Virus record (IMG/VR): IMGVR_UViG_3300037882_000973
Span: 1 to 33,663 of that record
Length of the DNA stretch: 33,663 nt
Strand: one strand, 5' to 3'
Origin: a virus
The notes under the pieces were generated by a model. That model was not told the DNA's origin. It did not search any database and was given only the letters and a program-made list of their open reading frames with translations. The stretch's first letter is position 1. Each line of letters begins with the position of its first letter. Shown here one piece after another: positions 1 through 33,663 of this stretch. The translations under genes and the position numbers were made by a program.

Positions 1-131
1 CCGCAATCAGCATCAGAATCATTTGGTTGACAAACTTTTGACGGAGTATTAGAAGGCCAACGTAAGACTGTAATAGTCGCATGAGCTATATTAGGAATTA
101 AAATTAACAATATTAACAATAGCTTTATCAT
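1..131 (-). CDS. secreted protein with signal peptide, partial (runs off window start)
   Basis: The ATG at 131 overlaps the TGA stop of the upstream 83-codon gene (ATGA), so the two are translationally coupled. Only 43 residues are visible. They open with a classical signal peptide (MIKLLLILLILIPNIAHA, probable cleavage after AHA), followed by a polar stretch with cysteines at about residues 34 and 43. The protein is therefore predicted to be exported to the periplasm or membrane. It sits at the promoter-distal end of the virion operon, where T7-like phages keep tail fibre and lysis genes, so a lysis or spanin-like role is possible but unsupported. No family is recognised. Confidence 0.7.
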   Translation of the reverse strand, partial: MIKLLLILLILIPNIAHATITVLRWPSNTPSKVCQPNDSDADC

Positions 132-379
132 GTAAATGTCTCCGTAGCTCGGTCATCCCAAGCTATATCTACCGCTGTTTGTTTTAATGTGCAATTACCA
201 CTAACATCATAAGTAAATTTATAAACAGTCCATTTCGCATCACTAGCAGCTTCACCCATATTTGCAAATCCTTTATAAATACATTGATTGCTTCCATCGT
301 AGTCAAATCTTTGTTGCAATATAACAGGAGCTTCCCCCGTTAGCGTATAATTAAAACTTGCCTGTGTTCTAATAGCCAT
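128..379 (-). CDS. small hypothetical virion-operon protein (83 aa)
   Basis: An 83-residue acidic, beta-rich protein beginning MAIRTQASFNYTLTGE, with no signal peptide or membrane segment. It lies 4 nt after the coiled-coil gene and overlaps the next gene by ATGA, so it belongs to the tail-end virion operon. Aromatic and glycine-rich strands fit a small tail accessory protein, but no family is recognised. Function unknown. Confidence 0.65.
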   Translation of the reverse strand: MAIRTQASFNYTLTGEAPVILQQRFDYDGSNQCIYKGFANMGEAASDAKWTVYKFTYDVSGNCTLKQTAVDIAWDDRATETFT

Positions 380-383
380 CTTT

Positions 384-1220
384 CTATCCTTTGCTTATAC
401 TAGCTTCTATTAATTGAAGATTCTTTTCACGAACATTTAAAGATTCCTCACGCTTATCTTGAGCTTCACTTCTTTGAGACAGTCTTCTATTCTCCGCAAT
501 ATTCTTGGCATTAAGTTCATTTAACCTAGCTTCTCTTTGGTCATTGTTTCGTTCGATTTCTCTTGCAAATTCTAATGTTTTGTTTGCTTCGGATATTCTT
601 AATTTAACATTTTCTGCTTCTTTAATTTTAACATCTAGTTCATTTATTTTTAGAGAAAGCTCCTTTATTTTAGATTCCTCTTCTTTTTTTAGTTTATTAG
701 TAGTATCCAAATTATTAATAGCTTCGTTTTTAATCCTATTAATCTCATTTGTTTCAGATATTTTCTTAGACTCAAATACTTCTTGGTCACGATGAAATGC
801 TTGTCTAAGATTGCTTAAGTTTTCACTACTTTGTGATAACGCCTTCTCTCTATCTGATAAATTAACCGCCATCTCTCGGTTGCTTCTATCTCGCTCAGAC
901 TGTCTTAATTCAGCTTGGTCTAATTCATTCTTACGTTTTATATATTCATCTTTTAATAATCGTTCAAGATTCTTATAATGACCTTCATAATCAACACGTT
1001 CTTTTTCAGCTTCTTCTTTCTTAGATTGAATAGTTTTATTTAATATTGCAATTTCATCTTGAATGCCTTTAACTTCATTACGTAATCTTGGTATAGATGT
1101 CTCTAAATGTTCGACTGTTGTTCTGGCCAAAGCCCCTAGTTCAGACCGTTTGACTGTAAGCTCTGTTATAACCTTATTAAGTTCCTGAGTATAAATAGCT
1201 GTTTTCTCTTCTATCTTCAT
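384..1220 (-). CDS. long coiled-coil protein (278 aa)
   Basis: Almost the whole protein is charged alpha-helical heptads rich in E, K, N, L and R (about residues 20-270), predicting a long parallel coiled coil with no globular or membrane domain. Its start shares one nucleotide with the stop of the LamG gene (TAATG). Its place at the tail-fibre end of the operon next to a carbohydrate-binding-type LamG protein fits a fibre shaft, tape-like spacer or scaffold. That role is inferred from architecture only. SMC/myosin-like similarity would be expected in searches because of composition and would not be informative. Confidence 0.75.
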   Translation of the reverse strand: MKIEEKTAIYTQELNKVITELTVKRSELGALARTTVEHLETSIPRLRNEVKGIQDEIAILNKTIQSKKEEAEKERVDYEGHYKNLERLLKDEYIKRKNELDQAELRQSERDRSNREMAVNLSDREKALSQSSENLSNLRQAFHRDQEVFESKKISETNEINRIKNEAINNLDTTNKLKKEEESKIKELSLKINELDVKIKEAENVKLRISEANKTLEFAREIERNNDQREARLNELNAKNIAENRRLSQRSEAQDKREESLNVREKNLQLIEASISKG

Positions 1221-1933
1221 TAACTATACGCCTCCGTTGGCGGTGTAAATCCAGTAGTCCACCTTGCTATTCCATTACTAAAACGAAATTCATCAATATA
1301 TCCATTATGATATTGACCGTTTACTGTGTCCCCTCCTACTAGAAATACAGCTGCAAAGTCAATTATAGAATTAGAATCTGTTTTAGTTCCTTTATCGACT
1401 CCATCTATATAAAGGTTCCAGCTATCTCCATTCCTTACTAATGCGATATGATACCAAGTGTCTATAACAAGACCTAAGCTTAGCCATGACATTGATATGT
1501 CCCCTGAACCACCATTTTCTTTAGTCAAAGTAATTGTAGTCGCATCACTGCTATGAGCTAATCTCCAATAATGAGAAGCGTCTACAGCTTGAGCAAAGAA
1601 TACTCCTGTAAAATCAGCATTTACGAATCTTGCCCTGAAATCTACAGTAAAATTACCAGTACCTGTTGCCCAATCAGTGCTGTCTGGTACAGATAATCTG
1701 TCCCCTGTTCCATCAAATAAACCTGAAGCTCCACCAAAAACACTTTGAGCCGTGCTGATTTGAGCATCTGCTCCAACAGAAACCGTCCTTGCTGATGAAG
1801 AAGAATCTATAAATGTAGTAGAACCATTAGTTCCATCCATATGAAGCAGTAGCTTAGTATAGCTATCATTACCACCACTTTCGCTAATACCATTAACTTG
1901 TCTAGTTATTTCCATCCCTATTCCGATTTTCAT
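1220..1933 (-). CDS. LamG/concanavalin-like jelly-roll protein, probable receptor-binding or decoration protein
   Basis: A 237-residue protein. Residues about 24-237 form a LamG-like (laminin G / concanavalin A-like) beta-sandwich: LLLHMDG strand, QSVFGGASGLFDGTGDRLS, the conserved AVDASHYWRLA block, TWYHIALVRNG and WNLYIDG strands, and the closing YIDEFRFSNG. Such domains usually bind glycans in phage tail proteins. The whole domain is a paralogue of the one inserted in the tail nozzle protein (about residues 193-403 of the gene at 9375-12353), with several identical blocks. A strong AAGGAG lies 7 nt before the ATG. It follows a spike-base-like gene, so a tail-tip adhesin role is likely. Confidence 0.85.
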   Translation of the reverse strand: MKIGIGMEITRQVNGISESGGNDSYTKLLLHMDGTNGSTTFIDSSSSARTVSVGADAQISTAQSVFGGASGLFDGTGDRLSVPDSTDWATGTGNFTVDFRARFVNADFTGVFFAQAVDASHYWRLAHSSDATTITLTKENGGSGDISMSWLSLGLVIDTWYHIALVRNGDSWNLYIDGVDKGTKTDSNSIIDFAAVFLVGGDTVNGQYHNGYIDEFRFSNGIARWTTGFTPPTEAYS

Positions 1934-1943
1934 TTAAGACTCC

Positions 1944-2201
1944 TTAGTAAAGGAAAACCACATCTCCGGCATCTGGAGCAGCGCTAGCTGCATTCTTTCT
2001 TGCACCAATAACTTGAATAGGTATAACCGTTCCTGCTGTAGCTCCTTGAAATTCAATCCAAGTAGTGCCATCAAAGGTAAAATCAAGGCTTTGTGTTGTG
2101 CCTACCCATACAGCTCGACATTTATCAAGCGTGGCTGTATTAACAGTAACGCTGACCGCATCAACTGCACTTGCATCATATACTCTTGAATTTTCTGGCA
2201 T
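1944..2201 (-). CDS. spike-base-like small tail protein (85 aa)
   Basis: An 85-residue protein starting MPENSRVYDASAVDAVSVTV. The pattern of a short polar N-terminus, an RAVWVGTTQSLDFTF strand, then GATAGTVIPIQVIGARK and a final DVVFLY resembles the small 'spike base' proteins of phages and gene transfer agents (RCAP_Rcc01079 type), recognised by eye. An upstream in-frame start at 2282 is rejected: the ATG at 2201 has AGGAG 7 nt upstream, and the longer form would run back into the ejection-protein gene. The Shine-Dalgarno overlaps that gene's stop. It probably helps attach the adhesins encoded just downstream. Confidence 0.7.
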   Translation of the reverse strand: MPENSRVYDASAVDAVSVTVNTATLDKCRAVWVGTTQSLDFTFDGTTWIEFQGATAGTVIPIQVIGARKNAASAAPDAGDVVFLY

Positions 2202-2211
2202 TTTAGACTCC

Positions 2212-5200
2212 TTATTTTTTATTTTTTTCTTTAATATATTGTAAAGCTTGGGATGTTCCTGGTACTCCAGAACTATACCCAATAATTGAGATAGCTAAAA
2301 GCATTGCGTTCTTTTCTTTAGTTGAAGCACGCTTAGATCTTTTATACCATTTCCATCTGTCCATTGTGTTTTGAAAAGCGCTTATTGTGGGCATAGGAAG
2401 AGAACCGTACTCTAAGGCGCTAACTACCTGACCAGCGAAAGGAACAGTTGTTGCCATATTCATAGCTGCTTCCTTATGAATATTCTCTTCTTTTTTATCA
2501 TCATCAAAATCACCATCAGCAAGAAAGTCTATCGCTTCTTTCCCTAACTTACGAATTCCTGCTTCAGCATAAGCAGCTATAATCATAAAGAAAGCCACTC
2601 TAGCAGCCCTCTTAGGGTCATTTTGTTTAATACCAAGACTGTACATATCATGTTTGATAACGCTCCAACGATTTATTACAAAAGATTGAAACTGTAAGAA
2701 CGCACGATTAAGAGAAATATTCCCTGTTAATGCTTCTCCACGATTAAATATTGCAGGCGTATCTTTAAACATGCCTGAAGACTGCGTTCTGCGTACCATT
2801 AATTGAGCGTAAGTGATGGCCTGTGCATCTGGATTTTTTAAATCTACTTCTAGCCCACGACTTCTTAAATTCTGTTCATACGCACCAAATCCAACACCAG
2901 CAGCAGCTAAAGCATCCAATGCCTTTAATGGCATGAATCCAACACGTTGCACCTTATTTAATACACCAGATGTTTCATAATCAAGATAGGAAGGATCGTC
3001 AGATATGCGGTTCCTAATTTCTGGAAAATTATTCTTAATAAATAAACGAGCCTCACGATCAGTAAGGATACGATTAAATCCACCAAAAGCATCTTTACCT
3101 ATTAGAGCAGCCCCATCCATCAAAGCTGTAGGCTGTATTAAAGCAGAGCTTAATTTGAACCCTAGTGTTGCTGCTCCTACATTCTTACGTGCTGCATCTA
3201 ACCATCGGAACCGTTTTTCTTGACTCTTACCTTTACGAGCTAATAAATCAATCCAATCCACAACAATCTTTTGTCCAATATCTCCCACAGCATCACGGTA
3301 CTTTGGACTCTTAGCTATCTCACCAAGGTATTTAATATCCTTACCCATTGTTACTAAATAAGAAGCATTCTCTATGTGCTGTTCAAATACTTGCATGGCG
3401 TTGATCTTCACCTTCTGATTTCCACCAGTACGCTTTTCAGTAAATCCTTTTTCAACATTTTTACGTTTTCCTTGGCCGAACTGTATAACCTTATCTCCAA
3501 ATCGTTCTTGCATTTCAGAATCACTCATAGCCTCAAAATCAGTCATAAATGGGAAGTAATTCTTAACTTTATCCAAAGGTTTGTTATACACAGTCCTCAT
3601 AGTATCAGACACAAAAGGACGCATTTCATCAAATTTCTTACGGATAGCAATATAAAACTCCATCTGCTTATCATTGAGGTTCACGCCTTCAACATCTGAC
3701 TGTTTATAACCAGTATCAATAAGCTTTTCCATGCCGCCTTCTTGCTCACGAACGGCATAGATACCAATTAATTCCATATCTAAGGCTTTAAGATCAAGCT
3801 TGTTAGCTAATGCGTGAATAGGCTTCTTAAAGGCATCTTTCATGTTAAGCCAGTTGCCATAAGCAGAATCTATCCGTGCTTTGAATATCCTGAAATTAGC
3901 ACCTAGATAAGCCTTACCACCGTCTAACATATCGAAGATAACGTCCATAGGCATGATGTTTAAATCCATCTTCTTTAGGTAGTCTGTGGCCTTGGCGTAA
4001 TCTTCCTTGAATTTACGGCTTAATCCTTGGGTTAATGATTCCTTAGTACCGGGCAATATTCGACCTGTTGGAGCGTCTGAATCGTATTTTTTGGAATCTA
4101 AAGAAATTTCATTAAGATCACGTTCTTTCTGTAAACGTTCAATCTCTCCACGAATACGAAGCTTGGACTTTCCTAATTCTCTAAGGCTTTGAATATCGGA
4201 TAGAATATTAAGAAGCTGTGCCGTCTCAACCTGTTCAATGGGTTTGGCTGATAAAAGTCGCATTTGATTTAATATTCGTTCAGGAAGGAATACATCTTCA
4301 CCTTTTTCCTTTTGTTCATTTAAAAATTCTTGGGTTTTCTTCAATGAAGAAATCGTACTTGCTTGACGTTTAACTACATCTATCTGACCTACAACCTCTT
4401 GAATTTTCTTAATATATTCAATGGCTATGTTCTTAGACTTACTAACATCCTTAAGTGTTTTCTTAATATCTTCAATAACCGACTTACGCTGAATTTCATC
4501 GGCTACTTCACGGATGCGGTAAATAGCCTTAACCGTGTCTTTCATTGTCTTAGCATCTGCCACTAATTTTATGAAACGTCCATGCTCGCCTTTAGGCAAT
4601 CCTTCTTTTACTAAACGAACAATCTCATTTTTAACAGTTTGCATGCTCTTAACGGCACGATCTCCTGCTTCTTTAGCAAATCTAACGCTTCTTTCCTTAT
4701 CTTCCGTAACCTTGGCAATTTCTCCTTCTATAATTGCTTTCATATCAGTAAACATAACCTTAGAAGCATTAGCTGCAGCACGAGCTTGACCTTCAAGAGA
4801 TCCTTTCAAGGCTTGCATCTGGGTGTAAATTTTAGAGCCTTCTTTCTTAACTTGTCCTGTTTGTTCTTGCACTACTTTATTTAATTTATTTGAAGAAATG
4901 GATTTGCTCAGTTTTAATTCAGTATCCTTAAATATGCGCATAGCTTCAGCCTTAGATACATTCTCTGGCAAAGAAGCAACAAACTTCCTTAAAGCGTCTG
5001 CTTGCTTTTTAGAATATATTATGAACCCTTCACCTTGAATTGCAGCTTGGAAAGTAAGTAATTTAACATCATCATTGATTCCTTGTTTAAATATAGGTTC
5101 ATTTGGTTTTATATCTGTTGTTTCATTAACTAGAGAATCATCTGGTTGTATTACTTCAGGATCAACCTGTTTTTCTTTAGATCTAATATTAGATAATGAT

Positions 5201-6723
5201 TCACGCTCACCCTTAGCTATAGCCAAAGCCTCTCTATAGAATTGTCCTCTAGTAGTCTCATTTGATAGTTCTTGTTCTTGGGCAGATGTAAGGTTCTCAA
5301 AATTATCCATCATAGGTTTTACTTTTGCGTTAGACTCTGCACTCAGTCTATTTAATTCAGCAATTGTCTCTTGATTTCCTATATTAGACTCCCCGAATGA
5401 CTCAGCTTCTTCAGTATTCTTAAATTCAGGAATGCTCTTTACAGAATCACCTTGTAAGTTTTCTTCTCCTAGCATAGGCAATGTAATAGGTTCAGAAGTG
5501 TTAAATGGAACTTCAACAGATTCGCCTTCTTTTACTTGGCTTACGTCTTTAATAGCTTTATTTAAATCCTCAAATCCTCTTTGACGCTCTTCATTAGTCA
5601 TAGAAATCTGGCTTGTCTCGTTATCAATAATCTGTGCAACGGTATCAGCTAATCCGCCATTGACTTGCTTCTCTGACATATCCTGTACAATGGATCTAGC
5701 TTCTTCATAAGTTTTACCATCTTCTTTAAGATCGTCTATAACACCTTGGCTTTCAGCCATTGTAATAACCGCAGACACAGGAGCGCCTGCTACCATCCCA
5801 AGAGCCGTTGCATACCCAACACGCTTGGCAATATCTTCGAATTTCGTTTCAGTTATTCCATAAGCATTGGTTGTTATGTCTGCAGCTAATTGTTGAGATC
5901 CTTCCTGCACACCTTCGGACAACGAACGTAAAGCAACCTTAGAAAACTTATTACTAGATTTTATTACATCAAAAAATACATGAAGGCCAACTCTTTCTAA
6001 TGTTGCTTCTATTGCCCCTGCCACATTAGAAGCTTCAGATGCTTTATCAGGTTCTAATCCTTTAGCTCTAGCTTCTTCGTATACTTGGCCTTTCTGAATA
6101 ACTCCAAATATAGGAGACACAAGCATGGGTTTTTTAGTCAAAAACGTTAATCCAATAGAAGCCCCAACAGAACCAAATGCAGCGCCTATATCAAACGCTA
6201 CCTTCTTAGCACCGATTTCTTCCGTTGGTTTTAATCCTGTCTTATCTAAGAAATTTTTATTCATATCAATGAGCTTCTGACCAGCTGCAATAATACTATC
6301 CGGCGTATTGCCTAAATCTCTATCTCTGTGCATTCTTATTTGAGCTAATAGACCAGGTGATACCAATAGCTTGTCAGACTCATTTTGAGCTTTTATATTC
6401 TCCCCGTATTCTTTTACTAATGCTCCAACTGTCTGAGGAGTTTGTGCAAACGTGGCAGCAAAACCTTTTCCTATATTGCTAACCAAATCCTGTCCATATT
6501 CAACCATACCAAAGAAATTATTCTTATCCTTCTTATCAATATCAGTATCTATAGAATATTGCATCTGATCTTCATTATAGGAATCTGGGAATCCAATAAC
6601 TTGACTTCTGCTTTCAACAAATACAGACTTCTCAGGTTCATCAATCACAATTGCGCGTTCTGGATTGAAAGAGATGTCATCTTCAATAACCGCTCTATTT
6701 GGGTCAAATATAGGTTCTGCCAT
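2212..6723 (-). CDS. large internal virion / DNA ejection protein (gp16-like position, 1503 aa)
   Basis: The largest gene in the window, in the place of T7 gp16, directly after two other presumed ejection proteins (each junction overlaps by one nucleotide). The N-terminal 350 residues contain glycine/alanine-rich helices that could insert in membranes (for example AFDIGAAFGSVGASIGLTFL at about 177-196, and a second near 305-325). The middle is a long charged helical region (about 350-900). The C-terminal third is globular, with conserved-looking segments such as LNRAFLQFQSFVINRWSVIKHD. It resembles phage large polyvalent-type or ejection proteins. I see no lytic transglycosylase Glu motif, unlike T7 gp16. 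Expected to be packaged in the capsid and ejected with the genome. Confidence 0.75.
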   Translation of the reverse strand: MAEPIFDPNRAVIEDDISFNPERAIVIDEPEKSVFVESRSQVIGFPDSYNEDQMQYSIDTDIDKKDKNNFFGMVEYGQDLVSNIGKGFAATFAQTPQTVGALVKEYGENIKAQNESDKLLVSPGLLAQIRMHRDRDLGNTPDSIIAAGQKLIDMNKNFLDKTGLKPTEEIGAKKVAFDIGAAFGSVGASIGLTFLTKKPMLVSPIFGVIQKGQVYEEARAKGLEPDKASEASNVAGAIEATLERVGLHVFFDVIKSSNKFSKVALRSLSEGVQEGSQQLAADITTNAYGITETKFEDIAKRVGYATALGMVAGAPVSAVITMAESQGVIDDLKEDGKTYEEARSIVQDMSEKQVNGGLADTVAQIIDNETSQISMTNEERQRGFEDLNKAIKDVSQVKEGESVEVPFNTSEPITLPMLGEENLQGDSVKSIPEFKNTEEAESFGESNIGNQETIAELNRLSAESNAKVKPMMDNFENLTSAQEQELSNETTRGQFYREALAIAKGERESLSNIRSKEKQVDPEVIQPDDSLVNETTDIKPNEPIFKQGINDDVKLLTFQAAIQGEGFIIYSKKQADALRKFVASLPENVSKAEAMRIFKDTELKLSKSISSNKLNKVVQEQTGQVKKEGSKIYTQMQALKGSLEGQARAAANASKVMFTDMKAIIEGEIAKVTEDKERSVRFAKEAGDRAVKSMQTVKNEIVRLVKEGLPKGEHGRFIKLVADAKTMKDTVKAIYRIREVADEIQRKSVIEDIKKTLKDVSKSKNIAIEYIKKIQEVVGQIDVVKRQASTISSLKKTQEFLNEQKEKGEDVFLPERILNQMRLLSAKPIEQVETAQLLNILSDIQSLRELGKSKLRIRGEIERLQKERDLNEISLDSKKYDSDAPTGRILPGTKESLTQGLSRKFKEDYAKATDYLKKMDLNIMPMDVIFDMLDGGKAYLGANFRIFKARIDSAYGNWLNMKDAFKKPIHALANKLDLKALDMELIGIYAVREQEGGMEKLIDTGYKQSDVEGVNLNDKQMEFYIAIRKKFDEMRPFVSDTMRTVYNKPLDKVKNYFPFMTDFEAMSDSEMQERFGDKVIQFGQGKRKNVEKGFTEKRTGGNQKVKINAMQVFEQHIENASYLVTMGKDIKYLGEIAKSPKYRDAVGDIGQKIVVDWIDLLARKGKSQEKRFRWLDAARKNVGAATLGFKLSSALIQPTALMDGAALIGKDAFGGFNRILTDREARLFIKNNFPEIRNRISDDPSYLDYETSGVLNKVQRVGFMPLKALDALAAAGVGFGAYEQNLRSRGLEVDLKNPDAQAITYAQLMVRRTQSSGMFKDTPAIFNRGEALTGNISLNRAFLQFQSFVINRWSVIKHDMYSLGIKQNDPKRAARVAFFMIIAAYAEAGIRKLGKEAIDFLADGDFDDDKKEENIHKEAAMNMATTVPFAGQVVSALEYGSLPMPTISAFQNTMDRWKWYKRSKRASTKEKNAMLLAISIIGYSSGVPGTSQALQYIKEKNKK

Positions 6724-8342
6724 TATTGTCCTATTATTTCATAACTTCCGTCTGAATAAACCCTTGCTCGTACTCCTGTTACTGGGTCACGCTTAATAAC
6801 TGATTTTCCCTTACTAACCGAAACATCTTTTGGTAGATTTCTCATACCTGGCATATTATTCTCTAACGTTCCATCATCTCTGATCGTTTGATTAGGAAGG
6901 TCTGGCAATAAACCTAACTTTGGATTTTTATCAACTTGAGCCTGTTTTACTACTGCCTGAACTACCGCTGCTTGTTCAGCTTCATTTTTATCAGCAGCAC
7001 CAGATGATACAAACTTTTTTAATGCTGTAGCTAAAGCTTTATCGTCTGGATTATTTGCACCGAACCAAGATTTAATTGTTTTAATAGAATTATTAAAAAC
7101 GCCACCAGTCTTATTAAATCTCATATCCTCTAATATCTTCTTTGTATTAGACATCTGTTTTGCTTCATCCCCAGAAATAATCCCATCAGAATAATAATCA
7201 ACCATCTTAGCTTTTAAATCAAACTTAGTAATGTCATCTTTAACCATATCGTCAATTAACTGTATATAAGACTCTGCTGCTGAATCATCACGTGTAATGT
7301 CTTTTATCTCAACATTTTGCGCTTTAATAATTTTATTTTTTAAATCGACGGCTGTTCTTCCACCAACACCGCCTTGTTCTATAGGCTTGTTAAAAGCATC
7401 AATATCACGCAAAGTAAGATTGCCATCAAAAAATTTAGAATACAACTCATCTTTTTGCATGTTCAATTGTTGTTTAGCTAACGTGTCAATTGTCTTCTTA
7501 TCCTCTTTAAGCTGTTTAGTTAAATCGATGTATTTGTCTGGAAGTATTTTATCTTTTGCATCATTTAGTAAAGCTTGTGCTTTTGTTAAATCTCCTGTAC
7601 TTCTTAACACATTACGAACGCTATTCTCAACTAAATTACTTGCATTTTCTTTCTGGTTATATTCAACAACTTCTTTAGACTGTCCAAATACTTTTCCTAT
7701 ATTTGTATATAAATTATCTAATTTATCAACTTCAGATAATAATGTGTCTTTATCTCCGATTACTGATCCTCCAGATATTATAGTCTTAGCAAGGGCATCA
7801 TGGCTATCTGCAAGATTCTTGCGATATTGACTTCCCTCATGATTAATAACAGCCCCCCTGGAAGATATTCCTCTTGCTTCAAGAGATTTATTCAAAGATT
7901 CGTATTGAGCTTTAGTTCTTAATCCTGAAAGCGTTTCTTGTCTCAACTGGTTAAAGGATTCTTCAAATTCTATAGTGCTGCCATTCGACTGAACCCCTAA
8001 TCGATTCATATATCCTTTAGGAACTTCAATGTCTTGACCGTCAATCTTTCTATTCTCAATATCTTTACTATAGAGCAAGTCTTGTAATTTCTTAATGGCT
8101 ATAGTTTCCCTTGCGGATACTTCTGCATTGTCAGAATCTAATTGACGTTCGATAGCATGTTTAGCTAGGGTTTCCCCAATAGTTCCTATGGTTCCAGCCA
8201 ACTGTTGATTAGCCTGACCAATCTTATTAATACCAGAAAGACCACCAGACAAATCTACTTTAGGGACAGAAGGAGCATCTTGAAAACGTGGTGTATCAAG
8301 GGATACTTGTTGATCGTATTTCTTTAGGGGTATGCGTACCAT
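6723..8342 (-). CDS. internal virion protein (gp15-like position, 539 aa)
   Basis: A 539-residue, mostly helical, charged protein beginning MVRIPLKKYDQQVSLDTPRF. The N-terminal motif, basic then a short proline-containing peptide, followed by a helix (GQANQQLAGTIGTIGETLAK), is common in podovirus internal core proteins. It sits between the gp14-like and the 1503-aa genes with one-nucleotide overlaps on both sides, so the three are coupled and probably assemble together into the ejection apparatus. No enzymatic motif is visible. The assignment rests on position, size and helical character, not on specific homology. Confidence 0.7.
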   Translation of the reverse strand: MVRIPLKKYDQQVSLDTPRFQDAPSVPKVDLSGGLSGINKIGQANQQLAGTIGTIGETLAKHAIERQLDSDNAEVSARETIAIKKLQDLLYSKDIENRKIDGQDIEVPKGYMNRLGVQSNGSTIEFEESFNQLRQETLSGLRTKAQYESLNKSLEARGISSRGAVINHEGSQYRKNLADSHDALAKTIISGGSVIGDKDTLLSEVDKLDNLYTNIGKVFGQSKEVVEYNQKENASNLVENSVRNVLRSTGDLTKAQALLNDAKDKILPDKYIDLTKQLKEDKKTIDTLAKQQLNMQKDELYSKFFDGNLTLRDIDAFNKPIEQGGVGGRTAVDLKNKIIKAQNVEIKDITRDDSAAESYIQLIDDMVKDDITKFDLKAKMVDYYSDGIISGDEAKQMSNTKKILEDMRFNKTGGVFNNSIKTIKSWFGANNPDDKALATALKKFVSSGAADKNEAEQAAVVQAVVKQAQVDKNPKLGLLPDLPNQTIRDDGTLENNMPGMRNLPKDVSVSKGKSVIKRDPVTGVRARVYSDGSYEIIGQ

Positions 8343-8890
8343 TAAAATCCTCCGGCAACCATCTTAGCCGTACTCATTGCATTACTTAATAAAGAACTAA
8401 ACGCACCAGTCTGTCCAGCATATTTAGACGCGCGTCCTTGATAACGGAGTTGATCTGCCTGAATATTAGACTGCCAAGCCTGGTATTTTTTAGATTGATT
8501 CTTATACGCAGCTTCAGTCTCAGTTTCCCAAGATTTTATATCTGCGTTATACCTTAACGTCATCTCATCTAATTTCTCTTTACTAACAGTATCTTTAACT
8601 ATGTCTTCTTGGGTAACGCCACTTAAACCCATAGCTGCCATAGCTGCGCGCTGTGAAGCATTGAAACCAGCCTGGCCTATTTTTAAACGCTTACCTTCTT
8701 GAGAAGCCGTATCTTGAATAGCCTTGCTTTGAGCCTTACCAACTCTAAGTGCTTGCTCGCCTTCTTCTAAAGCGTAGCCTGCTTCAATGTTGGCATTGTT
8801 AGCCATTTGTTGATAATACTTATTCTGAGCCACTCCTGTTTGGTATTGAGTATAAGGGCCATATCCTACGCTAAGAACGCCTAAGCACAT
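8342..8890 (-). CDS. internal virion protein B (gp14-like, 182 aa)
   Basis: An alanine- and glutamine-rich helical protein with a hydrophobic, glycine-rich N-terminus (MCLGVLSVGYGPYTQYQTG) and a C-terminal small-residue segment. Internal features such as the QANI..EAGYALEEGEQALRVGKAQ helix and the FNASQRAAMAAMGLSGVTQ block are characteristic of T7 gp14-type internal virion proteins of podoviruses. It is expected to form part of the ejected trans-envelope channel. It starts 2 nt after the stop of the gp13-like gene and overlaps the next gene by one nucleotide. Confidence 0.75.
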   Translation of the reverse strand: MCLGVLSVGYGPYTQYQTGVAQNKYYQQMANNANIEAGYALEEGEQALRVGKAQSKAIQDTASQEGKRLKIGQAGFNASQRAAMAAMGLSGVTQEDIVKDTVSKEKLDEMTLRYNADIKSWETETEAAYKNQSKKYQAWQSNIQADQLRYQGRASKYAGQTGAFSSLLSNAMSTAKMVAGGF

Positions 8891-8892
8891 AT

Positions 8893-9375
8893 TTATCCCC
8901 TTGAAAAGCTAAAATAGTGAAAATTCTCTTGATCTAACCCGTATGGTTTTGCTTCATCGATTTTAGCATTAATTACTTTTAACCAAGCGATGCTTTTAGT
9001 ATTTTTTGTATGTACATAATTAAATAAAAACGGATAAAATGAAAGCATCATATCTACAAACCTCCTACTTAACCTTATAAAAGTTATCTTCATACATTCT
9101 AACTTGTCGCTTGCTAGCAACCATATAATCGCCTTATTACCTGTTAAATCCTCTGCATGTATACCAAACATTGCTACAACCTCTTTTTTATATTCAACTG
9201 TTAGGCACAATACTGAATTTTTAATTCCTTCATATAATCCTTTGTGTGGCGTTACATGATTCGAAGCCCAAATTTCTTTGCGATCTGACTCACGTAAGCG
9301 AGGAGCCAGGTAATCAGCATCTGATAGTTTTGAAGAACGTACAGTAGTATTAGCTTTTTCATAGTAAATCACCAT
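8893..9375 (-). CDS. DUF2833 / T7 gp13-like protein with acetyltransferase-like fold
   Basis: 160 residues. The order APRLRESDRKEIWAS, a GIKNSVLCLTVEY strand, VVAMFGI, AIIWLLASD, FIRLSRRFVDMMLSFYP and NTKSIAWLKVI matches the DUF2833 family, to which T7 internal virion protein gp13 is usually related and which has a GNAT-like fold. The position between the tail nozzle gene and the gp14-like gene is the same as in T7. Catalytic acetyltransferase activity is not implied. The start codon overlaps the nozzle-gene stop by one nucleotide. Confidence 0.8.
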   Translation of the reverse strand: MVIYYEKANTTVRSSKLSDADYLAPRLRESDRKEIWASNHVTPHKGLYEGIKNSVLCLTVEYKKEVVAMFGIHAEDLTGNKAIIWLLASDKLECMKITFIRLSRRFVDMMLSFYPFLFNYVHTKNTKSIAWLKVINAKIDEAKPYGLDQENFHYFSFSRG

Positions 9376-12353
9376 TACGATGAACTGCCTCCTAAGTCTA
9401 TCTCTGGCTCGAGCATACCTATGCTAACGGGAAGCGGGTCAGACTGTCTATAAAACAACCTTCCACCGTCTGAATACTCCCCACCAAGACCTACTCTAAC
9501 GTCTCCTGAGAAATTACTTGTAACGCCAAGCGTCGTACTTTCCATCAACTGATTAGCTCGATTCAAAGCATCATAATCAAACGCTTCATATAACGCATTC
9601 TCGTTAGGGCCAACGTAACCGCCCCTGGTGTTTATTAATCTAAATACAACATTTCCTACCTTAATTTTATTTCCCTGAATACTACCTGTTCTAAGCGATA
9701 CATCGATATTTAGCGTCTCTAAATCTGCGTTATAAGGCAACCCTGCATACAATACGTCATACTCAGCACTAAGAGTAAGCGTGCCTGAACCAGACACAAC
9801 TTGAGAATCAAGCACTTCACCATCGGCTAATATTGAAACTGTCTGGCTAGCTAAGTGTGTTAATCCGCTAACAACAAGCGTACTATCTTCTTGAGTAATA
9901 TAGGAATCCATAAATACATGATCGGTTAAATTAAACTGCTTACGACCCTGCATACGTTCAATAAAACGTCCATTATCACGACTTATAGAAATCCATAACT
10001 CATCTGTTAAATCGCCTGGGATGACACATATAGATTCAACCGTGCCATCAGTATCGTGATGGCTCCAAGCAACAACCTGTTGCTCTTGGTTATATGTTAA
10101 AGCGAGTAATACTCCATCTGAGCGTAAACACCAAAGTATACTGTTAGGATTTTTCTGGTATGCTATCTTAGTAATCGTGTAGCCTTGGAATAAGTGATAC
10201 GCCAGAATATTAGCCTCACTGCCAGTATATCCTTCAATCTGTAGCTGAAATCCAAGGTTACGGATAATCTCGTTTCCTTGTTGTATATAAATAGCTTCAG
10301 AGCCAATAACGGCTGGATTAACGCCAGAAGATCCAGAATATTCTTCAGGATCAGTTTGAACGGTTGTAGGCGTGAGCGCAGAACCAGAGACTGGTCCAAC
10401 AGACCATATAGATGAAGCTGTAAATACTAACAATCTTTTAAATGCCACTAAACCGTTAATAATATTAATCTGCCTACTGGGAATATTTACTGTTATCCCA
10501 TCTGTATCAAGCAAAGTTGAATGCCGTATAAAACTATAGTAATTTCCTATCTTAGTAAGCCATAGTGTTTGTGGCTCAGATGGAGTTGCTGCATAAGCCA
10601 AGCGATCTTGGTAGAATCTTGAAACCGAAGGGTATCCTCTATAATCAGACCAAGAACCTTCAGACCAATCTGTGGTTAATGCTGTGGAAGCAGCTTCGGT
10701 TAATACAGTGACGGTTAATACTGTTGGGCTAACGTAAGCAGTTGCTTGTACTATCCCATCTTGAAAGAATGGGTCACTGGATAAATCTGCATTACAAGTC
10801 CCGCTAGTATATGACACCATGTTAAGACGCAACAGAAATGGTTCTTCATTAGTTTCAATATCTTCGGTTCCTGATGTATTAGCATTAAAATCATTAGCTG
10901 AAGAGAATATCCTTAATGTAGTCCAAGTAGCCCCACCATCACTTGATTTCTCAATCTCTAACTTTCCTGTCCATGTGCCATGGGTAATAAGTCTCCATGT
11001 AGTAAAACATCTTATAGATGTTGACGTTGTTGCACTCCCAAGAGCGGCTGTGACTGACTGAGCTTCAACATAATGTGTCAACTTAAACAATGCGCCAACT
11101 TGCAAAGAATCAAAAGCATAATCACCAGCTGTAACAGTAAGCGTTGAATATTCAGCAATCTGTGGCGTAAAGTTTCCAGTATTATTGGCAACCCCATTCA
11201 TAAATTGAAATTCATCGATCCATCCATTTAAATATTGGGCATTTGCAGTGTCCCCTCCTATTACCATGGCAGCTGCCAGGTCAGAAATAGAATTAGAGCT
11301 AGTCTTAATCCCTTGACTTATACCGTTTATAAATAAATAGAAATTAGCCCCGCTTCTAGCAAATTCAATATTATACCAAGTGTTAGTTGTGTAACTTAAT
11401 CCCGTCCATGACAGAGTAATATTATCTACACCACCATTCTCAGATGTAAATGTTATGCTTGTTCCCGAACTTCCTGCTAAACGCCAGTAGTGTGTCACAT
11501 CAACTGCTTGACTAAAGAATACATAATTCCCTGTAACAGAATTAAATCTAACCCAAAAGTTTATATCAAAATCACTTGTCCCTAAGTTCCAATCAGCTGA
11601 ATCAGCGCTTTCAATATAATCCCCTGTCCCATCCAATAATAACGAAGCTGTCCCAAAATACTTTTGGGCAGTATCTAATTGAGCATTACCTGCTACAGAC
11701 CAAGTATGCCTATTGGTCGAATCGGTTATGGTTGTCGAAGCATCAGATCCATTAAAATGTAGTAGAGCCATCATGTTTGAATTTACATCAGTCGTACCAG
11801 ATAACGACATCGATACACCAGAGCCACTTATAGCGGACAAAGATAATGACAATGTCTCATCTGTATTCTCAGGCATAAACGGGCCATCTGTATAGGAAAC
11901 CGTTTCTAATCTCCAGTCCGTTGCACCATATCTGGATAACGTTCGTACTTGGTAAGATGGATGCGTAATAAAGATAACATCTGCGGAACCTTCAAAACGA
12001 AGATCATTTAGATGAGATTCAATATAAGGGGAAGAAATTTCATACGCTGAACCACTGCTCATAACTTGTGCGCCATCTGTGTAAAATCTTATATACCTAT
12101 GACCAAACTCTATGGTGTATGCTTGTGTCTGATTGAATATAAAATCGTGCGTTATGCACATTGAACCGGAGTATTTTGCAGATGAGATATATTCAAACCC
12201 ACAACGGTTAGAAATTCCTCCTTGAGGATGTACTAAGAAATTTCTACAGGTACGCAAGGAAGATTTGTACTTATCCAGGTCTACCCGAGAATATAGACTA
12301 GGGCTTACCTCTCCTCCAGCGAAGCTGCTCTTCAATATATCTAAGGTTGGCAT
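9375..12353 (-). CDS. tail tubular protein B / nozzle (gp12-like) with inserted LamG domain
   Basis: 992 residues. The N-terminus (SSFAGGEVSPSLYSRVDLDKY, RTCRNFLVHPQGGISNRCGFEY) is the classic start of podovirus tail nozzle (T7 gp12-like) proteins. The body continues with the typical VSRFYQDRLAYAATPSEPQTLWLTK and VAFKRLLVFTASSIWSVG segments at about 570-660. Between them, residues about 193-403 are an inserted LamG-like domain (ALLHFNGSD to NGWIDEFQFMNG) paralogous to the stand-alone protein at 1220-1933. Nozzle proteins form the hexameric tail tube end and dock the fibres; the insertion would project a carbohydrate-binding sandwich from the tail tip. Confidence 0.9.
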   Translation of the reverse strand: MPTLDILKSSFAGGEVSPSLYSRVDLDKYKSSLRTCRNFLVHPQGGISNRCGFEYISSAKYSGSMCITHDFIFNQTQAYTIEFGHRYIRFYTDGAQVMSSGSAYEISSPYIESHLNDLRFEGSADVIFITHPSYQVRTLSRYGATDWRLETVSYTDGPFMPENTDETLSLSLSAISGSGVSMSLSGTTDVNSNMMALLHFNGSDASTTITDSTNRHTWSVAGNAQLDTAQKYFGTASLLLDGTGDYIESADSADWNLGTSDFDINFWVRFNSVTGNYVFFSQAVDVTHYWRLAGSSGTSITFTSENGGVDNITLSWTGLSYTTNTWYNIEFARSGANFYLFINGISQGIKTSSNSISDLAAAMVIGGDTANAQYLNGWIDEFQFMNGVANNTGNFTPQIAEYSTLTVTAGDYAFDSLQVGALFKLTHYVEAQSVTAALGSATTSTSIRCFTTWRLITHGTWTGKLEIEKSSDGGATWTTLRIFSSANDFNANTSGTEDIETNEEPFLLRLNMVSYTSGTCNADLSSDPFFQDGIVQATAYVSPTVLTVTVLTEAASTALTTDWSEGSWSDYRGYPSVSRFYQDRLAYAATPSEPQTLWLTKIGNYYSFIRHSTLLDTDGITVNIPSRQINIINGLVAFKRLLVFTASSIWSVGPVSGSALTPTTVQTDPEEYSGSSGVNPAVIGSEAIYIQQGNEIIRNLGFQLQIEGYTGSEANILAYHLFQGYTITKIAYQKNPNSILWCLRSDGVLLALTYNQEQQVVAWSHHDTDGTVESICVIPGDLTDELWISISRDNGRFIERMQGRKQFNLTDHVFMDSYITQEDSTLVVSGLTHLASQTVSILADGEVLDSQVVSGSGTLTLSAEYDVLYAGLPYNADLETLNIDVSLRTGSIQGNKIKVGNVVFRLINTRGGYVGPNENALYEAFDYDALNRANQLMESTTLGVTSNFSGDVRVGLGGEYSDGGRLFYRQSDPLPVSIGMLEPEIDLGGSSS

Positions 12354-12356
12354 CTA

Positions 12357-12614
12357 TTATCCTAAAAGAGTTTTTTCAGATTCCTTAACTTCACCTTCTA
12401 ATAGCTCAACCTCAAATTCTTCGGCGTATTCACTCTTTTCGACCCTGGTAATTTTTCCTTTAAAAACCAAGGTAATCTCTTGTTCTAAATCTACATCCCC
12501 ATTCATCAATGATAATGGAAGACGAACATATGGATATCTAACATTTTCTTTATCTTCACCTACCATTGATGGGTACATATCTGTTGTTTTGTTTTTTATT
12601 CCTAAGTTTTTCAT
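12357..12614 (-). CDS. small beta-rich structural protein (85 aa)
   Basis: 85 residues containing VRYPYVRLPLSLMNG, then EQEITLVFKGKITRVEKSEY and FEVELLEGEV: a short beta-barrel-like pattern (tyrosine-proline opening, then paired strands around a KGK turn). Similar small proteins occur among phage head and tail genes, where some staple or decorate capsids, but I cannot name the family. It lies 2-3 nt from its neighbours, the adaptor and nozzle genes, so a head-tail interface role is plausible. Confidence 0.7.
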   Translation of the reverse strand: MKNLGIKNKTTDMYPSMVGEDKENVRYPYVRLPLSLMNGDVDLEQEITLVFKGKITRVEKSEYAEEFEVELLEGEVKESEKTLLG

Positions 12615-12616
12615 AG

Positions 12617-13222
12617 TTATCTAGCCTCAATATATTTACATTCCATTTCTTCCTTCTTCGGCTTTTCCGAGAAAGATAATCTTTTTGCATCCGAAATCAT
12701 AACGTTATAAAGTTGACCTGCCTCAATACCTTTATCTTTTGCACCTGTCAAAGTAACAGCCATTGCAGAAGCTAATCTATAAACAAGAGCCATGACAAAT
12801 TGAGTTGTCCATAATGTTGTATCTGTAACCTTATATGTATACTCAGCATAGGCATCCTCTAAATCGGTATATATTGCCGTAACAGCCAAGGTAGGAATAT
12901 ATTTAACTGTAAATTCTTGCTGATCCTTCGTATTAGCAGTTGCTTCATTATAAACATGCCACATAGTGCTAACAGCAAGCGTCACATCTGGATAAGAATA
13001 ACAATATTCCCATTTAATATCATCCACATCTAAAGCGGTCAACGCTTGGGTAACTGTAGCAAATGACCAATTATTAGCCCCTAAAACCTCATCACGACAA
13101 GGCTCATACCAATCATTAGCTGCAACAGCTGACGGATGAGCATCAGCTGTTAATTGCGCTTGACTAATTGTAGCCTGGCCTAATGTAGATAATGAGAGAT
13201 TAATAATCTGTAAAGACGTCAT
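12617..13222 (-). CDS. tail tubular protein A / head-tail adaptor (gp11-like)
   Basis: 201 residues. It opens MTSLQIINLSLSTLGQATIS and has the typical early helix (AANDWYEPCRDEVLGANNWSFAT) of gp11-like podovirus adaptor proteins, followed by beta strands (YCYSYPDV.., FTVKYIP) and a C-terminal helix (FVMALVYRLASAMAVTLTG). Adaptors form a dodecameric ring below the portal and connect to the nozzle encoded two genes downstream. It overlaps the upstream gene by ATGA. Confidence 0.85.
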   Translation of the reverse strand: MTSLQIINLSLSTLGQATISQAQLTADAHPSAVAANDWYEPCRDEVLGANNWSFATVTQALTALDVDDIKWEYCYSYPDVTLAVSTMWHVYNEATANTKDQQEFTVKYIPTLAVTAIYTDLEDAYAEYTYKVTDTTLWTTQFVMALVYRLASAMAVTLTGAKDKGIEAGQLYNVMISDAKRLSFSEKPKKEEMECKYIEAR

Positions 13223-13542
13223 ACTTTATATTCTTTCATGCTTGTCATTGGTTTACTATCACCCATGCCAGATGCCATGCCTATATTTAAAGGAAATCCA
13301 CTATTTTGCATTTCAGAGAAATTCTCAACATCTTTACTTTGAATTGGTTTCATGGGATCATTGACATTTTCATTTGTTGTTGTAATCACATTTGTTCTCA
13401 CAGGAACATTTAAAGGTGGTTGACCATCTACAATTACAAAATGATGGTTAGGAACAAAATCTGATTTTAACATTTCCCCTTTTTCCCATTTACGACCATA
13501 AGCAAAACATGTTCTAATGCATTGATAAACCCGCTGTGTCAT
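13219..13542 (-). CDS. small virion-operon protein of unknown function (107 aa)
   Basis: 107 residues. The N-terminal part (QRVYQCIRTCFAYGRKWEKGEML) is a short beta-hairpin-like motif seen in many small phage structural genes. The C-terminal half is polar and methionine/serine-rich and probably disordered. AGGGA lies upstream of the ATG, just past the terminator that follows the cement gene. It is translationally coupled to the adaptor gene. Function not recognised. Confidence 0.7.
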   Translation of the reverse strand: MTQRVYQCIRTCFAYGRKWEKGEMLKSDFVPNHHFVIVDGQPPLNVPVRTNVITTTNENVNDPMKPIQSKDVENFSEMQNSGFPLNIGMASGMGDSKPMTSMKEYKV

Positions 13543-13556
13543 AAAATTCCCTTTCT

Positions 13557-13604
13557 TTAAATAAAGGGGGAAGGCATGGCCAAGCCAGCCATACTCTCCC
13601 CCTT
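13557..13604 (-). terminator. intrinsic terminator after the capsid/cement genes
   Basis: On the minus strand AAGGGGGA and TCCCCCTT pair around a 25-nt loop that can itself fold (GGCTTGGCC), followed by TTTATTT. It lies between the cement gene and the next gene, the same place as T-phi after gene 10 in T7. A partly efficient terminator here would keep capsid transcripts in excess over tail transcripts. Confidence 0.8.
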
Positions 13605-13612
13605 ATTATTAA

Positions 13613-14044
13613 TTACAACAAATAACGATCAGTGCCAATGAATCTATTGACATCTGTAGTAATAAATGATGTCCATGCACCAGCATTGAAATTATTGCTG
13701 ACATCCCGTGTAACTAAATTATACGCACGAAGGTATCTCTTAGCATTAACAGGAATACGAACAGCCCACACCTTACCAGCAGTCAGCTGAGTAGGTGTAA
13801 ATGCAGCTGATTGTACTAAGGTTGTGTCATTTCCAACTCCTAAAAATTCATCAGAACTAGTCTGAAGCTGTACATTAAGCGTTGGTGTTCCGTTCAAAGC
13901 AGCAAATGCAGTGCTTACTTGAAACACGAACCAACATCCCACATAAGCATCGCCAGCGGCAAGCGTATCAATGACGTCAGTATGTGCAACAGATGTTGTA
14001 GTTGTTTGCGCTGAGGCAAATTGTGCTAATGCGTCTAAAAACAT
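13613..14044 (-). CDS. Bbp16-like capsid cement (decoration) protein
   Basis: 143 residues starting MFLDALAQFASAQTTTTSVAHTDVIDTL. The short amphipathic N-terminus, then VFQVSTAFAALNGTPTLNVQLQTS, the conserved PVNAKRYLRAYNLV strand and the SFITTDV ending match the Bbp16-type cement proteins that stabilise BPP-1-like capsids, recognised by eye. The start at 14044 is chosen over the in-frame ATG at 14071 because AAAGGAGAG lies just before it. It follows the major capsid gene, as in BPP-1. Confidence 0.8.
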   Translation of the reverse strand: MFLDALAQFASAQTTTTSVAHTDVIDTLAAGDAYVGCWFVFQVSTAFAALNGTPTLNVQLQTSSDEFLGVGNDTTLVQSAAFTPTQLTAGKVWAVRIPVNAKRYLRAYNLVTRDVSNNFNAGAWTSFITTDVNRFIGTDRYLL

Positions 14045-14096
14045 ATTACTCTCCTTTGGGCGGTGTCTCATTAAGACCGAGGCCCTTTATTGGTTA

Positions 14097-15143
14097 TTAT
14101 CGAGAATGGACGCTAATCGCCGACTCGGTTTCCAGAATTGCATCATGACGACGGCATGGAATACCATAGAAATTTAATTCAGGTCTACGGCTAATTCCTG
14201 CTGGTGCAATTAATTGCTCCATTGTCAAATGCAGATTAGATTTATCTTGTTGCTTAACACGCAAGATAGACTTTGTATTACGTGACATATAGAAGACAGG
14301 TGTTACGCTTCCATCATCAGGTAACAAATCAAGAGCCTTACTCATATACTTCATAATATTTGCAGAAGTATCCGAGCTATCACTTGCGGTGTTAAGGTTA
14401 GATACGTCAATGTTGGCAATGCGCACAACATATCTATAATCATGCACAGCCAAACCGCATAACCATTGCATCCAGCTAACATAGGCTCTCATATAAGAAC
14501 CAGTTGATGTATTAATCAGGATGTCTTGAATCCCACGATCTTCATACTGAAGACCAGCCTTAGAGCCTTTAGGATAGATACCTGTAACGCGTCCTTCGCC
14601 GTGACCTACAAGCCAGATGGACGTATTATCAGAACCCGTACCACCAGCATCTATGATTTGAGCTGAAGTTGTCCAAGTTGTTCCAAGGGTAAAATAACGT
14701 GTAGCCAAACCGTTAAATTCCTTTGGATCATCCGCAGCATTACCATAGATGAAATGTTCAGCCAAGGAATCAGAGAATCCTCGAATCATCTTTTCATCTT
14801 GTAACATACGGAAAGATTCTGTATTGCCGTTCAAGGAAGCCACGTTCGTATCAATGTGATGACGATTTTCTAAAATAGAACAAGCGTCATTAATTTGACC
14901 AGTGGTTGACTTGGTAGGCACAACGCCAGCGTTCAGAGAACGCAACGAAGGTGCTGCAATACTAGTTTCAACGGTAGTCTGGTTCCCTGTTGATAAATTA
15001 CCTTCCATCCAAACAACGTCATCTAAGAATGCATTATATTGCTGCAATACCTTTGCAATCTTAGCAACACGCAATTTACCATCTGGATCAAGAGCGCGAG
15101 CTACATCGAGCAGTGTTGGTCTTGATGTTCCTAGTGTAGACAT
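14097..15143 (-). CDS. major capsid protein (HK97-fold, BPP-1 Bbp17-like)
   Basis: 348 residues. The protein opens LLDVARALDPDGKLRVAKIAKVL and contains DVVWMEGN, then the conserved block SILENRHHIDTNVASLNG and FSDSLAEHFIYGNAADDP, and ends with FYGIPCRRHDAILETESAI. This is the pattern of Bbp17-type major capsid proteins of podoviruses, which adopt the HK97 fold. GGAGG lies upstream of the ATG. Its neighbours (scaffold upstream, cement downstream) are the expected partners. Confidence 0.9.
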   Translation of the reverse strand: MSTLGTSRPTLLDVARALDPDGKLRVAKIAKVLQQYNAFLDDVVWMEGNLSTGNQTTVETSIAAPSLRSLNAGVVPTKSTTGQINDACSILENRHHIDTNVASLNGNTESFRMLQDEKMIRGFSDSLAEHFIYGNAADDPKEFNGLATRYFTLGTTWTTSAQIIDAGGTGSDNTSIWLVGHGEGRVTGIYPKGSKAGLQYEDRGIQDILINTSTGSYMRAYVSWMQWLCGLAVHDYRYVVRIANIDVSNLNTASDSSDTSANIMKYMSKALDLLPDDGSVTPVFYMSRNTKSILRVKQQDKSNLHLTMEQLIAPAGISRRPELNFYGIPCRRHDAILETESAISVHSR

Positions 15144-15173
15144 AAGATTATTCCTCCTGCGGTCTTATACCGC

Positions 15174-15968
15174 TTATTTGAATTTCATGGTTGCTTTACT
15201 TGACGGGTGATCGTATAGCGATTGTTCCTCGACACCCGAATTATTACTACCTTCGACGAATGTATCTTCGCCTAACAACTTACCAGCTTCGATAATAGAC
15301 TTGAGCATCACGGGGTTATTACCGATTTTGGTTTCCTGCATTAATACGCGTAGTTCATTGGATTTCTTGCCATCTTCACCAACAACTTCCGCACCACCGA
15401 ACCGGTCCATAAACTTAGCTGCAAAAACCATATCAGTCTTAGCATTGCTGCCAAGCATCTTAACCGATTCAGCCTTCCAATCTTCGCCTTGCTTATGCCA
15501 AGCATCGATTGCTTCCTTCTGCTGTGCTTCAACCTGTGCTTTCATTACTGGAGCATAGGCTTCAGCTAGCTTCTGAACCTGAGCGTTTGTAAGCCCCATC
15601 TCCTTAAACGTAGGAGACAACGCTTCTAACGTTTCAGGCTTTACTTCAAACCCCTCGACTTTTACTTCGTATTTTTCAGGAACAGTATTAGCCTTTGCGT
15701 CTGCTTGCGCTTTGACAAGGGCTTGTTTTTTAGCCAAATCTTCTGGCGTTAGTGTCTTATCATCGGCATCAAGCAAGCGTTTCTCCTCTGCCTTTGCAGT
15801 GGCTTCGGTTGCCTCACGCGCTAATTTCTGCTCAGGTGTTTCCGAAGGGTTCTCTACTTCCTTACCAGCTCCACCTAATAGCGTATCGTCACTCGTAGCA
15901 TCATCTGCCACAGGTGCTTCAACGGTTGGTGTCTCTGGCGCTTCTACGACTTCTTTGACTTCATCCAT
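15174..15968 (-). CDS. scaffolding protein
   Basis: 264 residues, acidic, with a low-complexity P/E/T/A-rich N-terminus (about 1-80), a short globular segment (YEVKVEGFEVKPETLEAL, FKEMGLTNAQVQKLAEAYAP), a helix rich in A, Q and E, and a conserved-looking C-terminus ending in basic residues (SSKATMKFK). This is the usual build of phage scaffold proteins that sit directly upstream of the capsid gene. The first about 100 residues are probably disordered. AAGGAGAG precedes the start. Confidence 0.85.
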   Translation of the reverse strand: MDEVKEVVEAPETPTVEAPVADDATSDDTLLGGAGKEVENPSETPEQKLAREATEATAKAEEKRLLDADDKTLTPEDLAKKQALVKAQADAKANTVPEKYEVKVEGFEVKPETLEALSPTFKEMGLTNAQVQKLAEAYAPVMKAQVEAQQKEAIDAWHKQGEDWKAESVKMLGSNAKTDMVFAAKFMDRFGGAEVVGEDGKKSNELRVLMQETKIGNNPVMLKSIIEAGKLLGEDTFVEGSNNSGVEEQSLYDHPSSKATMKFK

Positions 15969-16013
15969 GATGCTCTCTCCTTGTTTGGCAATCTAATTCA
16001 TCCATAAATATGG

Positions 16014-16358
16014 CTAAACCAGATCCCCCGTATTATTATCTTTTTCAATTCGCTCAATAACTTCTTCTGATTTAATCTCAGATGCCCGTTCATCTTGCAT
16101 CTGTTTCAAAGCATTAGGGTCTGCCTCTAATAAATCATTCAAAAAATCCCTGCTAAGTGACTGTCTCCCTAGGTTATAATTCGTCGTATAAATATCTTCT
16201 CCACAGAAGGCATCTCTAAATACTCCGCCTTTTTCCATCATCCGCCAATAAAATCTCCTGCCTTCTGGTGTCTGTATAACTCGACGTATGTCTGATAACT
16301 CACGCTCTCTACGCTTATCTAATCTCTTAATCTTCCGTTCTTCTTTATTATCAATCAT
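16014..16358 (-). CDS. Bbp19-like phage protein (114 aa)
   Basis: 114 residues. After a basic N-terminal helix, the core IRRVIQTPEGRRFYWRMMEKGGVFRDAF, then NYNLGRQSLSRDFLNDLLEADPNA, follows the Bbp19 family pattern (TPEGRR.F...L, G.F, EG/LGRR, then a helix ending in P). These genes lie between portal and scaffold in BPP-1-like phages; their role is not established. The start overlaps the upstream 35-codon gene by one nucleotide. Confidence 0.8.
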   Translation of the reverse strand: MIDNKEERKIKRLDKRRERELSDIRRVIQTPEGRRFYWRMMEKGGVFRDAFCGEDIYTTNYNLGRQSLSRDFLNDLLEADPNALKQMQDERASEIKSEEVIERIEKDNNTGDLV

Positions 16359-16465
16359 TAAAATCCTCTAACAGACGAAATTAAACATATTGAAAATGTA
16401 AGCATAAATATAAAAACCACAATTAAAAACCATCTTAAAATATTAATGAATGTATAAAGCTTCAT
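16358..16465 (-). CDS. 35-aa single-pass membrane protein
   Basis: ATG at 16465, stop shared with the next ATG (TAATG). The peptide MKLYTFINILRWFLIVVFIF continues with MLTFSICLISSVRGF. Residues about 7-30 are one strongly hydrophobic helix with basic residues at both ends. TAATG coupling on both sides makes it very likely to be translated. A 35-residue single-pass protein could be a mini-holin or a membrane anchor, but its place between portal and Bbp19-like genes is unusual for lysis. Confidence 0.65.
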   Translation of the reverse strand: MKLYTFINILRWFLIVVFIFMLTFSICLISSVRGF

Positions 16466-16635
16466 TATCTATTCCTTCTAAATATCTCCTTAGGACCAAG
16501 CTGTTCTTCTATATCAATAGGTACAGGCGACGTTGAAACTTCTAATACTTCTGAAATCTTTTGGTCTATAACTTCTTCAAGAGAAACATCCTTACCTTTA
16601 TCTGAATATATTTTATCGGTTATTTCTATACCCAT
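16465..16635 (-). CDS. small acidic protein downstream of portal (56 aa)
   Basis: ATG at 16635 overlaps the portal stop (TAATG) and the stop overlaps the next start (TAATG). 56 residues: MGIEITDKIYSDKGKDVSLE, a helix EEVIDQKISEVLEV and an acidic PVPIDIEEQLGPKEIF tail. No family is recognised. Reading-frame continuity and coupling on both sides support a real gene. Confidence 0.65.
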   Translation of the reverse strand: MGIEITDKIYSDKGKDVSLEEVIDQKISEVLEVSTSPVPIDIEEQLGPKEIFRRNR

Positions 16636-18311
16636 TAACCGCCCGCCTGTGCTTGTGCTGTTGCTGATAGGTTATCCAGTACGCTACCCTGTCCAGCCGG
16701 TGTAGTACCCAAATCCTTTGCTGCCCCTGCCATTTCAACACCAGCCTGCAACGCCATAGCCTGATTCTGTTGCTCTACCGCTGCCTCTATCTGAGCATCA
16801 ACTATTTCTTTAGGTACAATCAGTTTAGCCTGTATTCCGTTAAGTGAAGCAACCTCACGAATAGACTCTTGCACATCCATAACAAATCTAGCATTCGGGT
16901 CAATGCTCATTGCTTGACCAACGTATGCCAATGTTCTTTCGATGTCCTGTACACCCATCGCACGCTGTGCTTGTGCTAAAATTGAAATATACTGTATCCT
17001 TACCTCATGTCCTTCAATGCCTTCAGGCGGTTCAGGTATTAATCCATTATCAAGCATAATATCGAATATCAAATCAATCGAACGAGCGTGCATCTCCTCA
17101 TTTAAATTATGTAATATCGGCCCTAACATCATCATCTGCTCTTGCTTACGGGTTGCAATCTCAAACGCAGTAGTTGTGCTATTTACAGGCATGCTGCTAA
17201 TCATCAAAAACAAATCACTAAACATTAATTTATTAATCTTCTGATATAACAACTGTATCGACTCTTGCATCTCCCTTAATCGAGGATCAATCTGATATGC
17301 CGCACGCACACCGCTATTCTGAACATTCAAGGAACTCTTTGTTACCCCACCTGGCAACGTATTCGAGTGACCAACAATGCTAGAATCCTCAACCTTGGGT
17401 GGGTTATACGCCTTCTCTTCGGCAATCAAATAATCCTTAACCTTAATCTGTAGCTGTTTAATATCACCAATTGCATGCCAGCTTGGACCATAACCATAAA
17501 TCATATCAGTCGTAATCGCATCCCAACGTGGGGCTATGACAGGAAATCTTTTATACCCACGATGCGACAAAATACCTTCGCCACCAGACTCCCAATATAT
17601 CGACCTAAACGGCATGTTCTTAAAATCTTCACGACCTGCAATGCGCGTATCATTCGCTTCAATCAAGTGATTACACTTAATATTAATGTCAATCTGGTTA
17701 TTATTAAAGTGCGTCTTAACCGTAGACGAACAACTTTCATACCCAAACTCTTTAACTAAATTACCGACAGTCATTTCAAATTCGCGGGCGAACGCATTTA
17801 TACGGCCTTTTTCATCAACCCTTAAGAAATATTCCCCGCAAGTGAACGAACGCCCGCGAATTACATCGTCGTAGTCTTCCAGTATCAAAAAGCATCCAGT
17901 ACCAAACTCAACTAATTCATCATAACAATTCTGAAACGTCTTATAGATATTAGATTTATTCATGATCTCAAGCATACGGCGAGATACTTCATCGAGCCAT
18001 TCACGCACACCTGGAACGTTATCAAGCAAAAAATTATCCATCGTCAGCTTAAACCACGGCCTAGCAGGGTCCGTCATTCCTGTCTGCATACCACTTGCCG
18101 TGATACGTTTCGCATTGGTAGCATGGCTATCAATCAACAGCTTGTGATTAATCATCTGACCAATCTTCATTCGATTGTTATTAAATATACCGCGTGTCTG
18201 GTCAATATAATCGGATAACGTACTCCATCCTTGAATCCATCGCATCGCATAGAGCTTCATCGCCTTGAATGACTTTTCAAACTCTTGCTTCTGGGTTATG
18301 TTATATTTCAT
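16635..18311 (-). CDS. portal protein (head-to-tail connector)
   Basis: 558 residues, the usual length for podovirus portals. It begins with helical MKLYAMRWIQGWSTLSDYID, then MKIGQMINHKLLIDSHATNAKRITASGMQTGMTDPARPWFKL, the strongly conserved N-terminal block of the Head-tail_con family, followed by FGTGCFLIL and the stem/crown helices (KVKDYLIAEEKAYNPP). The C-terminus is A/Q-rich. Portals form the dodecameric channel for packaging. Its first codons overlap the 3' end of the small zinc-finger gene at 18301-18480. Confidence 0.92.
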   Translation of the reverse strand: MKYNITQKQEFEKSFKAMKLYAMRWIQGWSTLSDYIDQTRGIFNNNRMKIGQMINHKLLIDSHATNAKRITASGMQTGMTDPARPWFKLTMDNFLLDNVPGVREWLDEVSRRMLEIMNKSNIYKTFQNCYDELVEFGTGCFLILEDYDDVIRGRSFTCGEYFLRVDEKGRINAFAREFEMTVGNLVKEFGYESCSSTVKTHFNNNQIDINIKCNHLIEANDTRIAGREDFKNMPFRSIYWESGGEGILSHRGYKRFPVIAPRWDAITTDMIYGYGPSWHAIGDIKQLQIKVKDYLIAEEKAYNPPKVEDSSIVGHSNTLPGGVTKSSLNVQNSGVRAAYQIDPRLREMQESIQLLYQKINKLMFSDLFLMISSMPVNSTTTAFEIATRKQEQMMMLGPILHNLNEEMHARSIDLIFDIMLDNGLIPEPPEGIEGHEVRIQYISILAQAQRAMGVQDIERTLAYVGQAMSIDPNARFVMDVQESIREVASLNGIQAKLIVPKEIVDAQIEAAVEQQNQAMALQAGVEMAGAAKDLGTTPAGQGSVLDNLSATAQAQAGG

Positions 18312-18480
18312 TTTTACCTATATTAGTCGGTGGTGGGATATATGGTTTTTTAAGTTTATCTGTTAATCTCTTCTCGCACTCGTGTAAATGTATAACGAAA
18401 TATGCCTTTGTCCCATGTACGAAACAACCGCAATATCCGCAAAACTTATCGCTAACATCAATATTATCAATATCAGCCAA
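18301..18480 (-). CDS. 59-aa zinc-finger-like protein with TTG start
   Basis: An open frame that starts with TTG at 18480, preceded by AGGGAG at 8 nt, and overlaps the proline-rich gene by 8 nt upstream and the portal start by 11 nt downstream. The protein reads (M)ADIDNIDVSDKFCGYCGCF with CxxC at residues 14-17, an extra Cys19, then HLHEC at 31-35: a plausible C2HC-type zinc site. The tail KKPYIPPPTNIGKNEI is basic and proline-rich. A DNA- or protein-binding accessory of packaging is possible. It fills an otherwise unexplained 160-bp gap. Confidence 0.6.
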   Translation of the reverse strand: MADIDNIDVSDKFCGYCGCFVHGTKAYFVIHLHECEKRLTDKLKKPYIPPPTNIGKNEI

Positions 18481-18718
18481 GCACTGTTCTCCCTTGAGAT
18501 GTAGGTTGAAGTTCTGGCGCTCCTCCAGTTATTCCACGTGGGCCAGTCTTTAGTGTGCTAGATAATCCATATTGTAATGTCTGCAGCTTCTTCTTACGCT
18601 CGGATTGCGTCTGCTGTGAAACTTCAGTAGGTAAAACTGTTGGAGGTGGAGGAATAACCGCCGGTGGTGGTGGCGGCGGTGGCGCTGCTGGCATCTTTGG
18701 TTGAGAGAAGAAACACAT
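18473..18718 (-). CDS. proline-rich small protein between terminase and portal (81 aa)
   Basis: 81 residues: MCFFSQPKMPAAPPPPPPPA, further prolines to about residue 30, then a polar, basic second half (SERKKKLQTLQYGLSSTLKT) ending GRTVLG. Short proline-rich proteins occur at this position in several podovirus genomes, function unknown. The Cys2 after Met could be lipid-modified only in a signal context, which is absent here. Likely an extended linker or virion accessory. Confidence 0.7.
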   Translation of the reverse strand: MCFFSQPKMPAAPPPPPPPAVIPPPPTVLPTEVSQQTQSERKKKLQTLQYGLSSTLKTGPRGITGGAPELQPTSQGRTVLG

Positions 18719-18720
18719 AG

Positions 18721-18762
18721 TTAATATCCCCGCTTAACTGGCTTAGTAGGTTTCTTTTTCAT
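18721..18762 (-). CDS. possible 13-residue basic micro-ORF
   Basis: GGAGG lies 6 nt before an ATG at 18762 that opens a 13-codon frame (MKKKPTKPVKRGY) ending in TAA, 2 nt before the next gene's start. The ideal ribosome site has no other gene to serve. The peptide is strongly basic. It may be a real micropeptide or only a translational-coupling leader for the proline-rich gene. Confidence 0.35.
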   Translation of the reverse strand: MKKKPTKPVKRGY

Positions 18763-18781
18763 ATAACCTCCGTATTGTTTC

Positions 18782-18821
18782 CAAAGAAAAAGAGACACCC
18801 GCACGGCCGCGAATGTCTCTT
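18782..18821 (-). terminator. intrinsic terminator between large terminase and portal operon
   Basis: On the minus strand AAGAGACA (18821-18814) pairs with TGTCTCTT (18797-18790) around a GC-rich 16-nt loop, followed by TTTTCTTT. It ends the transcript of candidate RNA C and any read-through from the terminase gene. Confidence 0.75.
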
Positions 18822-18867
18822 ATTTATTCTCTGGGGTTAGGGGATCAATCCTAACCTATAAATCCTT
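18782..18867 (-). ncRNA. candidate small RNA / attenuator leader C
   Basis: A promoter at 18874-18901 would start an RNA of about 85 nt beginning near AUUAAGG and ending at the terminator 18782-18821. Its centre folds as GGUUAGG/CCUAACC (18856-18850 with 18841-18835). The RNA begins near GGGAU and contains AUCCC, a layout shared with RNAs A and B. It could be a free small RNA or an attenuated leader of the portal operon. No known family is recognised. Confidence 0.4.
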
Positions 18868-18873
18868 AATCCC

Positions 18874-18901
18874 AAATTAAGCCTAAATTAATATTTTGCA
18901 A
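18874..18901 (-). promoter_or_regulatory. candidate sigma70 promoter for RNA C / portal operon
   Basis: Minus strand: TTGCAA (18901-18896), 16-bp spacer, TAATTT (18879-18874). It lies just beyond the large terminase stop in AT-rich DNA. The match is moderate. Confidence 0.4.
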
Positions 18902-18913
18902 TATTTATTTTGA

Positions 18914-20521
18914 TTATTTTCGCATGATATCCTTCCAGTCACCTGAGCCAGTCGTAATAGGTTCTCTGTAAATATTGCTATCCTGTGGCTTGCGATTCAA
19001 AGGATCATAGTCCTGATCTGATACAACAGTCGGTATCGCTAACGGCACGGTTTGTGTCACCATTGGAAATACGGCTTTTAAATCCTCATCCGTTATGCGC
19101 GCTATGCAATCGAGCATATCATCATGAGCGCTGACCGGGAAATCACAATACTCTTCATCAATCAATACTTTTATAAAATCTACAGTCTTACCATCAACAC
19201 TATTAAACAATAACCGTGCAGGTGTATAAAACCGATGCTGTTCAAATATTGGAACTAACCGGCGTATGCGATCATTCTTAGGCATTGCGCCACCAAGCGG
19301 TGTTATTTCAAATCTATATCCTTCTTGCTCTTGAACATATTTAATATGCTCAATATCAGAATCCTTCCCGTATTTCTCATAACCAACAACACTAGGACGC
19401 CACTTACGATGAAATCCCATCAACGCCGTTGCCCTCTGTGTTAAATTTAAACGGTCACGAATCCCATCAACTAAATAATAATTCTTATCAGGAGCCAGTC
19501 CAATCACTACCATAACTGTGTAATCAGATGTTTTCTTCTTTTCTCCGGCGGGGTCAACTAATAGGTAGAAATTCCATCCTTCATAGTTTTTTAGTACGTG
19601 GTATGTCATTAACCAATCGACTTTGAAACCCATGAGTTTATCAGCGACTGGATTCTGAAGCATTTGGCAACCGTATACGTATTCGGCCATGTCTGTGCGC
19701 TTCTTAAGTAACGCTTCTTTAGACATTAATATTGATTTCCCCTCAACAGCAAGATCATCACGACCCTTATCTGTTGGATAATAATATCTTGGTTTAGCTG
19801 TACCACGTTCAATAATCGTTCTATATGTGTCGTTGGCATGATAACGTGTTCCGGTGAATCTTACCTTGCATGGCCTATTACCTTTACGACCTTGAAGATT
19901 ATAAGAAATCCCAATAGCCTCTGTCGTCTTTGCAATCATCTCGGGCGATGTCACAGACTCACGGACAACAACGTCATCATAGGACATGATCGAGAAGTGA
20001 GAAGCCGTAGGCTGGCCATCAACTAATCCCCACGCTTCAAACGTAGCCTCTTTAGGATTTGTCTTGCGCTTTAATATAATTCCACCATCTAAAGACCATC
20101 GCGGTGATTCTTTCCTTGGGTCTTGATATAAAATGTCAGGGAATAAATCTTTTAAGAATTTGTTATTTTCTAACTCAGAGGATATTTGAAAAAGGAATTT
20201 CTTAGCGATAGGACGCGTGTGGCTAAATATGCCTACCGTTTCTTCAGGGTCATTAAGAACATCTTGAACATTCTTACCAAATGTTATGATTGTTGATTTA
20301 TAAGCTTCACGAAACCAAAGATCAATGTGTCCATCAGGACTAGCTTCAACTTCTCGACATCTTTCGTATAGCCAAGGATGGTTTATGTCGGGTCTCTTAA
20401 AGCCTATCGTCAATAAAAAGAATAAATCAGTAAGGCACAATTCCTTCATCGCCTTAGTATCATCATCTTTTAATATTTTGAAATATAGTTCGTTTGACTG
20501 GTCGCGGGTGAGTTTAGCCAT
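18914..20521 (-). CDS. terL: terminase large subunit
   Basis: 535 residues. The ATPase domain has a variant Walker A (REAYKST, residues 71-77) and Walker B FSIMSYDDV (177-185). The RNase H-like nuclease domain has LLVDPAG (Asp323), GYEKYG (Glu382) and SAHDDMLD (Asp467/468), the three acidic positions that bind metal. The motor drives DNA into the procapsid through the portal encoded downstream. It overlaps the small subunit gene by 8 nt. The length is typical of podovirus large terminases, and no key residue is missing. Confidence 0.93.
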   Translation of the reverse strand: MAKLTRDQSNELYFKILKDDDTKAMKELCLTDLFFLLTIGFKRPDINHPWLYERCREVEASPDGHIDLWFREAYKSTIITFGKNVQDVLNDPEETVGIFSHTRPIAKKFLFQISSELENNKFLKDLFPDILYQDPRKESPRWSLDGGIILKRKTNPKEATFEAWGLVDGQPTASHFSIMSYDDVVVRESVTSPEMIAKTTEAIGISYNLQGRKGNRPCKVRFTGTRYHANDTYRTIIERGTAKPRYYYPTDKGRDDLAVEGKSILMSKEALLKKRTDMAEYVYGCQMLQNPVADKLMGFKVDWLMTYHVLKNYEGWNFYLLVDPAGEKKKTSDYTVMVVIGLAPDKNYYLVDGIRDRLNLTQRATALMGFHRKWRPSVVGYEKYGKDSDIEHIKYVQEQEGYRFEITPLGGAMPKNDRIRRLVPIFEQHRFYTPARLLFNSVDGKTVDFIKVLIDEEYCDFPVSAHDDMLDCIARITDEDLKAVFPMVTQTVPLAIPTVVSDQDYDPLNRKPQDSNIYREPITTGSGDWKDIMRK

Positions 20522-20891
20522 TCTTTATACGTTCAGCTTCGATCGTGGTTATCGTGGCATGGGTTATCTGTCTAATACGTTCTTCAAGGTCTATAGGGTC
20601 AACCTTAATCTTATTAGTCTCCGGTGCTTCAATAGGCACAACAATTGGCGTTAATTCTTTTAAATCACTAAAGAACTTAGCCGCCATCTCAGCGCCCCAC
20701 TGTTGACGTACAGTGTCAGGTTTTTCGACGATATCATATTGACCATGTTCATTTGGCTTATCACTCTTGCCAAACTTAGTCGCCACCAAAGCGTCAGCAA
20801 TTACACGCATATATTTATGACGCGTAACACCAGCTTTTTTTAATGCAGCTTCTTTTTGAGTCACGTTATTAATTTTGTCGATGTCGTCCAT
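20514..20891 (-). CDS. terS: terminase small subunit
   Basis: 125 residues directly before terL. The N-terminal helices (NNVTQKEAALKKAGVTRHKYMRVIADAL) have helix-turn-helix spacing. The middle (VEKPDTVRQQWGAEMAAKFFSDL) and C-terminal helices fit an oligomerising DNA-recognition subunit. The assignment relies on position and fold, since small terminases vary widely. No Shine-Dalgarno is visible before the ATG: a candidate promoter's -10 box ends 6 nt upstream, so the mRNA may be leaderless or nearly so. Confidence 0.75.
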   Translation of the reverse strand: MDDIDKINNVTQKEAALKKAGVTRHKYMRVIADALVATKFGKSDKPNEHGQYDIVEKPDTVRQQWGAEMAAKFFSDLKELTPIVVPIEAPETNKIKVDPIDLEERIRQITHATITTIEAERIKNG

Positions 20892-20897
20892 ATAGTT

Positions 20898-20926
20898 GTA
20901 TTAGCACTGATTTCTAATTTCTGCAA
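20898..20926 (-). promoter_or_regulatory. candidate promoter for the terminase/virion operon
   Basis: Minus strand: TTGCAG (20926-20921), 17-bp spacer, TAATAC (20903-20898), then 6 nt to the terS ATG. Transcription would begin at or next to the start codon. Confidence 0.45.
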
Positions 20927-20960
20927 TGTTTAATTATTTTTTTTAATCCCGCATATTTTC

Positions 20961-20989
20961 TTGACAAACATATAACATTATGTTATATT
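20961..20989 (+). promoter_or_regulatory. strong promoter with overlapping palindromic operator for the pilin operon
   Basis: TTGACA (20961-20966), a 17-bp spacer and TATATT (20984-20989). The perfect palindrome ATATAACATTATGTTATAT (20970-20988: 9-bp arms, one central base) fills the spacer and -10 box, so a dimeric repressor bound there would block RNA polymerase. The start site falls at about 20996. Confidence 0.8.
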
Positions 20990-20997
20990 ATGTTTAG

Positions 20998-21015
20998 ATC
21001 AGCAATCGGGCTGGT
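20998..21015 (+). promoter_or_regulatory. 5'-terminal mRNA hairpin, shared with 27110-27127
   Basis: ATCAGC and GCTGGT pair (one G-U) around AATCGG, starting within about 2 nt of the predicted transcript start. The same 5' arm and AATC loop start recur behind the promoter at 27074. 5'-terminal stems are known to protect mRNAs from decay, as in ompA; a protein-binding role is also possible. Confidence 0.5.
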
Positions 21016-21033
21016 TAAAACGGGGAGAAAAAA

Positions 21034-21258
21034 ATGATATATAAATTACCGGATGGATATATAGAGATTAGAGACTCAGGCAATACGTATTGCGGACGAA
21101 TAGCCCATAATATTAGGCACAAAGCCTCTCAAGTGCATAGAGATTGCAAGAAAGATATGTCTGAGATATTCCAACGAAACGTTGAGATTGATTATAACAA
21201 AACATTACTCTATATATTGAAAGAATTTATAAAGGAGATGCAAAATGAAAAAAAATAA
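21034..21258 (+). CDS. small hypothetical protein, first gene of the pilin operon (74 aa)
   Basis: 74 residues: MIYKLPDGYIEIRDSGNTYC, then GRIAHNIRHKASQVHRDCKK and an amphipathic C-terminal helix (YNKTLLYILKEFIKEMQNEKK). GGGGAG lies upstream of the ATG. No family is recognised. It is cotranscribed with, and overlaps by 14 nt, the prepilin-like gene, so the two proteins are made together. It has no membrane segment or signal. Confidence 0.65.
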   Translation: MIYKLPDGYIEIRDSGNTYCGRIAHNIRHKASQVHRDCKKDMSEIFQRNVEIDYNKTLLYILKEFIKEMQNEKK

Positions 21259-21646
21259 CCGAGGACTAAGTCTCACAGAAATAACAGTTGTACTGATAAT
21301 TATAGGGATACTGGCTGTAATATCCGTACCTGTTTTTGCCAATATCGACAGGGGCAAGGCAATCCCTGCGTTGTCCAAGATGAGGATGATTAAGGACGAT
21401 ATTATTATGTGCCTTACGGAGGGCGGGCAGTGTGACCAGTGGGGGCATTGGGTGGAGGCGGATGGGATTAAGCACTGGGTTGGGATTAGCTCTCCTGAAC
21501 CTGTGGATGGGCATTTTGACTACACGTATATTTTGGTAGGCGACGAGTATACGATTGTGGCCAACCTCAAAGATAGGCCAGCGGATAAATTAGTGTTAAC
21601 CACCTCAGGCTGTGATGGGTTTGGGGTGTTCCAAGGAGGGTGTTAA
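21245..21646 (+). CDS. type IV prepilin-like protein (pseudopilin)
   Basis: 133 residues. The N-terminus MKKNNRGLSLTEITVVLIII is a textbook prepilin: a short basic leader, Gly7 as the prepilin peptidase site, then +1 Leu, Glu at +5 (Glu12) and an uninterrupted hydrophobic helix to about residue 31. The rest is a globular head with Cys56, Cys63, Cys123 and Cys133; the last two could form the C-terminal disulphide loop typical of pilins. The second half is visibly richer in G than the surrounding DNA (21410-21560), suggesting recent capture. AGGAG precedes the start. A host peptidase would have to process it; it could join or poison host type IV pili or type II secretion pseudopili. Confidence 0.88.
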   Translation: MKKNNRGLSLTEITVVLIIIGILAVISVPVFANIDRGKAIPALSKMRMIKDDIIMCLTEGGQCDQWGHWVEADGIKHWVGISSPEPVDGHFDYTYILVGDEYTIVANLKDRPADKLVLTTSGCDGFGVFQGGC

Positions 21647-21687
21647 TAACCAATCCTACCCAATAGAAAGCGCTTCCTTTTGAACGA

Positions 21688-21715
21688 TTGACGATTAAAC
21701 CATAAACTATATACA
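21688..21715 (+). promoter_or_regulatory. candidate internal promoter
   Basis: TTGACG (21688-21693), 16-bp spacer, TATACA (21710-21715), about 20 nt before the next ATG. It lies in the 89-bp gap after the prepilin-like gene. Confidence 0.45.
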
Positions 21716-21735
21716 CCTAAAAGAAAGAGGCTAAA

Positions 21736-21918
21736 ATGAACCCTAAAAACGGAAAACTAGAAGGACGAAAAGGTATCGCTACAATTACCACCACAGACAA
21801 GGCTAATCTTGCTAAGGCGCGAGAGGCTCATATATTAGCCAAATTAAGCGGATTGACCCAAGAAGACATCTATATGCTTGGCTGTGACCATGTATTACGT
21901 GCCGCTAAATCTCCCTAA
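21736..21918 (+). CDS. small hypothetical protein (60 aa)
   Basis: 60 residues: MNPKNGKLEGRKGIATITTT, a helix DKANLAKAREAHILAKLSG, then LTQEDIYMLGCDHVLRAAKS. GAAAGAGG precedes the ATG. The helical second half resembles small regulatory or adaptor proteins but no family is recognised. It ends inside the last 14 nt of an opposing gene, so the plus and minus transcripts converge here. Confidence 0.6.
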   Translation: MNPKNGKLEGRKGIATITTTDKANLAKAREAHILAKLSGLTQEDIYMLGCDHVLRAAKSP

Positions 21919-22057
21919 CAATCTCTTCGCTACTCATTACATAACCATGTTTATCGTCCAATATTAACGGCGATGGCTTGGTTATGTAATGCGGCACACA
22001 ATACACCAGATCTCCCCATATGCACCAATACCAGTACGCTGCGGTCCCCTTAATCAT
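21905..22057 (-). CDS. small hypothetical protein (50 aa)
   Basis: ATG at 22057 with GAGG 7 nt upstream, overlapping the previous gene by 8 nt. The protein MIKGTAAYWYWCIWGDLVYC continues VPHYITKPSPLILDDKHGYV and ends MSSEEIVREI. Its N-terminus is rich in Trp/Tyr and the middle is a short beta-turn region. Part of its sequence is the 13-bp inverted repeat at 21935-21991. Function unknown. Confidence 0.55.
   Translation of the reverse strand: MIKGTAAYWYWCIWGDLVYCVPHYITKPSPLILDDKHGYVMSSEEIVREI
21935..21991. repeat. 13-bp perfect inverted repeat at the convergent junction
   Basis: CATTACATAACCA (21935-21947) and TGGTTATGTAATG (21979-21991) with 31 bp between. It lies inside the last gene of the replication transcript, next to the end of the opposing transcript. 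It could fold in RNA of either strand. There is no T-run, so it is not a simple terminator. Confidence 0.7.
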
Positions 22058-22178
22058 ATTTATCCTCTCTTTCTTTCAATAGGGTTAATACCTCATCTAA
22101 ATCACTAACCTTAACCGTTCCATCAATACTATTCATCATGAGAATTATTAATAGCTCGCGGGCTTTTTCAACACTCAT
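22050..22178 (-). CDS. small hypothetical protein (42 aa)
   Basis: ATG at 22178 with AAGGA upstream. The 42-residue protein starts MSVEKARELLIILMMNSIDG and ends VSDLDEVLTLLKEREDKYD: two short amphipathic helices separated by a turn. It is the first gene downstream of the iteron region, and its stop overlaps the next start. No family is recognised. Confidence 0.55.
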   Translation of the reverse strand: MSVEKARELLIILMMNSIDGTVKVSDLDEVLTLLKEREDKYD

Positions 22179-22195
22179 TTTATATCCTTTTTTTC

Positions 22196-22450
22196 TGTTA
22201 CATGTTACAGCCTGTTACAAAAGCGTTGTAACATCGCAACCCTTTTATTACCAAGGCTTTCCATAATAATAATAATAATGTTACAGAAATATATATATAT
22301 AAAGGGCTGTATTGTCATATGTAGGTATTTCCTCAATTGTACCTTTATATATGTTTTTTTTCTGTAACATGTAACATGTTGTAAACCGTTGGTATATAAT
22401 ACCCAAATTTTGAAATTCTGTTACAGGGCCTTGTAACATGAGCCGTAACA
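22196..22450. repeat. TGTTACA/TGTAACA iteron array, candidate replication origin
   Basis: A 275-bp gene-free stretch (22179-22453) holds at least nine exact copies of a 7-mer. Forward TGTTACA: 22196, 22203, 22213, 22279, 22419. Reverse TGTAACA: 22227, 22363, 22370, 22432. A CGTAACA variant lies at 22444. Two copies are back to back in forward (22196-22209) and two in reverse orientation (22363-22376), and two pairs face each other. Between them is very AT-rich DNA with an ATA-repeat run (22264-22278) and an AT run near 22290-22301, suited to unwinding. It lies immediately beside the D5-like ATPase gene. This is the expected build of an iteron origin; no initiator binding is shown. Confidence 0.7.
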
Positions 22451-22453
22451 GCC

Positions 22454-24148
22454 TTATTCAGCCCACATTTCGTTTAAAATTTCTTGTTTTTTAGGTATTT
22501 CTAAGACCAGAGATAAAGGTATTGTAACAGCTCTTTTTACCCCTGCAGAATTGTTATCGAAACGGACAGAAGTCTTAATTGCTCCTTTTAAACGGAGCAA
22601 AGTTTCAGTGCAAGGATAGTTCCAGTGAGTGTCTTTAATGGCTAATTTAATAAATTCAGATTGGTTGGCAATGGCAATGGTATCTTCTATTAAGCGGAAA
22701 CCGTTTCTGCGTAGAATATTATTAGAATCTTGGATTGATAGTTTGCTTGAAGTATTATACATACCATAAGCAGTTGCGATAAGTTCACGAATAGTACGAG
22801 AGACCCTATTATGATCGTCTAAAGTATAGTCCCTGGCTGAGTCCATAATATGATTTAAGAGGTCTTCGGAATGGCTTGCTGCGGCAATTTCCTTTTGTTC
22901 ATTCCACTCATGGGATTCTAGCCACTCAATAGCGTATTGAGGCGTTATGGCTTCATCGTGCGTCAAAGCGTAAACACCTGCCAACATCATAGACATTTGA
23001 TCGGATACACGGCGATTTCCGAAAACAGCTTCGCCATTATCCATAAATATACGCTGATTTTCTCTTATAATAGGAAGCATCTTTAGCCCCCTGGCTAGGA
23101 GTCCGGCCGCATAGGAGGGTGTTAAGAATTCGGAAAATGATAGAATTGCTTTGAATTTAGCTAAATTATCGGTTTCGAATGGCTTAAGGCGCAATATAGT
23201 GAAGCGTTGTTTGTCAGCTTCTTCCTTAATAGGAAGATCGATTGAGGATAAGGCGAAGCAAGAGCGTACATAGTATGAGTTTGCACCGCTTTGGCCAGCC
23301 GTTCCTTTAACAATTGGAGCGCCCTCTGGCGTTGAGGCTTGGCGGGCAAGAGAAATGATTGACTGTAGCCTTGCTCTTGACACAGGATCATTCGGCTCTG
23401 ATTCATCGAATATGATAGGGCGGGCATCGTTGTCTAAGAGTTGACGTATGCCTGCTTCTGTTGAGCTGCCTTGCACATTAAGAGGGATATCGCCAAGTAC
23501 CTTTGGGATAAGAGTATTAGTAACGTACGATTTTCCACTCCCAGCAGCGCCAAGCAAATATATATGAGAACGCCACAACATAGCACCACATAAAGGAGCT
23601 GTAAATAACCAACCTGCAAATAACATACCTATCTTGCTATCCTCCCAAGAAAGCATCTCGCATAATTTTATTAATTTAATAGATTCGTTTCGCTTTAAAG
23701 GGGATTCAAAAGTTAATGATAAGTCGTGCCTGATAGGATAAACAAAATTGGATCTGAAATCTTTAACACTTACATAAGTATCGCCAGTAAGAATTTTTGT
23801 GCCTAAATGAAATATGGGTTTACCATCATCTATCCAAGCTCCGCAACCACGGATTTTTTTGTCATTGAATATACCTCTAATTTCAGAGGCTCTCAGGATA
23901 AGCTCTGCAGCGCACTCTACGATATTCTGCACAGTTTTTGTATCAGCATCACCTAAGAATGAGGACCACCAAGAAAGAGGGGCAAGGCGTCTGATCTCGC
24001 CTTTAGGTATTTCGCTGGAACCAAAAGATATAAAATCTCCAGTCCTATTAATATAAGCATAAATACGCCCGTCGTAATTCCCAAGAATGGTGAACTCTTT
24101 ATTATCTAGGACGGTATTTATTTGCTGGTTTTTAACTTCAATATTCAT
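22454..24148 (-). CDS. D5/DUF927-like P-loop ATPase, probable replicative helicase or initiator
   Basis: 564 residues. Walker A GAAGSGKS (200-207) follows strand HIYLL. Walker B RPIIFDESE is at 243-251, a sensor-like strand SCFALSSI at about 296-303, and a candidate arginine finger in DKQRFTILRL (312-321). The N-terminal 190 residues lack a recognisable primase motif. The C-terminal part (440-564) has helical and winged-helix-like character. The layout fits superfamily 3/D5-type or DUF927-type ATPases that melt phage origins. The gene ends beside the iteron array and is driven by its own promoter and leader (24149-24341). Primase activity is not evident. Confidence 0.8.
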   Translation of the reverse strand: MNIEVKNQQINTVLDNKEFTILGNYDGRIYAYINRTGDFISFGSSEIPKGEIRRLAPLSWWSSFLGDADTKTVQNIVECAAELILRASEIRGIFNDKKIRGCGAWIDDGKPIFHLGTKILTGDTYVSVKDFRSNFVYPIRHDLSLTFESPLKRNESIKLIKLCEMLSWEDSKIGMLFAGWLFTAPLCGAMLWRSHIYLLGAAGSGKSYVTNTLIPKVLGDIPLNVQGSSTEAGIRQLLDNDARPIIFDESEPNDPVSRARLQSIISLARQASTPEGAPIVKGTAGQSGANSYYVRSCFALSSIDLPIKEEADKQRFTILRLKPFETDNLAKFKAILSFSEFLTPSYAAGLLARGLKMLPIIRENQRIFMDNGEAVFGNRRVSDQMSMMLAGVYALTHDEAITPQYAIEWLESHEWNEQKEIAAASHSEDLLNHIMDSARDYTLDDHNRVSRTIRELIATAYGMYNTSSKLSIQDSNNILRRNGFRLIEDTIAIANQSEFIKLAIKDTHWNYPCTETLLRLKGAIKTSVRFDNNSAGVKRAVTIPLSLVLEIPKKQEILNEMWAE

Positions 24149-24216
24149 ATACTCCCAATAAATACTAAACCCCGCTTCCTTTAGGGATAAAGCGTTCTAG
24201 GGGAACGCAAGCGGGG
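24149..24216 (-). promoter_or_regulatory. structured 5' leader B of the ATPase gene
   Basis: Minus-strand RNA: CCCCGCUU (24216-24209) pairs with AAGCGGGG (24177-24170). Inside it GCGUU/AACGC forms a hairpin whose whole 7-nt loop, CCCCUAG (24203-24197), is complementary to CUAGGGG (24299-24293) at the start of RNA B. UUUAUCCC follows. GGGAG lies about 4 nt before the ATG. Confidence 0.55.
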
Positions 24217-24218
24217 CG

Positions 24219-24252
24219 AAAATAAAAAGGCCGTCAACGAATTGTCAACGGC
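24219..24252 (-). terminator. intrinsic terminator B between helicase and ATPase genes
   Basis: Minus strand: GCCGT/ACGGC stem (24252-24248 with 24234-24230) around TGACAATTCGTTG, followed by CTTTTTATTTT. It is downstream of a promoter at 24313-24341, so it would end a short RNA or attenuate the ATPase transcript. Confidence 0.7.
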
Positions 24253-24306
24253 TATGTTAGTGTCTGTATTTTTATTTGACTGCATTACCTATCCCCTAGT
24301 TAAGTA
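24219..24306 (-). ncRNA. candidate small RNA / attenuator B
   Basis: The promoter at 24341-24313 predicts a start near 24306. The RNA of about 85 nt begins with ACUAGGGGAUAGG and ends in terminator B. Its 5' CUAGGGG matches the apical loop in the downstream leader, and its GGGAUA matches UAUCCC in the same leader. It may act in trans on that leader or fold with it in read-through transcripts. Confidence 0.45.
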
Positions 24307-24312
24307 ATACGA

Positions 24313-24341
24313 ATTATACCAAGGTATAATTGACGAATCAA
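24313..24341 (-). promoter_or_regulatory. promoter B with overlapping palindrome
   Basis: Minus strand: TTGATT (24341-24336), 17-bp spacer, consensus TATAAT (24318-24313). The spacer and -10 form the palindrome AATTATACC-TT-GGTATAATT (24312-24331, 9-bp arms), a likely operator for a dimeric repressor. Confidence 0.7.
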
Positions 24342-24348
24342 ATAAAAA

Positions 24349-24537
24349 TTAAACTATTTTTTGCAGGAGCAGAATTTTTTTAATGATTTTGCGGTTTTCT
24401 TCCATATTGCGTTCTGCTAATCGGAGTTTCTGTTTGTCTGTTAGACGTAGAGAAATTTGACTTGCCATAGGAATGTTGGGCCAAGTTAAAGGATCGTTAG
24501 GATTAGACTTGCGTATGTAGTGCGTTATTGTTTTCAT
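24349..24537 (-). CDS. small basic protein, possible ribbon-helix-helix regulator (62 aa)
   Basis: The ATG at 24537 lies inside the helicase 3' end (35-nt overlap). A longer in-frame form from 24708 is rejected because it would run through helicase coding sequence. The protein reads MKTITHYIRKSNPNDPLTWP, then MASQISLRLTDKQKLRLAER and a lysine-rich C-terminal helix. The short SQISLRLT strand followed by two helices is compatible with a ribbon-helix-helix DNA-binding fold. The promoter B palindrome lies just downstream of its stop, so it may be the repressor of that site. This is inference from position. Confidence 0.55.
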   Translation of the reverse strand: MKTITHYIRKSNPNDPLTWPNIPMASQISLRLTDKQKLRLAERNMEENRKIIKKILLLQKIV

Positions 24538-25945
24538 ATATTTTCTTAGCTTGACGTTTTTGAAGTATAAGGTGGGCAAAACCCCAAGGATTTTTATATC
24601 CACGACGCTTGGCAAGATCGACAAGCTGTTCTCTAGTCTGCGCACGCCATAATTCAGACGCCTGATCTGTTTTAAAGACCTGTTCATTATGTTTACGCGT
24701 AGCTTCAATGTTTAATTCAGTAAGCTCTCCGTCAGTTTGTTTAACCTCACGATATTGGATTTCGAATATGTGCTGGCATTCAGGACACTCACGCTTAGCT
24801 GATGGGATACAAGCATAACATGATGGGCAGACCTTGACAGATAGGTTTGGTTCGGATGATTTTTTCTTGGTTATTCCAGATAATGTCCATTTACGGTCTT
24901 GGCATGGTAGGCCATGTGTAGCCGTTTGATTAGCATGATCTAATATGAGAGCGGGGTAATCCTTATAGCGAAGCACGCGTCCATTCATCTGAATGTTAAG
25001 GGATAAAGATTGCGTTGGTCTTAATAATACAATAGCTTCAATTGTTATATCTCGGTCAATTTGAAGGCTTAGATCGAATCCTGCTGTGAATAGGTAACAG
25101 TTTGAAATACAAAGAATTTCACCATCGGCTAATTTTCGAATCGTTTCCGCACGTTGTTCTTTGGTACATTCGCCGTCTAAATGCTCTGTCGATATACCTG
25201 CCTCGTTGAATTGTTTGGTAATGTCCTTGCTATGTTTAATACTTGTGCAGAAAATTATAGTGCGCTTGCCTTGAGCGTATTTTTTCCAATGGCTAATAGC
25301 ACATCCTGTAATTTGAGGTGTGTCCATGATGGCTTCTAGTTCTTCTTGAACGTAGTCGCCCATTCTTGTATGAGATTTACTTAGATCAGGTTTAGATGGT
25401 GCAAATATACGATAGTTTGATAAGTATTTATTATCTATAAGCCACTTGGTTGTCGGGCCTTCCACGATAGTATCGAAATATTCGCCTAAACCTTGTGAGT
25501 TAAGTTTCCAAGGACTAGCTGTTAGTCCAAGAATAAAACAGCCTTTTTCTTTGTAGAAATTAATCATCTTGGCCCATGACGGACCGCCGATGTGAGCCTC
25601 GTCGATAACTAACATGGTTGGAATGGGAGCTTTATGTAAGCGATTTTTAAGGGTATTGATTGAACATATCTGAATTGGGTATTTATTAGAATAGTATCCT
25701 GCTGCAATAAAGCCATACGGGATACTGAATTTATCGAAAGCCTTATGTGTTTGGGTTATAAGATCGCGGGTATGGACACAGAAAAACATCGAGTTTTTTT
25801 TATCTATAATTCGTTTTCCCATATAAGCGGATATAATTGTTTTTCCAAATCCTACGGGAGCGACTGCTAGGACAGATTTATGCGTTTTAAATGCAGTACG
25901 AATGTCTTCAATTAGTTTGTCTTGATGAGGTCGTAAATTCATCAT
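24503..25945 (-). CDS. superfamily 2 DEAH-box helicase with C-terminal zinc ribbon
   Basis: 480 residues. Motif I PVGFGKT (30-36), motif II DEAH (115-118), motif III TAS (142-144), motif V region around ISNCYLFTAGFD (280-291), and motif VI QMNGRVLR (319-326) with the expected arginines. A CPSC...CPEC zinc ribbon is at 373-390. This is the layout of phage SF2 helicases in the Rad3/UvsW/RecG-like range that remodel forks or recombination intermediates; replication or recombination support is expected. Its start overlaps the upstream ParB-N-like gene (ATGATGA). Confidence 0.9.
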   Translation of the reverse strand: MMNLRPHQDKLIEDIRTAFKTHKSVLAVAPVGFGKTIISAYMGKRIIDKKNSMFFCVHTRDLITQTHKAFDKFSIPYGFIAAGYYSNKYPIQICSINTLKNRLHKAPIPTMLVIDEAHIGGPSWAKMINFYKEKGCFILGLTASPWKLNSQGLGEYFDTIVEGPTTKWLIDNKYLSNYRIFAPSKPDLSKSHTRMGDYVQEELEAIMDTPQITGCAISHWKKYAQGKRTIIFCTSIKHSKDITKQFNEAGISTEHLDGECTKEQRAETIRKLADGEILCISNCYLFTAGFDLSLQIDRDITIEAIVLLRPTQSLSLNIQMNGRVLRYKDYPALILDHANQTATHGLPCQDRKWTLSGITKKKSSEPNLSVKVCPSCYACIPSAKRECPECQHIFEIQYREVKQTDGELTELNIEATRKHNEQVFKTDQASELWRAQTREQLVDLAKRRGYKNPWGFAHLILQKRQAKKIYENNNALHTQV

Positions 25946-26199
25946 TTCTTAAGCAACTTTTTTTTATCTACAATTTCTCTATATTTCCAATAAGCAACGC
26001 TATTAGGATTATAGTCATTAGCTTGGACATCTTCATTTTCTACCCACAGAACACAGTCAACAGGTTCGCTTGCGAAAGGACTGATTTCGTGTAATTGCTT
26101 TTTTATTTCGTTAATTAGTTTTATTTTTTGTTTTATTGGGAGCTTTTTAATTTCCTTTTTAAAGATACGATCAATTTTGTCTAAAGTTCTATCTTCCAT
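25942..26199 (-). CDS. ParB N-terminal-like fragment protein (85 aa)
   Basis: 85 residues from the ATG at 26199 (AGGAG 4 nt upstream; the in-frame GTG at 26220 lies in the leader stem and lacks a ribosome site). After a helical N-terminus, the segment EPVDCVLWVENEDVQANDYNPNSVA closely follows the start of phage ParB/sulfiredoxin-like domains (VLWV..EDVQ.NDYNPN.VA). The usual continuation (PEM.LL..SI..DG) is absent. The protein instead ends YWKYREIVDKKKLLKK 16 residues later. It may be a natural mini-protein or a deletion derivative. It is the first gene after leader A and is coupled to the helicase. Confidence 0.7.
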   Translation of the reverse strand: MEDRTLDKIDRIFKKEIKKLPIKQKIKLINEIKKQLHEISPFASEPVDCVLWVENEDVQANDYNPNSVAYWKYREIVDKKKLLKK

Positions 26200-26266
26200 A
26201 ATTCTCCTAAAAATACCCACAGAACCTCGGATTGAGGTTTTTATCGACTTGGGATCAAACTGTGGG
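26200..26266 (-). promoter_or_regulatory. structured 5' leader A
   Basis: Minus-strand RNA: CCCACAG (26266-26260) pairs with CUGUGGG (26222-26216). Directly inside is the AACCUC/GAGGUU hairpin (26239-26223, loop AAUCC). The remaining loop holds UGAUCCCA-A-GUC (26257-26246), complementary to the 5' end of RNA A. Confidence 0.5.
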
Positions 26267-26337
26267 AGGAAATAAAAAGACCGAAGGCGGTTGCCGACGG
26301 TCTGTTAAATATGTCTTTTAATTATCCCTGATCCCAT
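26264..26337 (-). ncRNA. candidate small RNA / attenuator A
   Basis: The promoter at 26371-26344 predicts a start near 26337. The RNA of about 70 nt begins AUGGGAUCAGGGAUAAUU and ends at terminator A. Its first 8 bases can pair with UGAUCCCA in the downstream leader. Same architecture as B. Confidence 0.45.
26271..26303 (-). terminator. intrinsic terminator A between nuclease and helicase operon
   Basis: Minus strand: AGACCG/CGGTCT outer stem (26303-26298 with 26283-26278) plus an inner GGC/GCC stem, followed by TTTTTATTT. Strong by inspection. Confidence 0.8.
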
Positions 26338-26343
26338 GTCTTC

Positions 26344-26371
26344 ATATTACCAAAAATTCCAAATAATTCAA
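26344..26371 (-). promoter_or_regulatory. candidate promoter for RNA A / helicase operon
   Basis: Minus strand: TTGAAT (26371-26366), 16-bp spacer, TAATAT (26349-26344), in the AT-rich gap after the nuclease stop. Confidence 0.5.
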
Positions 26372-26395
26372 CTTAATTCTAAATTAATTTTATCT

Positions 26396-26743
26396 TCATT
26401 TTAAATTTACTAGGGCTTCTTCAACCGATTCACACATAAAAGCTACCCCTCCCGCGCGATTAACAGCGGTAATAAAATTCAATTGCTTTTCAAGTCTTTT
26501 TTTATCTGTTTTATGGTTAGGCTTCTTAGTCTCGATAGCTATAAATTGGGCGATTGTTTTTCCGACATGCTCTTTAGTAATCTTAACTGGACGCCAACCA
26601 TAAAAATCACCTTGTCCTTCAACGCCTATATATATAGGGAAGCCTTGCTTAGTGTAAAACAAACCTACTTGCTGACGGAATAATCGACATCCTAACTTAG
26701 AGAACGCTAGCTGGATTTGTTTTCCGATGGTGGATTCTTTCAT
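26396..26743 (-). CDS. VRR-NUC domain nuclease
   Basis: 115 residues, a stand-alone VRR-NUC (PD-(D/E)XK) domain: Glu/Gly..GD at 43-46 (VEGQGDFYGW), ExK at 71-73 (AIETKKP), Gln87 in RLEKQLNFI, and the closing AGGVAFMCES with the characteristic Gly-Gly. Stand-alone phage VRR-NUC proteins are predicted Holliday-junction or branched-DNA nucleases and often sit beside helicases, as here. ATGA overlap with the upstream 31-codon gene. All catalytic positions appear intact. Confidence 0.9.
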   Translation of the reverse strand: MKESTIGKQIQLAFSKLGCRLFRQQVGLFYTKQGFPIYIGVEGQGDFYGWRPVKITKEHVGKTIAQFIAIETKKPNHKTDKKRLEKQLNFITAVNRAGGVAFMCESVEEALVNLK

Positions 26744-26835
26744 TTATTAAACCATTCATTTGTCCAAGTAGCTCCAATGCAAATGACAGTCATTGTGCCT
26801 ATTGTTGCGAAGATTTCCATTAAATTATCTAACAT
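26740..26835 (-). CDS. 31-aa single-pass membrane peptide, first gene of the replication operon
   Basis: ATG at 26835 with a perfect AGGAGG upstream. The peptide MLDNLMEIFATIGTMTVICI then reads GATWTNEWFNK: one hydrophobic helix (about residues 6-24) with an acidic N-terminus. It ends TGA overlapping the nuclease ATG. It is too short for most ORF callers, but the ribosome site and coupling make it convincing. Possible membrane anchor for the replication complex, or an inhibitor; function unknown. Confidence 0.7.
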   Translation of the reverse strand: MLDNLMEIFATIGTMTVICIGATWTNEWFNK

Positions 26836-26854
26836 TTGCGCCTCCTTTTAATTG

Positions 26855-26883
26855 ATATTACCATATATTTCTTGACAAGTCAA
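26855..26883 (-). promoter_or_regulatory. leftward promoter of the divergent control region
   Basis: Minus strand: TTGACT (26883-26878), 17-bp spacer, TAATAT (26860-26855), then a 20-nt leader to the AGGAGG ATG of the replication operon. Its -35 box directly abuts that of the rightward promoter. Confidence 0.75.
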
Positions 26884-26900
26884 TAATCATCTGTTATGCT
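26872..26900 (+). promoter_or_regulatory. rightward promoter of the divergent control region
   Basis: TTGACA (26872-26877), 17-bp spacer, TATGCT (26895-26900), then 6 nt to ATG. TTGAC-AA-GTCAA (26872-26883) is a small palindrome covering both -35 boxes, a likely operator core. Confidence 0.75.
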
Positions 26901-26906
26901 TCAATC

Positions 26907-27077
26907 ATGAAAAAACAAAAAAATAAACCACGATACCCAATTGGGACAGCAGTTAATGTTTCCGTTTTTAAACGCCTAGAAATTGTTAGAGGATTCGGTT
27001 ACACAATACCGGAACTATTAGAGATGGGAATAGCTGCTGCTGAAAAAATAGTTATCAAAGATATAAAACAGTCTTGA
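26907..27077 (+). CDS. small ribbon-helix-helix-like protein on a leaderless mRNA, candidate repressor (56 aa)
   Basis: A 56-residue gene: MKKQKNKPRYPIGTAVNVSV, FKRLEIVRGFGYTIPELLEM, then GIAAAEKIVIKDIKQS. A basic tail, a VNVSV strand and two helices split by GYT fit the ribbon-helix-helix fold (RHH/CopG type). There is no Shine-Dalgarno. The predicted transcription start coincides with the ATG, as for the lambda cI message from PRM. It is transcribed divergently from the replication operon across a shared operator-like site, the classic place for an autoregulated phage repressor. Its stop overlaps the -35 box of the next promoter. Confidence 0.7.
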   Translation: MKKQKNKPRYPIGTAVNVSVFKRLEIVRGFGYTIPELLEMGIAAAEKIVIKDIKQS

Positions 27078-27101
27078 CAACACAAGAATATTTGCTATAC
27101 T
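27074..27101 (+). promoter_or_regulatory. promoter of the rightward early operon
   Basis: TTGACA (27074-27079), 16-bp spacer, TATACT (27096-27101). The TTGA of the -35 overlaps the repressor-like gene's stop. TCTTG/CAAGA arms flank it (27072-27087). TCTTGACAA is common to the promoters at 20961, 26872 and 27074. Confidence 0.75.
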
Positions 27102-27109
27102 AAAAACAT

Positions 27110-27127
27110 ATCAGCAATCAAGCTGAT
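27110..27127 (+). promoter_or_regulatory. 5'-terminal mRNA hairpin, copy 2
   Basis: ATCAGC-AATCAA-GCTGAT, a perfect 6-bp stem beginning about 2 nt after the predicted start. Matches the hairpin at 20998-21015. Confidence 0.55.
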
Positions 27128-27146
27128 TAATAAAAAGGAGCCGACC

Positions 27147-27341
27147 ATGAAAAGAACCTTCAATTATAAACAACATCAGCTATTTGCAATACCGGAAGAA
27201 ATCCTCGCTATCGAACTCAATGAAGCTCTCGACATCGAATACATTAACCAAATTGATTATCTCTGTGACCCCCGTAGCCTTGGTCGGCCCCTTCAGAATA
27301 TCGAAGCGGGGGTCGCTTTCTATAATAAGGAGGCAATCTAA
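27147..27341 (+). CDS. small hypothetical early protein (64 aa)
   Basis: 64 residues: MKRTFNYKQHQLFAIPEEIL, AIELNEALDIEYINQIDYLC, then DPRSLGRPLQNIEAGVAFYN. AAGGAG precedes the ATG. It has acidic helices with a short basic start and no membrane segment. First gene of the rightward early operon, where phages keep host-takeover proteins. One-nucleotide overlap with the next gene. No family is recognised. Confidence 0.65.
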   Translation: MKRTFNYKQHQLFAIPEEILAIELNEALDIEYINQIDYLCDPRSLGRPLQNIEAGVAFYNKEAI

Positions 27342-27514
27342 TGACTCTCAAAGAGCTATCAAAGAGAATCGATAATCACGTTAAAAAAATCAATGAACAA
27401 ACCGAAATCATTAAATCCATTGATAAAAAAATATGGACTCCTATTAAAAACGAAGGCCAATCTGATATGAAACCATTAGACATGTGCGGTTTCGAAAATT
27501 GGAGGAATGATTAA
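27341..27514 (+). CDS. small hypothetical early protein (57 aa)
   Basis: TAATG junctions at both ends and AAGGAGG upstream make this 57-codon frame secure. The protein reads MTLKELSKRIDNHVKKINEQ, TEIIKSIDKKIWTPIKNEGQ, then a short tail ending CGFENWRND. The first 30 residues are a predicted coiled coil. Function unknown. Confidence 0.65.
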   Translation: MTLKELSKRIDNHVKKINEQTEIIKSIDKKIWTPIKNEGQSDMKPLDMCGFENWRND

Positions 27515-27867
27515 TGAGAATATTCATCCTAATAATCTTAATATTGTCTGGCTGTGGTGTAGCTGAAGCTAAACAAGAGAAAATAGCAGGCTACTCTATT
27601 AATCAATGGGTAGACGCCATACGCAAAGCAGAAGGGAATGACAACTACGGCATTCTATCAATCAAATGTACGCCAGGCGAAGACTGCCGAAAAATATGCG
27701 CCAATACAGTTAGAAATAATTATAAAAGATGGATTAAAGCGGGTAAAAAAGGAACGTATCTCTTATTCCTTGCGAACAGGTATTGTCCGATCGGCGCCAG
27801 CAATGACCCTTCTGGGCTTAATAGACACTGGCCTAAGAATGTTAAGTATTTTTTAGAAAGAGGTTAG
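27514..27867 (+). CDS. putative lipoprotein with lysozyme/transglycosylase-like domain
   Basis: 117 residues. The N-terminal hydrophobic signal ends in a lipobox (LSGC, Cys14). The mature part has WVDAIRKAEGNDNYGILSIK, then ICANTVRNNYKRWIKAG, FLANRYCPIG and a closing NRHWPKNVKYF. This pattern recurs in small phage and plasmid proteins. The Glu in KAEG followed by YGI resembles the catalytic Glu region of lytic transglycosylase/lysozyme folds. If active, it would cut peptidoglycan from the outer-membrane or periplasmic side. It is an early-operon gene, so an exclusion or envelope-remodelling role is as likely as lysis. Enzyme activity is inference. Confidence 0.6.
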   Translation: MRIFILIILILSGCGVAEAKQEKIAGYSINQWVDAIRKAEGNDNYGILSIKCTPGEDCRKICANTVRNNYKRWIKAGKKGTYLLFLANRYCPIGASNDPSGLNRHWPKNVKYFLERG

Positions 27868-27868
27868 A

Positions 27869-28777
27869 ATGATAGAAATAATAAAGAACACAACCTATGA
27901 AGAATGGCTTGAAAACAGAACTAAGAACGTTAATTCTACTGAAATATCAGCTTTATTTGGTATTTCTGACTATTGCACTTTATACGAATTATGGTGGCGA
28001 AAAAAAGAAAATAAGTACGTTAATTTTGAACCAAATGAACGTATGAAAGCTGGTACACATTACCAAGATGCTATTGCTCAATGGTTTGCTAAAGAAAATA
28101 AATGGACTATTCGACGAATGGATGAATATATGTTTGATCCTGAGCTTAGGATAGGTTCAAGCTTTGACTATATTAATCAAGACGATGAGCTTTTAGAGAT
28201 TAAATCTGTGGATAGTTTACAGTTTCATAAGAATTTCACAGATATAGGTAGGGTAATATCAGCGCCTTTGCAAATCGAGGCACAATGTCAACATGAATTA
28301 TTAATATCTGGAAAGCAAGTTTTGTGGCTATGTCTATGTGTTGGAGGAAATACCCATTATCAGATCAAACGCACCCCAGACCTAAAAGTACATGAAGCTA
28401 TTAAGTCTAAGGTTTCTGAGTTTTGGCGCAGCATTGATAATAATATAGAGCCGAAGCCAGATTTCGAACAGGATGCGGAGTTTATTAAGTCTCTTTTTAA
28501 CTACGCTGAACCTGGGTTAGCTATGAACGTTGATCCTGAAAGTCCTATTAATACGTTAGCCAGAGAGTATAAGCTACTTGGCGATCAGATCAAGCCGTTA
28601 GAATCACGCAGAGAAGCAATCAAAGCTGAGATCTTAACTATGATCGGGCAGGCAGAGAAGTGTTTTGGAGATGGTTTTAGCATAAGTGCCGGAATGATCG
28701 GGCCATGCCACGTAGAATATGATAGAGAGGGCTACAGATCATTTAAGATAAATTTTAAGAAATCGAAAGGGGAATAG
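27869..28777 (+). CDS. YqaJ-like (lambda exonuclease family) recombination exonuclease
   Basis: 302 residues. N-terminal EEWLENRTKNVNSTEISALFG, with the family's arginine and SE motif (Ser23-Glu25); RMKAGTHYQDAIAQWFA at 58-74; metal-site Asp100 in GSSFDYI; Glu110-x-Lys112 in ELLEIKS; and IEAQCQHELLISG (136-148). The position where many family members carry a metal-binding Glu (G...E) here appears to be Gln66, a change worth noting. The enzyme resects 5' strands so that the RecT-like protein two genes downstream can anneal the 3' tail. The C-terminal 90 residues are a helical extension. Confidence 0.88.
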   Translation: MIEIIKNTTYEEWLENRTKNVNSTEISALFGISDYCTLYELWWRKKENKYVNFEPNERMKAGTHYQDAIAQWFAKENKWTIRRMDEYMFDPELRIGSSFDYINQDDELLEIKSVDSLQFHKNFTDIGRVISAPLQIEAQCQHELLISGKQVLWLCLCVGGNTHYQIKRTPDLKVHEAIKSKVSEFWRSIDNNIEPKPDFEQDAEFIKSLFNYAEPGLAMNVDPESPINTLAREYKLLGDQIKPLESRREAIKAEILTMIGQAEKCFGDGFSISAGMIGPCHVEYDREGYRSFKINFKKSKGE

Positions 28778-28779
28778 AT

Positions 28780-29229
28780 ATGGAAGTTGTTATAAATGTA
28801 TGCTACGGAGGATTTAGTTTATCCGCTATGGGCATCAATAAGTACGCTGAATATATTGGAAAGAAAGCCTACTTTTTCCATGGTGGATTAATAGAGATTT
28901 ATAGACCAATAACTTTAGAAGAAGCCCAATCTTCCTTATTTTTTTCAGCTTTTAGTGTTCCAAATCCAAATGATTACTTAAAGAGAAACAAGGATGGATT
29001 TTTTACTAAGGAAGCTAATGAAGAATATCAAAAAATAGTTTTACCTAGCGGACGAGAATTAGAAAGAAATGACCCTATCTTAATAAAAGTAGTTAAGGAG
29101 CTTGGCAAAGAAGCAAATTCTAGGTGTGCTGAGCTTAAGGTTATAGAAATACCTAATGACATTCAGTGGCACATAGAAGATTACGATGGGGTAGAGCATA
29201 TTGCTGAAAATCATAGGACTTGGAGTTAA
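28780..29229 (+). CDS. conserved phage protein of unknown function (149 aa)
   Basis: 149 residues. The opening INVCYGGFSLSAMGINKYAE and the ending DIQWHIEDYDGVEHIAENHRTW are hallmarks of a small phage protein family common near recombination genes in many phages. The central part is less regular. The DIxWxIEDYDG segment looks like a beta-hairpin with an acidic pocket. The biochemical role is unknown; its position between exonuclease and RecT suggests a recombination- or host-related accessory. GGGGA precedes the ATG. Confidence 0.75.
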   Translation: MEVVINVCYGGFSLSAMGINKYAEYIGKKAYFFHGGLIEIYRPITLEEAQSSLFFSAFSVPNPNDYLKRNKDGFFTKEANEEYQKIVLPSGRELERNDPILIKVVKELGKEANSRCAELKVIEIPNDIQWHIEDYDGVEHIAENHRTWS

Positions 29230-29246
29230 TAAAAAGGAGAAATAAA

Positions 29247-30326
29247 ATGGCACAAGAACTAAAACCAATCGATGAAATCCGTGGTACACTAACAAAAATG
29301 GAGAGTGAGTTAAAGTCTGCCCTTCCTTCTTATATTACGCCTGAAAAATTTAAACAGGTCGTAGTAACTGCATTGCAATTAAATCCAACGTTATTAACCC
29401 TAGATCGCGCTTCTTTATATACTGCGTGTCTCAATTGTGCCTCAGATGGCCTCCTGCCAAATGGACGTGAGGCAGCTTTAGTTCCTTTTAAAGGAACTAT
29501 AAAATATATGCCGATGGTAGGTGGAATATTAAAGCTTATTCGTAATTCCGGGGAACTATCTACTGTAGACGCAATTACGGTCCATGATAAAGATCAATAT
29601 GAAGCATACAATGACGAACATGGGGCTCATTTTAAACATGTTAAGGCGCGTGGTGATCGTGGTTTACCGATTCTTACTTATGGTTACGCAAGAACTAAAG
29701 ATGGTGCTTTTTATTTCGAAGAAATTACAGAAGAAGAAATTAAAATTATAGCTAAAAAAGGCAACGAAAAATTCTCAGCATGGCAAGGTGATTTTATTGA
29801 CGAAATGCGACGTAAGACAGTATTAAAACGTTTAGCTAAAAGATTACCTAAATCTACAGATTTGGAACGTGCTATAGATCACGATAATGAAATGTACGAA
29901 GTAGAAGTGCCTGTGTCTGAACCACCCACAACATCCTCCAAACTCGCCGAAGCTGTAGCACCAGCACAGGCAGAGGAGGCAGTCGTTAAACCAGTATCAA
30001 CGCCTATTCCAGAGCCACAAGAACAGCCGTATAGCTACACAGATAGTAATGGAAAACTAATCGCCAAAGGCTTAATCGAAAAACTAGACATTAAACACAG
30101 TCCTGATGGTTCTGCTAAGAAATGGACTAAATTTTCTTGCCTTTTAAATGATAAATGGTACTCAACTTTTAGCGAAACGCTCTATAAAAAAGTAACAGAA
30201 TTTGCTGATAAACGGGTACTGGTTAATTTAGAATATAAGACCAAGGTTGTGGGTGAGAATACGTATTATGAGATTGTTGATTGTAAGGCGCAGGTGGCTG
30301 GGGTGGATGTGGAGGTGCCGATATGA
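29247..30326 (+). CDS. recT: RecT-family single-strand annealing protein with C-terminal extension
   Basis: 359 residues from the ATG at 29247 (AAGGAG upstream; the in-frame ATG at 29220 has no ribosome site). The RecT core is residues about 1-215: PSYITPEKFKQVVVTALQLN, ASLYTACLNCASDGLLPNG, AALVPFKGTIKYMPMVGGIL and WQGDFIDEMRRKTVLKRLAK. After a proline/alanine linker (about 225-265), residues 268-359 form a separate beta-rich segment (LIAKGLIEKLDIK, KWTKFSCLLNDKWYSTFSE, RVLVNLEYKTK) that resembles an OB-type fold. Such a fusion could add single-strand DNA-binding or protein contacts. Works with the YqaJ exonuclease upstream. Confidence 0.9.
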   Translation: MAQELKPIDEIRGTLTKMESELKSALPSYITPEKFKQVVVTALQLNPTLLTLDRASLYTACLNCASDGLLPNGREAALVPFKGTIKYMPMVGGILKLIRNSGELSTVDAITVHDKDQYEAYNDEHGAHFKHVKARGDRGLPILTYGYARTKDGAFYFEEITEEEIKIIAKKGNEKFSAWQGDFIDEMRRKTVLKRLAKRLPKSTDLERAIDHDNEMYEVEVPVSEPPTTSSKLAEAVAPAQAEEAVVKPVSTPIPEPQEQPYSYTDSNGKLIAKGLIEKLDIKHSPDGSAKKWTKFSCLLNDKWYSTFSETLYKKVTEFADKRVLVNLEYKTKVVGENTYYEIVDCKAQVAGVDVEVPI

Positions 30327-30580
30327 TAGAGAAATTTGGTACAAAAACAATGATTCTTGATGGCAAACCACCTTTTGTAAAGAAACGTAAAGGAACTAAA
30401 TTTATCACTGAAATACCTCCTGAATCAGGAAGGTGCGTTTCTATGATGGAATACAAAGGTCAAGTTTTGCTAGCAACTGAGAAACATATTTATCAATTAA
30501 GTAACGATAAAGTATTCAAGGAAATTAAATTCCAACTAATCAACAAAAAGGAGACAAAGAAATGCCAAAAGGAAAAGTAA
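30323..30580 (+). CDS. small hypothetical protein (85 aa)
   Basis: 85 residues, starting inside the RecT stop (ATGA). Basic N-terminus ([20 protein letters not shown]) followed by beta-strand repeats ([20 protein letters not shown]) that look like a small propeller blade or SH3-like element, and a lysine-rich tail. The cold-shock gene starts within its last 19 nt. No family is recognised. Confidence 0.6.
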
Positions 30581-30768
30581 AATTCTTCAACGATGTAAAA
30601 GGTTACGGCTTCGTTACTCCAGATAATGGCGGAAAAGATATATTCGTGCATTATTCAGGGATTAAGAATAACGGTGGACGTAAGACGCTTAAAGAAGGAG
30701 CATCGGTTGAATTTACTATTATCGAAGGCCAAAAAGGCCCACAAGCTACTGATGTATCGGAGGTTTAA
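30562..30768 (+). CDS. cold-shock domain protein (CspA-like)
   Basis: 68 residues, full-length cold-shock domain: [20 protein letters not shown] contains RNP1 (KGYGFVTP), and [10 protein letters not shown] is RNP2 (DIFVHYS). Strand and loop lengths are normal, with the final SEV closing the barrel. Binds single-stranded RNA or DNA and can act as an RNA chaperone or antiterminator. In this phage, with several hairpin leaders and terminators, an antitermination role is conceivable but untested. AAAGGAG precedes the start. Confidence 0.92.
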
Positions 30769-32217
30769 TTGGAATACTTAATAATCGTAGCTTTAAATTT
30801 AATCCTCTATTACCGCACAGTCAAATTCTTCTTAGTAGCCGACGACCTATCATGGTACTTAAAACAGCCAGGACTATGGAAATTCAAGCATATAGATAGC
30901 CCAAAACATTTCTTTATGTGGCTTAAGCAACGTCTGTACGGTGGTTTTACGTTTGGACAGAACGTCAAGCTAGAGCATTTTATTACGACTATCATTCATA
31001 CAATCGTTTCGGTTATGATTTACCACGCGTTCGGAGCTAACCAGATATCGTTCTGGGCCGCGATTTTATATTCATGTAATCCGATAAATAACCAGACATC
31101 TGTGTGGCTTAACGGTCGTAGGTATAGCATTAATATTATTCTTGTCCTAGCCATTGTTATGCTTATAGAGGTTAAATTCGGCTGGGCTTACGCTTTAGGA
31201 TTATACGCCTTCACAGCGGTTTTCCACATGACAGCGGTATTCGCTCCAGTATTATTATTATGGAAGTATCCATTAATAGGTTTAGCTATAGCTGTTTTAG
31301 TGGTATTGAATTTAAAGAAATTTATTAGATTGCTTAATGAACGTCTTAAAAAGATCCATGACTTAGATCGGAGAAACTTTACTCCACAGCGTTTAATTGT
31401 CATAGTTAAAACATACGGTTATTATTTCTTCAAAATGTTCTTTCCAGGCGTATGTGCCATGACATATCCAACGCTTCATTTTTGGGGACAAACTAAAGAA
31501 GGGAATAAAGATGCGTATTCGTTTAATATTGAGTTCTATAAAGGTTGCTTGGCTTTCGTTATATGTATTGGCATTATTTCTTATTTTATTAATGTGCAAG
31601 ATTATAGAATACTGTGCTTCTGGGTTTTTATGTGCTTATCGCTATTGCAATGGTGTCAAATCATAGCCATATTCCAAGACTTAGCAGATCGGTACGCTGG
31701 CATGGCTACGGTTTTCGGCATGTTTTTTCTGTCTTTTTTTGTTCATACCTACGCCGGACAGTACGCAACAGCCATATTAGGAGTGTTCGCAGGGTACTAT
31801 ATCGCCATGCTATTCATAGTCATGCGAATGTACCGTAGCGAAGGAGCTAGATGGGAATACCAAAGACACTGGTTCCCTCAATTACCAGCACCTTTAAAGT
31901 TTGAGAACGAATATTTAATACATGATGCTAAGGATTTTCCTCGAGCCTGGGTATTAATTCAAGATTATCTAAAACATGGTGGGCGTGATTTTAATATTCT
32001 ATTTCAAGCGGCTAAATGCCACCAAGCTGTAGGTCGTTATGAGGAAGCTAAGAAATTCGCTATGGAAGCAGCTAAGAACTATCTTCTATATAAAGAGAAC
32101 ATCCAGAAGAAATTAGTTGAAGATTTTTTGGTACATTGTAGACCTCCTAGCGGAATGATTATTGGAGAAAAAAGCAGACAAGTTAAGAGATATGAAGAAC
32201 GTAAGAACAAAAAATAG
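30769..32217 (+). CDS. TMTC-like GT-C membrane glycosyltransferase with C-terminal TPR
   Basis: 482 residues from a TTG start with CGGAGG 6 nt upstream, directly after the cold-shock gene. About 8-11 transmembrane helices in residues 1-370. After the first helix is the Asp pair VADDLSWY (Asp25-Asp26), the catalytic position of GT-C enzymes. HFITTIIH (70-77), ILYSCNPINNQTSVWLNGRR (99-118) and FHMTAVFAPVLLLW (152-165) follow the order of TMTC-type (HXXN..LH, LFAxHPxxxEAVAWxSGR, SKExAVxLPxxLL) proteins. Residues about 405-440 make one TPR-like helix pair (NILFQAAKCHQAVGRYEEAK). Such enzymes move lipid-linked sugars onto proteins or glycans outside the cytoplasm. Very unusual for a podophage. Substrate unknown. 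Confidence 0.75.
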   Translation: MEYLIIVALNLILYYRTVKFFLVADDLSWYLKQPGLWKFKHIDSPKHFFMWLKQRLYGGFTFGQNVKLEHFITTIIHTIVSVMIYHAFGANQISFWAAILYSCNPINNQTSVWLNGRRYSINIILVLAIVMLIEVKFGWAYALGLYAFTAVFHMTAVFAPVLLLWKYPLIGLAIAVLVVLNLKKFIRLLNERLKKIHDLDRRNFTPQRLIVIVKTYGYYFFKMFFPGVCAMTYPTLHFWGQTKEGNKDAYSFNIEFYKGCLAFVICIGIISYFINVQDYRILCFWVFMCLSLLQWCQIIAIFQDLADRYAGMATVFGMFFLSFFVHTYAGQYATAILGVFAGYYIAMLFIVMRMYRSEGARWEYQRHWFPQLPAPLKFENEYLIHDAKDFPRAWVLIQDYLKHGGRDFNILFQAAKCHQAVGRYEEAKKFAMEAAKNYLLYKENIQKKLVEDFLVHCRPPSGMIIGEKSRQVKRYEERKNKK

Positions 32218-32227
32218 GGAAACAGAT

Positions 32228-32371
32228 ATGCCAACGATACCAGAGGGGAAAACAGTTTTAGTTGTACATATAAGAAAAGATTTGCATTTAAATTTTAAGA
32301 TGTGGTGTGTAAAAAATAAGAAGACTATCCAAAGCGTAATTGAAGAGCTGATTGAAAAGAAGATTAAATAA
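32228..32371 (+). CDS. 47-aa ribbon-helix-helix-like protein
   Basis: Start taken at 32228 with GGGA upstream; a longer in-frame start at 32162 lies within the GT-C gene and lacks a site. MPTIPEGKTVLVVHIRKDLH, then LNFKMWCVKNKKTIQSVIEE and LIEKKIK: a strand (VLVVHI) then two helices, the pattern of ribbon-helix-helix or Arc-type proteins (HIRKDLHLNFKMWCVKNKKTIQSVI). Probably a small DNA-binding regulator or antitoxin-like protein. Confidence 0.65.
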   Translation: MPTIPEGKTVLVVHIRKDLHLNFKMWCVKNKKTIQSVIEELIEKKIK

Positions 32372-32461
32372 CATCTGTCCTGTGCCAGAGACGTGATGGG
32401 GGTACTATCGTTAAGGATACTAATTGGAGTAGAAAAGCTTCTATGTGTTTAGAGTGTTTTA

Positions 32462-32701
32462 ATGAAGAGTAGCACGGCAAGGCATAGCGTGGCTGGGCAA
32501 GGCGTGGCAAGGCTATGCATAGAAAATGTAATGAAAACTAACAAAAAAGAATCCGACATAGATTTATTAACCGAGACATTGAAGAAGTTAAAAGGCACTA
32601 AATTCAGAAGACAAGCTCATATTATATTAACGATGGGATTTAAACGAAATGGACACAGTCAAGATAAGCGTTTGGAAGATAGTCAAATTAGAGGTAGTTG
32701 A
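32462..32701 (+). CDS. small hypothetical protein with pentanucleotide-repeat-encoded N-terminus (79 aa, start uncertain)
   Basis: An open frame whose first about 20 residues are encoded by a (RGCNN) repeat (ARHSVAGQGVARLCIE). The frame continues into MKTNKKESDIDLLTETLKKLK and a basic tail. The ATG at 32462 has no Shine-Dalgarno. The gene may instead start at 32531 (56 aa), also without one. The internal 35 residues have the helix and basic character of a real protein (LKGTKFRRQAHIILTMGF). Overlaps the next gene by 53 nt. Low-moderate certainty. Confidence 0.4.
   Translation: MKSSTARHSVAGQGVARLCIENVMKTNKKESDIDLLTETLKKLKGTKFRRQAHIILTMGFKRNGHSQDKRLEDSQIRGS
32471..32520. repeat. (RGCNN)10 pentanucleotide repeat
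   Basis: Exactly ten 5-bp units, written in order: AGCAC GGCAA GGCAT AGCGT, then GGCTG GGCAA GGCGT GGCAA, then GGCTA TGCAT (nine fit RGCNN; the last is TGCAT). G/C-rich in AT-rich DNA. The 5-bp period does not match codons. Confidence 0.75.
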
Positions 32702-32804
32702 AGGGGAGAAATGGCTCCATTTGCGCAAAGGACTAATGGATAAAAAGGTGTTAATAACTACTAAACTGCCTGATGAGTATTTTAAAGTATGCTCGGAGGA
32801 CTAA
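32649..32804 (+). CDS. small hypothetical protein (51 aa)
   Basis: ATG at 32649 with GGGA upstream, inside the 3' end of the previous frame. Protein: MDTVKISVWKIVKLEVVEGE, KWLHLRKGLMDKKVLITTKL, PDEYFKVCSED. Alternating strands give it a beta-rich look. No family is recognised. It ends 4 nt before the next ATG. Confidence 0.5.
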   Translation: MDTVKISVWKIVKLEVVEGEKWLHLRKGLMDKKVLITTKLPDEYFKVCSED

Positions 32805-32808
32805 TTAA

Positions 32809-32970
32809 ATGACCAAGATAAAAAGTGAGTCGGTAAAGGCGTGGGGATTAATACCCAAACAATATAACGAAAATAGAGAAATCTCTGCCGTTCAATTTAA
32901 TAAGCCTATAAATCCACTTACTTACAAATTTAATGAAGTAGTGCGCGTCGAAATCAAAGAAATCACCTAG
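32809..32970 (+). CDS. small hypothetical protein (53 aa)
   Basis: ATG at 32809 with CGGAGG 9 nt upstream. Protein: MTKIKSESVKAWGLIPKQYN, ENREISAVQFNKPINPLTYK, FNEVVRVEIKEIT. Polar, beta-rich, no membrane segment. Function unknown; one of a run of very small genes. Confidence 0.55.
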   Translation: MTKIKSESVKAWGLIPKQYNENREISAVQFNKPINPLTYKFNEVVRVEIKEIT

Positions 32971-32978
32971 GATGGATA

Positions 32979-33092
32979 ATGTACATAACATGCTCTTATG
33001 CTGTTAGATGGAATGAATACTACATAAAATATTATGTCGATGAGTTTGGAAAGTATTGTGGTTCTTATTCAACATGTTCATTTACTAAGTGA
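32979..33092 (+). CDS. small hypothetical protein (37 aa)
   Basis: ATG at 32979 with AGGA overlapping the previous stop. Protein: MYITCSYAVRWNEYYIKYYV, then DEFGKYCGSYSTCSFTK. Rich in Tyr with three Cys (5, 27, 33), suggesting a small disulphide- or metal-bound fold. No family is recognised. Confidence 0.45.
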   Translation: MYITCSYAVRWNEYYIKYYVDEFGKYCGSYSTCSFTK

Positions 33093-33120
33093 TAATTACC
33101 CCCTAAACGGAGGCCAGCCA

Positions 33121-33306
33121 ATGATAGAAGTTATTAAAAATTACATTATTCCTTTAAGTGATATTCCAGACCCAGAAATAGACGTAGATGAACTTGAGTC
33201 TATTATTCAACAGCTAGATGCTATTTCAAGGGGATGGGCAGATGATTATAAGGTTATTATTAAAGAGGAAATAGAATTGGTTGATTGGGAATGGAAGAGT
33301 CCATAG
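33121..33306 (+). CDS. small acidic protein (61 aa)
   Basis: ATG at 33121 with GGAGG 7 nt upstream; an in-frame upstream ATG at 33034 overlaps the previous gene and is rejected. Very acidic (DPEIDVDELESIIQQLD, ELVDWEW). Small acidic early proteins are often DNA mimics or inhibitors of host factors, but nothing identifies a target here. Confidence 0.55.
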   Translation: MIEVIKNYIIPLSDIPDPEIDVDELESIIQQLDAISRGWADDYKVIIKEEIELVDWEWKSP

Positions 33307-33332
33307 GGTGGATTTAATAACGGGAGGAAGCA

Positions 33333-33663
33333 ATGATAAATAGTCTAACCAAAGAACAAGAAGAAAAGCTATTAGAACATCGAGCAGAGTACCTCAAATG
33401 GGGATTATCTTGCGAACCAATAGATAAAAAGTTAGCAACAGAATCTATAGCTAAAATGTATGGCTTAATAAATAAAAAATCTCCTTATTTTTGGGTATGT
33501 GATAGTCCTCTTCAAATCCAGTTAGTAATACATATATTAAAGAATATTAAATTAGAAAAAGGGGCCAATCTCAGTAACAATCTCGGGGACAATCTCTGGG
33601 CCAATCTCGGGGACAATCTCAGTAACAATCTCGGGAACAATCTCTTGGCCAATCTCAGGGCCA
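33333..33663 (+). CDS. DUF6745-like protein with NLxx tandem repeats, partial (runs off window end)
   Basis: Starts at 33333 with GGGAGGAAG upstream. Residues 1-75: LTKEQEEKLLEHRAEYLKWG, SCEPIDKKLATESIAKMYGL, then FWVCDSPLQIQLVI. The LT.EQE, EPID...A and CDSP motifs match the N-terminus of DUF6745-type proteins known from phages and bacteria. From residue 79 it becomes a tetrapeptide repeat NL(S/G/W/L/R)(N/D/A), eight units in view, which would fold as a solenoid-like or extended rod. Repeat length probably varies. The gene continues outside the window. Confidence 0.7.
   Translation, partial: MINSLTKEQEEKLLEHRAEYLKWGLSCEPIDKKLATESIAKMYGLINKKSPYFWVCDSPLQIQLVIHILKNIKLEKGANLSNNLGDNLWANLGDNLSNNLGNNLLANLRA
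33567..33662 (+). repeat. 12-bp tandem repeat array (AATCTC + 6), 8 units in view
   Basis: Eight in-frame 12-bp units each starting AATCTC followed by six variable bases (AGTAAC, GGGGAC, TGGGCC, GGGGAC, AGTAAC, GGGAAC, TTGGCC, AGGGCC). AATCTC is invariant while the other six bases vary within a small set. Confidence 0.85.

Follow-up and report, generated by a model that had tools for sequence, protein, structure and literature searches.

Pilins encoded by phages are already known and have been annotated occasionally. A published example is gp11 of Pseudomonas phage MD8, a 'PAK pilin-like protein' with homologues in JBD68 and PAN70 (PMC8508860). Other phage proteins turn off the type IV pili of their hosts and thereby exclude other phages. 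These inhibitors, none of which is described as a prepilin, include D3112 gp05 (Tip), DMS3 Aqs1 and Pf4 proteins; the first two act by inactivating PilB, the assembly ATPase (PMC11436027). Pilus dynamics can also depend on the subunits themselves, as in V. cholerae, where the ratio of minor to major pilin is by itself enough to change them (PMC13249403). The literature that we searched contained no functional test of a phage-borne pilin or of its effect on host pili. Here, we describe a phage-borne prepilin that has an unusual head, a phage-type regulated promoter and informative regulation.

The analyzed window, that is, the whole stretch of DNA under study, is a 33,663-base IMG/VR virus record. 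Its gene content is that of a podovirus-like tailed phage, with terminase, head-tail adaptor, major head protein, protease and tail proteins in addition to a Bbp19-like protein, helicase, primase, RecE-like exonuclease and RecT. Between two minus-strand blocks lies a plus-strand cassette of three open reading frames (ORFs; 74, 133 and 60 aa), from which the terminase and structural operon diverges and toward which the primase operon converges. The 133-aa prepilin-like protein (21245–21646, plus strand) is flanked by two genes without relatives, ORF74 (21034–21258, plus strand), the 3′ end of which shares 14 nt with the beginning of the pilin gene, and ORF60 (21736–21918, plus strand), the last of the cassette. 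The neighboring blocks contain the terminase large subunit (18914–20521, minus strand; phrog_38, E = 3e-50) and a primase-like protein (22454–24148, minus strand; phrog_35358, E = 4e-93). ORF125 (20514–20891, minus strand), located upstream of the large subunit gene and divergent from the cassette, is a putative small terminase by position; profile searches including PHROGs returned no significant family match, so that the earlier placement of the pilin gene 'next to terS' is a positional statement. PADLOC detected no defense families in the cassette.

Several further features of the window were recorded. Beside the primase gene, positions 22196–22529 hold ten copies of TGTTACA/TGTAACA in 334 bases (13 observed versus 4.4 expected in the whole window), a cluster that probably represents replication iterons or operators. 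A ParB-like fragment (25942–26220; phrog_2159) and a ribbon-helix-helix protein (32162–32371; PF21432, ParG-like) were identified, while no integrase was recognized among the window proteins scanned, making plasmid-like lysogeny possible. A host assignment through the terminase was rejected, as the best identity (61%, in Bdellovibrionaceae MAGs) was accompanied by values of 50–60% across many phyla.

Translation of the pilin gene, which is preceded by a Shine-Dalgarno sequence (AAGGAG, 21232–21237, plus strand) 7 nt upstream of the ATG, begins with MKKNNRGLSLTEITVVLIIIGILAVISVPVF. The N terminus, MKKNNRG/LSLTEITVVLIIIGILAVISVPVF, comprises a putative class III leader peptide (21245–21265, plus strand) for which profile matches and motif predict cleavage after G7, placing G7 at −1, L8 at +1, E12 at +5 and P29 at +22. 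Like type IV prepilins, the protein thus combines a basic leader ending in Gly, a hydrophobic first helix with Pro at +22, and Glu at +5. Neither E12 nor P29 varies across alignments with cellular and viral pilins. An earlier note, made from the DNA letters alone, had reported this frame, a class III signal (Gly7, Leu+1, Glu+5) and four cysteines. All were borne out by the translation, with Cys residues at positions 56, 63, 123 and 133, and the pilin profile search that it had proposed returned matches above the curated cut-offs for PF07963 (N_methyl; 24.1 versus 21.2 bits, E = 2.5e-5) and TIGR02532 (22.4 versus 16.3). Scores remained below the cut-offs for full-length matches to the models GspG (equivalog; 26 versus 88.85 bits), PilA Myxo (equivalog; 21.9 versus 400) and PRK10574 (21 versus 138). 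When related phage and host loci totaling 2.5 Mb were scanned loosely for the motif, no further convincing prepilin emerged, which argues against a chance occurrence. At the other end of the protein, a Cys123/Cys133 pair could close a C-terminal loop resembling the D-region of type IVa pilins.

A structure model that drew on aligned pilins of cells and viruses reached medium confidence (pLDDT 63) and contains a helix at residues 10–58 followed by a four-stranded antiparallel sheet; a single-sequence model of low confidence (pLDDT 49) was left out of the fold search. The hydrophobic helix, noticed earlier to about residue 31, extends in this medium-confidence model to about residue 58. The top neighbors in VIA-align were pseudopilins of type II secretion systems, with weak scores for EpsI:EpsJ (2ret; Z 5.0, r.m.s.d. 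3.9 over 75 residues) and GspI (3ci0; Z 4.8, r.m.s.d. 3.9 over 75 residues). The pseudopilins GspI/EpsI and GspG share the N-terminal motif of the 133-aa protein and are its best, if weak, structural neighbors. Foldseek searches of the same model against PDB and BFVD gave no match with E < 0.001. Because of the low Z values and an alignment composed of pilins, we regard the model as consistent with a pilin fold rather than as proof of it.

Comparison to phage-borne pilins revealed a shared N terminus joined to different heads. MD8 gp11 (KX198612) is likewise a prepilin that has a class III signal and is encoded by a tailed phage, but its head is longer and unrelated, and only residues 1–37 align (38% identity). 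Moreover, the MD8 gene lies within the tail gene cluster beside transposases, whereas the window pilin belongs to an early-type cassette. The N-terminal prepilin stretch is also shared with PHROG 3433 (pilin; moron category) and PHROGs 27437, 11596 and 10597 (E values from 0.0036 to 3e-8), with matches that stop at residue 62 at most and do not include the head. Homology to PHROG 3433 or to the MD8-type phage pilin is thus confined to the N terminus. Searches for whole-protein relatives in viral contigs, GenBank phages, plasmids and GTDB genomes found none of full length, and a head-only search in five phylum samples totaling 1,425 genomes, conducted without a positive control, gave nothing beyond chance. 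The head-only matches (E = 4e-4 or weaker, 36–72 residues) lay in frames of other length or with stops and were treated as chance.

A scan of IMG/VR yielded 30 prepilin loci, some of them possibly host flanks of proviruses. Clear phage neighbors in this set were an RNA polymerase (contig L248), an integrase (L229), a primase (L234), a CI-like repressor (L240) and tail-assembly-like genes (L224). The prepilins in L238/L248, L229, L232–L234, L240 and L224 resemble the window pilin in lying beside phage-type genes, and their similarity to it is mainly N-terminal. The search for viral homologues suggested earlier produced N-terminus-sharing prepilins among phage genes but no full-length relatives. 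Together with MD8 gp11 and the PHROGs pilin family, these loci show that the premise of the earlier note that pilins are host structures was too strong. Within the set, L238 (3995–4525) and L248 (1071–1649) are related low-GC viral contigs encoding a prepilin of 176–192 aa, which in L248 precedes the phage RNA polymerase gene as another early-type pilin. A nearly identical prepilin occurs near position 4001 in three viral contigs (L232, L233 and L234) and in L234 lies upstream of a D5-type primase gene.

The pilin gene stands out from its surroundings in composition. Its GC content is 0.47 and its GC3 0.51, as compared to GC3 values of 0.20–0.41 for the long phage genes, and its codon-usage z value of −5.3 is the lowest among the window genes tested, upholding the composition break that had been noticed against the neighbors. 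PF07963 searches of 91 related viral records, many of which are fragments, detected no prepilin, and relatives of ORF74, the pilin and ORF60 were sought in related phage loci without result. L009, among the closest relatives for which the upstream region is available, likewise has divergent genes ahead of its terminase, but they are different ones. As expected for a moron, the cassette has its own promoter, lies between phage operons in opposite orientation, deviates in composition and lacks a counterpart in related phages; a consensus scan of 20800–22600 located no terminator after it. Foreign composition, absence from related phages and the different genes at the corresponding position in L009 make the pilin cassette look like a moron of recent capture.

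Regulatory elements link this captured gene to the phage. Upstream of ORF74, a promoter with the configuration TTGACA-17-TATATT and a TG extended −10 element (20961–20989, plus strand) showed 11/12 matches, the best in the region. A perfect 19-nt palindrome, ATATAACATTATGTTATAT (20970–20988, plus strand; 9-bp arms, 1-nt center), spans the spacer and −10 element and is a candidate operator, rendering plausible the operator-controlled promoter proposed earlier. About three palindromes with arms of at least 8 bp are expected by chance in the window, so its position counts more than its existence, and further copies within the window were not in excess over chance. Starting 8 nt past the −10 element is a 5′ leader hairpin, ATCAGCAATCGGGCTGGTTA (20998–21017, plus strand; z −3.6). 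A similar module precedes the RecE/RecT operon (27074–27129, plus strand), where TTGACA-16-TATACT is followed after 8 nt by the hairpin ATCAGCAATCAAGCTGATTA. The two loci thus have in common, at equal spacing, an extended −10 element, 8 nt and the hairpin ATCAGCAATCNNGCTGRTTA. Both hairpins are at the same distance from the −10 element and identical in 17/20 bases; among nearly 20,000 random pairs, not one attained 17. An A-U to G-U change between the two hairpins leaves the stem intact. Judging from the −10 position, the 5′ ends of the transcripts of the cassette and of the RecE/RecT operon would coincide with the first bases of the hairpin or lie slightly upstream of it. The matching module ties the cassette to the phage's own regulation, and from promoter similarity alone we infer that the pilin cassette is probably expressed early. 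The palindrome, found at the pilin but not at the RecE/RecT promoter, may add separate control. The sequence lends good support to a captured, phage-borne prepilin controlled by a phage-type promoter.

The leader hairpin was also encountered elsewhere. Its core, CAGC-AATCNN-GCTG, occurs directly past a TTGACA promoter in other viral contigs (L257 at 1348; L258 at ~2305, L259 at ~2008 and L052 at ~459, the latter three on the minus strand), and the right arm was at least partly complementary in 3/3 contigs that had been retrieved through the promoter together with the left arm. The hairpin is possibly a general leader element of phages; an Rfam search of the window gave no match. A third TTGACA promoter with an extended −10 element (26870–26909) ends a few bases 5′ of the ATG of a 56-aa ORF, the mRNA of which may consequently be leaderless and the product of which is a possible small regulator.

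From these data, the following scenario emerges. A pilin gene from a bacterium would have come to lie downstream of a promoter and leader of the early type that the phage itself uses and, after infection, would be transcribed early by host RNA polymerase. The prepilin would enter the inner membrane, where host PilD would remove MKKNNRG; as a prepilin peptidase is absent from the phage record, the pilin would depend on that of the host. The mature subunit would then join or compete in the subunit pool of the host type IV pilus or of a type II/competence pseudopilus. Given its foreign head and the dependence of pilus dynamics on subunit ratios, a strong dose of it would leave the filament blocked, shortened or altered, most plausibly with the result that pilus-dependent phages are kept off the infected cell or lysogen. 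We consider it likely that the protein is processed as a prepilin and acts on a type IV filament of the host, and the complete account, with an early, captured pilin that is processed by PilD and perturbs that filament, is the best overall explanation, favored by a modest measure. Exclusion of other phages as the benefit is a reasonable inference from the V. cholerae pilin ratio (PMC13249403) and the phage proteins that turn pili off (PMC11436027), but we advance it tentatively. The outcome, an altered host pilus and the exclusion of other phages, would be shared with the known type IV pilus inhibitors. A yet more specific version, in which the early, PilD-processed subunit is a decoy pilin with a foreign head that, within minutes of infection, poisons or recoats the host filament, appears possible but doubtful.

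Rather unlikely, in our view, is a recently captured passenger without a selected function in the phage, as might be suggested by codon usage that is the most foreign in the window and by the absence of the gene from all relatives examined; against it speak an uninterrupted frame with a good ribosome-binding site, the coupling of the gene to ORF74, the phage-like promoter-leader module and the recurrence of prepilins across unrelated phages. The helix could also be a mere membrane anchor for a head acting in the periplasm, for example against DNA entry of a second phage in an Imm/SieA-like manner and without any filament. Blocked DNA entry (SieA) is a known mode of superinfection exclusion (PMC11436027) and the head shows no relationship to any sampled pilin, but the leader, E+5 and P+22 have all been retained, for which a plain anchor would have no use, and we judge this reading unlikely. 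A virion or attachment component, for which the MD8 pilin gene among tail genes and the L224 prepilin adjoining tail-assembly-like genes offer precedents, is highly improbable given a strand opposite to that of the structural genes, an early-type promoter and the lack of a pilin in structural relatives. An assembly chimera or bacterial contamination, raised in the earlier note and compatible with the composition break within the pilin gene and the lack of a pilin in related phages, is hardly credible, because phage genes lie to either side of the cassette, the end of ORF74 runs into the pilin gene and the promoter and leader recur at 27074–27129 in the RecE/RecT operon, so that a chimera would require two breakpoints plus a coincidence.

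The favored reading, a captured early pilin that perturbs a host filament, raises the question of whether phages use false pilus subunits to alter or close pili on which other phages depend. If true, pilus-based exclusion would have a third route, in addition to inhibitors of the ATPase and control of expression. Should the decoy version hold, the pilus receptor would be closed in a subunit-based, dominant-negative manner distinct from that of PilB inhibitors, and the window pilin would belong to a wider group of phage-borne prepilins.

Follow-up and report, generated by a model that had tools for sequence, protein, structure and literature searches.

A GT-C glycosyltransferase-like membrane protein with a C-terminal TPR domain in a podophage belongs to a viral family with a putatively remodelled active site

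The window analysed here, a virus record of 33,663 bases taken at its full length, carries podovirus structural genes on its minus strand, in accordance with the podophage setting assumed in the earlier note. As identified with PHROGs, they comprise genes for the portal (phrog_332), tail (phrog_394/376), internal virion proteins (phrog_308/418), the major head protein (phrog_212), and the terminase (phrog_38). The gene described in this work, located on the plus strand at positions 30769–32217, is a genuine ORF, intact and open for 482 aa. This gene, its internal features, and the neighbouring genes referred to below are as follows.

21245–21646, plus strand: prepilin-like ORF (PF07963, E 2.6e-7) carrying a motif for N-methylation; the adjacent structural genes lie on the other strand
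27514–27867, plus strand: small exported protein with a lipobox-like signal; homologues lie beside the GT-C gene in L027 and L028
27869–28777, plus strand: RecE/YqaJ-like exonuclease (phrog_434, E 1.9e-45)
29220–30326, plus strand: RecT-like annealing protein (PF03837, E 4.2e-29)
30562–30768, plus strand: cold-shock domain protein (PF00313, E 1.7e-25), found near the GT-C gene also in L027 and L028
30759–30763, plus strand: Shine-Dalgarno sequence GGAGG, with the TTG 5 nt downstream
30769–32217, plus strand: GT-C membrane glycosyltransferase-like protein with a C-terminal TPR and a TTG start (ORF, family alignments, profile-profile match, AF2 model, VIA-align)
30841–30846, plus strand: Asp25-Asp26, in the loop that follows TM1, TMTC motif M1 (18/18 viral and 19/19 cellular rows)
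30973–30978, plus strand: Glu69-His70, the acidic-His pair closing loop 1 (alignment rows)
31105–31125, plus strand: WLNGRRY (residues 113–119), loop EL2 (18/18 viral rows; the cellular equivalent is W-I-S-G-R-x-D)
31225–31227, plus strand: His153, loop EL3, at the position of the Lys of the cellular KE motif (alignment rows)
31687–31695, plus strand: Asp307-Arg308-Tyr309, loop EL5, equivalent of the TMTC ERxxY (alignment rows)
31882–32154, plus strand: TPR domain, residues 372–462 (VIA-align to TPR chains; profile match to 2lni, E 9e-5)

The TTG start directly abuts the TAA (30766–30768) of the cold-shock ORF, and the ORF sequence includes no in-frame ATG or GTG upstream of the Asp pair; with GGAGG at its proper place, the TTG start and good ribosome site noted earlier are confirmed. 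All elements of the order proposed in the earlier note are present in the protein, namely TM1, the Asp pair (D25 and D26), an H...H loop (H70 and H77), a P..Q/E..W..GR stretch (P105, Q109, W113, G116, and R117), further membrane helices, and the TPR. These motifs are not due to chance: D25, D26, H70, Q109, W113, G116, and R117 are invariant or nearly so across the rows of the viral family. The protein encoded at 27514–27867, for which no significant Pfam family was found and the only PHROGs match was phrog_27783 (E 0.0066), is one that we take to be lysozyme-like, judging by eye from a motif; its homologue in L027 has no PHROGs match.

The fold of the protein was assessed from its AF2 model (pLDDT 90.0, pTM 0.88). 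In the comparison by VIA-align, each of the top 22 rows is a GT-C enzyme or a complex containing one, aligned to model residues 1–372 with Z scores of 13.8–16.4. The best alignment is with PglB (6gxc; Z 16.4, 292 residues, 4.9 Å), and Pmt4 (9e61; Z 16.3, 295 residues, 4.5 Å), ArnT (5f15; Z 14.8, 287 residues, 4.6 Å), and STT3 are also among the best. Below the GT-C rows are TPR chains, aligned to model residues 372–462. Foldseek gave no match at E ≤ 0.001 for the same model, and a BFVD structure search gave weak matches. On the single sequence the TPR is marginal (TPR_2, E 0.2; ANAPC3, E 0.1), whereas it is clear in the model and with the family profile. The GT-C core joined to a TPR that had been read from the sequence is therefore backed by the AF2 model, by VIA-align, and by the profile homology described below.

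Relatives of the protein were not found by searches with its single sequence. Its membrane part has no match in Pfam, NCBIfam, PHROGs, PDB sequences, or IMG/VR exact peptides, and a search of 50,697 phage records returned nothing; only weak matches were obtained, to TMEM175 (E 0.14) and a cupin (E 0.75). Searches by sequence pattern for RecT and portal found no relatives of this phage. A degenerate DNA pattern for Q...WLNGRRY, applied to IMG/VR, matched 19 contigs, and a relative is encoded in all 19 of them. An alignment-guided scan added one contig, as well as one from a MAG titled Candidatus Omnitrophota (L039), which carries Mu-like phage genes as judged by reading its ORFs. Among the 19 contigs of a second pattern scan, eight were already known, one held a new relative (L050), and ten proved not to be relatives (L040–L047, L049, and L051). 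Two further GT-C-bearing contigs were added by a scan for the two-TM partner described below.

With the window included, the viral family comprises about 21 distinct proteins, encoded on 25 contigs, one of these proteins being common to L005, L007, L012, and L015 and another to L003 and L017. Its carriers are uncultivated phages, plus the phage-like contig in the Omnitrophota MAG; tblastn with three members against isolated phages returned nothing. Among 16 members searched singly, the best PHROGs match was phrog_9961 (E 4.3e-5, one member), followed by phrog_127 (E 8e-4, two members), and no match is common to the family. The family was previously unnamed, has no match in Pfam, PHROGs, or NCBIfam, and is absent from the isolated phages searched; the parts of the literature that the search covered yielded no description of a phage TMTC-like family. 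The earlier note treated the gene as single and unexpected. What was found instead is a family that numerous uncultivated phages carry, often together with a conserved two-TM partner.

Cellular relatives were sought with the profile of a 19-row viral alignment (A2; one row partial) in Omnitrophota, which is the phylum of the L039 MAG by its title. At E ≤ 0.01, 102 of the 193 genomes matched, many of them in ORFs of 450–700 aa; as the search was confined to this phylum, the abundance of relatives is no sign that the phylum is special. In the 19 cellular ORFs examined besides L039, the matches lie in the GT-C part, in the C-terminal part, or, for most, in both. Pfam searches of ten of these relatives found TPRs in nine, PMT_2 above its cut-off in three, a sub-threshold match to TMTC_DUF1736 in one (E 0.007), and no match at all in one. 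PMT_2 (PF13231) has no Pfam match in the window protein or the viral members. Aligned by hhalign, the 19 viral and 19 cellular rows match at 99.9% with E 2.2e-31 over 411 columns, and when the TPR is left out the GT-C part still gives E 3.3e-23 over 306 columns; the controls, eight column shuffles and one reversal, gave E 0.065–0.74. When PDB was searched with the profile of the cellular proteins, the matches listed were TPR chains only. We regard the GT-C fold and the homology to cellular GT-C proteins with TPRs as nearly certain.

In a tree that combines 20 viral rows with 19 cellular ones, in which the root was placed for drawing only and L004 forms a long branch, a stem of length 1.69, supported at 100/100, separates the viral from the cellular proteins. 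Judged from the aligned sequences, the viral group is monophyletic and its active site is remodelled. The residue counts that follow refer to the 18 viral rows, the window among them, in which the loops concerned are covered, to 19 viral rows at EL5, and to 19 cellular rows; since the latter were chosen by their match to the viral profile, the contrast between the two sets is, if anything, understated.

The residues D25, D26, W113, L114, N115, G116, R117, R118, and Y119 are each found in 18 of 18 viral rows, and at EL5 R308 and Y309 are present in all 19 and D307 in 18 of 19. H70 is shared by both sets (17/18 viral, 19/19 cellular), whereas the acid that precedes it at position 69 occurs in every viral row and in none of the cellular ones. 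Position 109 is Gln in 17/18 viral rows and Glu in 17/19 cellular rows, and position 119, always Tyr in the viral rows, is Asp in 10/19 cellular rows. Position 153 is His (10/18) or Gln (8/18) in the viral rows, as opposed to Lys in 14/19 cellular rows; in the column that follows, Glu is present in 12/19 cellular rows and in a single viral one of 18 (three viral rows are gapped here), never after Lys. The Tyr at position 311, found in 18/19 cellular rows, is lost in the viral rows. The viral rows also carry a block of their own in EL4 (WGxTxEGNKDAY). The cellular proteins, which are PMT_2-like and unnamed, resemble the viral family in their full-length profile match, and many match it in both halves; they differ in forming a separate group in the tree and in keeping K-E, E109, and often RxD.

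The motifs M1–M7 of TMTC proteins, as defined in PMC7801869, which describes M4 and M5 as metal-binding, are retained in part. M1 (DD in EL1) is present in the viral rows. M2 (SHKSYRP) is absent from their EL1, which has LYGxGTF instead; M3 (RxD in EL2) is absent, with R117 kept and Y119 in the place of the Asp; and KE of M4 (KE(T/Q)xxT in EL3) occurs in no viral row. No DW of M5 was seen in the viral EL4, which aligns poorly. The Pro of M6 (PxxP in TM9) is found in 2/19 viral and 18/19 cellular rows, and of M7 (ERxxY in EL5) the viral proteins keep DR, with Tyr at +1 and not at +3. C-terminal TPRs are present as in TMTCs, with fewer repeats than in many cellular rows. The TMTC_DUF1736 profile (PF08409), the search for which had been suggested in the earlier note, does not match the window protein at E ≤ 10 or any of 16 members at E ≤ 1, and was found neither in the L039 MAG nor in 14 control genomes. 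Thus, of the earlier description as TMTC-like, the order of elements, the GT-C core, and the TPR stand, as does the Asp pair in the first loop, but the proteins have no PF08409 match and lack several signature motifs of TMTCs (PMC7801869); with these lost and the site rebuilt, the protein is TMTC-like and cannot be classed as a TMTC. With the metal-ligand Glu of M4 essentially absent and the RxD Asp replaced by Tyr throughout, activity is not assured, although we predict that the protein is likely to be an active glycosyltransferase.

Eight peaks are seen in the hydropathy profile and more helices in the AF2 model; both are compatible with 11 TM helices whose conserved loops share one side of the membrane, as in TMTCs. 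Location of the Asp-pair loop on the extracytoplasmic side is implied by, and predicted from, fold homology only, and the positive-inside count does not separate the two sides: the net charges of EL1 and IL3 are +3.5 and +4.6 in the viral rows and −1.9 and +1.1 in the cellular rows. Matches to the Pfam DnaJ_CXXCXGXG family were found in three of 16 members, and a similar pair in L072, all inserted in EL1. These CxxC(xGxG-like) pairs of the DnaJ zinc-finger type, situated beside the active-site loop, occur at least in L008/L027, L016/L030, L020, and L072, which do not form one clade. Such pairs, together with a positively charged EL1, are odd for a periplasmic loop.

The partner is a two-TM protein of about 120–160 aa that has no significant Pfam, PHROG, or PADLOC identity. 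It is present in 10 of 20 records (19 others and the window) and was not found in the window itself. A scan of IMG/VR for the partner returned 15 records, 12 of them with a GT-C gene (11 of 14 once the identical L023/L026 copies are merged), and ten were GT-C records already known. In the other five, L073 has a GT-C gene elsewhere in its record (L086), L082 has one just downstream, and three, which hold the most distant partners and are fragments of 9–13.5 kb, have none. The partner lies directly upstream of the GT-C gene in ten records, with a gap of up to about 150 bases, and apart from it in two, L035 and the record of L073. Its model is a helical hairpin (pLDDT 82.1, pTM 0.52), for which a structure search yielded no informative match among seven chains, with a best Z of 6.9. 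No match was found by PADLOC for three GT-C proteins and two partners, and hence there is no tie to a catalogued defence system. In L082, the ORF that comes right after the partner (8328–9179) encodes a short GT-C of 284 aa that keeps DD, GRRY, and EL5 while a large block of middle helices is gone. The same record also contains, not adjacent to the short GT-C, an ORF (L089, 1–1572) in which a GT2 domain precedes a long extension of repeat-like character.

Of the 22 distinct records examined, 12 have terminase genes adjoining the GT-C gene (L020, L024, L025, L030, L031, L032, L035, L036, L037, L039, L072, and L086), with the large subunit identified by PHROGs in seven, by cluster in four, and by eye in L086. 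In the window, L022, L026, and L028, it is a RecT gene that lies nearby instead. The family is common to T7-like and Mu-like phages, and since the phage backbones differ, the gene or gene pair has either been passed from phage to phage or persisted across deep divergence. In L021, L022, L023, and L026, membrane ORFs on the opposite strand converge on the GT-C gene from downstream, among them an ORF recognized by eye as a papain-like protease in L022, L023, and L026.

The gene probably lets the phage alter the surface of its host cell. By analogy with known phage systems, we tentatively favour glycosylation of the host envelope that masks the phage receptor. The inner-membrane GT-C of this virus-specific family would take a sugar from a host polyprenyl-phosphate sugar, with the invariant Arg of EL5 binding the lipid phosphate and with D25, D26, and the E69-H70 pair binding a metal or base. 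On the periplasmic face, the sugar would be passed on to a host envelope protein or glycan, an acceptor that may be recruited by the TPR or by EL1. The likeliest benefit would be receptor masking, either as superinfection exclusion or as a means of shielding progeny from receptor debris. As virion proteins are made, and virions assembled, in the cytoplasm, the host envelope is a likelier target than the virion.

Most known phage GT-C enzymes are gtr-type modifiers of O-antigen, and in gtr cassettes the gene of a small membrane protein precedes that of a large GT, an order resembling that of the partner and GT-C genes. The gtrABC cassettes of P22 and Shigella phages are likewise phage-borne and encode a GT that acts on the cell surface, although GtrA (PF04138) was found in none of 21 viral records and GT2 (PF00535) in one, that of L089; the records are fragments, and donor genes may lie beyond them. 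Both models work, as they matched control genomes, and the sugar donor would therefore be the host's. The viral GT also differs in having a TPR, and its partner in that it has two TMs and matches no Pfam family significantly. P22 gtrABC provides a precedent for a membrane GT that is carried by a phage and masks its receptor (PMC11436027 and PMC3688519).

Other readings of the same data have to be weighed against receptor masking. An active protein O-glycosyltransferase might act on an exported protein of phage or host origin, for example the prepilin, so that pili and not a receptor glycan would be altered. Protein glycosylation is suggested by the TPRs and PMT_2 matches of the nearest cellular kin and by the action of TMTCs on proteins (PMC7801869), and the window does contain the prepilin ORF to which the earlier note linked the gene. 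That ORF is real, but it lies 9 kb away in another gene block, and its N_methyl motif was found in one of 21 records searched; the pilin link is thus local to the window at best, and we consider this reading improbable. It is equally improbable, in our view, that the genes form a lysis block in which the two-TM protein is a holin-like hairpin and the GT-C tampers with polyprenyl-linked wall precursors alongside late genes. The helical hairpin of the partner model, the frequent proximity to terminase genes, and the small exported ORF, lysozyme-like by eye, that is nearby in three records would fit such a block, as would the arrangement in T7, where the holin gene adjoins that of the small terminase. 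However, the GT-C gene sits with RecT-type genes in four records, the partner lies apart from it in two, and no match to a holin or lysozyme family was obtained.

The metal Glu, PxxP, and the Asp of RxD are lost, and the GT-C of L082 is shortened; these features could also indicate a catalytically dead GT-C that serves as a membrane scaffold or blocker, obstructing for instance DNA entry or a glycosyltransferase of the host. This is rather unlikely; the residues expected in the active-site loops (D25, D26, WLNGRRY, and R308) are the most conserved of all, and the acid-His pair is kept in nearly all viral rows. That the gene is a recently captured host gene, carried as a passenger with no special role in the phage, appears highly improbable: many cellular genomes of one phylum do carry related genes, but the viral proteins form a single, fully supported group on a long stem, and they are common to T7-like and Mu-like phages together with a co-occurring partner. 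Returning to envelope glycosylation, we can speculate on a narrower version, unlikely as a whole, in which the GT-C with its TPR and rebuilt site and a dedicated two-TM protein would constitute a two-component machine that uses a lipid-linked sugar of the host to O-glycosylate a protein of the host envelope. The acidic-His pair of loop 1 would replace the KE site, and unrelated phages would carry the gene pair in their packaging or early block.

Comparison with structurally characterized GT-C enzymes and with TMTC1–4 places the viral proteins apart from both. ArnT, PglB, and Pmt4 share the GT-C core, with Z of 14–16 across about 290 residues, but at 6–10% identity, and the viral protein has a TPR and no domain matching their periplasmic ones. 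Common to TMTC1–4 and the viral family are TM1, the DD loop, the [HN]P...[EQ]...W..GR loop, the [ED]R loop, the C-terminal TPRs, and a compatible count of 11 TMs; the viral family differs in lacking the DUF1736 match as well as SHKSYRP, KE, RxD, and PxxP, and in having one short TPR block, the acidic-His pair, and WLNGRRY. It is a separate monophyletic viral family, kin of the lineage that includes the protein O-mannosyltransferase-like TMTCs. The surprise is not one odd gene but the existence of a GT-C family in viruses that has a distinctive signature in its active site and, frequently, a membrane partner. The altered active site bears on the placement of metal and base in GT-C enzymes, and partner proteins can be approached directly through the two-TM protein that co-occurs with the enzyme.

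As to the phage itself, no tRNA was found in the window. When the DNA of window positions 1–20000 was compared with 285 Omnitrophota genomes, 33 matched at E ≤ 0.01, the best at 69% over 149 bases in a tail gene, and no convincing spacer or prophage was present among these 33. For the major head protein, identity to podoviruses such as vB_PaeP_YA3 and BcepC6B reaches 44% at best, and weaker matches were obtained with the terminase. Two minus-strand ORFs, 1220–1933 and 9375–12353 (residues about 192–401), have a common domain (phrog_24074, phrog_3545); the copy in the latter lies within a tail protein, and this is possibly a binding domain used twice. At positions 33561–33663, the window carries 12-base tandem repeats that encode an asparagine- and leucine-rich stretch running off the end of the record.
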